64,000 nt of DNA. It comes from Fragilaria crotonensis. Its lineage: Eukaryota > Bacillariophyta > Fragilariophyceae > Fragilariales > Fragilariaceae. Below, piece by piece: positions 1-64,000 of the stretch. The first letter of the stretch is position 1; each line of letters starts with the position of its first letter. A program made the translations under genes and the position numbers. The stretch is from assembly GCA_022925895.1 (NCBI GenBank), contig JAKSYS010000080.1:62001-126000 (forward strand), in the 5' to 3' direction. The notes below the pieces were generated by a model that did not search any database, was not told the DNA's origin, and saw only the letters and a list, made by a program, of their open reading frames with translations.

Positions 1-3000
1 GGGAGTGCCCCAAGTAAGAGTTCATCGAGGCCTTCTTCATCCTCTTCCGCGGCCGGTAGAGTTGCTCAGAGTATGCGACCATCCAGTTCTGATGGACTGT
101 TCTCAACTCTAGCACAGACTACCGGTAGAATTAATGCTCACGGGTCTTCCGGTGCAGCGTTCTCCCCACAGCGAAACGCGGGCTTTGAACTGGCTGCAGC
201 TACAGCAGCTCATCAAGGAGTTGTGAATCAGCTCCACGCGCAGGCTCATGCGCATCAACTCCAACTTCAAGCTGCTGCGCTAAACCGCCTCACGCCTGCC
301 GGTGATTTGGCAAATTTCTTTGGAACGAGTTTGCATCAACGACAGGGCTTTCCCAGCCATGCAGATTGGGCAGCCCTAGGGAATGCAACCCAGGCATCGG
401 CAGGTCTCTTGCCATCTCGATCTTCTCGCTGCCCTTGGGTTAAGTCATCACCAGGCGGCTATGCTTGAGCTATCTGCAAGGGATAACGCTACACGGGCCA
501 TGCTCGCAAGGGAGCAACAAGCCTCTGCTGTACACGCTGCCGCAGTTCGTCAAGTGTCTGCCATGAGAGGCGGTGGTTCCATGTCGGGACTTTCTTCGCA
601 GCAAGCCGCCGCACTGATCAGCGCGCGGGCTAGTCAAACCGGGGCGGGCATATTCTCGACATCATCATCCTCACGGTTTGGCCAATTAGGTGGCCACTCA
701 GCAGCCAGTGCAGCAGCTATCTTGTCGTCGCCTGCTGCTGCTGCGTTGATCGGACAATCGCAGCTCTCAGTAGGAGCGATGTCAGGCCATCTGGCTTTGT
801 CTCAGCACGTGGATTCCAGGCCCAGTTCTCAGCACTCAATTTCATCGACGAAATCTACCAGAGGGAAGTCATCGTCTTCCAAGAATAGAAAAGAAAGCGC
901 CGAAGATACCGTGCAAGTCGAAGCAGCAGATCTTTCGATGTCAGGAAAATCTCAAAATGTGGAGAAAGGAAAGCACTCTGGCTCAAAACGAAAGGTGTCG
1001 GAGCTGGCTCCAAGCAGTCAAACGAGCGACCAGGAAACGGATAGCGTACAAGACGAGAAAATGGCAGCTCACGAACCGAGCGACGAGAACAACATTAGCA
1101 TTGCGCAACAATCAGGTGCAGACAGTCCTCCCAGAAAGAGGTTGCCATCGACGGCTACCCGGACTGAATCCCCAAAGCAGGATTCTACAATTACGTCACC
1201 TAACCATGCTCCCTTCCTCACGGCCTGCGATGGGGATGAATGTGCTTCCGCAATCCCAGATGATGTTCCTTCCCCGCAAGCAACTGGCGGAATGCAGTTC
1301 TCTGCACCTCCGGTTCCGCCTTCCCTGGACCCGCAGGTGGCGGCCTGCACACTCGACGGCAGAATCCATGTCGCCATCAGCAATCTCTTCCTCCCGTCCG
1401 GCCAGCTTTGCTCGGTTTCTAAAGCTTCGGTCTTCCTTGAATACATACAGGCCGTGGCTTCAGCAGTTCCGATTCCCAAGGCGTTGGTGAGCAATCCTCT
1501 GAAGGAGCGCCTTAACATCCAAAGCTTGAAGTTGTCCAGTAATGGTGGCCACACTCCGTCAATTCCTCGCGATGTTGTTACAGCGATAGTTTTGGTCTGG
1601 CTCTGGGTCCAACACAAGGATAGTTTCCAAAGAGCATTTGCAAAAAGCGGACGAATCGACGTTGATCCTGAGTGCAAGTGGCTCATCCAAGCAGCTGTAG
1701 ATGCCGCGTCAAGGGCTCTTGTGTCGGAGCTAGCAGAGGCGTTGCAGAATGGTGGGTTATTGGCGTCCGCACTCTCGTCGGCGAGAAACAAAGGTGGCTC
1801 TGGATCAGTGAAGCAGACGGGTATTGAGCTAGATAGACACGCCGTAGCATCGATCACAGTGGATGCGAGGATCGCATCAATCGTAAGTGAAGCCTTGATG
1901 ACGGAATTGTGCATCGATGAGGAGGTGGATACGATACTGCCGATCTACGAAGATGCCGTTCAACTTTTAGACGGGATGCGAGAGCTTGCACTGAAAGCCA
2001 AGTGCAGAGAGCGTGTACTCTTAGCGGCAGTCATAGCTCAACGGGCAACGATGTCGGAAACGTTTGCTGATGCTTATGTCAGCTCAATGGTGCGTGGTGG
2101 AGAAGCACTCGGTCACGGCGAACTTTTCGAAATGGTGCAGGATGAAATAACTTCAACGTCGACCATGATGCCTTACGACATTTTCTCTGACGAAACAAGG
2201 GCTTGGGAGGATCCCTGTAGACCTGCAAATGGTTTTACCTCCAACCTGAGTGGAGAAGATCTCGTTAGACGAGCTCATGCACGTGCAATGATAATCAAAT
2301 CACTGAAGAAAATGCAAGATCGCAACCGCATCAAAGGTGGAACATCTGACTCAGGACCGTACGCTGAACGCCCTCACTTGCAAGGGCAAACCTTGCTCGA
2401 AGCGAAGGCCGTTCAACGCACACAAAGCGGTTCGTTGAAGCGGCGGACATCAGTTTCTTTGCCTGAACAACCAGCACGCGTCTGGACAGGCGCTGGTCAA
2501 ACAAACAGCGTACACCAGTACAACCCACAGCACGTCTCCACGCCCTTGTTCTGGGACACCACCTCCATCGAGAACATGCCTTACGGTCAACATTCCCATT
2601 CGTATCGGCCTTGTGCATTGTCCTTGAGCAGTCCAGAGTTGATGAAGGGGGAGGCAGCGGGCAACGATCAGAGAGCGCGCAGTGCCTCCTCTACCATCAC
2701 GTCTTCTCAGCAAGGGCTGCAAGGCGATGCGACCAGCAGCGGTACATCCCTCCGACGAAGCACGGAAGAGGTTGATTGGGCGGACGTCGCGAAGGCTTTC
2801 GTGACAGTTGATCTGGCAGAGGGATCTATACCTCGAGACGACGAGCGTCGAAGGCGAGTTCACCTGGCCATCAACAAGCTCGAAACCGTTTGAGCACAAC
2901 CATCTTTGCTCCATTCTGCAATCGCGTCGATGATTCGGTTATTGTGAATGGAGAGAGTGATTCTGGAGAAGAGGATCTTAGAGATGAAACCATTCTCAGG

Positions 3001-3117
3001 AGACATCAAGTTGTTCTTGATAGCATGAAGGAGAGGCTCGATAAATTCATGGAGGGTCGCACCACCGCAGGCCAGCGCGCACGGCAACGAGCTCAGGCTC
3101 GCGCCGCGGAAAAGTAG
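1..3117 (+). CDS. Ser/Ala-rich protein of unknown function, 5' end outside the window, two frame breaks
   Basis: The reading frame is already open at base 1, so the gene begins upstream. Frame 1 is used to about position 440, frame 2 from there to 2893, and frame 1 again to the stop at 3117. The first switch needs one base removed in 404-445. The second is repaired by one extra T in the TTT run near 2889, after which the product runs straight into a charged C-terminal helix (codons about 2950-3110). The N-terminal third is low-complexity Ser/Ala/Gln. A central region has Lys/Arg/Ser-rich stretches that resemble nuclear localisation signals. The segment coded by about 1320-2200 looks globular and helical. 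I recognise no family. A nuclear, disordered regulatory protein is a guess from composition only. Either these are consensus errors or the gene is decaying. Confidence 0.6.
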
Positions 3118-4444
3118 AGGCCGTGAAGACAAAGGAGTGGTCGATGACATGCTCGATAAATCGCAGGTCAGCGCGCCAGGCTTCGAAGTTAAGCTCGTCC
3201 TGCGGGCTGGTAGCTGCTCCAATACGCCATGATTTGGTTGTTGGCGCTTGAGGAATCAGCAAGAGTTGGCGAACCATAGTTGCATCAGAGATGCGAAGTC
3301 TTGAGTCGCAATGAATTCCCGCATACTACTAGTTGTACCGTACTGCGAGTCTGCATGTGTTCCATCGTCACACATCTCTATAGTATTCAGTGCAGTACAG
3401 CACAAAGTGTCATCGGACATTTTCACGGTATTCAAGAAATATCAAAGTCACACATTCTAGTAGGGTTGAGGACAAACGTTCTTTTGACCAGTTTTGCTCT
3501 TTGGAAACGTTGTTCCTGTACGTGCTGCTGCTGCACGGGTTGAGGACGAAAGGATGTGATGGTTCAAGGTTGAAACGAAACGAAATAGCACTTTGCAGTA
3601 CTTTCCTGTCCTCGCAGTAATATCATTGGCACAGGTAAGGGAATGCGAATGCTCTTCTGATTGGAAGTAGATCGAGAAACATGAAAATACGCTTTCTGGT
3701 CTCTAACAATATGATCGGTGGTGCGCAGCAACACATCGTCTTTCTTTTTACACAGTGCATAGAATTCTTTGCATATTGTTCTATATGCCATCTTACCTTC
3801 ACAATGTGTATCTTCCTAAAGAAAAGGAGCTGAAACAAACTGCTAGTCTTAGGAGGCGACAGCGAATCTTGGCCATCATGCTTGTTCTTCTTGCGACGCG
3901 GAAAATGAGGGAATCGACCAGGATTGCTCGAACGCGCGTTGCGCGTCGACTGTACTGTACTGTACTGTACTGTACTGTACTTTTGCTACATGTTACATGT
4001 AGCAAAATGCCTAATGCAAAATGCACGATGTGTTCAGTACTTGTATTCTTCTATTCGTGTACTGTATTCGTGTATTGCTGCTGTTCGACAGAGTACAAGT
4101 AGTACGGTAGTACGAATACTTGAACTCCAGTAGAGTAGATAGCTACTCTTCTTACAACTGTACTGTTGAACTCCAGCTACCGGTACTACTAACCCAGAGT
4201 CGAAGTATCAAGCATGAATGCGTTGTCAGCCAGGAAGCCAGGAGTATTGTACTTGTAGTACGATACAACATTCATTTCTTCCGTGAACAGCGTAACTTGA
4301 GCACCGGGAATTGTGCACGAAATTTCCGAAATGTAGCTTATCCACCACGTGTTTCGACTTTAGCGATGTGCAAGATTCCTTTTTTTCTTGCAACTCTGTT
4401 CCTTAAAATTACAGTCCAAACAAGATCCACCATTGAATATAATT
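3118..4444. other. Intergenic spacer with GTAC-rich motifs and a (TACTG)n microsatellite
   Basis: No convincing gene is seen. A pentanucleotide run of five to six TACTG units lies near 3950-3980, and short palindromes containing GTAC cluster at 4040-4270. A 76-codon minus-strand ORF at 3047-3277 is open but unrecognised. Confidence 0.5.
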
Positions 4445-4864
4445 ATGACCAATGACAAGGACGATGGTCAAGCAACACCGCCCAGGCAACCAATTCAAGA
4501 ACCAGCACCATTGGAAGCACCACCGCCACCATTGCCTCCACAAAGGCAAAGGCACTTCAAAATTCTTGAGAAGCTTGCTTCTTTTGTCCGCAATGTGAGG
4601 AGGAAGATGGGCGAAGGGTTGTCACAACATGCCGCGTGTGAGGATCTCAACATCCATCGCGGCATATGGGTGAAGCAGCTTGGAGACTTTGGGCAAGAAC
4701 AAAATAACAAGTCAAGGAGCCTGTGTCGAGGACGAATCTCATCTCTGGCACCATTCCAAAATGAGTTACTTTGCTTAATTTTTGAACTTCGCAAACAGGG
4801 CATGGCAGTGTCCATTTCCATAGTGAAGATTAAAGCAGCGCAATTGTCTACAGAATTTGCGTAA
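4445..4864 (+). CDS. Short transposon-associated ORF with a possible helix-turn-helix
   Basis: The ATG at 4445 is the first methionine of this frame and gives 139 residues. A Pro-rich N-terminus is followed by two helical segments. The second is a Leu-Arg-Lys-Gln-Gly-Met-Ala-Val stretch near the C-terminus, which resembles the DNA-binding helices of Tc5/CENP-B-type proteins. It ends about 1 kb upstream of PIF/Harbinger transposase remnants on the same strand, so it may be the second ORF of that element or a relic of another transposon. DNA binding is inferred from resemblance only. The frame ends abruptly at 4862-4864 without a recognisable domain end, so it may be truncated. Confidence 0.35.
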   Translation: MTNDKDDGQATPPRQPIQEPAPLEAPPPPLPPQRQRHFKILEKLASFVRNVRRKMGEGLSQHAACEDLNIHRGIWVKQLGDFGQEQNNKSRSLCRGRISSLAPFQNELLCLIFELRKQGMAVSISIVKIKAAQLSTEFA

Positions 4865-5151
4865 AAATTGGAAGTTGTGCAGTACAATGCTGCATGAGGC
4901 TCGTTCATATAGAGCCTCTTTTTTGTGGAGGTCTGCAAATCCCGCAAAAAAAGCTGCAACGTCAGCGCAAATTCAAAAAACTTGCGGAGGGCTTCCAGGG
5001 TCATAACCCCCGCAACTCAGATCTTTGGATGTGCGGGGGTTATGGGTTCAAAGGGATCAGAATGACTCCGCAAGCTGGTGCTGACCATCAATTCATGTTT
5101 CACGAAATCGTTTTTGCAAATTCTCGAGCGTGCAAGGGATTATGACTGTAA

Positions 5152-6290
5152 ATGTCGTGCACAGTTCATAGTAACAATCAGTTCTTGGCAGCAATGAAAA
5201 TAGCAGGTGGTACATTTGCATCCTTTGTTGCAAGGCTTACTGCTACAACCTCTTTATTGGAAGAAATGAGATCAAAGAAGAACAGGAGGAATAAAAGAAG
5301 TGAGCAATCTCCCTCCATATTTGATCAGCGCCTACATTGGGAGGCGTTTTTGTCAAAGCATGCTGGCAGACCAAATCTGAGACGGCACCTACAAATGTCA
5401 GAAGACTCTTTTATTTGATTACTGTCTTTAGTCAGGGAGAAGTTGGAGATTGATCGACACATGGGAAGTCTGAGAGGTGGTCCAATACTTCCAGAATGAC
5501 GCCTCTATGCATGTTTGCGGTATCTGGCTGGTGGGTCATATTCGGATATCAAATTTTCACCGGTATGTCTGTTGCATTGCTTTATCGTGTTGTTTGGAAA
5601 TGCATTGATGCTATCAATGAATGTGATGACTTGGCTGTTAAACTTCCAAAAACATTGGAAGAAGTCAAAGAGGCTTTGAGGGGATTTGAAACGATAAGCA
5701 CGCACGAAGGATCTATATGGAATTGTGTCAGTGTCATCGATAGATACCACTTACAAATTCAGACGCCATCAAAAAAGGAGGAATAGAACGTACAATCCTT
5801 TTTCTCTGGTCATTACCAGACACATGGCCTTAACAATCCTTTTTCTCTGGTCATTACCAGACACATGGCCTTAACATACAGGCATACAGGCCGCATGTGA
5901 CCATCATTGTCGCTTCACTTCCCTTGGTGTTGCAGGACCTGAAGTGATTGGGGATCGAGATGCGATCAAAATGGTGAAATTAGGTTCGTCGGTCGAAGGT
6001 CTTCCTGGCCTCTATTGTGCTATTGGCGATTGTGCCTACACTGCAAGTGAACACCTCATACTACCCATCTATAGGGGTGAGATGGCCCAGCGAAGTGACA
6101 ACTTCAATTTTTTTTCGAGTCAGCTTCGCATCCGAATTGAAATGGCATTCGGGCTCATGGTGAAAAAGTGGGGAATTCTCGCTTGACCGCTCTCAATTAA
6201 GATGATAAAGATGAAGAGGTTGATGGTAGCAATTGCACGGCTTCACAATTTTGTATCAACGAGCGCCTCCAAGCAAAGCAACACAATAAT
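5152..6290 (+). pseudogene. PIF/Harbinger DDE transposase, degenerate
   Basis: Pieces in several frames line up in the order of a Harbinger (DDE_4-type) transposase. They are an N-terminal helical part (5194-5418), a middle part with a Ser-Val-Ile-Asp segment carrying the first catalytic Asp (5739-5741), a Gly-Asp-Cys-Ala-Tyr segment with the second Asp (6028-6030), and a final Ile-Glu-Met-Ala-Phe-Gly segment with the Glu (6139-6141) followed by the usual Trp-Gly-Ile-Leu. A Leu-His-Asn-Phe motif near 6240 is typical of the family C-terminus. Stops and frame changes lie near 5416, 5497, 5785 and 6184, and a 41-bp tandem duplication falls between the first and second catalytic Asp. This copy cannot encode an active enzyme as written. 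The order of motifs makes the family assignment fairly safe. Terminal repeats of the element were not found. Confidence 0.65.
5792..5873. repeat. 41-bp perfect tandem duplication
   Basis: The segment beginning ACAATCC at 5792 is repeated without change from 5833. The two copies sit inside the transposase relic and disrupt it. Confidence 0.9.
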
Positions 6291-8119
6291 CACTGTCTTT
6301 ATTTGCCATCGGCGTCAAAGTAGGAGACTAAGCAAAGAAGTGGTTAGGGTGGAATCGTAAAAGAAAGGTTTGTTGGCAGAAGATTCTCAGACTGAAATTG
6401 AAAGTGCCCACTGATAAGTATGACATCATAGCTTCTTGTCACTACTAAGGAACTATGCAGACCAGCACTAACTAACGAGTGGATGAAGCATCGTCAAGAT
6501 ACTAGCGCCACGTACGGTACTCTATTTGAAGATGACAAATATAATGTCAAAGTTGATGGTCTGGCAACGGCAGTCCACTCCAAGCCAAGAGCAGCACCAA
6601 TGCTGATGATGATGGACGATAATCCCTCCTTGCAATTTCGATCATCATCGTCGCTCCAGTGCACTTCTAGCTAAGGAAAGGTGATGAGCATATCAGATAT
6701 CACATAACTGGGAGCTACCTCAAAGATTACTTGCAACGTCGACATTTATGAAGTGAAGCGGTCTGGCAAATGGTTGATCAGACTGCCTTTGGCAGACATT
6801 TCAGATTTGCTTCCTGGCACATCAATCAAGGCAGCTGAAATTTGTTCAGGGAAAATGCTCATTGGATGGCAATCTGCTCTTCAGGGGTTCCATCCCACCA
6901 GCAATTCTTGATGACACTGGGAGGAATGTTGCTGGCTGATTATGACAAGGTAGACCTGTTACCAGCTGGAAGAAGTTGCACACACAAGGCACTGACAGCA
7001 ATCTGCTGATAAGACGTTTGCTTGCGAAAGGTGCAAATCAGCCGGGTTCAGAGGAAGAAGATTTCGGGAACAATGATGCTGAAGCATGTTCTACTGCCTT
7101 CGTTTGTTCAATGATGCCCTGATTTGACTGTCATCTGCCTGTACTCTTTGGCTGGTTATGTTGCGTTGCTGCTGGTGGTGATTAGTGCACATTAATTGTG
7201 TTTGGCCAAGGAGTTCTGTTCAAGTTAGCATTGTTTTCTTGAGTGAAGTCATCATGGAAAGTTGTAGTGCTCTCCTTAGGGAGGCAATCCAGCTAATTAG
7301 ATTGCCAGGTGCTGAGACAATGAAGTGGAAGGCTGATTTGGTAGTTGTGGTGATGCCATTGCTAAGAAAGGCGTTTCACATTAAGTTAAGATGAAGAACT
7401 TGTCGATAGAAGCTTTAGTGGCACGACCTCCACATCTGCCCACTCGGAATTTGTGTACAATACTGGTGTCTCTTATGAAGTGCATGGAGGGCATGGCCAA
7501 GTCACCTTGCAATCACTGTTGAAAGCACATCAGAAGGTGCGTAATGGTGAGCTTTCCTTTACATGGCGAGATTTAGGCAGTTAATGGTGATAATATGGTT
7601 GCTTTTAACAATATTATTGTTATAACTGACATTTACATAGGTAAATCATACACGTGTATGGGGCATATGTACTAATGCGTAGCTAGATATCGGCATGTCT
7701 TCTTATTTAATGCAACATTGAAGGTTTGTTCATAAATTTTACATTTTATAGATGTAACATTTGAAAACTTTTGCTGTTCGCTTTGGACATTTGTGATGTA
7801 GTATGGAACATTGGATTGTAATTTTACATTTTATTTTCTTATTTAACGACATGCACCGGCGATTGTGCGCATATTTTACCGCCAATTCTGCCATTTGATT
7901 TGGATCTTGCGCGCTTTAAAATTTTCCACTGAACGTAAAGTTTAAATGTGTAACCATGCTTTGTACCCACTCAAAATTTCATGTCATTGTTTCACACGAG
8001 TATGTATCTTGCAAACGTTTTGCTGTTAAGTATTCACTCTTGTAATTGTATTTGTCCAGTCACATAAATGGTTTTTTTCACAATCATCGATTCACTTTTG
8101 ACTTTCAAGAACTGCTTTC
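6291..8119. other. Non-coding or heavily decayed transposon sequence
   Basis: Only short ORFs (6483-6674, 7185-7394) are present and none is recognisable. A fragment near 6750-6900 can be read as Trp-rich protein pieces broken by stops, so it may be an old element, but I cannot name it. From 7560 to 8045 the sequence is AT-rich with no visible gene. Confidence 0.4.
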
Positions 8120-11100
8120 ATGTCATCGGTGCCAACTGGTGGTAGTGTTCGTTGTGCATGTTGCAATGCAGCTTTCCATCGACTGTCCAGTCACCTTTCT
8201 TGGAATGCACGTTGTGCCGCTTTCTACGATAGCTTGCCATCAGATATGGTCAACAACGGAGTTCTTGATGACGTGCACAGACCTGATGCTTCAGATTGCA
8301 ACGAGGAATGTGATACCGCTGGTGCAGGACAATCAAGAAAAAATTCTAGGCGTGAAACAACAGTTGACAAACCAATTGATGACCATAACAATGAAGGGTT
8401 TGATGACGACTTTGGTATGATGTCTGATGGTGATGTCTCTGTATGTAACAGCAGTGAAGAATCAGAGGATGAGAGCGAGGACAATGAGATCCCTGATGGG
8501 ATCATTTTGGACTTGTACGAGGAAATGCAGGAGTTACGATTGAATCCATTCGGTTTGGACAGGTTCTCTGGTGAAGAAAAGGTACATATAGAGTTATTGC
8601 ATCTACTGAAGGAACTAAAAGCGCCACTGAAAGCCTTTTCAGGCATTCTCAATTGGGCTGCAAAGGCAAATGGCCAGGGTCACATATTCCATCCCGACTG
8701 CCAACCTTCTCGCCGCAAGGTTGTCCATAACTTGTATTGTCGGTACAACATGAAGGGATTGATTCCGAAGGAGAAGTTGTTCTACCTCCCTTACTCCAGG
8801 AGGACAGTACCAATGATATATTTCGATGCCAGGGAAGTCTTCGCATCCCTACTCTCCTGCCCTTTGCTGAATCGTGATGAAAACTACCTATTCGATTCGC
8901 CAGAAAAGGATCCTTTCATTGGTCCCCCCAAATCATCGATGATTGGTGACATCAACACAGGACAGTGCTACCGAAAGACATACGAAGCCCTCGTGAAAAA
9001 TCCAGATGTCGATATGATTTTACCCACAATCGTGGCCATGGACAAGACACAGGTCGACACTTACGGTAGGCTTCAAATGGAGCCACTGACCATATCCCAT
9101 GGTCTTCTGAAGCACAGTGTTCGTTCGAAGCACACCGCAATGCGAATTCTTGGTTATGTTTGTCATAGCAGCCCTGCACACCAAACCAAGATGCAAGGCG
9201 GTGTTCCTGATACTGTTACACCGCGCCCATACCTGCCTGACGGCAGCGTGATTGCCCGTGTACCCCTGAAACCACTCCCAGGTTTGCCATGGGCAACATA
9301 TTTACTCAACGAGATGCACCTTCAGATTGAGTTCATCCTCGAAGTATCGGGATACCTTGACCTCCAACGTCACGGATTCAAGTGGAATCTCCATTACAAC
9401 GAGAGAGTGTATCCAGTGGTGCTGCACCCCTATATTCCCTTCATCATTGGGGATACCGAGGACACGATCGCCTCTGTGGGCATTACACTGCCCGATTTGA
9501 AAAGGTCAAGCAGCTTTGCCGTGTTTGCGAATGCCCCACACGTTTATCAGGGTACTCGAAGGCAAAGTTTAACCACAGGAAACCAGCAGCCATAAACCGA
9601 TTAATCGCTGGTGCCAACTCAGCTGTAAGTCAAGTAGGTGCCACCGCAAACCTGAACGCACTCAAAGACATGTCACAAAACTATCTGCGCAACGGCTTTG
9701 GCAGGGCTCGTTTCGGATCACACAATGAGCGCGGAATTTTTGGCGCATGCCCTGGTGAGATGTTGCACCTTGTATCGCTAGGTTGGTTCAAGTACTGCCT
9801 CGAAGCGTTCGCATCCCAAGCGGGGGCAAAATTCTGTGGCAGTGAAACGTTATGACGCGCTGTGTGCAAGAATTGGCACACAATTGTCAAGACATAGTGA
9901 TCGTGACCTCCCAGAATGAACTTTCCCAAGGGCTTCTCATCTGGTACAAATCTCATGGGTCACGAGATCACTGGATGCCTCCTGGTGAAGTTGTTTGCAC
10001 TTCATACCACCTCATTCAAGAACATATTCCCGACCAAGAAGAAGCCCCCCAAGAAGGTGATGGCGAAGCACACGAAGGTGAACCACATGAAGCCCAAGGC
10101 GAAGAAGGCGGGGGAGCCAGAAGGCAAGGCAAAGAAGAAGAAGGCGAAGAGCAAGGCAACGAAGAGCATCCCCACCCATCCCGATCACAATCTCCGCTTC
10201 GAATGCCATGTATCGGATTGGATATTGGCCGTGTCGTCACTCCTCCAGTGGCACCAGTGGATGAAGCAACCGGAAATGCCAAGGCATCAAGTCGTGAAGT
10301 CCAAATACGCAGTCCAGTGGCTCATGCGCAATGTTGCAAACATCTGTCCTCGACAAACTGGAATGGGAAACAACACGATCAAGAATCATCTGGTGTTACA
10401 CATTTGCGAAGATATTTTGGACCATGGTGTGCCCGAGAATGTGAACAGTGCCTACGCTGAATCTGCTCACATACCACTTTCCAAGATGACAGCCCGGAAC
10501 ACACAAAAAAGGGCGAAGACTTTCACGAAGCAAGCGGCAGAACGATATGTAGAGAACCTCGCCATTTCGTCAGCAGTTTATGACATGGAATGCGACCACG
10601 CCAGCATGGCGAGGGGAAGGTCAGCAGCGGCAGAGGACAGCAACACATCAGCAGATAAGTGGAAGCTTGGCGGCCGGAGGTTCACGATCTCATGGCCTCT
10701 TGGCGATGCACGTCCATCATTCCAGTGGTTTCGCAAGTATCCAGGGGATCATCCCCATGGAGACTCCCTGCAGGGGAAGGCAATGCATTACCTTGCAACG
10801 TATTGTTTGCCCCATACAGGGGATGGGGAGCTTCGGTGTAGCACAGAGTTCATCTCCGCTGAGGGACACAAATACAGGGCCCATCCAAGCATCTATGACG
10901 GTCAACCATGGCATGACCACGCCATGGTCGAGTGGCCAAACTATAAGTATCCCCATCCCCTCCCAGCCTTCATCCACACGTTCATTGACTTGCGAGACCT
11001 GCCTCCGATCACGAGGATCAACATCCCCGAAGTTGGACAAGAACCCATTAAAGCTGGCGTGTATGCACTGGTGCACTCATTCCTTGCCATCGACGAGGAA

Positions 11101-11565
11101 AACACCAGAATGGACAGCAACACCATGATTGGGCGTTACAAGATGTGGTACCACGATGAAGAAGCAACATACCCGATTTTATATCTGATCGACGTCAGAA
11201 ACATCGTGGGACCAACGATTGGAATTCGCGATGTTGACCCCACTGTTCGTGAACAAGACGAGTCTTTCCTCTTCCTCTTCCTAAGGAAAGAAGAGTGGGC
11301 ATCAGCGTGGGACACCATGATCACAAGCTGCCACAAAGACAGGCATAAACCAACTTTTGAGAAGGATTACGAAGTGAAGGTTCGTAATGAAAGAGATGGT
11401 GATCATGATGAAGACGAGGATAATGATGAAGACGAGGATGATGATGAAGATCAGGATGACAACGACGATGATGAAGGTGATGATGAGTCGGATGACGACG
11501 ACGAATCCGAAGTTGATATTGTTGCCATCAGGTCACATGAAACACGGAAGAAACAGCGAAGGTAG
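8120..11565 (+). CDS. Plavaka/KDZ-like transposase with frame breaks
   Basis: The product starts at ATG 8120 with paired Cys residues (Cys-Ala-Cys-Cys...His...His), which could be a zinc finger, then an acidic linker and a long transposase-like region. A segment near 9440-9520 reads Gly-Asp-Thr-Glu followed, after a one-base slip at about 9461, by His-Asp-Arg-Leu-Cys-Gly-His-Tyr and a Cys-x2-Cys pair. This resembles the RNase-H-fold core of Plavaka elements (KDZ superfamily). A conserved-looking Lys-Gly-Phe-Ser-Ser-Gly-Thr-Asn-Leu-Met-Gly-His-Glu segment follows at about 9922-9963. Two more slips lie at 9840-9855 and about 9910. The C-terminal part (about 10640-11380) is globular and ends in a long Asp/Glu tail. 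I call the family from this layout and not from a search. Whether it is active depends on whether the three breaks are real. Confidence 0.6.
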
Positions 11566-11592
11566 ATGTCATCTTTGCTATTAAAAGTGTTT

Positions 11593-14048
11593 TCACCGGA
11601 TCATCTTCGGAATTCGGTATGTAGTAGCATGGGGACTTTCCACAGGCAACAAGGGTTCAGTAAACTTCGGCACCACACCACCATCATCCTCATCATCATC
11701 ATCGTCATTATCGTCAGCAGCCTCATAAGCAACATGAGAATGCCTCCGCCGCGATCTCTTCCTAACTTTCTGTCGTCTCCTCCTCTTCTTGGCACTTGTC
11801 GCTGGCATGCTTGACTCTTCCAAGTCACCACTGGCAATGGCAGCAGCTGCAGGATTGGGGCGTTCAGGACGATCCACAGCCATAGCAGCAGACATCTTCC
11901 TCCCGGCGTCAACCACTCTTTCCTTTGCCGCAGTAAACGTCCCATACAGATGATTCTCCGTATGTCGCACACTTCCAGCCCAATCACCAGCGGCCCCTTC
12001 AACAGGGTGACCATCCGGTTCCGACACCGACGTACAGTGTCGGATATCTCGACCATCCCAGCTTACGGCAACTCCGTTCGTGATCTTGATAGCAAGGCCA
12101 GCAAAGGGGACCCAGGACGACGTCCATGGATGTTGGGCATCACAAGATACCAGTTCGTTCCCTTTCCAGGAATGTCTTCCAAAAACTGACTGTAACCTTG
12201 AGAGGCATCGTTGAAGTCATAATGAGAAGCGTTTCCCAGGTCGACACTCGTGTCGACAGTGTATCCAACTCGCCGTCCACCCTCACCATCCATCGGCACC
12301 ACAGGATGGAGACCACAATTCCCCTCAGTGTCGCGGATCACAGCATATACCTGAGGAAAGGCACACCTCCCAATCACTGCGAGGGAGACGACCATTTCCC
12401 TAAGGAGAGCCTCACCCACAGCCTCATTTGCCTTGTATGCGCTTGTGGTGACACCATCCAAGTGCACATGAGTTCCAATCGCATGCATGGTGCCGTAATC
12501 ACCAGCATTGGACCTCGCTGCACCCTTCTTCTTTGCAAGTCTCAAGGCCTTATTATGCTTTGTAATACAAGCCATCGCATCCAAAAGATCCTCACCCCCA
12601 TCGTCAGTCAGGAAGTTGACATTCCTCACCATGATGACCGACTGCCGATTCCTCTGCTGACCAAGGCAAGGTAGGTCCACCATGATGTCGACAAAGTGTT
12701 CAGATGCCGGATCGATGATCCAGCACGTGTCCGGCAGACGATAGTGATGACACCCCTCGGCATAGTGACGCCCGTCCCGCCTTGCACTGTTCGCAACTGC
12801 AAGGCGTTGGTTGTATTCTACCGCCAGATATTCCCGTGGGATGTCGGGATGCCATGAACCATCGAAGACATCAGGTGCCATCTTCGGGCCGTCGCTGTCC
12901 CGACATTGTTCCACCCTGTAGACAACCCGATTCTGCTGCAAATCCTTCGTGAGGTTCAAGGAAATTCGCCATGCCGAAACACGGTCAACGAATTCGTCAA
13001 ATCGCCCACATGAATAGCCACGGTACTCCAGGTACCGAAATTGTTTTGGTTCTTCCATATGAAATCGCTTGACATACCCTCCCTTGCCGAAGGTGTACGA
13101 CACCTTCCCATTACTGTCGGTGCTCCTCTCAAGGCGAAGCCAGCTCATGTCCAGGGCCACATGTGTTTTAGCCACACCGACATCCTCCTTGCGACGCTCT
13201 CTGGCACAGTAGAAAACGCCACATTGAGGCAAGAAGAGTATCATGGTGCGAAACTTGAAATCATTCTTATCATCAAGATCGTCTTCATGGTATGATCTGA
13301 CCAACAGGACATCATCTTCACCCCCCACCACCGATGAAGCAGCCTTCTTTGTTGGAAGCTCGGCACTTGGTTCGGTTTTCATCAAAGGCGATCTATTGAG
13401 GATGACATCCATGACGTAGATCTCGCTGAGGAAGCATGACTCCATCCCAGAGAATGGGAACATGTCAGCCGCGCATTGTAGTTGGTGTACGAAGTCGCAT
13501 CCGTATGCAGCGGCTATCCAAGCAACGTTAGTGTTGCATACCTTTCGCGTCGTTCCAGCCAGGGGACACGGAGATGTCTCCTTCCCAGTCGCGAAGGCAT
13601 GATAGCGCTCCTTGAAGTGAGCTCTATCCTCAGGAGGCACCGCCATCGACAGCAATAGCATAGCTTGTCTCTGCGACGGCAGGAATTTGCGCTCCGGTCG
13701 ATTCGGCAAGCATGGACCGTCATAGCCACCAACATCGCCTTCATTATCGCTATCGCCATCAACGTCAAACAACAAGTCATCATCCTGATCGCTATCGCTA
13801 TCAACCTCAAATACCAAGTCATCATCCTCCTTTCCATTATTCCCATCAGCGTGGATGTCATCCTGGCCATTGTGACAAACGCCATTTTTGCCGTCAGTCG
13901 CACAAGACGATGATCGCTTCTCCTTCGCTGACGCCCCAAGGTTTCGCAAGCCTGTCGCACAAGACGACGTTCGCTTCTTATTAGCTATACTGCGCTTATT
14001 ACGTCGACTGGACGACATAAAGTTCTCGTCTTGCTCCTTCGTAGGCAT
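11593..14048 (-). CDS. Transposon-linked protein with a candidate 2OG-Fe(II) dioxygenase fold, one frame break
   Basis: The ATG at 14048 opens a 661-codon frame. One base slip near 12105 moves the product to the frame of 11593-12027, giving roughly 800 residues. The N-terminus is Lys/Arg/Ser-rich, then acidic. Near the C-terminus a strand-like segment carries His-Tyr-Asp (His codon 12222-12224), fitting the HxD iron motif. About 60 residues later comes Val-Ser-Trp-Asp-Gly-Arg-Asp-Ile-Arg-His, whose His (12037-12039) fits the distal iron ligand of a double-stranded beta-helix. I could not place the Arg that would bind 2-oxoglutarate. The tail is basic, then acidic. The gene converges tail-to-tail on the transposase with 27 bases between stops. 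TET/JBP dioxygenases are known companions of KDZ transposons in fungi; membership of that family here is inference. Confidence 0.5.
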
Positions 14049-14267
14049 CGTTCAACCCACTGGATGGCAGGGCACGACGTCAACTACAAAAGAACGACAA
14101 GAGAACGTTCACGCCGCGACAGTAGACAAAACCAGCGATCCTGTTCTCGTGTTGCTCCTTCGCAGGCGTCGTTCAACCCACTGGATGGCAGGGAACGACG
14201 TCAACTACGAAAGAACAAAAGAGAACGTTCACGCCGCGACAGTCGACAACAACAGCGATACCAGAGC
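14026..14267. repeat. 121-bp imperfect tandem duplication
   Basis: Two copies with a few differences start at 14026 and 14147; both contain GTTCAACCCACTGGATGG. The first copy covers the start codon of the minus-strand dioxygenase-like gene, so the repeat occupies its 5' leader or promoter. Confidence 0.85.
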
Positions 14268-15416
14268 GACAATCAACAACAATAACTTGCCATTGCCAAG
14301 AAAAGCAATAACAAACGGTGTGTTGTTGTCGTCGAATTGAGTGAATTTATTCTACGAACAAATGGCGTAGAAAACATACCGCATTGCAGATGCGAAATAC
14401 ATGTGTATCCGAAAAAGGGAAAATGCGAACTGACTTTACTATGCATTTTACAGTGGAAAGCTATCCCAGGATTAACCTGGGACTTCAATGCAGAAACGAT
14501 TGAAAAATCTATTTCTAAATGTCTTCAAGCTGCTTACAACAAAGCACTGTACAAAACATACCGCAGAAATTTTTATTCATGATACTTAGCGAGGACCACA
14601 CCTGTCCAGCGCACATAAGTACTGATACGGTTAGTTTATATAAATATTCGCATTTGAATAGTATATTATAAACATTTGAGCACCATCATAATACTTAGCG
14701 AGTTACACACATGTCCATTGCACACAAGTACTGGTATAGTGCTTTTATATAAGAACAAGGATACGAATAGTATAAACACACACATGAGCACAGTGATTAC
14801 ATTTAAGGAGAAACACATGTCCAACGCACACATGCACTGGTAGAGTGCATTTATATATATATACGCACTATTAAATTGTTAATTTGTATATATATATCAA
14901 CACACATGTCAAATGTACAAGTTCATTAGTATTAAAATCATAGTCTCTGTTACTCTATGCGTAATATGAGGACGTTGATTCGGAGTGTCGAAGTGCACGT
15001 GCACTTCAACGCACGCACACGCGTAGATACAGTACCAGAGCGAAGTCCTGCCTTGCATCGTGAGGGAACACCCAAATATTGAAAACGACTGACCATGCCC
15101 TATACGCTTAAACTGAACCGTATATTCTTACATAGAAGCCATATTGCTGTTACATGAGCAATATCTCGTTTATTCAAACGATGCACATGCATTTTTAAAG
15201 CATTCAACTACACTTTTGAGTATACAATACATACGTATGCACATTTGAGGGGGTTCGCATTCACTGTTTGAATGGGACTTTGCCACAATAATTTGTGCAG
15301 CAAACACCATTATTGATACCATAGAATCGCAAAACAGAAAAGGAACAAACACAACTCATCGCTCTTCTGCTTCTCTAGTTGTTTTCATTGGCTTCACTTG
15401 AGTTGTTGGACAAACC
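14268..15416. other. AT-rich spacer with about 110-bp imperfect tandem repeats
   Basis: From 14580 to about 14880 three diverged units share ACACATGTCC followed by CGCACA(C/T)A and a (A/G)TACTG-like block, starting near 14583, 14693 and 14803. An 81-codon ORF at 14337-14582 is unrecognised. The rest has no visible gene. The repeats could be subterminal repeats of the transposon (inference). Confidence 0.5.
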
Positions 15417-17171
15417 ATGACAGGCTCACCACGAACAAGGTCAACAGGACAAGTGAGAAAGTCTCCACGACGGAACAACGTCGGACAGAAGACAGGAAAG
15501 GTAAGGAAAAGTACTAGTGTAGCGAGAAGAAAGTCGACTGGGAAAAGAATTGCGACCAAACCTGCCCCAAAATTGACGTTGCCAGCGACGACGTCGACAG
15601 CAATGATGAAGTGGAGGAGGTGGACAATAATCGTGATCAACGAAGGCAGAAAACTAAAGTCTCATCGAACGATGTGGACGATGTTCTTGAACAACCAAGG
15701 AAGTTAACACTCGTGTCGTCAAGGGAAGGAGCCGTGAAAAGGAAGAAGATGACAGGAAAAGCCAGAAAACCAGTGAGAGCGCCCAAGTTACACAAATCAT
15801 CATCATCGTCATCATCTTACGAAAATGAATCTGACCCGAGCGATGACGATGATGGAAATCTTTTTGCAGGCCGCGTCGTTCCGAACCCTACAATTGCAGC
15901 CGTAGTAGAGGTTTTGGAGGATGATGATGATGATGATGATGATTGCGCAGATAAGAAAGAAGCAGGTGACGCCGATGAAGAAGATGACTATGCGAGTGCA
16001 ACAAGCCACGAAGAGACTCCTCCGCAACGCTCAAAGATACAGAGGAGACTTGATGACGAGGATGTGGAGGATGAGGACAGAGAAGATGACTATGCGAGTG
16101 CAACAAGCCACGAAGAGACTCCTCCGCGACGCTCAAAGATACAGAGGAGACTTTATGACGAGGATGTGGAGGATGAGGACAGGAACAATCGCGCAAGTTC
16201 GACTAGTACACTAAGCATGCAACGCAAGAGTTCCGGGAGGAAAGAAAATGGTGAGTCCGCTGTTGTGAACCTTGACGTACCAATTCGTGGCATGTCCAAA
16301 AGTGAATCGAGGAGGAATCAGCAAGAGTATGCGACACAACGGGTTAAGGCATTCGTTACATCAAAGGTGTTTCGAAAAATTAAATTTATAAGCAATGATG
16401 ACATGTTACGAGAGGCGATGGATTGGGTGATGAGGCATGAAAAGGTCCCACAGGACAAGCGCTTGATGTATCGGGTGGTTTACGAAAGTGTCTTCAATGA
16501 GTCGTTGAATGCAAAGAGGAGTACATGCGAGACGGCGGGAAAGAAGATTGTGGTGGAGGAAACGATGCCCAAATTCCAAGAGAAGGGCAAGGAATTGTTC
16601 ACCATCGAGGAGTTGTGTACGCTCAGGCGGGCAAAAACCGAACGTGAAAAGGAGGCTGCGTTTTGGTTCTTTGGCGAATTCTTGTCCTGTGTGGTTGGAA
16701 AACGAGTGTGGAATGTTCAAAAGCAATATCAACTGATCTCACAGGCAACGATGACGGGTAGCAGTGACAAGCTGGTCACAGTAAGCGACGAGGCATTTGC
16801 TCTACTAATGTACGAAATTACCAAGATAAGTGGACGAAACAGGGTAGTGCACAGGCAGGACAATCGGAGCAAAGCGGAAAGAAAGTAATTCGGGAAAGTA
16901 TACCGTTCAGAATAGTGGGACCTGCAAATATGGCGGATGGAGTCATGCCGGCATGAGGCGCTTTAATGAGCTGTACGACTTGGTTGTTGAGGACAGGGCT
17001 TGCCCGCAGGCTGCTGCAGTGGAAAAGGAGTTCCTAAACTATTGCATTAAAGAGGGAAACAGGAAGAAGGTAGGAGGGAGAATAAGTGATGAACCGACTG
17101 CCGTTGAAGGGTCAGCCAGCATGTTGCAACCACGCTATATTCGAGCGGCGTGGGATTTGAATGATGAGTAG
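15417..17171 (+). CDS. Acidic/basic ORF with a C-terminal conserved-looking domain, two frame breaks
   Basis: The ATG at 15417 starts a Lys/Arg/Ser-rich N-terminus. At the AAAA run near 15574 one base appears to be missing, and the frame then continues to a stop at 16886. A second slip near 16880 leads to the frame ending at 17171. The middle part is Asp/Glu-rich and contains a 34-residue tandem duplication. The C-terminal half (about 16290-16840) is helical and not low-complexity. It is followed by Lys-Tyr-Gly-Gly-Trp-Ser-His-Ala-Gly-Met and Arg-Phe-Asn-Glu-Leu, the sort of motif seen in transposon accessory ORFs of diatoms (recollection, not searched). The same strand and proximity to the transposase suggest a third gene of the element. 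No enzymatic motif was seen; a DNA-binding role is only a possibility. Confidence 0.5.
15980..16183. repeat. 102-bp in-frame tandem duplication
   Basis: Two copies starting at 15980 and 16082 differ at only a few bases and encode 34-residue acidic units beginning Glu-Asp-Asp-Tyr-Ala-Ser. The near identity indicates a recent duplication. Confidence 0.9.
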
Positions 17172-17769
17172 TGAACATTTTTACTAAATTAGTATATTTC
17201 GACACCGCCATTGATGAGTTACTAGTCCCTACAAACATTGGAACCCCAACAATACATTGCTTAGGAGAAAAAAACCAATGGCGACTTCATAACATTCAAT
17301 CCAACTTTGAATTTACATACATGCAATATAATGTCCGATGCGATACAACTAATGGCGAGAAACACACAATGTATTAAGTGATAATCAACAATAATTGTGA
17401 TTAATATGTTCAATACATACGTTTAACGGTGACAACATAAGATATATGGGGAATGTAACCATTTACATGTGACTTCCAAGAACTAATGAACAGTATTGTG
17501 TGTCTTCTCAACATTTAATTGTTGCCTCACCATATAGTGCTTTCTGATGCAGCCATCATATTAGGTTCAGTATCAAGAATTGCTAAAAATGAAGTTCCAA
17601 TCATAAAATAGCGTGGAAGTCAACGGATTGGCAATAATATGATACAGGAAGAGACCATGACAATGACATGTGGTACATGGTGCACCACATTGTATTTAAA
17701 GTAAGCATCATACTAGCTAAAGGTTGTGCCTGGTCTATAGTACTGAATCTGTGAATACAAGCAAGTGTT
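17172..17769. other. AT-rich spacer, no gene seen
   Basis: No ORF with protein-like composition and no terminal repeat was recognised here. Confidence 0.5.
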
Positions 17770-18560
17770 GAGCAATCAAATTGGCAGACAACGATTTGTT
17801 ATGACCGTCTTGAGATTCAGCTTCATATTCTCAGGCATCGAGCTATGGGTTGTCATGTCCCGTGCCAATGAGCCGACCCTCTGCGTCTTGCAATCGCTTG
17901 GTTACTTTACTACCATATTCCACGCATCTTGTGTCCCAGCGCCTCTTGCGATTGCAATCTCCTATCGAAGGTATTTGTCATCGAACATCTGGCAAAAATG
18001 TCTCATCTGCTTCAGGTATTTGAGTCTGATAATGCATTGCTTAATTCATTTGCAAAATCCTCATCGCTTTCCTGGGTATATTCATCCCAACAATCTTCAA
18101 GTCGACGTCTTATCGTTGAGTAATCCGCTATGCACTCATTGTAATGCTTGCATCGCACGTTAACATCTATCGTTCCGAGTTCGAGGTTCGTTATCAGCAG
18201 TACAGTACCATTCTCGGTCAGCACCCAATGCGACATAAAGGTTTCCAACTCTGTGTGAGACGCCGAGCCATCCCCTGCATGAGATGTCTCCAACCCCGGC
18301 GTTCTCTTTGAACCAGCATACTACTACCCAATTATAGAAGCTGAAGTCCAAATATTCCGACATGTCTGGTGTTTTGCAAGTAATTTGCTCCATTGAAGCT
18401 CTGCCTCCAAGAGGGAATACTGAGTTTGCTGTCACCAACATAATCTCACACACCCATACTATACCACAGTCCCATAGTCTCATGGGAACCTTTCTCTTTG
18501 TCATTTGTCTAAACCACCGTTTCTTTACTACTTCACGAATAACGGATTCCGCTCATGTTG
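17770..18560 (-). pseudogene. Relic of a Copia-like polyprotein (integrase to RT linker)
   Basis: Reading the minus strand from 18504, broken frames give Arg-Leu-Trp-Asp, then a Thr-Pro-Asp-Met-Ser-Glu-Tyr-Leu-Asp-Phe segment, then Trp-Leu-Gly-Val-Ser-His-Arg-Val-Gly, then His-Trp-Val-Leu-Thr-Glu-Asn-Gly. This order is characteristic of the region after the integrase core in diatom Copia-type Pol. Downstream, 18012-18293 ends in Ala-Leu-Ser-Asp-Ser-Asn, and 17770-18010 gives further family-like pieces interrupted by stops. No LTRs were found around it and the RT core is absent, so this is a decayed fragment. It is not part of the intact element at 42401-54132, which differs in sequence. Confidence 0.55.
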
Positions 18561-18812
18561 AGAGATGAAATAATACGATGAGCAGTTGGTAGCGACCGTC
18601 GCTTGCTCAAACGACAGGTTGCCGTCGAGTGTGGGAGATGGAGCTCCTTTTTGGATCAGGTAGTCCAACAGGAGGTTTATACTCAAATACTTATTCTCCC
18701 GAAGCGCCTGCACATGTTCTGCATGTGCCAAGAGAGCAAAAGTGAACCTTTGGTCTCCTGAAAAAAAGTTCTTCTCAACAGCCGCTCTTCTTGGCTTCTT
18801 CTTTGGTGGCAT
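18528..18812 (-). CDS. Hypothetical 94-residue ORF beside the Copia relic
   Basis: The ATG at 18812 opens a frame with a basic Pro-Pro-Lys-Lys-Lys start, which looks like a nuclear signal, and a helical Leu-rich remainder. I do not recognise it. It is on the same strand as, and next to, the retroelement relic, so it may be another decayed piece. Confidence 0.25.
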   Translation of the reverse strand: MPPKKKPRRAAVEKNFFSGDQRFTFALLAHAEHVQALRENKYLSINLLLDYLIQKGAPSPTLDGNLSFEQATVATNCSSYYFISQHERNPLFVK

Positions 18813-19696
18813 AATGAGACAAGAAATCAGTGACAGGGACTGTCAAAAAGGGAATGGGGAGGGAGAGGGTGATGCTGTTGATGATAATGAATGGCTGATG
18901 AGATTGTGTTGTCTTGGTGTCAAAAAAGATCGTCGTTGTACAATTGTACAGCACTGTATACAAGGGATTTTTGTTATTGGCCGGTCTCAAGCCCAAGAAA
19001 TCTGAAGACGTATGACAATGCGAGCAGAATGTACCCAAGAGCACACAAGATGACCACATACTTCCTCACACCAACAAGCCAAGCCTCGTCAATGGAATAA
19101 CACAGCTTATTTCCTCATCAGTGGGAAACACATGATAATGCTAAGCAATGCATGAGATCCTTACCTTTGAAAGTGTGTCAACGTGTTGGCTTTGTACGTT
19201 ATGGGGTATGATAATCTGTGTGGAGTTGAAATTGGCACCATCCAAACAGGTGTTATTGCAGATTGTAACAGGTGTTATTGCAAATTGTGTAAAACATAAG
19301 TGGTGCTATTGCAAAAATTGCAAAAAGATAACAGGGGTTATGGGTATATTAAAAATTAGCGTGCTATTATTGTCATTTGAGGGGGTATATTATAGCAGAT
19401 AGCAGGTGTTTTCAATTTTTGGAGTAGATAACAGGTACAATAGCAATTTCCCCTTTTTTTATTGGCATGATTTAACGGTTGCTACGACTGTAGAGGTGAA
19501 AGGGGTATGTCGGTCTGTCGGATGTCGGTATGTAGTATGTAAGTATGTAAGAATAGTATCTATGTCATACGTCATACTACTTGTATGCCAGAAATAATGT
19601 TCTCGTATACATGCTGTGTAACGTGTATCATACGATCTTGTAGACTTCAGTAATAGTTCATGTAGCGGGCAATTCTTGGAGCATTACAAATGCGCC
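18813..19696. other. Spacer upstream of msrA with short repeated CAGGTGTTATTGCA-like motifs
   Basis: Between about 19245 and 19450 motifs of the type ACAGG(T)GTTATTGCA recur several times in a GT/A-rich stretch. No gene is seen. The last 60 bases before 19697 presumably hold the promoter of msrA, but no defined element is recognisable. Confidence 0.4.
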
Positions 19697-20509
19697 ATGA
19701 TGTTCCTGTCGATCGTCCTCGCTCTGTCAGTGCTTCGCTCCATCATTGCCGACAATCCATCGGAGACCTACGACGTCGTGTCCAGACGTCGTACTCCATT
19801 GCGCAACACGGTCGCGGGTATCACTTCAGGACTCAATACATCTGATTCTGATCGGTCTCTTGCCGAAGAAACCGCACAGCCGGTAGTCGATGTTTACTTT
19901 GGGGTCGGTTGCTATTGGCATATTCAGCATGAATTTGTGCAAGCCGAACGAGATCTTCTCGGCAGGACAGACCCGCAACTAACATCCCGCGCAGGGTACG
20001 CCGGTGGAACGTCACAAGGTTCCGAAGGACGAGTATGCTATCACAATTTTGAAAACATTGCTGATTACTCGAAACTCGGTCACGCCGAAGTTGTCGGAAT
20101 GAAGATACCAGAAGACAAAATTGAAGATTTTAGCGAAGTTTATTTTAATTTGTTTGACCCTGATACTGGAGAGCGCGTTGATCCAATGGACCGAGGACCT
20201 GAGTATCGATCTGTCATCGGATTGCCCAGGGGAACCAAACATCCAGCGTATGCAGCAGTTCGAGCAGCAGGGGAGGCAATGGGATTCCAGCTGGAAATTG
20301 GAGTGGGAAACGACCCAGACACTTACGGAAAAGGCAAGCTTGTATATGTCTACGACTCGAGCCTATTTCACTTCCATCAAGCCGAAGTATTCATGCAATT
20401 TAGAGATGATTTTCAGTCGGAACCTTACGGGAAAGAGTACAACAACCTCGTCGAATTGGCGCTTGAAGATGGAAGGATTATTGGCCAAGGTTGCCCCGAT
20501 ACGGTCTAA
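19697..20509 (+). CDS. msrA: Peptide methionine sulfoxide reductase MsrA, secretory
   Basis: MsrA reduces methionine-S-sulfoxide in proteins and repairs oxidative damage. The frame extends upstream to a TTG, but the first ATG (19697) gives 270 residues and starts directly with a clean signal peptide (Met-Met-Phe-Leu-Ser-Ile-Val-Leu-Ala-Leu). The product is therefore expected to enter the secretory pathway, for the ER, cell surface or a plastid. The catalytic motif is Gly-Cys-Tyr-Trp with Cys72, where most family members have Phe at the third place. Other landmarks are Gly-Tyr-Ala-Gly-Gly, Gly-His-Ala-Glu-Val-Val and Asp-Arg-Gly-Pro-Glu-Tyr-Arg-Ser. The linker between signal peptide and domain (about residues 20-60) is low-complexity. 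It is a single exon with no break. Confidence 0.93.
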   Translation: MMFLSIVLALSVLRSIIADNPSETYDVVSRRRTPLRNTVAGITSGLNTSDSDRSLAEETAQPVVDVYFGVGCYWHIQHEFVQAERDLLGRTDPQLTSRAGYAGGTSQGSEGRVCYHNFENIADYSKLGHAEVVGMKIPEDKIEDFSEVYFNLFDPDTGERVDPMDRGPEYRSVIGLPRGTKHPAYAAVRAAGEAMGFQLEIGVGNDPDTYGKGKLVYVYDSSLFHFHQAEVFMQFRDDFQSEPYGKEYNNLVELALEDGRIIGQGCPDTV

Positions 20510-20755
20510 TGCCTTTTCCATCCAATAACTGGTACCGTCGTCATGCATTGTGTTCGTGACATAGTTGCGTGAGAAATGATACATTTTTCGCAATCGTGAC
20601 AACCCCCTGCTATTGTGCGATTACGTCCTACGATTGAAGATTGCTCCATGGTACTGCAGATGATTCGATACATCAGACACATCTGCATGTAAGTCGGAAC
20701 ATTTTTCTCTTTCATATGACCCACTCGAGGGTTCGACACAAGGATCGTCAGAGCA

Positions 20756-21298
20756 GTGACATGTACACGGTGTACTTGTACTCCGTTGCGCATGTCGTGG
20801 ACTTCAGGTATCGGTCGTTTAACTGCGCATTTATTTGGTGTTTTTTCTGTGGTTCCGCCGCCATTTGGTCAAGAAGCGGAGGATATGCTCACGAGAGGAG
20901 AAATGCAACGATGGCTTGCAGAAGCCGCCTTGATCCCAAGCGTTCTTTTGCCGGAACAGGGACTTGTTACGTGGAAAGAGATTGATGATGACCGGGCTCT
21001 CATGACAATCTCAGATCCGTACAAAGGCAAGGAAGTTGAGTTAACAGCTATCTTTGACAAGATGCCCGGATGACAAAAGTCGAAGGCATGCGTTATCGCT
21101 TGGTTGGAAAGGACGTTGTTTTGACGCCATTGGTCGGATACTTCTCCAAATATGAGTTCGTTCCAGATGCTGCCGCGTGGGTTCCCGTTCACACGGAAGT
21201 TGGATGGGAAGGAAGAGCGCTACTTCAAAGGAGATAACTTTGATTTCAAACATTATGTACTCGCACCTTCTTCAAATGCAGGGGGGGCGTTGATGGAG
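20756..21298 (+). pseudogene. DUF6544-like protein, frame-broken
   Basis: Codons 20850-21000 encode Arg-Gly-Glu-Met-Gln-Arg-Trp-Leu-Ala-Glu-Ala, then Leu-Leu-Pro and Trp-Lys-Glu-Ile-Asp-Asp, the hallmark order of the DUF6544 family as I know it (function unknown). The frame stops at 21071-21073. A one-base shift there continues as Val-Glu-Gly-Met-Arg-Tyr-Arg, and a second shift near 21205 recovers Asp-Gly-Lys-Glu-Glu-Arg-Tyr-Phe-Lys-Gly-Asp. The N-terminus is uncertain because upstream methionines give unconvincing sequence, so part of the gene may lie upstream of 20756 in another frame or exon. Whether this is decay or sequencing error cannot be told. Confidence 0.5.
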
Positions 21299-22095
21299 TG
21301 AATGACGAGATCACACCATTTTGGAAACAGATTTTCCATAATTACGAGGTACTGGAGTACTAGTAGTCTAGTCCCTCTCTTCTGACCTGCTGAGCCATCT
21401 ATGTTCTATGTACACTTCTCTCCAGGAAGCGTACAGTTGCTCATACTTCCGTAACTCCGAGTTTCGAGTACTTGTACTCCAGTACGCGACACTGCTGTAA
21501 GAATGCTCACTACTTGGACTACCGGTACTAGTAGTCATTCGACTACTTCAAGATAGAAGTACGTAGTACGTAGTACTGTAGTACTGTAGTAACTTGATGT
21601 ACTCTAGTAGTGGTGGGGCAATACAGTAGTACTATCAAGTGTACTGTACCTGGTACTCCGAATACTTGCGTACCTGGAGGTTCCGGAATATCGTCTTAAC
21701 TGCTTTTTGCACTTCCGTTCAGCAGTAACGGTGCGATTGTAAACCATCGGACCACGGACTTACGGAAATCAAAGGTCTTTTGTTTTGCTCTACTAGTAGA
21801 GTAGCAAGCTACCGTAGTAGAGACCTCAGGACAGCCAGCCACACAGGTGTTTAAGCTGTGGACCGTGGAATGGACATATTCTGATTCGTACGAATTTCGG
21901 TCAACTGTTTTGATGAAATGTCGGCCTGTTGATCCGACAGAATATATTTTATCATTCTTCGTTTTCTTCATTCATGTAACATTTTTACTTAGCACCAAAA
22001 TCCTACTTTCGGGGAAACTATCGAAATGAAATAAATGAATCGTGAATATGCGTCAGCGATAGGAATCTTGACATTCAGTTTCTTTAAGTTTTTCA
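21299..22095. other. Spacer rich in GTAC/AGTACT palindromes
   Basis: 21345-21680 is dense in GTAC, AGTACT and CTAGTAG motifs. An ORF on either strand near 21700-21970 is not protein-like. No gene is seen. Confidence 0.45.
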
Positions 22096-22345
22096 AAGAT
22101 GATTAAGAAGAATTAAGAAGACCCAGAATTTATTAAGAAGAATTAAGAAGACACGAAATTAATTAAGAAGATTTAAGAAGAATTAAGAAGACCCAAAATT
22201 AATTAAGAATATTTAAGAAGAATTAAGAAGACCCAAAATTAATTAAGAAGATTTAAGAAGAATTAAGAAGACTCGAAATTTATTAAGAAGAATTCAGAAG
22301 AATTAAGAAGACCCTGTATATATTAAGAAGAATTAAGACGACTGA
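22096..22345. repeat. Minisatellite array 1, about 40-bp unit
   Basis: About six units of the type AGAAGAATTAAGAAGACCCA followed by AAATTAATTAAGAAGATTTA. Purine-rich on the plus strand with TTAAGAAG as the core. The same family recurs at 26310-26575. Confidence 0.85.
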
Positions 22346-25300
22346 AAATGTCGTAAGTCTTAAGTAGTTTTAGGGATGTCCGATCAGAAAAGTTCTGTGC
22401 GTAGAATAATGAGTACAAGTGTACCAGGCTCGTTTTCTTCCATGGAAGAAAAGGGCATTCTACTACTAATACCTAAATACCGGTAGTAGCTAGTAGTTGG
22501 TGACATTTCACCTAGAACCGGTAGAACATTTTTCATACACCATTCAGAGTCAGTTGATTATCGATTTTTTACGACGTATTCACCGCCTGAATCACGAGGA
22601 TCAGTAAGGATTGGGTTCACTTCAACAGTACTCGCGTACGCATTTATGCGTATATGCCCTCCTACGGAGTACAGAGCTGGTGTGCTGGACTATGAATACA
22701 GTACTCCAAGCACTCTTGTTATGTACAAGTAGTACTCCAGTACTACGAGTAGTGCTGTAGTACTTTAGGTTTGTCGGCTGTTGCAGTACAAGTACCTGGT
22801 ACTACCTTGTACTTGCTGTACCCCGGTAGACTGCGACTACTGCAGAAGGCAACACGGTATTCGGCATTCCAGTGACTGTACCACAGTAGCATGGTGTCCA
22901 ATACACGGCAGGTTAGTAGTGGCATGGCTAAAAGTGACCTTGGATGGACTACAATTGGAAAGAAGACCAAGACTGGAAACCATGGCAGCAGGGTCTCTAA
23001 GGTACCATAGCCATGGCACCTAGAAGGATTTGGGATGTGAAGGATACTAAGGTTATATTGCTGCTGCACAAGCTTCTGTTGGAAGAGAAATCAAGTCTTA
23101 ATAATAGTAGCTTACAAGGAACACCCTTTTGCATTTACTTGGGACCATATTTGGAGCACTGATTGAGTATTTTTCCAATTGCTTATTGCTGAAGAATGCT
23201 AGGCATTATGAATTTTTTAATGCGTATAAAAGATAGCAGTATGAAAACCAGGAAACAATGGACGAGGTTATGTACTACTACTACTGCTGCTGTACTTGAA
23301 CACAGTTCTGCCAATGAAAGTTCAAGATATAGGTTATTAATATGTACAATTCTAATATCTTGTCAAACAGTACACATTTAACAACACCAAAATTGACAAA
23401 TATGCTGTCCCATGACTTCACCACTTGCATGACAAGCAAGTGAATGGCTCACCATGTCTGATTTGCAGTTTGGAGAACACAATGTTGGATACAAAAGCCC
23501 CTGGAAAGCAATTATGTTGCTCATAACAATTCAAAATTTGTGTCTGAAAATGAATTCTTCATTCAACTGAGGGGTGCTTTTTGGTTATCAGCACTTGCAA
23601 GCTCACAATTATTTCAAGTAAGTGGAGCTGCCGCTAAACCGGTAACACTATGTGATGATCAGATACATCATAACAAACTGCAACTGCAGTTTAAGATTGC
23701 GCATTTCACTCAGCCAGTTTACAGCTTGTGTTCAACTATCTTTACCTTTTCAACCATTGAAATGCACTCATTTTTCTGGCTGGAAACATGGTGAACAAGG
23801 AACTTGAACTGTTGCAATTAAGCCCAAAAGAGCAACAAGGCTGTGCTGGATCTATTGAAGTATTTTGTATCCTTGGCATCATATTTCTTTGTCAATCTAC
23901 TAGTCTCTGCCCCTAGTAGTTTCAGAGTAGTGAAACAAACAAACAAGAAACTATTTATGGGGCTTTCAGTACAGCATGACAACCGCACTGATGTTTCATA
24001 CTGGCTGCCGGTAGTCAATCTAACTGGCATTTTCACTGGTTTTTCAAGTGTTTTCAATTATATCACCTGGTTTTAAAAGTCATTGGGGCTTTATTACTAA
24101 ACCTGGAACTTCTTCTTGGGTGACAAGTGGCTTTGTGAAGCCTTTGTATTGGAGTGCCTGCTGCTAAACAAGTACTTCAGTACTGAAGTTCCATTCAATG
24201 ACAAGAAGTGTAAAACCATGAGATTCATTACTATATAAAAGAATTATTCACGAAATAACACTGTAGTGGTATCTATTAACTAAGGACTATAAGGAAGGTT
24301 GTAGAATTAGTAGTGAGTATTATCAATTTGATGTGGGGTATTTTTGAGATATTTTATACCACTTGGTGGTACCAAGCAAGAGTGGTGTTTTCCCCTCATT
24401 TACCTCATATCAAAATGCCACCACTGTACCACTTCCACGTGATCCCTCTTCTTCATGAGTTCTCCTGTACCAGGTGCTCTAGTAGAAGTGAGTACTTCAG
24501 TGCCCACTCCACAATACTCCAGTACCGCTTGCGAGTATTCAGTACTCCAGAGAATTTTCCTGATCTCACTGTCAGCTATGACTACTACACTTCAAAACTA
24601 ACTACCAGGTACTTCCAACTTCAAACCTGCATGGCCTTTTGCATTAAATATCAACTATGATTATGTCTGGACTTGTCACAAATAAGGAGGACTAGTATTT
24701 TGGTATAACATGTGGAAGGCATGAATTTCATACACCATAGTAAGCTGGTTGGATTAACAAAGGCAACTCAGAGACACTTATACTGAAACCATATGTTTTA
24801 GGAGCACATATCCCCTGCTACTTAACAGAGAGATCATAGAAGTACAAAATAGATTTTTAAGTAGTCGGACCAGTATCTGTATGCCAGCAAGCAACACACA
24901 GCATCAAGGATTGTTTTGAGAGGCTATGTGTGGAAATCATGATTATTAGGCTCGAAGATGCTGGATTCACAAAGGGTTGTGTGAAAGTGGTGAGGCTATT
25001 GATGGCAACTCAGTGGCACTGATGACAATACAACCAAATATTTCATGAGCTTACACCTGCTGGTGCTGCAATTTAACAGAGAGCAGGAGGCACACAATAA
25101 CGTGTTTTTCTAGGTACCACTGGTGGGACCAATGTACCTGAGCCAACATAATCTGCATGTTGTTATGAATTGCTCATCAATGCACCACAGGGAATGGCTC
25201 ACTGACATTTGAATTAGTCTCAGAGAAACACATTTAAAAACAAAACAAAAAAATCTGAAAGTATCCACACACCTAATTGAGAAGGAGCGAGCACACAATT

Positions 25301-26309
25301 GACAGAACTTAAAAGGAGCAGGTGCTATTTTCACACAGAACAAATCAGCAGGAGGGAGATGGGTGGAGGGCTGCAGGTCAAATTACCGTCAAGGAAACCC
25401 TCTTCAAAACAGTCATTTTCAAGAGAATGACTGCTGGTAAGTGTGATTGATTCTGGAATCATCTTTTGTTTGAACACTGGCTGGTTCTTGGGAGGCAGGA
25501 GGTTGCCTCAAACATGATTGAGCTTTGAAAACATGTATGAAACATAAACACCAGATTGGTGTTAGATTTCTCAGGTATGTGAAAAATGAAGACCATATTG
25601 GTGTAAGGTCTACCAGGAAAGCATCATGGGGTATGTCTTCACAATTAAATGTATTGTGTGGAATGTGCAGGGAAATTCTTGTTATCTTATTGAAATGCTT
25701 AACTGGCTCTCACCTTTGATTGATTATGACTTAGAATGTAATGTAAAGAAACAAATAATTCATAATTCACAATCCTGCAAAGAAGCTGAGGAAGGGCATC
25801 GAGTTAAAAGGAGGGGTAAATAAAGTACTATTCTATAATAGGAGTAATTGCGGCTACCACTTGTACACGTAGTAGAGGGGAGTGCTACCTAGCAGTTTCA
25901 TAGTACTTACGCACACGCGTACTTTTAAAATTCGCGACACTCTTCACGGGGTGGTATATTAAAAGTGGTATCAAAAGTGAGAATGAGAGGAGTGCAAGTA
26001 CTACGTACTACAGTACTCGTGTAAAGACCATATTCTCCAACCCACTCCGTACTTAATAACACGCACTGCTGTACTTGCGCTACGTGTAGGTAATAAATGA
26101 CGTGCTTTGCCTACAAAGCACTGGCGTACGAGAACGCCGTGCTCCGGTACGAATTGTGAGCATTCTTGTACTGTTGTACGCGATGAGGATGAAGATTGCT
26201 ACTGTGCAGTCCGTGACAGAAAGTGAGTACGTACGGTTCGTGCCAGCTTGCAAACTGCGAACCGGTCACTGAAGAATTCTAGAGATTGACAAATGCAATG
26301 GGAGATATC
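22346..26309. other. Gene-poor 4-kb stretch between two minisatellite arrays
   Basis: No recognisable gene. 22620-23000 is GTAC-rich. 24740-25090 holds two diverged copies of a segment with GGATT(A/C)ACAAAGG, GGCAACTCAG and TTAACAGAGAG in the same order. An 84-codon ORF at 23540-23794 has no known features. The whole stretch may be an old transposon remnant, but no terminal repeats were found. Confidence 0.4.
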
Positions 26310-26575
26310 AAGACTGAAAATGTCTTCAGAAATTTTAAGTAGAATTAAGAAGACTGAAAATGTCTTAAGAAAGTTTAAGAAGAATTAAGAAGACTGAAAA
26401 TGACTTAAGAAAATTTAAGAAGAATTAAGAAGACTGAAAATGTCTTAAGAAAGTTTAAGAAGAATTAAGAAGATGAAAATGTCTTAAGAAAGTTTAAGAA
26501 GAATTAAGAAGATGAAAATATCTTAAGAAAGTTTAAGAAGGTCGGAAATTACTTAAGAAGATTTAAGAAGGTCCA
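26310..26575. repeat. Minisatellite array 2, about 40-bp unit
   Basis: About six units of the type AGAAGAATTAAGAAGACTGA followed by AAATGTCTTAAGAAAGTTTA, the same orientation and unit length as array 1. Some units have lost two bases (AAGATGAAAA). Confidence 0.85.
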
Positions 26576-27366
26576 TGGAAAAAATCAGAATCGATATCAA
26601 AGATTCCATTGAAAACTTCGGAGTATCTACATGTTTTCCTTGAAGCAATCCGTGAAGAGTTTTGGATGTCTATGTTCGGATCGTGACCAATGCAGAAACT
26701 ATAATAAGATTTCTGAGCATGCTTCCACGCGAAATGTCAGAGAAACGTTACATGTTAGATGCTAGTTGCAATCTACTGTACCTCGTACGAAGCAAAATCG
26801 TCTAAATAGCGAAAGTCAATTTGAGATTTCTCAAGCGGAGGAGTACTCGAGTACTGTACGGTATTACAGTACTTGCCGAACTCGGCGAGTGGTTTTTTAT
26901 GTGATGGAATTCGGTATGACTGCCAATGGAAGATTGATCCTATGTTCGATTCTCCGTTATCAGACAGTTAAGACGATATTCCGGAACCTCCTGGTACCTG
27001 GTACATGTACCATAAAACCTGCCGGACTAGCGGTAGTGTCATACTTGTACTGGAGGAGTACAAGTACACGCACACGGCGACGCCGATGATTCATATGCAT
27101 ATTTGTTGAGATGAATTGAGAATTGAGACATATCGACATTTCGACATTTCGACATTTCGACATATCCCAGCGCCAACCTCCCAGCTGTCACCGCCTGTCG
27201 TGTCTGTTCTCCGCATCTCCCAACTGCCATCCTGGATCCTGGCACCTGGCAGTGCTGAAAGTTCTTGACAATACAAGCACTCAGCATTCAGCATACACGT
27301 ATTCGCACTAAGTTCTCCAGTAAAGGTACCAGTTAACTATTACAAAGGAACGAACATACTGGAAGG
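26576..27366. other. Spacer with an (CGACATTT)n microsatellite
   Basis: 27126-27167 contains four to five units of CGACATTT/CGACATAT. Short GTAC motifs surround it. The promoter of the following GRASP gene must lie here but shows no defined element. Confidence 0.5.
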
Positions 27367-28485
27367 ATGGGAAACTCCAGTTCCCAACACGAGGACGAAT
27401 ATGATAGATTCGATGGTGTGGAAACTCTAGGGTATCGAGTGCTGGGTGTCCAGCCATCATCACCGGCTAGCAAAGCAGGCCTCGTCTCGTTCTTTGATTT
27501 CTTGGTGGGAGTCAATGGAGTGATGTTGCTAGGTAGCGGGGAGGATCTGGAGGAAGGCGACGAATACGACGATGTTGATCTACCAGCGTTGCTGCGAGAT
27601 AACATAGGAAAGGAACTGGAGTTGCGTAAGTTTGGCATGGACGCACTGATCCACATGATTCATCTCAACCACAACTCACAATTACATTCAATTGCGTTCA
27701 ATTCAATCTAAAATTTTGAATCAGTTGTCTACAATATCAAATCGCAAGAAACGCGACTCGTGACACTCATTCCCTCAGACGCGTGGGGTGGCGCGGGACT
27801 GCTTGGCGTTACCATTCGTTTGGACAATTACGGCGGTGCCGACGAGCGATTGATTCGTGTACTAACAGTGGAACACAATTCCCCAGCCGCCATTGCGGGA
27901 CTAGTTCCAGAACAGGACTATCTGCTGGGTACTGTGGGCGAATCCTTGGATGATACACAGTCATTGGCGAATCTGCTCGCCGTTCACGTAGATCGTGTGC
28001 TGGAATTTTATGTCTACAACACCAATTCTGATGTTGTTCGAGTAGTACCCTTGATGCCCACATGGAGTTGGGGTGGCAAGGGATTGCTGGGAGCCGAAGT
28101 AGGAACTGGCTACCTGCACCGTTTGCCGCACTCAGCGCGGAACACATCTGGATCATCCGTGGCAAGAAAAATTCGATACGTTCAAAGCAAGCGCGACGAG
28201 TCGAGTGAGAACGAAAAGCCTGGAAATTTGGAACATGAACCTCAGCTTGAATTAGAGACTGAAGAGGGTGCCCCTGGTACCCTTGCATCTCCGGAGGACG
28301 TCTCCGACATGTCGAGTGGCAAGACTCCACTAACGCCGGGAGCTGATCGTGGCTCGGCGACGAGCCTCTTTGTGGAGGAAACGACGGAACTAGAAGCGTT
28401 ACAAGGAGTAGCGAAGCAAATCGGTGCCGCTGAGCTTTTCTCCGGGCCACCACCTCCAGATGAGGAGGACGTGGATCTACGGTAA
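27367..28485 (+). CDS. GRASP: Golgi reassembly stacking protein (GRASP55/65 family), two exons
   Basis: GRASP proteins tether Golgi cisternae and aid unconventional secretion. Exon 1 is 27367-27625 and exon 2 is 27725-28485, with a 99-bp GT-AG intron (GTAAGT donor). The join restores Glu-Leu-Leu-Val-Tyr-Asn, as expected in the family. The product is 339 residues. It starts Met-Gly-Asn-Ser-Ser-Ser, an N-myristoylation signal that would anchor it to membranes. Two PDZ-like domains follow (about residues 14-105 and 106-205), with Ser-Pro-Ala-x-x-Ala-Gly-Leu in each, Trp-Gly-Gly-x-Gly-Leu-Leu-Gly after each, and Gly-Tyr-Leu-His-Arg-Leu-Pro closing the second. The remaining C-terminus is Ser/Pro/Glu-rich and disordered. 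No frame breaks. Confidence 0.92.
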
Positions 28486-28612
28486 ACCAGTCGCCTCAGG
28501 AAAGACATGTGAGATACCATCGATTATAGACTATCATCTAATGGGGTGTGAATACCATTTAGCGTAACAACGCTCCGAAATAGCATAAATCCCGACAGAA
28601 TGATATCAACTG

Positions 28613-29520
28613 TTACATCATGGGTGGAGGAGGAGGCGGCGGTGGTGGTGGGGGAGGAGGTGGAATATTAGGTGGCGTGGGCATGAATTGGGAGAAAGAG
28701 TGGTGGTGGTGGGGAGGAGGTGGCGGTGGGGAGGAGGAGGAAAATTCCTGCTTGAGGTAAAGGGGAGGGATCGGCGGAAGGGACGGAGGAGGAGGTGGAA
28801 TTATGGCGGTAGAGGAACCTGCGAATTGCGTATTCGGCTTGAAATTTGTGAACGACAGTGATGTCTCCTTTAGCTGCGCTTGTCGTTGTGCTGCCAGCAT
28901 TCGTTCCGCACGACTCCCATGTCGCTCCGATGCTTTGCCCACGGCATCTCCACCATCTGCAGTATCCTTCTTGAAAGCGTATTGAACTGTAATTTGTCTG
29001 TTTCCCAAGAACTGGTTGTGCATGCAATCAATGGCCATGTCCGATGCTTCAAAGGAATCATAAGCAACGAAGCCAAATCCCTTGCTCTCATTTGTGTCTT
29101 CATCTCTTGCAATCTTTGGCGATCGGATAAGAGTTCCAAATGCTGAGAAGGTATCGTAGAGGAGCGCCTCGTCAACGTCATTTGGATCTAAATTTCCAAT
29201 ATACAAATTGGCCCCCACGTCCCTGGATAGTTCTGACTTGCTGTTCAAGGAAGACTTACTAACCCGAATCGGTCGTCCGTATAGCTTTATCATGTTCAGA
29301 ATGGTCATGGCGTAGTCGGCATCCAAAACGTCAATAAACTCTACGAAACCATATCCGTTGTGTTGTTGTGTCATTTTGTCCTTAGGCATGTGAACCGATT
29401 GGACTCTGCCCACTTGTGTAAACAGCTCCATAATCATTTGTTCAGTACATTGCGGATCGAGATTCCCACGTAGCAAGTAGCATCTTGGTTGCGATGTTCG
29501 ATTTGGGTTAGCGACGCCAT
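28613..29520 (-). CDS. SF3B4: Splicing factor 3B subunit 4 (SF3B4/Hsh49), one-base break near the start
   Basis: SF3B4 is a U2 snRNP SF3b subunit that contacts pre-mRNA near the branch site. Two RRMs are visible: RRM1 with Gly-Tyr-Gly-Phe-Val-Glu-Phe and RRM2 with Leu-Tyr-Ile-Gly-Asn-Leu-Asp-Pro and Lys-Gly-Phe-Gly-Phe-Val. [11 protein letters not shown] and Ala-Phe-Lys-Lys-Asp match SF3B4 specifically. A long poly-Pro tail ends the protein. The natural start is ATG 29520 (Met-Ala-Ser-Leu-Thr-Gln-Ile-Glu), whose frame reaches Cys-Tyr-Val-Gly. There one A is missing from the coding strand at 29463-29465, exactly in the RNP2 motif Tyr-Val-Gly-Asn-Leu. The alternative upstream frame from 29569 gives a wrong N-terminus. 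An essential single-copy gene broken in one homopolymer suggests a consensus error. Confidence 0.92.
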
Positions 29521-30477
29521 GTTTCTGTTGCTGTTGCTTGTTGTTGTCGATTCCGCGCCTGCAGGTCAATCGAAATGTGAACGATACCTCTGCTCTTGAG
29601 CCTCGAAACTGTTCCGTGTCCTGCTCCTAGTTTGTGCTTGGTGCGCAATGAACTCTCGCTTGACGCGTTATTAGAGAGTTAGTTTAATGGCTGGCAATGG
29701 CCTTAGAGACGTTGAGACAATGAATGGTTGAAGCTTTAGCGCTTTGATGAGCACACTGAACACTCGCATGCATAATTACAATTTTTTCAGGTGTTGGTAC
29801 GAACTTTTCATTCAGGCATCATCATCATCTCCTGACACCGCAGTTGAAGTACTAGTACTTGTACTCGTACGAAACAAGTACAAGTATGCGACCCCGCAGC
29901 CCGCAGACCGCAGACCACAGATCTCCGTACTTGTACTGGAGCACTCAGTACAGTAGTAGTATGCATACACCAGCAAGCAGAGTACGAGTACTGGTACCAG
30001 CTACAATTCGACGTAATACAGTATGACGTACAATATGACGTGCCTTCCACCTTCCATCGCTTTCTTTTTTTTTTCCGAATGATAAAAGCAGGCGCATGCA
30101 CACCTCGGACGGTACTGTAGATCTGTAGTACCTGGTACTGCAGTATGCTTGAACTTGTTCTCCAGTAGACGAGTGGTCCAGTACTTGTACTCCCTACGCC
30201 TGGTACAGTTGTACTCGACGAATCATTCGCACGGTACTGTACATGGTTTTCAACCGGTAGAGTCACCCACCTGGTAATGGTAATGGGACGAGCTACCAGT
30301 AGTACGTAGTCGTACTTGTACCAGGTATGTCATACAGCGAAACTAAAAAACTGAACCAGCAACAGAAGAACCAAGCTGAAATCGACACATCATACTCTTC
30401 TACTAGAATATACTGTAACGTTGAGACGCCGGAATCCGGAGTACTCCAGAGCGCAGATCGTTAGGCTATAGCACACC
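29521..30477. other. Spacer between divergent genes, GTAC-rich
   Basis: 29840-30340 is dense in GTAC-containing palindromes (for example AGTACTAGTACT, CTGGTACCAG). It separates the minus-strand SF3B4 and the plus-strand membrane protein, so it should contain both promoters. No gene or RNA is seen. Confidence 0.45.
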
Positions 30478-31362
30478 ATGTCAAGAGACCCGCTGAACAT
30501 CGTCAGGAACCCACCATCGTCTGTCGTCAAAATACATGGAACCTCACGCGATGACGTCAACGGCCAGTTGGGAATTGCAATGCAATTCAACGCAGAGCGT
30601 GGCCGTTATATCGTTCATTTTGTGAATACCCAAACCACCATGGCAATCAAACCAGACAATATTGTTAAGGCAAGCACAATTGAAACGTATCAAGCGCAGT
30701 TCCAACAGATTCGCAAGGACCCGACTGTCAGACGACAGATCACGCACTATTATAACACGGCACAGACAAAATTGGGTTTCAAGCCAGAATATGCCGGAGG
30801 AGCTATAGCTGTCGCATTCCTTGCTCTCATCTATTTTATCGGGTTCTCGAAAACTTTAATGATCTTATCCATGATCATGATGGTCGCCTTGATTGTTGGA
30901 CCTGACGTTGCCAACGGAATGTCGCCAAGGCTTGTTGTGCAACATTTTCCTCGTCGATGTCGGGAAACGATTGAACAGTCGGCGCCCTTTACTCGGGGTC
31001 GCTTGACAGACCCAATTGCCGCCGGGATCGTCATTTTCATGTTGCTTCTCGCCGGGATTTCCGTGTTCCTTTCTCCCAAAAGACCCGCGACAGCATCCGC
31101 TGCATTCCCATCGTCATCGTCGCCACTGATGGACGATGGCACGCCCAGGGACTTGAGTGGCACAGCCGATTACGACAGTTATGAATCTCCGCCACCGACA
31201 GCTTCCAAACCAAGCTTCGGATTTGCTCAGGCAATGTCTGCATTCGTCATTTATCGAACAGTGTCAGAGCTGGGTAATGACGGCACTGGATTTTCTCTCC
31301 AACTCGCCATTGTGAATGCCAAGCAAATGGATACGATGAAGATGGGATTGCTTGCTTTTTAG
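30478..31362 (+). CDS. Three-TM membrane protein with an N-terminal SH3-like segment
   Basis: Residues 1-65 have the look of a small beta-barrel (Val-Lys-Ile-His-Gly then Leu-Gly-Ile-Ala-Met-Gln-Phe). Three hydrophobic segments follow at about residues 104-122, 125-145 and 180-202. A Ser/Pro-rich loop leads to a C-terminal helix ending Met-Asp-Thr-Met-Lys-Met-Gly-Leu-Leu. I recall similar proteins of unknown function in diatoms (not searched). The stop after Leu-Leu-Ala-Phe may come a few residues early. It is a single exon of 294 residues starting at ATG 30478, with no break. Location and partner are unknown. Confidence 0.65.
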   Translation: MSRDPLNIVRNPPSSVVKIHGTSRDDVNGQLGIAMQFNAERGRYIVHFVNTQTTMAIKPDNIVKASTIETYQAQFQQIRKDPTVRRQITHYYNTAQTKLGFKPEYAGGAIAVAFLALIYFIGFSKTLMILSMIMMVALIVGPDVANGMSPRLVVQHFPRRCRETIEQSAPFTRGRLTDPIAAGIVIFMLLLAGISVFLSPKRPATASAAFPSSSSPLMDDGTPRDLSGTADYDSYESPPPTASKPSFGFAQAMSAFVIYRTVSELGNDGTGFSLQLAIVNAKQMDTMKMGLLAF

Positions 31363-31793
31363 TATTTACAATCTTCTTAGGCCGTTCTTGGCGTGATTGT
31401 TGGGCACATGGGCACACTTTGAGGGTTGGTTTGAGGATTCTATTACTCGCATCTGCACTGTGTGGTCTGTCATGTTGGTGTTGGGTTGAGGCATCCATTA
31501 TATATATCACGTCTCCACTTCATGATCAACTTATGGTGGTGTTCTAAAAAGTGCACATCAAGATCACAGTTAATTTGGAGCAGTACCGTTTGTTCCAACG
31601 CAATTTGTCTCTCTTGTCTGTGTATTCAGATTAATACAGTAACAGCACTCTTCATGCTATATCGGTGTATTAGCACACCAGAATACGAAGTAGTATGCAC
31701 AGTACTCTGTACTCTGTAGTACCCTGGGTGGTATCGCAACATCGCGACAGGAAACCTACGAGTTATATTTGTCTCTATGTACTGGTATCTGGT
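31363..31793. other. Spacer upstream of a MITE, no gene seen
   Basis: No protein-like ORF or RNA was recognised. Confidence 0.45.
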
Positions 31794-31801
31794 ATCTATG
31801 T

Positions 31802-32443
31802 CAAGGGTGGCAACGCTAGGTTTAACTCAAGTAGGTTTAACTAGGTTTGAACCTAAAACCTAGATTTCATTTGAGACGAATAATTTAGGTTTTTGGTTTA
31901 ACTCAAGGGTTTAGGGTTACGGGTTATGAGTTACGAGTTACTTTAAGTCTTTACGGGTTTGGTTACAGCGAATGAGCGAGTAACATAAGCGAACTAGCAG
32001 CTATGACAATCGGCAAGGAAGATAAAAGAATGAGGTCCAAACAAAGTTGAGGAATGCCTTGGTTGCCATATGACTGTGGAGAAGGTGGTCTGCAGAAAGT
32101 CCAACCATGCTGCATTTGAAGATTGTATGTTTGAGGAATCTGGTTGACAGCAGGGTGTACTACTCATGAGCAGCAGAGGAGGATCAAGCCATCAGATTGG
32201 TAGTGCTGGGTAAGGTATAATGATGGATTAAGCTGTACCAGGCAACTGTTACAGCTACGGTAGATAGACTGTGCGAGAGGTGAGACTTGAGACTCTTCCC
32301 AGTGCACCTTTACATAGTAGTATAGTACATCGGGTACAGTGGCCGGTAGATTAGGTTTGGAATTTAGGTTTAGCTAGGTTTAACTAGGTTTAAACCTAAA
32401 CCTAAAATTGAAAAAAATAAAAATTAGGTTTTTGCCACCCTTG
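31802..32443. mobile_element. Non-autonomous hAT-type MITE (642 bp) with 8-bp target duplication
   Basis: The ends are perfect 12-bp inverted repeats, CAAGGGTGGCAA at 31802 and its complement ending at 32443. They are flanked by the 8-bp direct repeat ATCTATGT (31794-31801 and 32444-32451). An 8-bp duplication and CA-GGGTGGC-like ends are typical of the hAT superfamily. The interior has no ORF but repeats AGGTTTAA-like motifs near both ends, which may be subterminal transposase sites. Confidence 0.85.
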
Positions 32444-32451
32444 ATCTATGT

Positions 32452-34771
32452 ATACTCACCCATACACTGACTAGGAAGGACTTGCTGCAGAGTTTTGCAA
32501 TAGCAAAGCGAAACTCTATGATGAGAAATATCTCACTTTCCCCAACCCCAATGACCTGGTGATGATAATTGTACTGCACACCAGCAAGCATCCCCAAGTT
32601 TTGGAATGTTTGGACTGGTGGAAAAATTGCCAGTGGATTGCAATGCATACTGGATGGAAAAATTGCCCAAAGGGATGCCCAGCATCTTCAAGATATGAAA
32701 GGAGAGTGGTGGGCCAACAGTGTTGTTTGAAGCAGCACTATGTGATTATAATTTGTGCTCCTGGCATTCATAGTTCAAAACATGCTGGGTTGGTAAATTT
32801 TGTATACATTCTAAATCCTCTCCTTTGTATTCTTGTTTGAATCATTGGTTGAGGAAACTCTACCTGCTTTTACTAATGTAATGCTGGAGATCAGCATATC
32901 ACATAAAACACAAACTCAAAACTTCTTCTCGTTTTTGTGATTTTTTTTAGCTTAGGAGGCCAATGGCTACAGCAAACAAATGAAACTAAAATCATGGTGC
33001 TTACAGGTGTACTTTGGACAGCAATTTATGTTTCCTATCGTGACACGGATAGCAGTCGTAAAAGAAATGAGTCATATAAAGTTGTTGTGTACAAAAACAT
33101 GCATGGACTTGTACGGTTGTCATGCAGTGCAGTTGTCTCTTTTGCCCACAGGACTTTGTCGCATCGTACGTCGAATTACAATTTCTCTTACCAAGAGCAA
33201 AGCGACAGGAAACCCCAAAGAAATGCTGGACAAACATGTCGCGTGGCCTCTTAAAAGAATTGCAGGCACTCATTGGTGCCTTAGCATTGCACTACCATTT
33301 GCCGTCTCTGACAAAGCGAGGAGCGTCTTAATGGGGAGCCGCAATTAAAAATTGACTTCCAAAGCCTATGGGTGCGACAAGAATGGTGTGCAGAGCCTGA
33401 ATTGATCAGCCACCTATGGTTGATTAGCTAGTTTGTGCTTGGGCAGCATAACAAATTCAAGGGGATGTATACACTGTCATTGTAGGCAGAACCAAATGGT
33501 GCAAGTAGCTCTCTTGCCCAATGATTCACAAATATTCATTACACTGTCACAACAAGAGGCTCCTTGTCAAACGAAATGATATTGAAAACAAAATCGCATC
33601 ACTCAAACATCTGACGAGTTGCAAAGTAATGAATATCGACATCACAGCAACATAAATAATCAATAAAGTATGGAGCTCACAGCGTCTTCATCGTCTGATG
33701 CAACACTAATTCTCAGATATGGTAGCAGCAATGAATCCTTTATGCCGGAGGTTCACAATCATCTTCCAAGTTCACCAGCAGCAGGTCAACAACAACAAAA
33801 TGCTATTCAGCAAGGCTGGGAACTGTGAAGTGGCTTCGTCTTCTTTGCGAATCGCTCTGGTCACCTAGATTTTTGTGAATGCTCAGAATGTCAGAGCATT
33901 GTAAGACATCATTCTTAGTATATGGCTGTCTTTACATATACCTTCAGTGGTGCAATATGTTGAAGTTGCTGCCAACAACATTGTGATTGGGTGGTGACCA
34001 ACATTTGAATTCGACAAATACCACACCTTCAGATGCACTCAAATTCAATCTGAAAACCAGTAGGGCATGTACTCCGGTGTCTTCAATAGACGATGTGAAC
34101 GTGTTGTTATGCTGGTCTTCAAAAGCATTCGGCTTCACAAAACAAAGGTGTCCTTTTTCCTTTTGCAGGGACGTTTTGTAGCCATAAGGACGCCTTAACG
34201 CAAAATCGACTCCAATGTTCTTTGTTTGAGAAGTTTTGTGCTCTGTCCTGTATTCTGTTCATAGTTATCTACCAAGGTAGACTGATAGAAAAGTTAAAAG
34301 GGATTTTTGTAAAATTTTCCCTTTCACAGATACTCTAACAACATATAGTAATTTGTGTATGATAGATGGTGCAGTCGTTCTGCTGATTTGTCTTTTGCGT
34401 CATACGAATACTGCGAGCCCGGAAAATAACACCCGACTTGAACGACTCCGATCAGGCCGTGAATATTTCGCAGCATCGTTCACTCTCGCATGTTTCGCGT
34501 GTCGTCTATGCATACTATCTTGCTTTAAGTTTGGAGCAATACCGAAGACGTCAAGGCAGAGGGCATAGCACCATCGTAGCATCAAATGAACCAATGAAAT
34601 CAACGAGTTCAACTTACTTTCGAACATTGGAAAATACTCATTTCATCGACATCCTAAGAATTTCCTTCTGCAAGTTTCTATCCCTTGATCATTGAGCACC
34701 TGAACCCGTGATTGTCTGTGTGCGTTGCCCATGCTATTGCGTGACGATTGGGATTTAACATCAAACGATCT
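32452..34771. other. Spacer, no gene supported
   Basis: ORFs at 32980-33348, 33987-34181 and 34438-34695 lack protein-like features. The stretch resembles the anonymous repeat-like sequence at 23100-25800 in base composition. No terminal repeats were found. Confidence 0.4.
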
Positions 34772-36309
34772 ATGATTATGCAACAAATCTGGTCGTTGCT
34801 CTTCTTTTGCAATTGCTGTATGATCTCGGCTTTGCTTCCTCCCCCTTGTAGAACGTCTACATATCGCGCGAATGGTCTTGTCACTTCTCGGCTATTTGCA
34901 GCGGTTCGACCTTCAACATCCGAACTATGCTTGTCGAAGCACAAGAAATGGGAGGAACGCTACGCGGAATTGTTGAGCTATTATCGAGAGCGGAAAACCA
35001 TTTATGTCGTCGAAGAATCCAACCCTAGCCTCAAGAACTTTTTGCAGCACCAACGCCAAGAGTATCGAAAGTGGAAACGAGGAGAGACGAGCACACTAAA
35101 TGAAACCAAGGTTGAGCTTCTCAATCGCCTAGATTTTGTATGGGATAAGAACCAGCAGATATGGGAAACTCGGTACGCTGAACTTCTGCAATTTAAGCAA
35201 GAATTCGGTCATGTGAATGTTCCCATGAAATACAAAACGTTGGGGCAGTGGGTCACCAAACACCGAAAAGCCTACCGTGCAGGTTCTCTTGAAGAGAGCA
35301 GAATTGACCGTTTAAATGAAGTGGGCTTCATGTGGGATGTCCAGGAGTGGCAGTTTCAGCGACGGCTAGAGGAAATACGAGAGTTTCGTGCAAAGAACGG
35401 CCACATCGACATTCGAGTGACTGACGGAGAATTTGGTTCCTGGTTCTACAGTCGACGGAAAGAGTACTTGAAATATTTGAATGGGGAAAACACAACCCTG
35501 TCCGACTCACACCGAATAGCACTGGAAAGGGTTGGGTTTGGTCCGCATCTTGCCAGACGACGACAAACAGCTATTACGTCAAACGTTACATGGCAGACTC
35601 GATACGACGAGCTCGTTCATTTCATAGGAAAGTATAACCATACCCGAGTCCCGAAGGTCCCACAATACGCACAGCTTTCGTCCTGGGTCAATCACCAAAG
35701 AAACCTTAAAGCGGTAGGAAAGCTTGATCGAGGTCGCCTTCATCAGCTTCAAGAGATAGGCTTCGTGTGGAATGAAAATCGGTGGTTATGGATGAAGCGA
35801 TTCTCTGAGCTTGCAGCCTTTCAGGAGAAAAGCGGCCATACGAATGTACCTCGAGGCGGCGGAGATCTTGGCGAGTGGGTGGAGTGGCAGCGAGTAAGTG
35901 TCAGTTTGTCGATCTACGTGAAAGCTTGCTCTGGGGGTTCTGCACGCATCGCACACTCACTCGACTACGCTAGGTTAACTTCGCGAACTATGAGAAAGGA
36001 AAGAAATCTCAGATTACAGCGCAACGAGTCACTTTGTTGAATAATATCGGATTCGATTGGAATCGGGGAGACACCAGGCGCATCGAATGGGATCTTTCGT
36101 GGCATAGAAACCTTCATCAGTTACGGAAATGGAAGGAAAAACATGGCGATTGTAATGTTCCTAGAAGCTCTGACCCAGCTCTTGGTCTGTGGGTTTCACA
36201 ACAACGTATGAATTATAAGGCGTCACTACGAGGAGAAAAGACCACACTTACGACCGATCGAATTTTGCAGCTGAAGGAAATCGGGCTGCTTGACAACGTC
36301 GAGTCGTAG
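34772..36309 (+). CDS. Protein of six helicase-associated-type repeats, two exons, N-terminal signal
   Basis: The first ATG is 34772; the frame upstream begins with TTG. Exon 1 is 34772-35893 and exon 2 is 35974-36309, with an 80-bp GT-AG intron (GTAAGT donor) that falls inside repeat 5. The join reads Trp-Gln-Arg|Val-Asn-Phe. The 485-residue product has six copies of the 60-70-residue helicase-associated (HA) repeat: Trp...Glu-Leu...Gly-His...Val-Pro...Leu-Gly-x-Trp-Val...Gln-Arg...Leu...Gly-Phe-x-Trp. Repeats 1 and 3 are the most diverged. The N-terminus is hydrophobic (Ile-Trp-Ser-Leu-Leu-Phe-Phe) and followed by a Ser/Arg/Thr-rich stretch, so secretory or plastid import is possible. No helicase core is present. 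Such stand-alone HA proteins are numerous in diatoms; their job, perhaps nucleic-acid binding, is unknown. Confidence 0.8.
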
Positions 36310-36341
36310 CGACTTTCTTGCTCGGTGTTGATATTACTCTA

Positions 36342-36838
36342 TCATTTGTCTTCTAACTGAATGGATTTTCCGAATCTTCCGTATAGAATCTTTTTCAGGG
36401 TCGCTTGCTCCTCAAGAATATCCGCTTCCTCCCGACCCAAGGCATCTAGCTCGGCTTGGTACTTTTCCACTTGTCCTTCGCAGTAGTCAATGGCAGATTC
36501 TTCCGAGGTCTCAAAGAAAGTTTCGCCACCCATCATCAGCATTACCTGGTCTCCGGATCCCATCATGAGTTCAGTGGATGCGTCGTCAATCCCTTCAAGT
36601 ACACGCTGCGTTTGCATGGTGCATGACATGTGTGAGAAATCTGAGATGGATCAACATGATACGTCATCACGCACTAGTCCAATCGCACCTTGAGCCCTGT
36701 CATCTCAGCTCTCACTTCATGCAATCTCGCATTCAATCGAGCAAACTTATTGATATTCTCTTGGTCGTCCCTTCGTACTTCTGTTTCATTCTCTTCTTCT
36801 CGCCGAAGCATGGCTCCTCCACTGGAAACGCTGGCCAT
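36342..36838 (-). CDS. PFDN4: Prefoldin subunit 4, two exons
   Basis: Prefoldin is the hexameric co-chaperone that hands unfolded actin and tubulin to CCT; subunit 4 is a beta-type subunit. Exon 1 is 36838-36689 (50 codons from Met-Ala-Ser-Val) and exon 2 is 36605-36342, with an 83-bp GT-AG intron between them. The 137-residue product starts a coiled coil at Asp-Gln-Glu-Asn-Ile-Asn-Lys-Phe-Ala-Arg, a signature of this subunit. It continues through Asp-Asp-Ala-Ser-Thr-Glu-Leu-Met-Met and a beta-hairpin (Val-Met-Leu-Met-Met-Gly-Gly-Glu-Thr-Phe-Phe). It ends in the second coil with Leu-Tyr-Gly-Arg-Phe-Gly-Lys-Ser-Ile-Gln-Leu-Glu. It is convergent with the HA-repeat gene, 32 bases away, and divergent from SIN3. 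No breaks. Confidence 0.92.
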
Positions 36839-37582
36839 CGAGTAGGTGAAATGAGTAGTGCAATACTTGGGGACGATCGCTATGTTTGCTCGACACTTGC
36901 ACTGCACGAATGGTGATGAGGTTACACGACTGTGGTACGAATATGTGGTACTGGAGTACTCTGTACTATAAAAAGGTACTGTAGTACTTGTGTACCAGTA
37001 CAAGTGCTACCGAAGACGTATGCTAGCTCTAGCTAGAGGTACAGTAGAAAGTACTATACGGAACACAATCGATAAGGATGAGGATTCAAAAAGGTTCATT
37101 TCAGTACCAGATGTCATGTATGTCAAACCTACAGATTCCTATTACTACTAGCGATGAACTAAATGTCATTCGCCTCACTTGCCTTCTGGAATGAGGAGAG
37201 TGTGATGCCAAGGAGTCGATTTGAAATAAAAAGCCAAAGGATTCAGTCCCCGTTGCCCTCTCGTTCTTCTTCGTGAGGTATTGCTATTAACGCGTTAAAG
37301 GCAGAAGAAGTTGCGAATTGTGAGCCAAGTTTCCGATCAAATTGAATTCATTCATCGCATCGACGAAACACGAAGTAGTTCAGGTACAGTACAAATAGCA
37401 GGTGCCAGTACCTGTAGTACCAAGCAAAACCACCGCGAACCCTGTAACTGTCAGTGGACTCATTCGACTAAAACGTTCATCGAAATACGGCTTGTCTGAG
37501 TTTGAGAAGCATACTGGAGCCGGAGTTCGTCTGAATTTCATTTCAACTTGGTGCTTGCATCGCGACTCCCGACAAGGTGGCA
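36839..37582. other. Divergent promoter region between PFDN4 and SIN3
   Basis: GTAC motifs cluster at 36940-37070. No defined promoter element or ORF is supported. Confidence 0.4.
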
Positions 37583-40500
37583 ATGGACAAGAACAGTGAT
37601 TCAAGCGTTGACGCATCACAACCTGCTGGAAGCGATCCAGTTGCCGGTACTTTACCGCAACCAGATGCTGGTCCGCAACCGCCTGCCGATGAGAGTGTTG
37701 GAAGCGGAAAAGCAGACACCGCAATTCGTCCTCCCTATTCAACTCCGTTTCCTCCACCATCTGATCGTGTCCGTTCCATGTACCCGAGTAAATTTGGTCA
37801 AGAGCCTGCTCGATATCTGAAACCTATTCCTCCAGATGCCAAGCCTCCTGCAGAACCACCGCAGAAAATCACTCCTTCCCCTCCTTTTGCGGCTGGCGGG
37901 TTTCCTCCATCAGCGACTGGCACGCTAGGCCCAAATCAACAACAGCCTCAGGCCCCGCCTTCGCAATCACAAAGGCCCCGCCCTCTCCCTAACGCTCGTG
38001 CTGGATCAGGAGCGCCTCCAGCTGCCCAGCCGAAACCTCAACTAGGAACTGACCGCCCACGCTTTGCAGGCCCACCCTCTGCCCAATTGCCGACTCCTCT
38101 TGCTCGTCCACAAGCGACTTCTGATGAACGTAGAGGACAAGCTGCTGGAACAGCAGGTGGAGGCCCAATGCATGTATCATCTACCGCACCAGGACCGCGG
38201 CCACCTATGACAGGACCAAATGGAGGAATGCCATTCCGAGGAGGGCTCTCAGTCGACCCTCCGCCCCAACCTGGGGGCTTCAGACCTCCCGCCAACGCTG
38301 GAGCAATGAGAGAACTCCGTGTTGAAGATGCGCTCGTCTACCTGGATGATGTAAAGCGTGAATTTGGAGACAGACCTCGCATCTACAATGAATTCCTTGA
38401 GATTATGAAGAACTTTAAGAGTCAAGAAGTAGATACACCTGGAGTCATCAACCGGGTTTCTCGGCTGTTTCGCGGGTACAACAATCTTATCCTGGGCTTC
38501 AACAAATTCTTACCTCTTGGATACAAAATTAGCCTTGCAGACCTTGAGCAAAGAGATTTGGAGTATGCTCGTCAACAGCAACAGGGACAGCAACGACAGG
38601 CTCCTGCAGGTCCAGGTCAGAAGCCGTATGCTCGACAGTGGGGAGGACCGCAGGCAGCGCCACCAAGCCATGTGATTAGTCAGCAGCAGGGACAGATGAG
38701 GGATGTTCCGGCTGGCAGCAAAGGTCCTGTGGCCCAAGCTGGACCAATTCCGCCGCAGGGTTACGTCAAGCGCGCTCCACAAGGTCAGGGCGGTGGCCAA
38801 CAAGCAATACCGCCGGTCGGTCGACCAGGACCGAAGCCTCAAGTTCCTGTTTCTAGTGGTGGTCAACCGAATCAGCAACAAGCTACTCAACCTGCGCCAC
38901 AGCAGCAGCTGCATCGCGCCACAGCAGCGACCCCTGCACAAATTTCTCGACAGCCCATCCCTCAGCTGCCTCCACCCCCACCGCAGCCACAACACCAGGC
39001 AGTAGAATTCGATCATGCCATTTCCTACGTTACCAACATCAAAAAACGTTTCGCCGATGACCCGAACACTTATCATCAGTTCTTGGAGATCCTTCACACG
39101 TATCAGAAGGAACAACGCGGAATCAAGGAAGTTCTCGAACAAGTGGCAAGTCTTTTCGCCGATCATCCGGACCTGTTGAAAGAGTTTACGTTCTTTTTGC
39201 CTGACGCTGTTCAAGAGCAAGCGAAAGAGAGGCTCCACCGAGCCGCCGCCGACTCAGAGGCTCGCCAAGCATTGGCCGCTCAACAGCGCACAGAAGAGCA
39301 GGGTGCATTTACAGGGCGTTCAAACTGGGGTGGCCCGAGGGGCCTGGAGAATCGTCAAGGACCTCCTGGACGGCGCATGAATTCTCAGAAGTTCATTGAT
39401 ATGACAGATGTCCAGCAAATGGATACTTCAGATTCTGCCGAACAAGAACCTCAGGCAAGACAGGCCACAAGTCCTCGGAAGCGGCCCTTCAGTCCAGGGG
39501 GTCGTGAGGTTCAAGCGCAGCATCCAGAGACACATGTGTACAACTCTGCCGTTGAAAGACAATTTTTCGAAGCAGCAAAGGAAGCTTTGGTCTCGTACAG
39601 CCGTGACGGGGGCCAGGCTTGGGCTGAGTTTCTCAAATGTTTGGACTTGTATGCCCAAGAATTTTTGTCAAAGAGTGAAATGTTGAGTTTTGTCGAACCT
39701 CTCCTGGGCAAGCGTAATGCCGAACTTTTTGAAGAGTTTAAGCGCATTCTGAGTGCCGCCGGGTCTCCAAGTGGACCCACTCCGACTACGGAGGACTCGT
39801 GGTATTCTGTCCCCTTGTGTGAGATAGACTTTCTTCGTTGTCGGCAGTGCAGCCCATCATATCGTGCTCTTCCTCGTGACTACCCTGCGCCTCCGTGTGG
39901 CGGGCGTAGCGATGAGGAGAAAAAGATTCTGAACAATGTCTGGGTGTCTCTTCCGAAAGGCAGCGAGGAAAGTTACACTTTCCGCCACATGCGTCGAAAT
40001 CACTGCGAAGAAGTTCTATTTCGTTGTGAAGATGAACGTTTCGAAATCGACATGGTCATTGACAGCAATGCGGCGACTCTCCGTCGATTGGAACCAATTG
40101 CAGAAGAAATCTCGCAGCTGGCGCAGGAAGAGCAGCTCGCTTCCGACGTCTATGTTTCTGGGAACAAAGGCCAAGAAGGGGATCTTGGCATGGGCGGCTT
40201 GCGTTATCAATACACATTCGATCCAGAAATTCTGGGGGTGATCCATCGAAATTCGATCGCGCGTATCTACGGTGACGCCGGGCAAGAAATGCTGGATCTG
40301 ATTGTTAAAAACGCAAGCGTCGCTGTACCAGTTGTCGTCCAGCGACTTCGACAAAAAGACCAAGAGTTTAAAACGGCGCGGGAACGATTGAATCGTCATT
40401 GGAAGGAGCTGGCGGAAATGAATTACTACAAAAGCCTCGACCACCGAAGCCTTACATGGCGTACGATTGACAAGCGCGCTACGAGTACGCGTACATTGAT

Positions 40501-41873
40501 CGCAGAAATCAAGGATAGGGCTGCGAACGGGGGCAAGGAAGGAGATGCAGCGGTTGCTGCTCGTCGAGAAAAAGCGAAAGAAGAGCACGGTTCCTTTTAT
40601 GAGATTACGATGGGAGATACGTTGGATTTGGATTTGAATGTTCTTCCGAAGCCTCATTCGTCCATATTCACACCACACATGAGTTTCATTTACGAAAATA
40701 ACTCGTGGGTTCAACGCGACGCGTATCGCATATTGTCGTTTGCGCTTGAGCGCGGGTCTACATCACCACCTGATAAGGAACGCTGTCATCGTTTGTGGAG
40801 AGATCTCTTTGGGCCTGTCTTTGGAATACCACTCAGTTGGATGCAAAAACCTGCTGTGGCCTTTCAGGAATCCACCGCTGCTAGAAGAGCGCCCGACATG
40901 CCTGTTGTCATCGTTAGCAATGGGGAGGAAAACAGTCACGAGGACGACGAAGATACCGACGACGAAGAATTGGGAAAGAATGTCGTTACCGAAGAGTTGC
41001 GAAGTGAGAACAGAAGGCATGATAAGTCCAACCTGAATGGATCTCCATCCTCTCCCCCCAGGTACGATTGTGTCTACTTTGTTTGGGGAGGGCCGCATTG
41101 TTCGATTCCGCCTCCCAGAAAAATGTTACCAAGTCGTTTTGCCTTTTGGTACTGGGTATCTCCAACCGAACACTGTGCTATGCACAGTCGAGCGCGTCGA
41201 GCAGTCGGCGTACACCACCCAGCTACGAGAACATGATGAAAGCAGTTTAGAGCGTGAGGACGATTCTCTCATCTTCGGAACGCAATCGCTGTACCTGTTC
41301 TTTCGCTTGCACCAAATTCTTGTCCGGCGTCTCAATATTGCCAAGAAAATGGCGTACCAAGTGGTAAAGGATGCCAGCTTGGCTACGTTGGTTGAACAGC
41401 TCAAGGCCGAGCCCAACGAAGACATGGGCCGAAAGAGATACGAAGCATACTTGTCATTGGTTTATGCGTTAATGGATGGTGCCCATAGTGACGCTGGTGG
41501 TAAATATGAAGACCGGGTCCGATGTCTCTTGGGGCATGGAGGCTTTGAGCTCGCAACGATGGACAAATTGCTTTCCCATATCCTAAAGAATTTGCAATCG
41601 ATCGCCCACGATGATGTTATGTTGAATCTTGTTGCCCTCTTCAGGCGTCACTGCGAGAGTGGTTTCCGTCCCGAGGCCTTTAAACAGGAGGCTGCATACC
41701 TCTCCGAAGGGGACAATATGTTTGCCTTCCAGATCAGTAGAGTGCCGGGATCCGACGATAAGGTGTTATTCATGGAATCCCTTGGTGTCATTTTCGAGGA
41801 TGACGAGCATTCTCATGCAGTCATTGAAACTGAGCCTGAACCGGCAGCCAAGCGTCCTCGTATGAAACTTTGA
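37583..41873 (+). CDS. SIN3: SIN3 transcriptional corepressor, scaffold of a histone deacetylase complex
   Basis: The frame opens with GTG at 37577; the first ATG is 37583. After a long Pro/Gln-rich region come three paired amphipathic helix domains, coded near 38315-38525 (PAH1), 39005-39205 (PAH2) and 39545-39750 (PAH3). Then comes the histone-deacetylase-interacting region (39840-40150) with Cys-Ser-Pro-Ser-Tyr-Arg-Ala-Leu-Pro and Asn-Asn-Val-Trp-Val-Ser. The conserved C-terminal Sin3 region (41270-41700) has Tyr-Leu-Phe-Phe-Arg-Leu-His-Gln-Ile-Leu. The frame changes near 41055. A 58-bp GT-AG intron at 41004-41061, with a C/T tract before the AG, restores it exactly. The alternative is one extra C in the CCCCCC run at 41054-41059, which would keep Pro-Pro-Gly-Thr-Ile-Val. 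The intron model gives about 1,410 residues. It is a nuclear protein that would recruit deacetylases to promoters. Confidence 0.92.
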
Positions 41874-42395
41874 GATGAGTATCTCTATATCGGGCGACAA
41901 GAGAGTATTGTACCCGAGAATGTCCTTGGCTCTGCTGTTTGTATGATATAATCTACTGTTCTCGTGCTCGAAGGCGATGACCTGGAACTCTATGTCACTT
42001 TTCACTATCTAGGTAGGGGTAGTAGTAGGTAGTACCAGGTACATGAGTGTGGGGATGGGTGGACTTCCTCTGATGTATGGCTAGTATGCATGCAATACAA
42101 GTACCAGGTACCTGGTACTCGGAGAACTCTTCTATGCATATGCATGTACCACCCTCCAGCACCCACAATACCCACGATACAGATGTCTGTGGTGTGACTG
42201 CACTAGTGGTCCGCACTTCCCAGCCAGTAAAAGTACGTTGTACTAAACCTAAAACCTAAAACCTGTCATGCCGTATGCAGTATGCATACATGCATACACA
42301 TGACACATGATGCTCGAGAGCTCGTAAAAAGCAGGGTTCGTCTTTGTGGGAGTGGTATGAATATAAGTAGACTACTGGTACATAGTAGAATGGTG
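41874..42395. other. Spacer downstream of SIN3, GTAC-rich
   Basis: Short GTAC palindromes and a brief CCTAAAA repeat (42244-42263) are present. No gene is seen. The last five bases before the LTR form the ATAAT target duplication. Confidence 0.5.
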
Positions 42396-42400
42396 ATAAT
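42396..42400. repeat. Target-site duplication ATAAT (left)
   Basis: ATAAT directly precedes the left LTR and recurs directly after the right LTR at 54133-54137. Five bases is the usual length for Copia insertions. Confidence 0.9.
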
Positions 42401-42995
42401 TGACAGTGTTCGTGTGGTCGGTACACGAGTACTGGCCGACGGTAGACTTAAGGTTAGTAGGACCTAGAAGTCTAACGTTGGACTTGACGGGTGAGGAAGC
42501 AAACCTGACGGATCGTCCAGCTTTGGGCGATGGTGTTTTGTAGACATACACCATGGCGGTAGATTTGTTGATACAAGGATGTAGAAATGTAGGAAACTAA
42601 GTAGTAAAGGCCTTTACTGTTTTTGGTTTGTGGAAATTATAAGATGAATTAAGGATGAAAAATGAAGGTGAGACTTGCAACATTAGTTGGAGTCTCACAA
42701 ATGAAGTGTTGTCTTAGTCCCACTTCCTGAGTGGTGTTTGGGAAGTGTTGTCCATAGTAAAAAGAGTGTTGTTGAAGTTATCAACAACACTCATGATTTG
42801 AATTACATAGGAAGTAAATTCAAATAGTTTTGTGTTGCAGACCGGTAGTACCAGGTTCTGATCCGTAGAATTCTACGGGAACGGGTCACGGACAGACTAA
42901 GAAAAATAAAGGACTGTCGACTGTATTACCGTATGGTATTTAACCTTACAGTAAGACGAGAGACAGTGTGACAGAGTGACGGTAGATTCCTAACA
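42401..42995 (-). repeat. Left (3') LTR
   Basis: 595 bp, TG...CA. It contains a perfect 12-bp stem with a 5-base loop at 42764-42792 (GAGTGTTGTTGA and complement) and a 16-bp palindrome CCGTAGAATTCTACGG near 42862. It differs from the right LTR by an extra G in GTGTGGTCGG and two A/G sites. Confidence 0.95.
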
Positions 42996-43005
42996 CCCCT
43001 CTTGG
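42996..43005 (-). other. Polypurine tract
   Basis: On the minus strand CCAAGAGGGG ends directly at the 3' LTR. This is the expected place and composition of the plus-strand priming tract. The pol stop codon is only a few bases upstream (43007). Confidence 0.8.
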
Positions 43006-43006
43006 A

Positions 43007-44850
43007 TCAGATCTCTGGTCCCGGTGATGAAAGCATGTGGTCGGGGAGAACACAGAAGATCTTGGTGAGGTGAGGATCAATTTTGCCGGAGTGTTGAGTT
43101 TTGGTGAGGATGTCGGCAAGTTGAGAGTCACAGGGAATCCAATGAAGTTGGTGAATGCCGTCTTGCTGGCCTTGACGGACGAAGTGGAAGCGGCGTTCGA
43201 TGTGTCGCGTCTTGCGAGTGAGTTTTCCATTCTTTGCGATTTGGACGGTGGCTTCATTGTCAATCATGAGGATGGCAGGTATGGAAGGAAGACGTTGGGT
43301 TGATTCACGCCATTGTTTGGTGCCAAGATAGAGCATATCGTGAGAAGCATTCGGATGTGAGCTGTGGCCATTGTGGCAGAACATGCGGCCATGTATTCAG
43401 CTTCAGAAGTAGACATTGCAACAGGTGTAGGCATTGTAGAATTGGCTTCAATGAGGGCACCATTGTAGAAGATCATGTATCCAACAGTGGAACGGCCAGT
43501 GTCAGGGCAGTCTTGCCAGCTGGCGTCGGAGAAAACGGTGAGATCGGAGTATGGGATACGATGGTGAAGGCAGATGTCATAGATGGATTTGAAGTGCCAT
43601 CGGGGTAGAATTTGAGAGCGTAGTAGGGGCGGCGAAGATAGCCGATGAGCCAAGATAGGGCTCGAAAATCAGGTATGCCAGGAGAGATGCATGCTTTAGC
43701 AAGTTTGCAGACAGCAAATAGGATGTCAGCTCTTGTATTGTATGCAAGGTAGAGGAGAGTGCAGACAGCAGAGCGGAAGGGAAGGCGTTGTTGCTTTTGT
43801 TCGACGAGGGTAACGTCAGAGGCGGTTACGGGCGGTTATCCTTGCTGAAGGTGTAGTCGGGAGGAAAGGGGGTATCGCGTTCGGGGAATTCGGAATTCGG
43901 GTCATAACGTTGGAGAGTATTCAAAACGTAGCGGTGTTGATCCAGAGTATAGCTTGAGTCGGAGTGTTTGTGGATACGCATTTGGAGGAACCATTGCGCA
44001 GGTCCGAGGAATTTGACATCGAAGCGATTGCGGACGGAATCTTCAAATTGTTTTTCGATGGAATCGTTGCTTCCAGCGTAGAGCATATCATCGACGAAAA
44101 ATAGGAGACGGAGCCATTGATTGTGTTTGTCGTATCGGACAAAATAAGACGGTTCGGAAGGAGATTGGATAAAGCCTTGGGAGTAGAGCCATTCCGAAAA
44201 TTCAATGTTCCAATATTTGCCAGAGTAGACGAGACCGTAGATTCCTTTGTTCAGTAACATTGGGGAGCCAAAGAATTTAGCGTATTCAGGGAAGTGATAG
44301 GCGTATTCCAATGGCAGTTTCACAAAGTGGCGGCCAATAACTTTGGCTTGGAGGTAGGCACCAATGAAGTCAGCACTCTTGACACTTCTTCTGGATGCAC
44401 AGATGGTTGCAATGAATAGTTTGACCCCTCTTGCAGATGCACAGGGTGACCAGGTGTCTTCATACATGAGTGGTTCAACAGGTATAGGTTTTGGAGTGCC
44501 AGGTGAATTGGTAGATTCAGCAATTTCTTGACGTTGTTCAAGGAGTCGTTGTTGGTTGATGGCTTTGACTCTTTTCAGGAGACGTTTCTCCAGGTCGCCA
44601 CGGGCGACAAGGCGAGCTTTAGTTTGTCAAGTTTTCCAGTTGCAGTTTGTTTTGCTTTGAGTACAAGTTTGACTGGGATAATGAGTTCATCTTTGTGTGG
44701 AGTTTGTCCAAGGATGAAAGTATCATGGTCAATGAGGTTCTTGATCTCCATTTTGATTGCATGTAGCCAAGCATTGCGGACATTATCATCAAGTTTGAGG
44801 ACAGCTTTGAGAGACTGAGGTTCTGGAAGATATTTGTCCACAGGTTCCTG
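43007..44850 (-). CDS. Copia Pol: reverse transcriptase and RNase H
   Basis: The RT starts with Trp-Leu-His-Ala-Ile-Lys-Met-Glu-Ile near 44770. A one-base slip at about 44615 (a G missing in AAAGCTCGCC) separates it from Ala-Arg-Leu-Val-Ala-Arg-Gly-Asp. The active-site motif Phe-Phe-Val-Asp-Asp-Met-Leu-Tyr lies at about 44084-44107. Another slip near 43830 leads to a Ser-Asp-Ala-Ser-Trp segment (RNase H, 43530), Ser-Thr-Ser-Glu-Ala-Glu-Tyr-Met (43420) and, after a further slip near 43340, Ile-Asp-Asn-Glu-Ala. The C-terminal Ala-Asp-Ile-Leu-Thr-Lys is coded near 43100. All catalytic carboxylates of RT and RNase H are visible across the frames. The enzyme would copy the element RNA into DNA. 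Confidence 0.85.
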
Positions 44851-47010
44851 GGGTTGGCTTGTGAATTGTTGCTGGGAGAGTTGTCAATTGTCATCATGGC
44901 AGAGTGAATGGGATCAATAGTTGGTAGATCTTCATTGCATTCTTGGAAGTAGATGGTCATCATCTTGTGGAGTTGGGAATGATGTTGTTGATGGGTGACA
45001 AAGTTGATTTGATGTGGTGTGGGTGGTGTTGGACCATGTGGAGGAGTTGTATGTTTGATTGCAGCAAGTGTAGAAGGTGGTGGATCATCTTCATGGGCAT
45101 TGTCATCAGTTTCAGGGATGGCAGGGAGGGAAGAATGATGGTTGGAGGTATCAATGAAAGTTGATGGTGGGTTACCAAGGTTGGCTGCAGAGCCAGTTTG
45201 ATGGTAGGTAGATGGTTCAGAGTTCTCTGGAGTGTCACGAAGTCCATGCGGATTGAAGTGGGAGCGGATGGGTACGGCTCCAGCAAAAGGTTTGGAATCG
45301 AAACAGAGAGCGGAGTTGAAGTCTTCATCGAAGTAGGCGTCGCGGGTTATGATGAGGCTTTGGGGTTGGTCTGGCGAGTAGATTAACCAGCCTGCAGAGT
45401 TGTCGGGAAATCCAAGGAAAATTCCGCGGGATGCACGTTGGAGTTGTTGCTTGTAGGTTATAAGTTTGTTGCGGAAAGTTGGTTCGTAGCGTTTGAAGAA
45501 TGTTGGACATCCGAAGACGCGGAAGTTGGCTAGGGAAGGCTTGCGTTGAAAACTGTATTGATAGGGAGTTGTTGGGTTGCCATCTTGGTCAATAACATTC
45601 TTGGCTGGGCAGACATTGAGGATTTGAACAGCATAGGCATGGGCATGATGGAAGAATGCACCTCCTAGTCTTGCATTGTTCAGAAGGATGTTGGCAGTGT
45701 TGTGGACTTCACGCCATTTGGCCGCAAATGCCATTCATTTCTTGATGTTCAGGTGCTGCAGCTTCAACTTTGATACCAAGTGAAGTGCATTCAGAAATGA
45801 ATTTGGTTGAGGTGAAAGCAGATCCAGCATCAGTGCGGATAAAACGGACAGATTGGGTGCGGCCAAGGAGTTCTGTGTCAGTTAGCCATTGCTTCAGAGC
45901 AGTAATAATGGAAGCTGTGCTTTCAGTTGGGAGACCAATCCAACCTGTTAGTTTGCCAGGTGTTGTGACAATGAACAAGTAGGCTGAAAAGTTGGTATTG
46001 GTTGTGAGACCATAGCGGAAAGGGTTGCGCATTAGGTCAAGATGAAGGCGGTGGAAAGGTTCAGTGCCTTGGCGTTGAGGAGTTTTGTTGCGGGCACGTT
46101 TTTGGCTGATTGAAATGCGTAGAGGCCAGGAGTTGTGATCAACAGTAGGTGTCAAGACATGGTCATTCCATGTTTGGTGAAGGGATCCGACCATAAGATT
46201 GCGGAAATTTCGGAAAGCAAGTCGTCGGTAGATGAGTTCCAAAGGTAGGGCGGTGACTGAACGGCGTTGATCGGTGTCAACAGGGGGTGTAGTGTCATCA
46301 AAATGTTGTTCATCAGGTTCAGAGTCAGGGTCAGAAGGTAGGTTAGAGTTGGAGATGGTTGAGAAGGCTTGTTGTGATGAAGGGAGTTCTCTGGTCAGTA
46401 TTGGCCAAGTGTATGTGGAACCATTTGGGAGTTGGATTGTTGTGGCTCTGTTCTTGATCAGGACACTGAAGTTTTGAGTGCATGATAGAGCAGTTAAGGA
46501 GAGGAGTCTGTGGCTGAGACCTTCAACATAGTAGACATCAGTGAGTCCTAGGATGGACTTGAGGCCATCATCAGTGGTGAAGTGGCATGCAGTTGTGCCT
46601 TTGTGGGTGGACATCTTGGTGCTGCCATCAGCTAAGGAGATTGGAACACTGCAGGGTTCGACATCGTGGAGGTCGCTGAAGAGTGGAGTATAATGGCTGG
46701 TAGCACCACTGTCAGGTAGCCAGTTTTCAAGATGTGGGGGACCAAATCTTTGGTATGGTGATTGGGGATCATCTGGAAAGTAAGCTGTGGCTCCAGAGTT
46801 GGGAGGAGAATAATTGGCAGATGGTAGATAATCTCTGTCAAGGAGAGGTTGGTTGATGGTCATCTGAGGTAGGTCAGGATTGGGCCAAGGGATGTTGGAT
46901 GGGTGACCATCAGTGTTGTCAAAAGATGAGGCTGAAAAGGCTTGGTGGTGGTATCTTGATTGGTCTGGTGAGTTTTGGCCAGAGTCAGTGATGAAGTAGG
47001 CGCGTTGTTG
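44850..47010 (-). CDS. Copia Pol: aspartic protease and integrase
   Basis: The protease motif Leu-Pro-Asp-Ser-Gly-Ala-Thr-Ser-His is at 46696-46719. The integrase follows, with a first Asp in Leu-His-Leu-Asp-Leu and a second in Arg-Thr-Asp-Ala-Gly-Ser-Ala-Phe (Asp near 45831). The segment Pro-Glu-His-Gln-Glu-Met-Asn-Gly leads to a frame change at about 45725, exactly where the DDE glutamate is expected. After the change the frame gives Lys-Trp-Arg-Glu-Val and Phe-Phe-His-His-Ala-His-Ala-Tyr, typical of the post-catalytic region. Then come the Gly-Cys-Pro-Thr-Phe-Phe segment and a Ser/Pro/Thr/His-rich linker to RT. A zinc-binding region lies before the first Asp but is diverged. The frame relation to Gag is one slip at 46990-47040, so gag-pol may be joined by frameshift or by error. 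Confidence 0.8.
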
Positions 47011-48160
47011 GTTGCGGGGGAGCAGCGTTTTCATTGTTGGATGGTCTTTGAGGGTTGGTGGAGCGATTGTTTTGGTTGGATCTGTGGTTAGTACAGTTGC
47101 GCGCATAGTGGCCGAGGCGTCCGCAGTTATTGCAGACGATTGTAGCGGCATTGGAAGGGTTGCGCGGATGGTTGTTGATGGATCCGTTGGGAGATGGACG
47201 TTGATTGGGGGTCGATGTCGGTCGGAAAGGTGGTCGATTGTTTTGTTGAGGCTGGTTGGATGGCCGCGGGGAGGGTGGTGGTGGACGACGTTGATTCGAG
47301 TTGTTGAATGGTGGTCGCGAAGGATTTGTAGGAGGTCGGAACGGGCGCGAATGGTTTTGCGGTGGTCGCGGCGGTTGGTTGCGGTTTTGATTGTTGCTGC
47401 TGGGATTGGAATAAGGTCGAAGGATGGAACTGAAAGCTTGTTGTTGTCTTTGTGTGAAAACACGTTGGGTAGTTTGGTTGTGGCGCGGTTGAAAATGGTG
47501 GGATTGGTGACCACGGGCAGCGTTGGCGTGTTGGTTGTAGTTGCGGTGGTTTTGGGATGGGAGTGTGAGGCCACGGGATTCGTCAATGTTCAGGAGATGG
47601 CTTTCGAGTTCGGCGAATGGTGGCAGAGCTTCGTCATTCAGTTCTGCGCGACGTATGTCGGCGTCGAAGCGTTGGTAGGATGCGGCGTAGAAGGAGTGAT
47701 TGCTTCCACCACGAACGGTGCGTTTGATAAGTTCGGCGTCAGTGTTGGGTATTCCAGCATGATAGCAGTCGCGCGTGAGAAGGCGAATGCGGTTGAGGTA
47801 GGAGGTTGCGACTTCATGATGTGGTTGTTTGATGGAGCAGAAAGCTTCACGAGTTCGTTCAACATGATCGGGAGTTAGCGGAGCGCAGTGGCGTCGAAGA
47901 GTGAGAATTGCAGTTCGAGCGTCCGGTGGGCCATCAATGATGTGTTTCTGGCAAGGGTCGCAAACGTTTGTGAAGATCAAATTGTAGATAGCAGTGCCAA
48001 CAAAAGGTGTGAATAGGACACTTGTTTTGGCCAAAGATCAAAGACTTGGCGCGTCCACGGGAAATGTTGCAAACAATTCGAAGGTTGTCAATGAAGGTGT
48101 TAAAGTGTCGGCGGCGTGCTTGAAGGTCGGTTGGGTAGGCCAATTTGCGAAGGTTAGCAT
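47000..48160 (-). CDS. Copia Gag with CCHC zinc knuckle
   Basis: The capsid-like part (about 47560-48150) resembles the Gag of Copia elements (UBN2-type), for example Ala-Thr-Ser-Tyr-Leu-Asn-Arg-Ile and a Leu-Thr-Arg-Asp-Cys segment. A long Pro/Asn/Arg-rich, RNA-binding-type region follows. The knuckle Cys-x2-Cys-x4-His-x4-Cys (Cys-Asn-Asn-Cys-Gly-Arg-Leu-Gly-His-Tyr-Ala-Arg-Asn-Cys) lies at 47093-47134. The upstream boundary is not a clear start codon. The frame runs on from the upstream extension through slips near 48030 and 48210, so Gag is probably an internal part of a longer polyprotein. Gag packages the element RNA. Confidence 0.8.
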
Positions 48161-51100
48161 TTTGGCGTATTTCAAAAGTGTTTTCGTGAGGTCCTCGATT
48201 GGCGGATAAGTAAAATCGGTTCGCGTTGATGATGTGAGCGCATCAGGGATGTGTGTTGAATGTGCTTGGGTTCTTCTTCTGAATCATGGTCTGTGTCCTC
48301 ATCAAAGAAGGTTTCAACAGTGGGAGGGTATGTGAAGGTTGCGTGGGTCGCCTGGCGTGGAGTTGGGCGTGTTGCAACGGATTTTGGTGCATTTTGGGGG
48401 TTTTGGTCGTCGTTTCCAAAATTAGGTGATTTTTGCGTAGGTTTGGCAGATTTCGTGCTGGGAGGTTGAATAATTTCGTTGTGTTGATTTTGGGGTTGCG
48501 AAAGATTTTGCGACGGATTTGGTGGCTGGGGGTTCGAATTTTGGGGTGAGAACTTTTTGGTAGGTATAATTTTGGGTGTCGTCGAAAAAGTTGTCGAAAT
48601 CGGAGGTTGTGGGTTCGAGTCGGTGGCGTCCGGATTGTGAGGTAATTTTACGTTTTTCGGCGTGAGAATGCCTGAAAATGCATCGGAGAAGCGTTTTAGA
48701 GGCCCAGTTGTTGATTTCGCAGTTGGAGGTGAGTTGGAGGGTGTTTCGGTGTGTGAACTGCTTGTTTCGGGCGAGTTTGGTGGTAAAAATGCGAGATTTG
48801 GTTGAGTTCCGGGCAGTTGTTGAGTTTTTGTGCGTGTTCGTCGTATGTAGTTTCTGCGTCGGAAATTAGCTGTTGGGAGTGAATTTCCGGGCTGTTGGTG
48901 TCGTTTTGCGTTGGATTTTCGCTGGTAGTGTCATTTTGCGCAGGAATTTCGTCGCCGTGTTCGTCGTGTGTAAAAATTGCAGTTTGGGGTTCGTTTGGTG
49001 CAAAAATTTGCGTTTGCGGGTCGTTTTGTGCAGGAATTTCGTCCTGGGGGTCCGGGGTTCGAGTCGGATCCGATAATAAAGATGAACGGCGAGTTGAAAC
49101 GGCAAGACATGCAAAATGTGGTCCAGAAAATGTACTATTATCCTGTTGAAAGGTAATTATATTGTTACTTGCAACTGATTCTATCTGATTGGGACAGCTT
49201 AGACTGTCACAGATAGAAAGAGGTAAGTAACCAGCATAACAACCAGGATAATGTAAACATTTTGAACTAGACTCACCATAGTTTGGAACAGGTGAATCAG
49301 ATCCCATGAGATCAATGAATGGGAACTCAGGGTGGTTTTCCTTTGCAGTGTGATAGTAAGAGAGGAAATTGTTGAATAGTTGCAGTTCAGGGTCGCGGAG
49401 GGCATTGTTAAGGTGTGGAAGAGCCCATGCTTGATAAATAGTCTGCCCACTGGGGCCTGTGGTATAAACTGGAATCAAGCGGACAGCCAAGGAAAACGGG
49501 ATGCGTTTGGGGTCGCAGGCAACGTGGTACAAGTCGGCATCGGGGTGGCGACGTAAATCGGCAGTGTGGCGTGGCATCCAATCCGGGTCGTTAACTTGAT
49601 CAGGATGGATTGGTTTGGCAGTCTGGGTTCGAAAGAGGCGTTGAACTGTGGAACGATTGTAGGCTTCACCAGAAATATTGTTGACAATGATGGGATCTCC
49701 AGAATGGTCAAGGTTGATGGAAAGGCACCAGTTGTTGGAGTAGGGATAGCAATTTCAGTTGGGGCCAAAGCAGTAGGTGGGAGCTTGGAGTGGGGAGCCC
49801 TGGAAAATAACAACATTGGTAGGTGGGTAGTTCTCTCTGATAATGCCAGTTGGATCTTTGGGATGAAGCAGTTGCACAACTCGGAATAGAACGTATTCGA
49901 AATGGGGGAGGAAGTCAATTGAATCGTTGACGGTGTCGGTCGCTATCGGGGTGAGGCGGTTGTAAATCTCCATGTACTTGAGGGGGTCGCTGTCGAATCG
50001 GTTCATGGCGATGAGCTCCTGAAGGATGAGGGGATTGCAAATCACATGATTGATGGCCAAAGTATCCTCAGTCACATTGTCAAAGGTTAGTTGGACATCA
50101 GAAGGTGTAGTGATCATTGGGTAGCAGGTAGCAAAACTGGAAAGGAACATGTCTGCAGGGGGGAGGTTGCCAATGAAAACTTGGTTGTTGTTGAGTTCAG
50201 GTTGCTTGGAGCGTTTCTTTGACATACGATGGATGATAGCATGTTGAAAAAGAGCGACGTTAATCAATTCGCAGGCTCGGTCAGACGCAATCTCTTTGGC
50301 TTCGGTGGATGGCGTTGGGAAAGAATTGATGTAGTCCGTTACATAAGGTTGCACGAGTTCGAATTCCGTTTGGAGATAGGGCAGTTTGTCGCGATAATAT
50401 TGATCAGAACGGTGGCCGAGGGATGTTCCGGGGAATAGGTCGTCGACTTCGTCAAAGGCATCGTGAACAAAACGGGGCAGGAGGTTGAAGGTTGTTGTAT
50501 CGGGAAGGAGACTTAGAGCGGTGGCAGTTGACTTGATTTCCTTTGCGATTGCGAATAGATGGTCCGGGTAAAAATAGTGCTCAGCTAGTCCATGGTCGCG
50601 GTTGAAATAGTTGCGGTGATGCGTGATGTATAGTAATCTGAGCGCGTAGATGATGGCGACTGCGCATCGTGTTTCCATCGGACAGTCTGGGGGGTCGTCG
50701 TGGAACGCGTCGTCAATGTCGCTGAATGCTCGCGGAGTTCGGCGGGGCAGGAACTGGGAGCGTTGTTGGTCGTTAAGGTGCTGGACGACCATGTTGGTAG
50801 CGCGATTGAGGGTGTGCTTCATGCTACGTAGGAGCAAGAGTTTATCGGGTTGTACGTTCAGAAGTGGGATGTTGGTGCCGGAGATTAGTTCGTCGATATA
50901 CATGTGATCGCGTATGACGTGACGTAGGATGTGGTGGATGAAGTGCTTGTCGAGGCCACGGATGATGTTGAGTTCGGGTGGGTCGGCGAGTGTGTTGATG
51001 CAAAAGGCAGAGATAGTTGCACTTGTGCGAACGCAAAGAGGTAGGTCGCGAAGGTGAATCGTGCCGTTGATTGTGTCCATTAGCATTGCCTCGGTGAAAA

Positions 51101-53539
51101 ACAGGTTGCGTGACGGAATGTGATGGAAGTGTTGGAACATCCGAAAAGGTGGTGATGAATGGCGTCAAGGGGTTGGCGGATCGCAACGGTGGGGCAGGGC
51201 AGAGGAGGCAGTAGTCTGACAAGTTGTTGTATAGCTGCACTTGGTACCTCATTAGGTTCACCAATATCTCGGTTAGCGTCGCCATTATTGTCAAGATCAT
51301 CCTCCACAATGTCCATTGGTTCGGGATCAGGGTCGTTTGCAACTTCTGGTAGCGGATCTGGGTCGGCATCAGGATAAAAGTTAACAGTTTCCCTAGTTGA
51401 GTCATTATTACTGCAGGAGTAACAATGATCGGCAAGGAAAACATCGGCATCATCAGCTTGGGAGCTTGGCAAATCTTCCAATTTGATTGGGACAGGGTGC
51501 TGAACATCCAAATAGGTCAAAGTCTCAGAGGAAACGGTCGGATTGTGGGCTCTGCAGGCCCATTGTTGTGGGTTGGGGGAGGAAACCGCGGTACGAACGA
51601 CAGTAGCTGCGTTTCCCGTGTCAACGGCAGCACAGTACGAGAGCGATGCGTTAGAACCGTTAACGGAACGTTTCACAGAATCGGAAATCTCCAAAACGAC
51701 GTCAGGAATCGGACTTGACGTGGAAAATTTTGAAACGGAATCGAGGGTTGTTGAGTTGTCGTTGCGAGTTGGTTCGGGATCGGATTCCGGAAAAGAGCAG
51801 GGGCTGTACTCGGGGTATAGTTCGTAGAACGTAGGCGAGGTAGCTGTGGGAGTTTTGGGGGAATCCGGGATTTCTGGGTCAATCGGGGAAAAATCAGTAC
51901 AAAATTGCTGGGTAGCAGAGCCGTTATCACGGTTCTCATCAGACGTCATAGTTTTGAGTCGCGAGTCTGCAGAGTTGTCGGTACCCACCAAAGTGCCGAA
52001 ATGACTCTTAGAACTTTGAACAGTCGTTTCTCGAGATCTGTCGCTTCGAATTCGCTCAAATTTGGAGTGGTGGCTGAGAAAGTTGTACTGTGGCGCCTGG
52101 CAACGCGTGGTGTGGCGTACCAGTGCATGTGCGATCATGGTGAGTGTGTTTTGAACTGACTTCACATACGTCGGCAGTGGCTCTGATGACTTTGTCAACG
52201 TCTCTTGGATCGTTCCCAGGGTATAGGAGGTGTTAATTGGTACCTCATCTTCGGTGAATGCGTTAATTTGTCGAATGTAGCGAGCCAAGTCGATGACGTC
52301 CAGTTCAAGTTGCTGTGATAGTGGGTAAATGATGATCAGAATTTGGATCGGCGAGCTGAGGAGGTGCAAGCGAGCTTGGGCGCGAATCGTCTGCGTCGAC
52401 GTGATGGAGCGAAAGGTAGGGGGAAGAATTGGGGAATGTGTCATCGATCGATTCCAAAATGGTTTGGGAAAGGTATTGCAGCGACGTCGGATCGTCGTAT
52501 GGATCGATTTGGGGTCGCGACGTGCGAGGGTGACGACGGGGATAAAATCTGCGAGCGCGATTCCTGCGCTTCGAGGAAACCGTAGGGGGCGAAACGAGTT
52601 CCTGTGTTGGTGTTTGGGTGGCGGCATCGGAGTGCGCGACGTTGGTTGTGGATTTTGGTGCCATGTTGTTGAAATTAGTGCATTTGCTCAAATTGGTAGT
52701 TGTAGTAACTGTAGTCCTGTTGTTGCTGTTGTTGTCCTCCTTATTATCATCTGTAGGTCCAATGTCCTTGTAGGCAACATTGGTAGATGCATAATGCTTT
52801 GTAGTTTCATGTTCTGGTTCAGTAGTTGTGCCCTTTTTGTTGTCATCCGTAGTGGTTAAAGAAGTTGGAGTAGTTGGAGAAGTGGCTTGCATCTTTGCAG
52901 CCATCTTAGTTGGAGTAGTAGCCCTGTGGCTAATGTTGGTGCCCTGAGGAGATGGAGCTGCAATCTTGTTGTTGCGCTCATGGAAGTGGAGGTTGCGATC
53001 CTCCTGGATGATCTGGTCGAAATTGTCGTCGGAATTGTTGGCATGGTAGGCGGCAGGGACCTTTCTTGATGGAGGTGCGCCTCTTCTTCTTGGTTGGTTG
53101 ATCCTGATCGTCATCAGGGGTAGTGTTGGGAGAAGGAAAACGGTGGACACGTTGATGCTTGGATCCTCTGGGAGATCCGAGCTAAGGCTCCATGATAGAG
53201 GCCAGGATGGGTTGGCGTATCGGGAGGGACAGGATTCGCGCCGATGGGGGCGCGAACGTCGACGTTATCGTCGAAGGCATCGCGGTCTTCGGCCTTACGG
53301 GCGGACCTAGAGATGCGAGGGGCAAGGGTGGGCGGGATGGCGTTCTTCATGGTGGACTTGGGGAAGCTTCTGTTCTTCAATGGGGAGTTTAAATTTGCTG
53401 CTGGCGAGTCCGTGAGGAGAGGGAAATTAATAGCAGTTAAACTCAAATTGTTAACGGCCGTGAAGGTTCGCCCAATGATCGACGAGTAATTTCTCTCGAC
53501 GGTAGAGCCTTGGACCGGTGGTTCGAGGCGAGCAACCAT
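48160..53539 (-). CDS. Extra coding region upstream of Gag (about 1,800 residues), unknown function
   Basis: A protein-like frame starts at an ATG at 53539-53537 and runs to Gag with slips near 53140, 52600, 51120, 49760, 48700 and 48210. No stop of any length separates the pieces, so it behaves as one long frame. Parts are Ser/Thr/Pro/Asn-rich (52650-53050, 48250-48650). Others look globular: 49760-51130 (about 460 residues, helical, with Leu-Leu-Leu-Leu-Arg-Ser) and 49140-49560. A Cys cluster (Cys-Leu-His-Tyr-Pro-Gly-Cys...Cys-Asp-Ser-Leu-Ser-Cys) lies near 49200-49255. Near 48890-49040 acidic units built on Glu-Ile-Pro-Ala-Gln-Asn-Asp are repeated. I recognise no known domain and no membrane segment. 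It could be an enlarged Gag N-terminus or an acquired gene. Confidence 0.55.
53521..53538 (-). other. Putative primer-binding site
   Basis: Directly next to the 5' LTR the minus strand reads TGGTTGCTCGCCTCGAAC. It begins TGG, complementary to a tRNA CCA end. The tRNA was not identified. Confidence 0.7.
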
Positions 53540-54132
53540 GACAGTGTTCGTGTGTCGGTACACGAGTACTGGCCGACGGTAGACTTAAGGTTAGTAGGAC
53601 CTAGAAGTCTAACGTTGGACTTGACGGGTGAGGAAGCGAACCTGACGGATCGTCCAGCTTTGGGCGATGGTGTTTTGTAGACATACACCATGGCGGTAGA
53701 TTTGTTGATACAAGGATGTAGAAATGTAGGAAACTAAGTAGTAAAGGCCTTTACTGTTTTTGGTTTGTGGAAATTATAAGATGAATTAAGGATGAAAAAT
53801 GAAGGTGAGACTTGCAACATTAGTTGGAGTCTCACAAATGAAGTGTTGTCTTAGTCCCACTTCCTGAGTGGTGTTTGGGAAGTGTTGTCCATAGTAAAAA
53901 GAGTGTTGTTGAAGTTATCAACAACACTCATGATTTGAATTACATAGGGAGTAAATTCAAATAGTTTTGTGTTGCAGACCGGTAGTACCAGGTTCTGATC
54001 CGTAGAATTCTACGGGAACGGGTCACGGACAGACTAAGAAAAATAAAGGACTGTCGACTGTATTACCGTATGGTATTTAACCTTACAGTAAGACGAGAGA
54101 CAGTGTGACAGAGTGACGGTAGATTCCTAACA
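53539..54132 (-). repeat. Right (5') LTR
   Basis: 594 bp, TG...CA, same hairpin and palindrome as the left copy. Being next to the primer-binding site, it is the promoter LTR for minus-strand transcription. Confidence 0.95.
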
Positions 54133-54137
54133 ATAAT
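54133..54137. repeat. Target-site duplication ATAAT (right)
   Basis: Direct repeat of 42396-42400. Confidence 0.9.
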
Positions 54138-55552
54138 ACAACCTGTACAGTACAAGGCAAAAATACTGGTAGAAGCAGGATGAATCAGTTGGACAGCTGA
54201 CACTTTGGAATACTTGGGCGTGGTACATCACCCGTAGAAATCCCTGTAGAAATTGTTCATTTAATTTCTCTTTCAATTTTGATATTGCAGTATATGTGAA
54301 GATGGTTATGAATAGCTCAAAGCATAGGCTCTTCATTTCTGCAGTAACATGGAGCTTTTTCTAGTCAGGGAGGGGTTTCATTTCAGCATGTCGAGTCCAA
54401 CCGTACGTAGTCACGTGGTACAGAGTACTACTGTAGTACAGTACTAAGCGTTGTACATAGTTCGGAATGTCGTGTGCGTCTACGTGCTATCTCCTATTAG
54501 TTGTACCTGCCATCTTCATTTGCATATTTCTTTTCAAATATGTTTCAATTCATATTTCACCGGGTTGCTTTGTTGGAGCGCAGGCGCTGTTCTACCCAAA
54601 AATGCAATAATATGAGCAAATTGGCGGACAATTTGATGTGCCTGCAGCACAGTAAACAGTATCCACATTTTACTAGTAAAATCGTCGCGGTCCAATTGAT
54701 TCAGCTTAGCCAATTTGGACCGAAATTGAGGATTTCACGGGAACTGAAATTCTGTGGAATCTGCTTATTTAATTTTATAAAATGAAACAGTTTTAGAAAG
54801 GTCTTACCGAGATCTATCAAATGGCCTACTCAAAAAGTGAAAGAAATGTCAAGGGGATGGGCAGGATTTTCTCAAAAAAGACTGGTCCAACCATTCATCC
54901 TGCTTCTACCACATTCTGGTTGACCACAAAGTGGTGCATACGCCGGATTATGAGGTGTATAGTACAGGTAATACACTGTACCGTACCTCAAAGATACCAC
55001 ACGGTACATTAATATGCATAATCGATTAATCCGAGTGTGATACTCCAGTAAATCGTATATCGTACCATCCGTACCATTACTACCTTGTATAAAGTACCAG
55101 GTACCAGTACGGTTGATACATCATACATCTATACGTATGTTCATACTTACCGTCAAAACAACTACCGGTATACGTACTGCGCAAATTTTACAGTAGATAC
55201 GTCGAACAAATTTTGCACAATATGAGTATATACGCTACTCGAGTATATCCTATGTCATACTACTGGTAGTATATGCATATTGTACAGCGTACAGCGGACT
55301 GTACGACGTACGGGAGATATAGTCCGACAAACAACTCTGCTCGAACGATGTACGCGCAACGGCAGCATTACCGGTACCAAACCCCAACAACAGTACTCGG
55401 GGTTCGGGGTATCATGTTCATACGCAGCCGACGGCTCCCATATGATAGAATGATGGCATAACTGTTCGAATACATAAAACAAAGTCGTGTCATACTATGT
55501 CATACTGTGTACCTCACTGCAGTATATCATCGAACTTCGCCTTCTGCATTTG
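54138..55552. other. Spacer with GTAC/TACC-rich stretches
   Basis: 54415-54450 and 54950-55400 are rich in GTAC and GGTACC motifs. No gene is supported. The promoter of the FKBP gene must lie near 55450-55550, with no recognisable element. Confidence 0.45.
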
Positions 55553-57056
55553 ATGAAAACATTCAAGGTCAACATCCCGTCGTTGCTGTTCCTTGCAGGA
55601 GTGTTGTGGATATCTTTTCCCCCCCGAGCACATTCATTAAAGGCGCCAGATCTAGCTCGGCGTCGGATTCTTTCGTGGACGACCAGCACAGTCGTACCGA
55701 TAATTTTGTGTAATCCCATCGTGGCGTTCGCTAGTGAGGAGCGTTCAGACATCACCTTACGTATAGAGCGTGGACAGCGAGCTGGAATCGAACTGTGCGA
55801 TACTTTCTTGGAAGGAAGACAAGCAGTGACCGTCAAGTCTGTGTCTGCTGATGCCGCCATCAAACATGTTGTTCCGGGGATGGTTGTTGTCGACTACCAA
55901 GATGCGAAGTCAGTGGTAAAACGAATACACGAAGGTCCCTTCCCGGTTGATCTCAAACTCATCAATCTTAACGGTCAAGATAGTGAAGACAAAGCGTTCG
56001 TGAGGAGCCCTTCTGGGAATGCCCCGCTGTCTACCGAAGTGAATGGCCTCGTTATTCGGACTGTGCGACAGGTGAACGCTGGAGAGAAGGTTCGTCGTGG
56101 AGATCTGGTCGAATTTGTCTATGAGGCCCGCATGATCAGCCAGACCCAATCTATGATTCGTCTGCCCAAAGAGGGACAGGGCAGCCGTACCAATACGTGG
56201 TTGGTTCAGGAAGGTCCGGCCATACCTAGGGAATCGTGAATCAGACGAAAACACGTGATACCCTGGAGGTGAAAATTGCTTCCATTCTGAGTCGTGGTGA
56301 CGCAACGTGAAGCAGAGGCTGGCGCTATTATCATGTGCATGACGCAAAGTGAAAATTTGCTGACGGTCAGTGAAAAATTGCTGACGGTCAGTAAAATTGC
56401 TGACGGTCAGCAAAATTTGCTTATGGTCAGTAAAAATTGCTGACGGTCAGTAAAAATTTGCTGACGGTCAAGAGAAATTACTGACGTAAGAACATACTAT
56501 GTCCCGAAAACTTCTTAAAGACAAATCAGATTTTCTGACGGTCAGCAATTATTTACTGACGGTCAGTGATTTTGCTGACGGTCAGTAAATATTTACTGTC
56601 GGTCAGCAATTTTTTACTGACGGTCAGCAATTTTTTACTTACGAAGAGAAAACCTTGCCGGCTCGTTTGCTTCGACCAATGGAGCTACAAATCTCGCAAT
56701 ACATACAAATGGGAAGATCCCTGCACATATCTGACAACGGTCATAAACTTAACGGCTGAAACGTGCTTGGGCCGGACCTTCCAGGTGATCTTATTCCCGG
56801 AGTCGATCTAGGTCTGTACGACATGCGACCTGGCGAAGTGCGCGTGCTACAGAGTACGTATGACAATTTTATTGAAACCGATATCACCGTTTATGAAACT
56901 CACATTATTGCAATTCATTTGTTGGTACTATTACCAGTACCAAGTCTTTTAGCGTACGGAAGTCGAGGAAGCAAATTATTTCAAATCCCGCCAAGCACAA
57001 CGCTGTTCTGGACTGTTCAGATGATTCGCGTTAATTTCATTGGTGAAGCAACATAA
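55553..57056 (+). CDS. Thylakoid-lumen-type FKBP peptidyl-prolyl isomerase, interrupted by an insertion
   Basis: The first ATG is 55553; the open frame upstream begins with GTG. The N-terminus is a signal peptide followed by Ala-Arg-Arg-Arg-Ile and a hydrophobic stretch ending Ala-Phe-Ala, a twin-arginine lumen signal. A PDZ-like segment (about 55770-55960) precedes the FKBP domain. One A seems missing near 56148, after which the frame gives Tyr-Asp-Ser-Ser-Ala-Gln-Arg-Gly-Thr-Gly and Tyr-Val-Val-Gly-Ser-Gly. The domain is then cut at 56209 and resumes at 56785 with Asp-Leu-Ile-Pro-Gly-Val-Asp-Leu-Gly-Leu-Tyr-Asp-Met. A normal 84-bp GT-AG intron (56854-56937) follows, and the last exon gives Ala-Tyr-Gly-Ser-Arg-Gly and Phe-Gln-Ile-Pro-Pro. 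The enzyme would assist folding in the lumen. Whether the 575-bp interruption is spliced is unknown. Confidence 0.8.
56210..56781. mobile_element. Foldback-like insertion with 12-bp inverted ends inside the FKBP gene
   Basis: The ends are GAAGGTCCGGCC at 56210-56221 and its complement at 56770-56781, flanked by the direct repeat CAG (56207-56209 and 56782-56784). The interior (56358-56638) holds about eleven copies of the near-palindrome CTGACGGTCAG. On the left most sit in TTGCTGACGGTCAGTAAAA contexts and on the right mostly in TTTACTGACGGTCAGCAA, so the two halves can fold on each other. No ORF lies inside. Family unknown; a 3-bp duplication fits several DNA-transposon groups. Confidence 0.75.
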
Positions 57057-57420
57057 TAGCCATGCCTCGTGCATTTGTGAAATAAAGGCGAACGTCTGGT
57101 ATGCAAGGACACATCGATCCCGCTATACTTGTCCTGATCGAACAGCGACGCGAGTCGCACCTCCTCCTTCAAAGTTGTTTTCAAATACTGCATTCTATCC
57201 ATGGGTTAAGTAAAGATATTCGAGTGGAATCTGTCATTGCCGAGATGTCAAGTTCTTTATCGGGTTCCACCTGTGGGTATTCCTTGTAGTCTTCCTTATC
57301 GTGAAGTAAGGGCTGCTTCCTTCGCCTCCACTTCTTGGTCCTTGTACCGCAACCCTCAACTTCAAATACCTTTCCCAAAGCCTCGAAAACCACCTTTTCG
57401 AGTGACAGTGCTCCCAACAC
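57017..57420 (-). CDS. Short unknown protein, one-base break
   Basis: The frame of 57181-57420 reads Trp-Arg-Arg-Arg-Lys-Gln-Pro-Leu-Leu-His-Asp, then Glu-Tyr-Pro-Gln-Val-Glu-Pro-Asp, then Asp-Ser-Thr-Arg-Ile-Ser-Leu-Leu-Asn-Pro. A shift of one base near 57200 (C run before ATGG) continues as Met-Asp-Arg-Met-Gln-Tyr-Leu-Lys-Thr and further. Composition and continuity across the shift look like a real gene, about 130 residues long. I do not recognise it. The start is not fixed: the ATG at 57420 is the first in frame, but an upstream exon is possible. Its 3' end overlaps the end of the FKBP gene on the other strand by about 40 bases unless its true stop is earlier. Confidence 0.4.
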
Positions 57421-57832
57421 GTACGTAAACCGAGTACGGACGCGAGGATAGTACGTTATGCCTATCGAATGGCACTTTATTAGCCGTACATGTAAAATGC
57501 AGAGTCGCGTAGGTCGTACCTCGTATCAAGAGGTAGAGCGTACAGTACTGGTACCAAAAACCAAAAGTATGGAGATAGGCGATAGTATGCATAGATGCAT
57601 AGGACCAGGTACCAGGTGCACCAGTAGCATACGCACCCGGAACATATATGCATACCAATACGACGGTACAGTAATACAGTACCAGTACACCAGACAAAAC
57701 GACCAAACCATTTGAGCTTCCGAAACCGACGTGCTCGATGCTTCGATGTGATAGACCTTTCTGCGACAAAGCACGACCTATGACTCCATGACGAACGTGC
57801 TCAACAAGTGTTTCCCATGCTAAAGTTTCACT

Positions 57833-58800
57833 ATGGTGGGCCATGCAGTCAAACAACGTCAAAGAAAGGGACTCGGCGTCATTCAAGTGTCATTCATTTT
57901 CGTGTTAGGCTACTTCCTTGGTCATCTCAATTTGTATTCCCAATTCGGTGGTACGAGTACAAGTAGCAGTTTTGCCGATCGTAATGTTCTCCCTGGTGAC
58001 AGCGGACGCTTGACCGGTTTCAATCCCATCAGCACTGGCTCTTCTGGTCGAGAATATGGAAATGGATGGCATTCGGTAGAAGTTTTCTATGGAAAATCAG
58101 ATCATTTGGAAAGGAACCTTCCAATGACGTACCGTGGTTTTCACAAGCTCGGCAAGACGAAGTTGTCAGCAGGTTACTCAGGGGAAAGAGAAACGGATTC
58201 TTTGTTGATTTGGCTGCGAACGACGCCGCCATTCTTTCGAATACCTACAGTTTGGAGAAGAAATTTGGCTGGACGGGCTTATGTATTGAACCGAACCCAA
58301 TCTACTGGGCAAATCTCACATACCGAGAATGCCAGGTTGTTGCTGCCGTCGTTGGCAAAGAGAGGATGGAAGAAGTCCTTTTTCGATTTGATAATGGAGA
58401 TCATGGAGGAATTGTCGGCGATGGATTTGATAATGGAAAGAGGCATGGAAGGGTTTCTGATCCAAGATACACTGTCACTCTCAAGGAGATTCTTGAGCGA
58501 TTCAATGCTCCGGAACTTATAGACTATCTTTCGTTGGACGTTGAGGGAGCGGAGGAGTTTATCATCAAGGAATTCCCATTGACCAAGTACAAGGTTTCGC
58601 TCATGACGATTGAGAGACCAAAGGAACCTTTGAGAGCACTGCTTGATCAGAACGGTTATAAATTTGTCAAACGTCTTAGCACTTGGGGCGAGACATTGTG
58701 GGCGCACGAATCGATAACGGGGGCGTTGGATCTGTCAATCCTCGACGAGTTCACTCCTACGAAAAAGCCCAAATCGTCGATCGAGGTCATACAGAAGTGA
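57833..58800 (+). CDS. FkbM-family methyltransferase, type II membrane anchor, one frame break
   Basis: The ATG at 57833 starts a short basic tail and a hydrophobic anchor (Val-Ser-Phe-Ile-Phe-Val-Leu-Gly-Tyr-Phe-Leu), then a Ser/Gly-rich stem. Between about 58095 and 58125 the frame shifts by one base, after which the catalytic domain runs to 58800. Its landmarks are Trp-Phe-Ser-Gln-x4-Asp, Gly-Phe-Phe-Val-Asp-Leu-Ala-Ala-Asn-Asp-Ala (S-adenosylmethionine loop), Cys-Ile-Glu-Pro-Asn-Pro and Leu-Ser-Leu-Asp-Val-Glu-Gly-Ala-Glu. FkbM enzymes transfer methyl groups to hydroxyls of sugars or other small molecules. With a signal anchor, a Golgi or ER-lumen location and a glycan substrate are plausible (inference). 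The full product would be about 320 residues. Confidence 0.85.
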
Positions 58801-58981
58801 ATAACTGAACGATTGCACAGCGACCCTAACGAATGTACAGTGATTTAAACGACCGTCTCAGCAAAGATATTACTAAGCGCATTTCAGCTATTACATTCCT
58901 TAAGCTTTTCCGTTGAGCCGACGAGATTATGCAACGTACTCGTAGTACCTGGTACTGCAGAAAGGAACCGCGGCCAAAGAG

Positions 58982-60032
58982 TTAAGCAAGTGACGGGAAC
59001 GATGCAGGGTCCAAAGGGTTGACTTGGCTGGTTCTTGCGGTTGAACGGCCACGCCCGCGTCCTCTATCACCGCCGCGTCCATCGCGACCACGACCTCCAT
59101 CACGACCGCGTCCTCCATCACGACCGCGGCCCCTTCCTCCACGACCTCCTCTATCACCGCGTCCTCGCCCGCCACGTCCCCCTTCGTCCGGTGCAGTATC
59201 GCTGGACACGACCTTGAAACTTGGTACGATCGTGACCTTCTTCTTTCCTTCCCTGACTCTCTCGCGTTGTTTGTTTTCGCCCATTACCAAGAAATCTTCC
59301 TCCGTAGTTGCTTTAGGTTGGACGGAAGCGAATACATTTTCAACTTGACGAGTCGCCTTCGGTGCGAAGAGTTCGTTGGCGGGGCGGGCCTTGGTCTTCA
59401 GGTACTCGTCGTAGGAGATGGTGTTGTCCACTTCCTCGACGAGCACTTCCTCCTCAATGGGTTCTGGTTCCTGTTCCTCCTTCGTGGTGGCATCCTCAGC
59501 CTTTTCGAGCGTCTGAACATCGCTTTCATCGATTGGACCTTCCGCCTTTTTCGCTTCCGTCTTGTCAGATCCCCAGTTTCTCGCGCCAGCCCCTTCTTTC
59601 TTGATTTCGTGACCACGTCCGGTGCCAGATCTTCGGTCGTATGCGCGCTTTCCAGCTCTGGCAGGTGCTTGTTCTCCGCGTCCGTGCTTGGTGTTCCTGT
59701 CGTTGTTGTTGGGACGTCTTGAGAGGGATTAGTGCGATGCATGAATGAATAATAAAGGTTTTGGTAGACACAACACACTGCCTAATGCAGTACTCAGTAC
59801 CAAAGCAATCGGAGAAAGGTGAACGTCATGCTGTGTTCGATGGTTGATTCAATGGCACCACAACATCGAGTTCCAGTGCGAGTAGCATCAGAGAGACGTA
59901 CCTGTGCTCTTTGACATTCTCTGTCACGGCGGGCGTCGAAGCAGGCTTCGTTGGGACGGACTGAACCTTTGGCGGGGCCTGCACAACGGGCTCGTCGTCG
60001 TCGTCGTCCAGCGCAGCGAAGAAATTCTTCGA
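58982..60032 (-). CDS. Stm1/SERBP1 (HABP4)-like RNA-binding protein, at least two exons
   Basis: The exon ending at 59902 gives Asn-Phe-Phe-Ala-Ala-Leu-Asp-Asp, like the N-terminal motif of Stm1. A 184-bp GT-AG intron (59901-59718) joins it to the exon starting at 59717, restoring His-Arg-Arg-Pro-Asn-Asn. The next segment reads Tyr-Asp-Arg-Arg-Ser-Gly-Thr-Gly-Arg-Gly, then Lys-Lys-Glu-Gly-Ala-Gly-Ala-Arg-Asn-Trp-Gly, the core of the HABP4/PAI-RBP1 domain. Later come Ser-Tyr-Asp-Glu-Tyr-Leu, an RGG-rich tail (59030-59170) and a Phe-Pro-Ser-Leu end. Such proteins bind RNA and idle ribosomes. The start is unresolved: the frame at 60032 follows TAG preceded by a C/T-rich tract, so an upstream first exon is likely. 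Confidence 0.82.
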
Positions 60033-61156
60033 CTACATATTTGCGGAGAGGAAAGATAAGACCACGTGATGGGTGAGTCGATTTTTGTACATGTCAAAGC
60101 GCTAATAGCTACCAATAGCTAACCAACAAACACTAGCCAGCTAAACGTGTTTACAGGACAGCATCGGCCCGATGGTTATGCTGTTGAAAGATCGGGGTTA
60201 TGGCGGGTGCGCCTTACCATGGTTGCTCAGTAGACACCGTACTTCAGTAATCTACAATCTATCCTGTGAGCTGTGAGCGACGACGACGCTAATTGTCAGG
60301 TGGCAATGATCAAGTGTCAAGTGTACAGTCTGAAAGCCCTCGCTCGGTTGAAAGTACGATGAGGAACGTACGGAGCAGAGTATCGGTCTTGGTTTGTTGG
60401 TCAACCACGTTTGTGCACCACAGGTTTTGCTCGTCTCGGATCGGATATTGACATTTTGGCTTCATCTACTGTCGTTTGTATCGGTATCACACTCAAGTAT
60501 ACTGGTCCGTACTACTACCTGGTACAGTACCAGGTCAGGCAGTATTTTCGCACTCCGGTAGAGGCTTCGAGTGTCAAGTGTCAAGTACTGGAGTACGTAC
60601 TACAGTACTGTTGTACTAAAAATACACGCAAAGCAAGTATGCATATAGAGTACAGACAGTATCAGGTACTTGTATCAGGTACCTGGTGTATCAGGTATCA
60701 GGTATCAGGTATCAGGTATGATATCAGGTATAGTCTGATCGTCCTCCTTTCTATTGGTACAAGGTACAAGTAGTACACCTTAGCACACCTACGGTAGACA
60801 ACAAGAAAACCACAAGTATGATACGCTCTAGTAGAGTCGCAAGTACTACTACAAGTACTTGTACTACAAGGATGATACAAGTACATACCAGGGGTAATAC
60901 CGTATTCCGAACCCGGTACTTGAGTACTGTACTCCAGTACCTGGTACTCAGTTCATGCGCTCGAGTACAAGGTTCACATTGGGTCGAAAATGTGCTCTCT
61001 ATGTGCAAAATGACGTTCCGAGTAGGTTCATAGTTCACACAACTCATCATCAGATCCTATCAGCGATCAGCATACCTACAACTTCTACTCTCTTCTGCCA
61101 AAGATCACGCCGACAACCTTTCTGGTGTACGTATTCTCAGTGTTAGTCTCGACACA
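60033..61156. other. Spacer with GTAC palindromes and a CAGGTAT repeat
   Basis: 60490-60950 is dense in GTAC and GGTACC motifs; 60690-60730 holds four to five ATCAGGT units. The first exon of the minus-strand RNA-binding protein may lie at 60040-60200. No other gene is supported. Confidence 0.4.
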
Positions 61157-62081
61157 ATGTTGAGTGGTTGGATTCGTCACGGAACGACGGTACACTGTAC
61201 CTTGAGAAGGACTTCAGCGAACTCGGTGCTGACGACTCAACGATTCAGAGCGCTGGGATATTTGGTTAGAGCAGACATTCATTTGCGTAGGGGCCTTCAC
61301 GAAAATCATCAACTCGTGGGAAGGAGCTTTCGAACTTACTCCACCAGCTCGCAGCGCCCCAGTGATGATGGCAAGAAAGAGGCACCGATCAGGAAGAGAC
61401 GAGATCTTTTGATTAGTTGGATGCATCAGCTTCGATCGCCGCCGAACATCATTACATCTATGCGAATTCTTTCGACACCATACCTGTCGTACCTGATAGT
61501 CGCCGAGCATTATGAATGGGCCCTTTGTGGATGCTTTGTCGCTTCAGCATCAGATCTGATAGATGGATGGATCGCCAGAACGTTCAGCATGAACACAGTT
61601 TTGGGCTCATACCTTGACCCGCTCGCAGACAAAACTCTAGTGAATACAGTTGCAGTATCTCTTTGGTACGTTGAACTTCTTCCGACTCCGTTGGTAGCCT
61701 TATGGGCACTCAGGGACGTGGGGTTGTGCATCGGCACGTACAGGTATGTTGCACTAATGACTGAGAAAGAGAGATATGTTGCGAATCCAGGCACAACCCC
61801 GCTCAAAGTATCGGCGACTCGGATAAGCAAAGTCAACACTGGCATGCAGTTCATAACTCTTTCGGCTGCTCTTTTGCAACCGATATACGGCATGGATCCT
61901 ATAATGTTACAATCATTCTGGTGAGTTGTACTGGTACCACAACAGCCGTTATTCCTGACCCTGCAGTACACATCTCACGAGCGTTCCTAGCTGGCTAACT
62001 GCTGCAACAACAATCGCCTCGGCCATTAGCTATATTAATTATGATGCATTCAGCGAAAGTGGCAATCAAACACCAAAGTGA
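61157..62081 (+). CDS. Cardiolipin synthase, CDP-alcohol phosphatidyltransferase type, two exons
   Basis: The enzyme joins CDP-diacylglycerol and phosphatidylglycerol to make cardiolipin in the inner mitochondrial membrane. Exon 1 is 61157-61920 and exon 2 is 61991-62081, with a 70-bp GT-AG intron (GTGAGT donor). The product is 284 residues. The N-terminal 75 residues are Arg/Ser/Thr-rich with almost no acids, as in a mitochondrial presequence. The CDP-alcohol motif is complete: Asp-Leu-Ile-Asp-Gly-Trp-Ile-Ala-Arg, then Gly-Ser-Tyr-Leu-Asp-Pro-Leu-Ala-Asp-Lys eight residues later. Pro-Asn-Ile-Ile-Thr-x3-Ile precedes the first TM segment. Phosphatidylglycerophosphate synthase shares the motif, but the eukaryotic cardiolipin synthase layout with a presequence and Lys-Thr-Leu-Val-Asn after the motif fits better. 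No breaks. Confidence 0.87.
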
Positions 62082-63263
62082 AGATGATGAATTGGACTAC
62101 GATCCGTTGCAACCTCATCTGCGCCTCCAGGTGACATGAACGTCACGATCACGGGTGTGCTCATAAGAGAATAAAAATCAATGCATCGTTCTTCACATTC
62201 ATGTTGATGGTGATGCATACCATCTCTCATTGTTGAATCAGGAATCAAGTGCATCGGGTCGTCTCAAATTCTGCACTTGGTTAAAACTTGCTTATGCTGT
62301 TGCTTCCATCGTAGTACCGTTGCTATGGCTTGGACTAGCGAATCTCTTATTTTCTCCCGACGTGCACGAATTCGAAGAGATAGTACCGGGTAGCTCGTTG
62401 CGAATTCATAGCCAATGTCGCTTTGGTACGGACGACGAAGACGGACATACCTGACAAAAGAATTTGCTACGTCATATTTTAGAGGGTGTGCTCGGCTGAA
62501 GATGTTGCGAGTGGCGATACTTACTATCTAGTCACCCAGATATCATGGAGCAAAGTGTGGGGAGTTGGTATGGTTCTATAGCACAAGTACCCAACTGCGC
62601 TTTATGTCGAGGATAAGCGTTTACTAGTCCTCGACGGTACCGTTGCTGAAGGTTGGATTAATTTCTGCTGTCACTCAATCAAATATCAACCACAATTTTG
62701 TGCTTATCCAACATGTGCTTTTGCGCAAACCACAATCAGCACCAATATAAGCTGTTGAATGAATCCAATTTCCTTCGGAACACAGGCACTTACCAAGGCA
62801 ACCAAAACCATAGTTTGACGCGAAGAGCATTCTCAATCAGTTCTCATTGCTGGAGTCATTGGTTGACAGAATTGTTCAGAAATAAGGCAGCGCAGACTTG
62901 TCCCATTTGGAGTTACAGGAGGATCTATTTGTACTTGTTAAAGGGATCTAACTCCCATGCTCACAATTCATCAAAGGTACCCAACTTTTCACTGCAGACT
63001 TGTACTGTTTGAAGTTACAGGATCTTCTAGTACTTGTCAATGGGATCTAACCCCCATACTCACAATTCATTGAAGGTACCCTTTGACAAATGCCCAAAAG
63101 TGCTACTCTGATTGCGGGGAGGCTGCAAAGAAATTCTGCAGTCTTCAAGTTGCTTTCAGGAGATGGCAAGGCTTTTCTTGGACTCTTGTTAAATTGAATT
63201 AGCAATGATGCCCCAGGATGGCTGATTACATCCGACAGAGTTACGGATGGCAATGGTTATGCT
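62082..63263. other. Spacer with one possible small membrane ORF and an imperfect duplication
   Basis: An open frame at 62230-62454 has one hydrophobic helix (near 62290-62345) and an acidic end, but it starts with TTG and is unrecognised. At 62905-63080 a segment of about 105 bp containing GTTACAGGA(T), GGGATCTAAC(T/C)CCCAT and CACAATTCAT occurs twice in tandem with many differences. Nothing else is seen. Confidence 0.35.
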
Positions 63264-63271
63264 ATGTACAG

Positions 63272-63897
63272 CAGGGGTCGGTGATACGTTACTGGACCAC
63301 CAGTTAACTGCAGTTAGTTAACTGCAGTGACCAACTTTTAAAGAAATCACGACAGTTAACTAACCAACTACTGTGACTCCTCGAGTGACTTAACTAACTA
63401 CTGAAACTTGTTGCTTACTTAACTAAAAACTGCAACGTCCAGTAGGATACTACTGAGACAGGGCGGGGTTAACTAAGTTAAAGGGTAACTGGCTGGTCGT
63501 GGGTGCGAGTAATTATGTACTAGGGATACGTAGAGAAATGCGTAGGAAATGATTGGTGTTCGCAACATAGTTTAAGTGGATATTGATGACGTATGCCCTG
63601 ATTTCTGTTGGAACTCACCAGAATCCCTCAAAACTCGGGTACTGTACGTATGTATAGTAATGATTACTATGCTACTACACCACTGGTACCGTCTGCAGTA
63701 TAACTGCAATTAACTATGAAATTCACAAATAACTGAATACTGGAGGCTAAAAAACATAAGTATTTCCGGTGACTAGTTACTGAGAATTGCGTATTGCAGT
63801 ACCAGTAACCAACCATACGTACTTCGCAGTACTAAGTTGCAACTGCTGAAGGCAGCGTAAGTCCAGTACAGTTAAAGTTTAACTTCACCGACCCCTG
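63272..63897. mobile_element. Second hAT-type MITE (626 bp) with 8-bp target duplication
   Basis: Perfect 13-bp inverted ends, CAGGGGTCGGTGA at 63272-63284 and its complement at 63885-63897, are flanked by the direct repeat ATGTACAG (63264-63271 and 63898-63905). CAGGGG ends with an 8-bp duplication are hAT-like. The interior is rich in AGTTAACT(G) motifs and has no ORF. It is unrelated in sequence to the MITE at 31802. Confidence 0.88.
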
Positions 63898-64000
63898 ATG
63901 TACAGTATGGCTGGTTTCACCTCCAAGTTACATGTAGTACAACTAGTGTAGGAATAGTAGAAAATCTAGTGACGTCTGGATTGAAAGTCAAATCCGGCAT

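Follow-up and report, generated by a model that had tools for sequence, protein, structure and literature searches.

A Plavaka-group transposon with a predicted TET-like dioxygenase gene in a diatom genome

A stretch of 64,000 nucleotides of the Fragilaria crotonensis genome (the window) holds a 10,022-bp transposon in which a Plavaka transposase gene converges on a gene for a predicted TET-like dioxygenase. We consider it probable that this diatom element is a cut-and-paste transposon belonging to the Plavaka group and that its dioxygenase, as we infer, acts on the 5-methylcytosine (5mC) of the element against silencing. Transposons with TET genes are known in fungi; what is new here is that the same partnership occurs in a diatom, that its TET-like enzyme is of another type, and that about 60 oxygenase places in one diatom genome are paired with a transposase. 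Such elements may erase or rewrite host silencing marks, and the arms race between transposons and methylation becomes testable in a photosynthetic stramenopile. The finding also points to a lineage of enzymes with an active site like that of the vitamin-C-using CMD1, which may supply new DNA-modifying enzymes.

Extent, ends and copies of the transposon

The transposon and its parts outside the gene pair are located as follows.

7528..17549: whole transposon, 10,022 bp, delimited by copy boundaries, duplications and an empty site on contig C672
7526..7527: left copy of the target-site duplication, CA, 2 bp
17550..17551: right copy of the target-site duplication, CA, 2 bp
7528..7535, plus strand: left terminal inverted repeat, CATCAGAA, placed by the boundaries of near-identical copies
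7544-7551: subterminal ATGGTGAG, after the left terminal inverted repeat
17542..17549, minus strand: right terminal inverted repeat, TTCTGATG
17526-17533: subterminal CTCACCAT, beside the right terminal inverted repeat
15611..16888, plus strand: third gene, divergent from the oxygenase gene, inside the transposon

Alignments to five near-identical copies in the same genome begin at 7527 or 7528, the 2-bp duplication was found in all seven copies with both ends read (on C855 the right end only was read), and contig C672 carries both flanks without the transposon. The mobile unit exceeds the gene pair noted at first (8120-14048), taking in 7528-17549 and with it the third gene. The five copies are about 99% identical to the window copy, indicating that the transposon is recently mobile. 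Gap openings outnumber substitutions in four of these five comparisons, and the single-base gaps lie mostly within runs of one base, which suggests that the frame breaks of the window copy stem from errors of assembly rather more than from decay. Contig C529 carries the pair with both genes intact, with products of 1155 aa (plus strand) and 741 aa (minus strand).

The third gene, thought of here as encoding a putative accessory protein, has 103 matches in the same genome and no Pfam match. Its AlphaFold model is mostly helical (pLDDT 75, pTM 0.76) and matched no PDB fold at E<=0.001.

The transposase

8120..11565, plus strand: Plavaka transposase gene, frame-broken (PF18759, E 1.1e-8)
8120-9595, 9382-9855 and 9916-11565, plus strand: its open reading frames

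The reading shifts frame near 9455 and around 9850-9915, as judged by eye. The sequence-only reading had called this gene Plavaka/KDZ-like, and the Plavaka half of that name is borne out, while nothing specific to KDZ was found. The profile PF18759 matched the window transposase with 35.1 bits (cut-off 26.3, E 1.1e-8) and its C529 sibling with 31.8 bits (E 1.1e-7), and it was the sole family in the hmmscan of the window open reading frames and the C529 transposase, where the KDZ profile PF18758 had no match. A genome-wide profile search for PF18758 also gave no match, though neither did its controls. The characteristic features of Plavaka transposases are DDE residues and the motifs C(2)C and H(3-4)H; the sibling transposases, in the rows covering them, show AMDKT, GDTEGHD, C-x2-C and AESAH motifs, the D-D-E assignment of AMDKT, GDTEGHD and AES being made by eye from the sequence.

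The ends of the element point in the same direction. PlavakaB elements are described with CATCA..TGATG ends and a 2-3 bp duplication, and Zisupton (KDZ) with a duplication of 8 bp (PMC12730594); CATCAGAA and TTCTGATG, with the 2-bp duplication, fit the PlavakaB description. KDZ transposons with TET/JBP genes in fungi show the same general partnership, but the diatom element differs from them in its Plavaka transposase and its 2-bp duplication.

Predicted fold and active site of the oxygenase

11596..14048, minus strand: TET-like dioxygenase gene, with one frame break at about 12080-12120, named after the predicted structure of an intact sibling
12216..12224, minus strand: codons of the HxD (His-Tyr-Asp) that is predicted to bind iron (His 12222-12224, Asp 12216-12218)
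12037..12039, minus strand: codon of the distal His (in WDGRDIRHCTS) that is predicted to bind iron

As first noted, both genes are present and converge (plus 8120-11565, minus 14048-11596). The HxD and a distal His expected about 60 residues apart were also found, except that in the window the distal His lies outside the 661-aa open reading frame, in another frame (P0002, VSWDGRDIRHCTSVS) past the frame break, and that the spacing in its subfamily (L013) is 67. Fifteen of 17 rows have 62-64 residues between the two His; the other exception is L024, with 73.

By sequence, the oxygenase had no Pfam match, Tet_JBP included, and its comparison with PDB sequences gave nothing credible and no PDB TET match; PF12851 had 0 matches in G000, where the control match was weak. 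The structure prediction proposed earlier as a check was carried out on the intact C529 sibling instead of the window copy (AlphaFold, pLDDT 80.8, pTM 0.86). With Foldseek, the ten best PDB rows were TET2, CcTET and CMD1 (E 2.3e-9 to 1.1e-5), followed by FTO (E 9.5e-5). With VIA-align, the best 16 rows were all TET2, NgTET1, CMD1 or CcTET (Z 17.4-13.2), and ALKBH3 came next (Z 10.4). These matches support that the oxygenase is TET-like, with a TET-type double-stranded beta-helix in the model, in an assignment resting on one predicted structure.

The presumed iron triad is well conserved among homologues, as the candidate 2OG-Fe(II) dioxygenase of the sequence-only reading would need: in an alignment of 29 rows, counting those with a residue at each position, His is kept in 24/24, Asp in 24/24 and the distal His in 22/23, and the motif is HxD, never HxE, in all 24. 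The HxD and the distal His are each present in 17/17 rows of a second alignment, whose rows were chosen by holding both motifs (none of the 17 tried failed). Asp at H+5 is likewise invariant (24/24 segments, 17/17 rows); in CMD1, TET2 and NgTET an Asp/Asn at this position contacts N4 of 5mC (PMC7854593). The Arg expected to complete an HxD...H...R pattern did not appear, given that no Arg/Lys column (at least 10 of 17 rows) exists from +1 to +33 after the distal His, so the use of 2OG as co-substrate is uncertain. The first such column is at +34, with Lys/Arg in 17/17.

Pairing across the genome and selection

Conserved adjacency of transposase and oxygenase was confirmed within the genome itself. 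Of 102 oxygenase places, 63 have a Plavaka or Plavaka-like transposase at most 8 kb away, versus a mean of 4.4 and a maximum of 12 in 2000 trials of random placement, and 60 of these 63 neighbours are convergent. In some cases the two alleles of a single locus may have been counted as separate places, because the assembly may contain both haplotypes. The dN/dS of the oxygenases, 0.15-0.26 in five informative pairs (dS 0.13-1.9), shows purifying selection as judged from substitution ratios; convergent pairing and purifying selection together argue that the element, and not the host alone, is served by the oxygenase.

No transposase was found within 8 kb of the remaining 39 places, and 29 of these also have no third gene. 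Beside one of them, C87:156444, the adjoining open reading frame reads by eye like a DEAD-box helicase. At another oxygenase place, on C592, a MULE transposase (PF10551, E 6.1e-12) is convergent to the oxygenase; MULE genes lie within 8 kb of 1/102 places, so we regard this as coincidence and not as a second carrier. Gene-for-gene co-divergence was dropped as support: the Mantel r between transposase and oxygenase divergence was 0.79 (1/5000 permutations at least as high), 0.67 without L023 (8/5000) and 0.25 without L023 and L028 (671/5000).

In the non-eukaryote collections, a scan with short conserved peptides found no relatives in viral_contigs or genome_contigs, and none were found in phages by tblastn or in PHROGs.

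Host methyltransferases and the proposed mechanism

The attribution of the DNA to a diatom, a stramenopile, holds, as silicon transporters are present. The host has C5-methyltransferase matches in 13 rows on 9 contigs, and DNMT5a loss in the diatom Phaeodactylum is correlated with lost methylation and with young transposons being overexpressed (PMC9998398). In the mechanism that we propose, the host would methylate cytosines of young transposons, the dioxygenase of the element would flip out and oxidise 5-methylcytosine on the element, and the repressive 5mC would be lost or replaced, making the transposase gene expressible or allowing the ends to be bound. Possession of a TET-like enzyme does not by itself imply 5hmC in vivo, as none was detected in Naegleria (PMC12344493). 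CpG depletion was discarded as a footprint of methylation: across 11 loci of paired elements, taken together with their flanks, the observed/expected ratio is 0.78-0.97, and the 4-kb bins of the window itself span 0.64-1.14, a range that includes these values.

Comparison with fungal and other TET systems

Plavaka transposons carrying TET/JBP genes are known in Agaricales fungi (Kojima 2025, PMC12730594). They resemble the diatom element in joining a Plavaka transposase and a TET-type dioxygenase in one element, and PlavakaB in its CATCA..TGATG termini and 2-3 bp duplications. The fungal enzymes, by contrast, are of the PE type with HxE where the diatom oxygenase has HxD, and the diatom case differs further in its host, the third gene and the occurrence of 60 convergent pairs in a single genome. 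In the available text of PMC12730594 a word search found no diatom or stramenopile, and a literature search of titles and abstract openings, with most subscription papers outside it, found no TET-like gene on a diatom transposon. Human TET2, Naegleria NgTET1 and Coprinopsis CcTET share the fold and the iron triad with the diatom oxygenase, and the first two also Asp/Asn at H+5; they differ in that identity is 7-11% and that the diatom enzymes lack a conserved Arg at the place of R1896/R289, which bind 2OG.

Alternative explanations

A CMD1-like enzyme, using vitamin C or a similar co-substrate to put a bulkier group on 5mC and so mark or shield the element DNA, is a possibility that we take seriously but hold unlikely. 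CMD1 of Chlamydomonas, not described as transposon-borne in the available part of its source, has H345, D347, D350 and W358 at H, +2, +5 and +13, W358 takes up the space of the Arg that binds 2OG, and an aligned Arg is present but points away (PMC7854593). The diatom oxygenase shares its TET-like fold, its HxDxxD spacing (17/17 rows) and the lack of an Arg reaching the far end of the co-substrate; Trp stands at H+13 in 16/17 rows, Thr at +2 after the distal His in 17/17 (cf. T399 of CMD1), and Asn in 16/17 at the position matching TET2 R1896/CMD1 R410, six before the stacking Tyr/Phe. However, the window's own subfamily has Phe at +13, the Thr also occurs in TET2, and columns were paired with CMD1 and TET2 residues by spacing, not by residue-level structural alignment. 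Some 2OG enzymes use Lys, which could fit the Lys/Arg column at +34. Identity of the C529 model to CMD1 is 14-15% (Z 14.2, over model residues 26-586) versus 10-11% to TET2, whose Z is nevertheless higher. The bolder version, in which diatom Plavaka enzymes of this type use a co-substrate other than 2OG, e.g. vitamin C, to write a bulky modified cytosine on their own DNA, is more doubtful; it would make them dozens of transposon-borne writers of noncanonical bases, turning a host silencing mark into one owned by the element.

The preferred reading, with 5mC as substrate, also has to be weighed against a 2OG oxygenase of the element acting on 6mA, thymine, RNA, histones or the transposase. CcTET is also active on 6mA (PMC12730594), thymine or RNA has been discussed as the real substrate of the Naegleria enzyme (PMC12344493), and FTO and ALKBH come next after TET in the fold searches; yet a gap of 2.8 in Z separates the lowest of the best 16 TET rows from the first AlkB row, and the base-contacting Asp at H+5 of 5mC enzymes is invariant, so that we find another substrate rather unlikely. 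That the oxygenase is a chance neighbour or a host gene outside the transposon, as the places without transposase or third gene and the helicase-like frame at C87 might hint, has a negligible probability in our view: 60/63 neighbouring cases are convergent, and for the window copy it is refuted, since the oxygenase lies within the 10,022 bp that were copied as one, for which both the duplications and an empty site were found. Both genes could finally be pseudogenes of a dead relic whose enzyme is no longer made, considering the frame breaks in both window genes and in other copies; this is improbable in view of the nearly identical copies with mostly single-base gaps in base runs, the intact C529 pair and the low dN/dS in all five pairs.

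The transposon and its host

The window (C797:62001-126000) belongs to a 62.1-Mb assembly in which silicon-transporter matches filled 19 rows, with a best E of 4e-193, so that the host, previously taken for a probable diatom, is indeed one. One of these loci (G000:C97:29749-33762) carries a single open frame of 1456 residues that fuses three silicon-transporter units.

The limits of the element were read from its relatives. Five copies of around 99% identity start matching the window at 7527 or 7528, and seven other contigs match it from 15400 to 17549-17552. A 2-bp flanking duplication was found in the seven copies with both ends read, being CA in the window and GG, TA, TG, TA, TA and TT in the other six, while for C855 the right end alone was found. 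In addition, contig C672 contains both window flanks (94-98% identity) with a single CA and no element, and is either a second allele of the site or a locus related to it. The shared ends, the duplications and the empty site show that this 10,022-bp unit is a complete transposon and has moved recently, and its ends agree with those reported for PlavakaB (Kojima, PMC12730594). In the C672 locus (L067, C672:14600-18500) there is also, around 90 bases from the insertion point, a further insert some 1.2 kb long, which is absent from the window.

Features of the element
7528-17549: complete transposon, with termini CATCAGAA and TTCTGATG
Subterminal repeats ATGGTGAG/CTCACCAT, at equal distance from either end
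8120-9595, 9382-9855 and 9916-11565 (+): Plavaka transposase ORFs, a single frame-broken gene
14048-11596 (-): oxygenase gene, as ORF 14048-12063 and then onward to 11596 past one break
15611-16888 (+): third gene

The first plus-strand piece matched the Pfam family Plavaka (PF18759, E 1.1e-8), confirming the transposase assignment made by the sequence-only reading. To evaluate the frame breaks, gaps and substitutions between the window and its ~99%-identical copies were compared over the span 7528-15600.

Differences between the window and fetched copies (gap openings; substitutions; single-base gaps falling in one-base runs)
L014: 11; 16; 6/9
L015: 15; 11; 10/13
L017: 27; 26; 18/24
L016: 29; 21; 16/21
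L013, in two pieces: 15 and 8; 4 and 3; 10/11 and 3/6

By these counts, and by the frequency of single-base gaps in one-base runs, the window breaks look like assembly error more than decay; real breaks in the window genes are also possible. On contig C529 both genes are unbroken, encoding a transposase of 1155 aa and an oxygenase of 741 aa.

Fold, active site and selection of the oxygenase

The minus-strand protein had no meaningful match in Pfam, and sequence searches of PDB or PHROGs assigned it to no family. An AlphaFold model of its C529 sibling (residues 45-645), built on an alignment of 29 pieces all from the same genome, reached a pLDDT of 80.8 and a pTM of 0.86. Against the PDB, Foldseek returned 11 matches at E<=0.001, ten of them to TET2, CcTET or CMD1 and the eleventh to FTO, and rows 1-16 of VIA-align were TET2 (Z 17.4), NgTET1 (15.2), CMD1 (14.2) and CcTET (13.9), followed by ALKBH3 (10.4). 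In a viral-library structure search the top three matches were unnamed and the fourth was a phage protein annotated with a JBP1/TET domain. The predicted fold is thus nearest to TET enzymes, in line with the dioxygenase proposed from motifs.

Of the HxD...H...R signature predicted for this protein, all but the Arg was recovered. The His and Asp of HxD were kept in 24 of 24 rows having a residue there, and 22 of 23 rows kept the distal His; the one that did not had run out of frame, and its locus gives RHCTS in the other frame. A core alignment of 17 clean rows, all 17 tried holding both motifs, kept in every row H, D, an Asp at H+5, the distal His and a Thr at distal His +2, and in 16 rows a Trp at H+13, which is Phe in the window's own subfamily. 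The equivalent CMD1 residues are reported as H345, D347, D350, W358, H397 and T399; the H+5 Asp/Asn touches 5mC in CMD1, TET2 and NgTET1, and W358 occupies the site of the 2OG-binding Arg (PMC7854593). From distal His +1 to +33 no column had Arg/Lys in at least 10 of the 17 rows, the first being a Lys/Arg at +34, and for this reason we stop short of a proven TET/JBP member. The model and the alignment point to a protein that is TET-like in fold, iron site and base contact, with putative use of 2OG.

Of the pairs that 18 oxygenase ORFs can form, 12 shared 250 or more aligned codons at a dS <2 and gave dN/dS estimates. Five pairs (dS 0.13-1.9) showed ratios of 0.15-0.26, being partly non-independent and three of them near saturation, and the other seven (dS <=0.04; 0-0.80) were too similar to judge. 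Within these limits, coding capacity has been kept across lineages differing at up to half of their residues.

A second oxygenase clade (C285, C466, C829, C122, C63) has stop-to-stop open frames of 1115-1494 residues, possibly with long extensions past the dioxygenase core; a Pfam scan of C285 found no domain. On C637, C110, C773, C649, C30, C393 and C177 the matches split near query residue 589, which suggests a common intron upstream of the HxD region.

Association with transposases and a third gene

With the window genes as queries, the oxygenase gave 84 matches at 60 places in its own genome and the transposase 102 at 88, match counts being lower bounds for such large families and places possibly counting two alleles of one locus twice; a transposase lay no more than 8 kb from 29 of the 60 oxygenase places, in 28 cases convergently. 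When one more oxygenase query, of greater distance, and one more transposase query were added, the places rose to 102 and 96, with 47 pairs (45 convergent). The C137 flank of a seemingly lone oxygenase contained a distantly related Plavaka-like transposase (E 2e-31 at 22% identity) that matched nothing in Pfam; used as a query, it found 42 places. Finally, 63 of the 102 oxygenase places were near a transposase, 60 being convergent with at least one, so that the adjacency recurs across the genome. When 102 and 138 points were scattered at random in 2000 trials, under a model that takes no account of transposon clustering, the count averaged 4.4 and never exceeded 12; the orientation bias alone, 60/63, argues against chance. 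The other 39 oxygenase places had no transposase within 8 kb, and 29 of them had no third gene either. A MULE transposase (L064 1861-4815, C592:57860-60814), convergent with the oxygenase copy C592:61969-63624 and with a weak, below cut-off SWIM finger match, was rejected as a second carrier, being the sole case among the 102 places.

The third gene gave 103 matches at about 92 merged places. Where it neighboured an oxygenase, the two were divergent in 46 of 47 cases, and it also lay no more than 15 kb from 20 transposase places at which no oxygenase was detected. Its product is predicted to be helical, had no fold match in the PDB at E<=0.001 and belongs to no known family, and its motifs KRS.CE and VT.SDEAF.L were invariant across 10 rows.

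Proposed role and relation to known elements

To the observed transposon, pairing, fold, iron ligands and selection, the best reading would add DNA as substrate, 5mC as the base and anti-silencing as the benefit: by acting on 5mC, the oxygenase may lift host silencing. Matches to C5-methyltransferases were found in the host genome (13 rows, 9 contigs). In Phaeodactylum, methylation is described as confined to transposons (PMC12344493), and DNMT5a loss correlates with global methylation loss and overexpression of young transposons (PMC9998398). The same role has been put forward, as a hypothesis, for the elements of fungi (PMC12730594). Naegleria calls for caution about 5mC oxidation, as it has a TET-like enzyme and yet 5hmC was undetected (PMC12344493).

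In fungi, TET/JBP genes are reported in eleven transposon lineages, Plavaka included, those of Plavaka being of the PE type with HxE, whereas the diatom oxygenase has HxD; neither "diatom" nor "stramenopile" occurs in the available text of that paper (PMC12730594). A paper on Ectocarpus transposons mentions accessory genes in giant elements of the KDZ and EnSpm types, and its available text contains neither "Plavaka" nor "dioxygenase" (PMC12477816). As the literature readable without subscription yielded no diatom transposon described as carrying a TET-like gene, the diatom host seems to be new relative to the fungal TET/JBP-carrying Plavaka.

Other features of the window

A Sin3-type co-repressor gene with PAH repeats and Sin3_corepress (37577-41233) is probably a host gene. 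The region 42001-54000, with G far above C and minus-strand ORFs, one of them (45712-47586) with a Pol_BBD domain, is consistent with a retrotransposon. A repeat of about 820 bp (18629-19454) has 12 further matches at 89-91% and, on eight of the matching contigs, a second, inverted piece some 3-4 kb away, suggesting a DNA element with long inverted ends. A separate repeat at 21673-22500 has nine matches of about 730-870 bp (81-97% identity), clipped by the query end.
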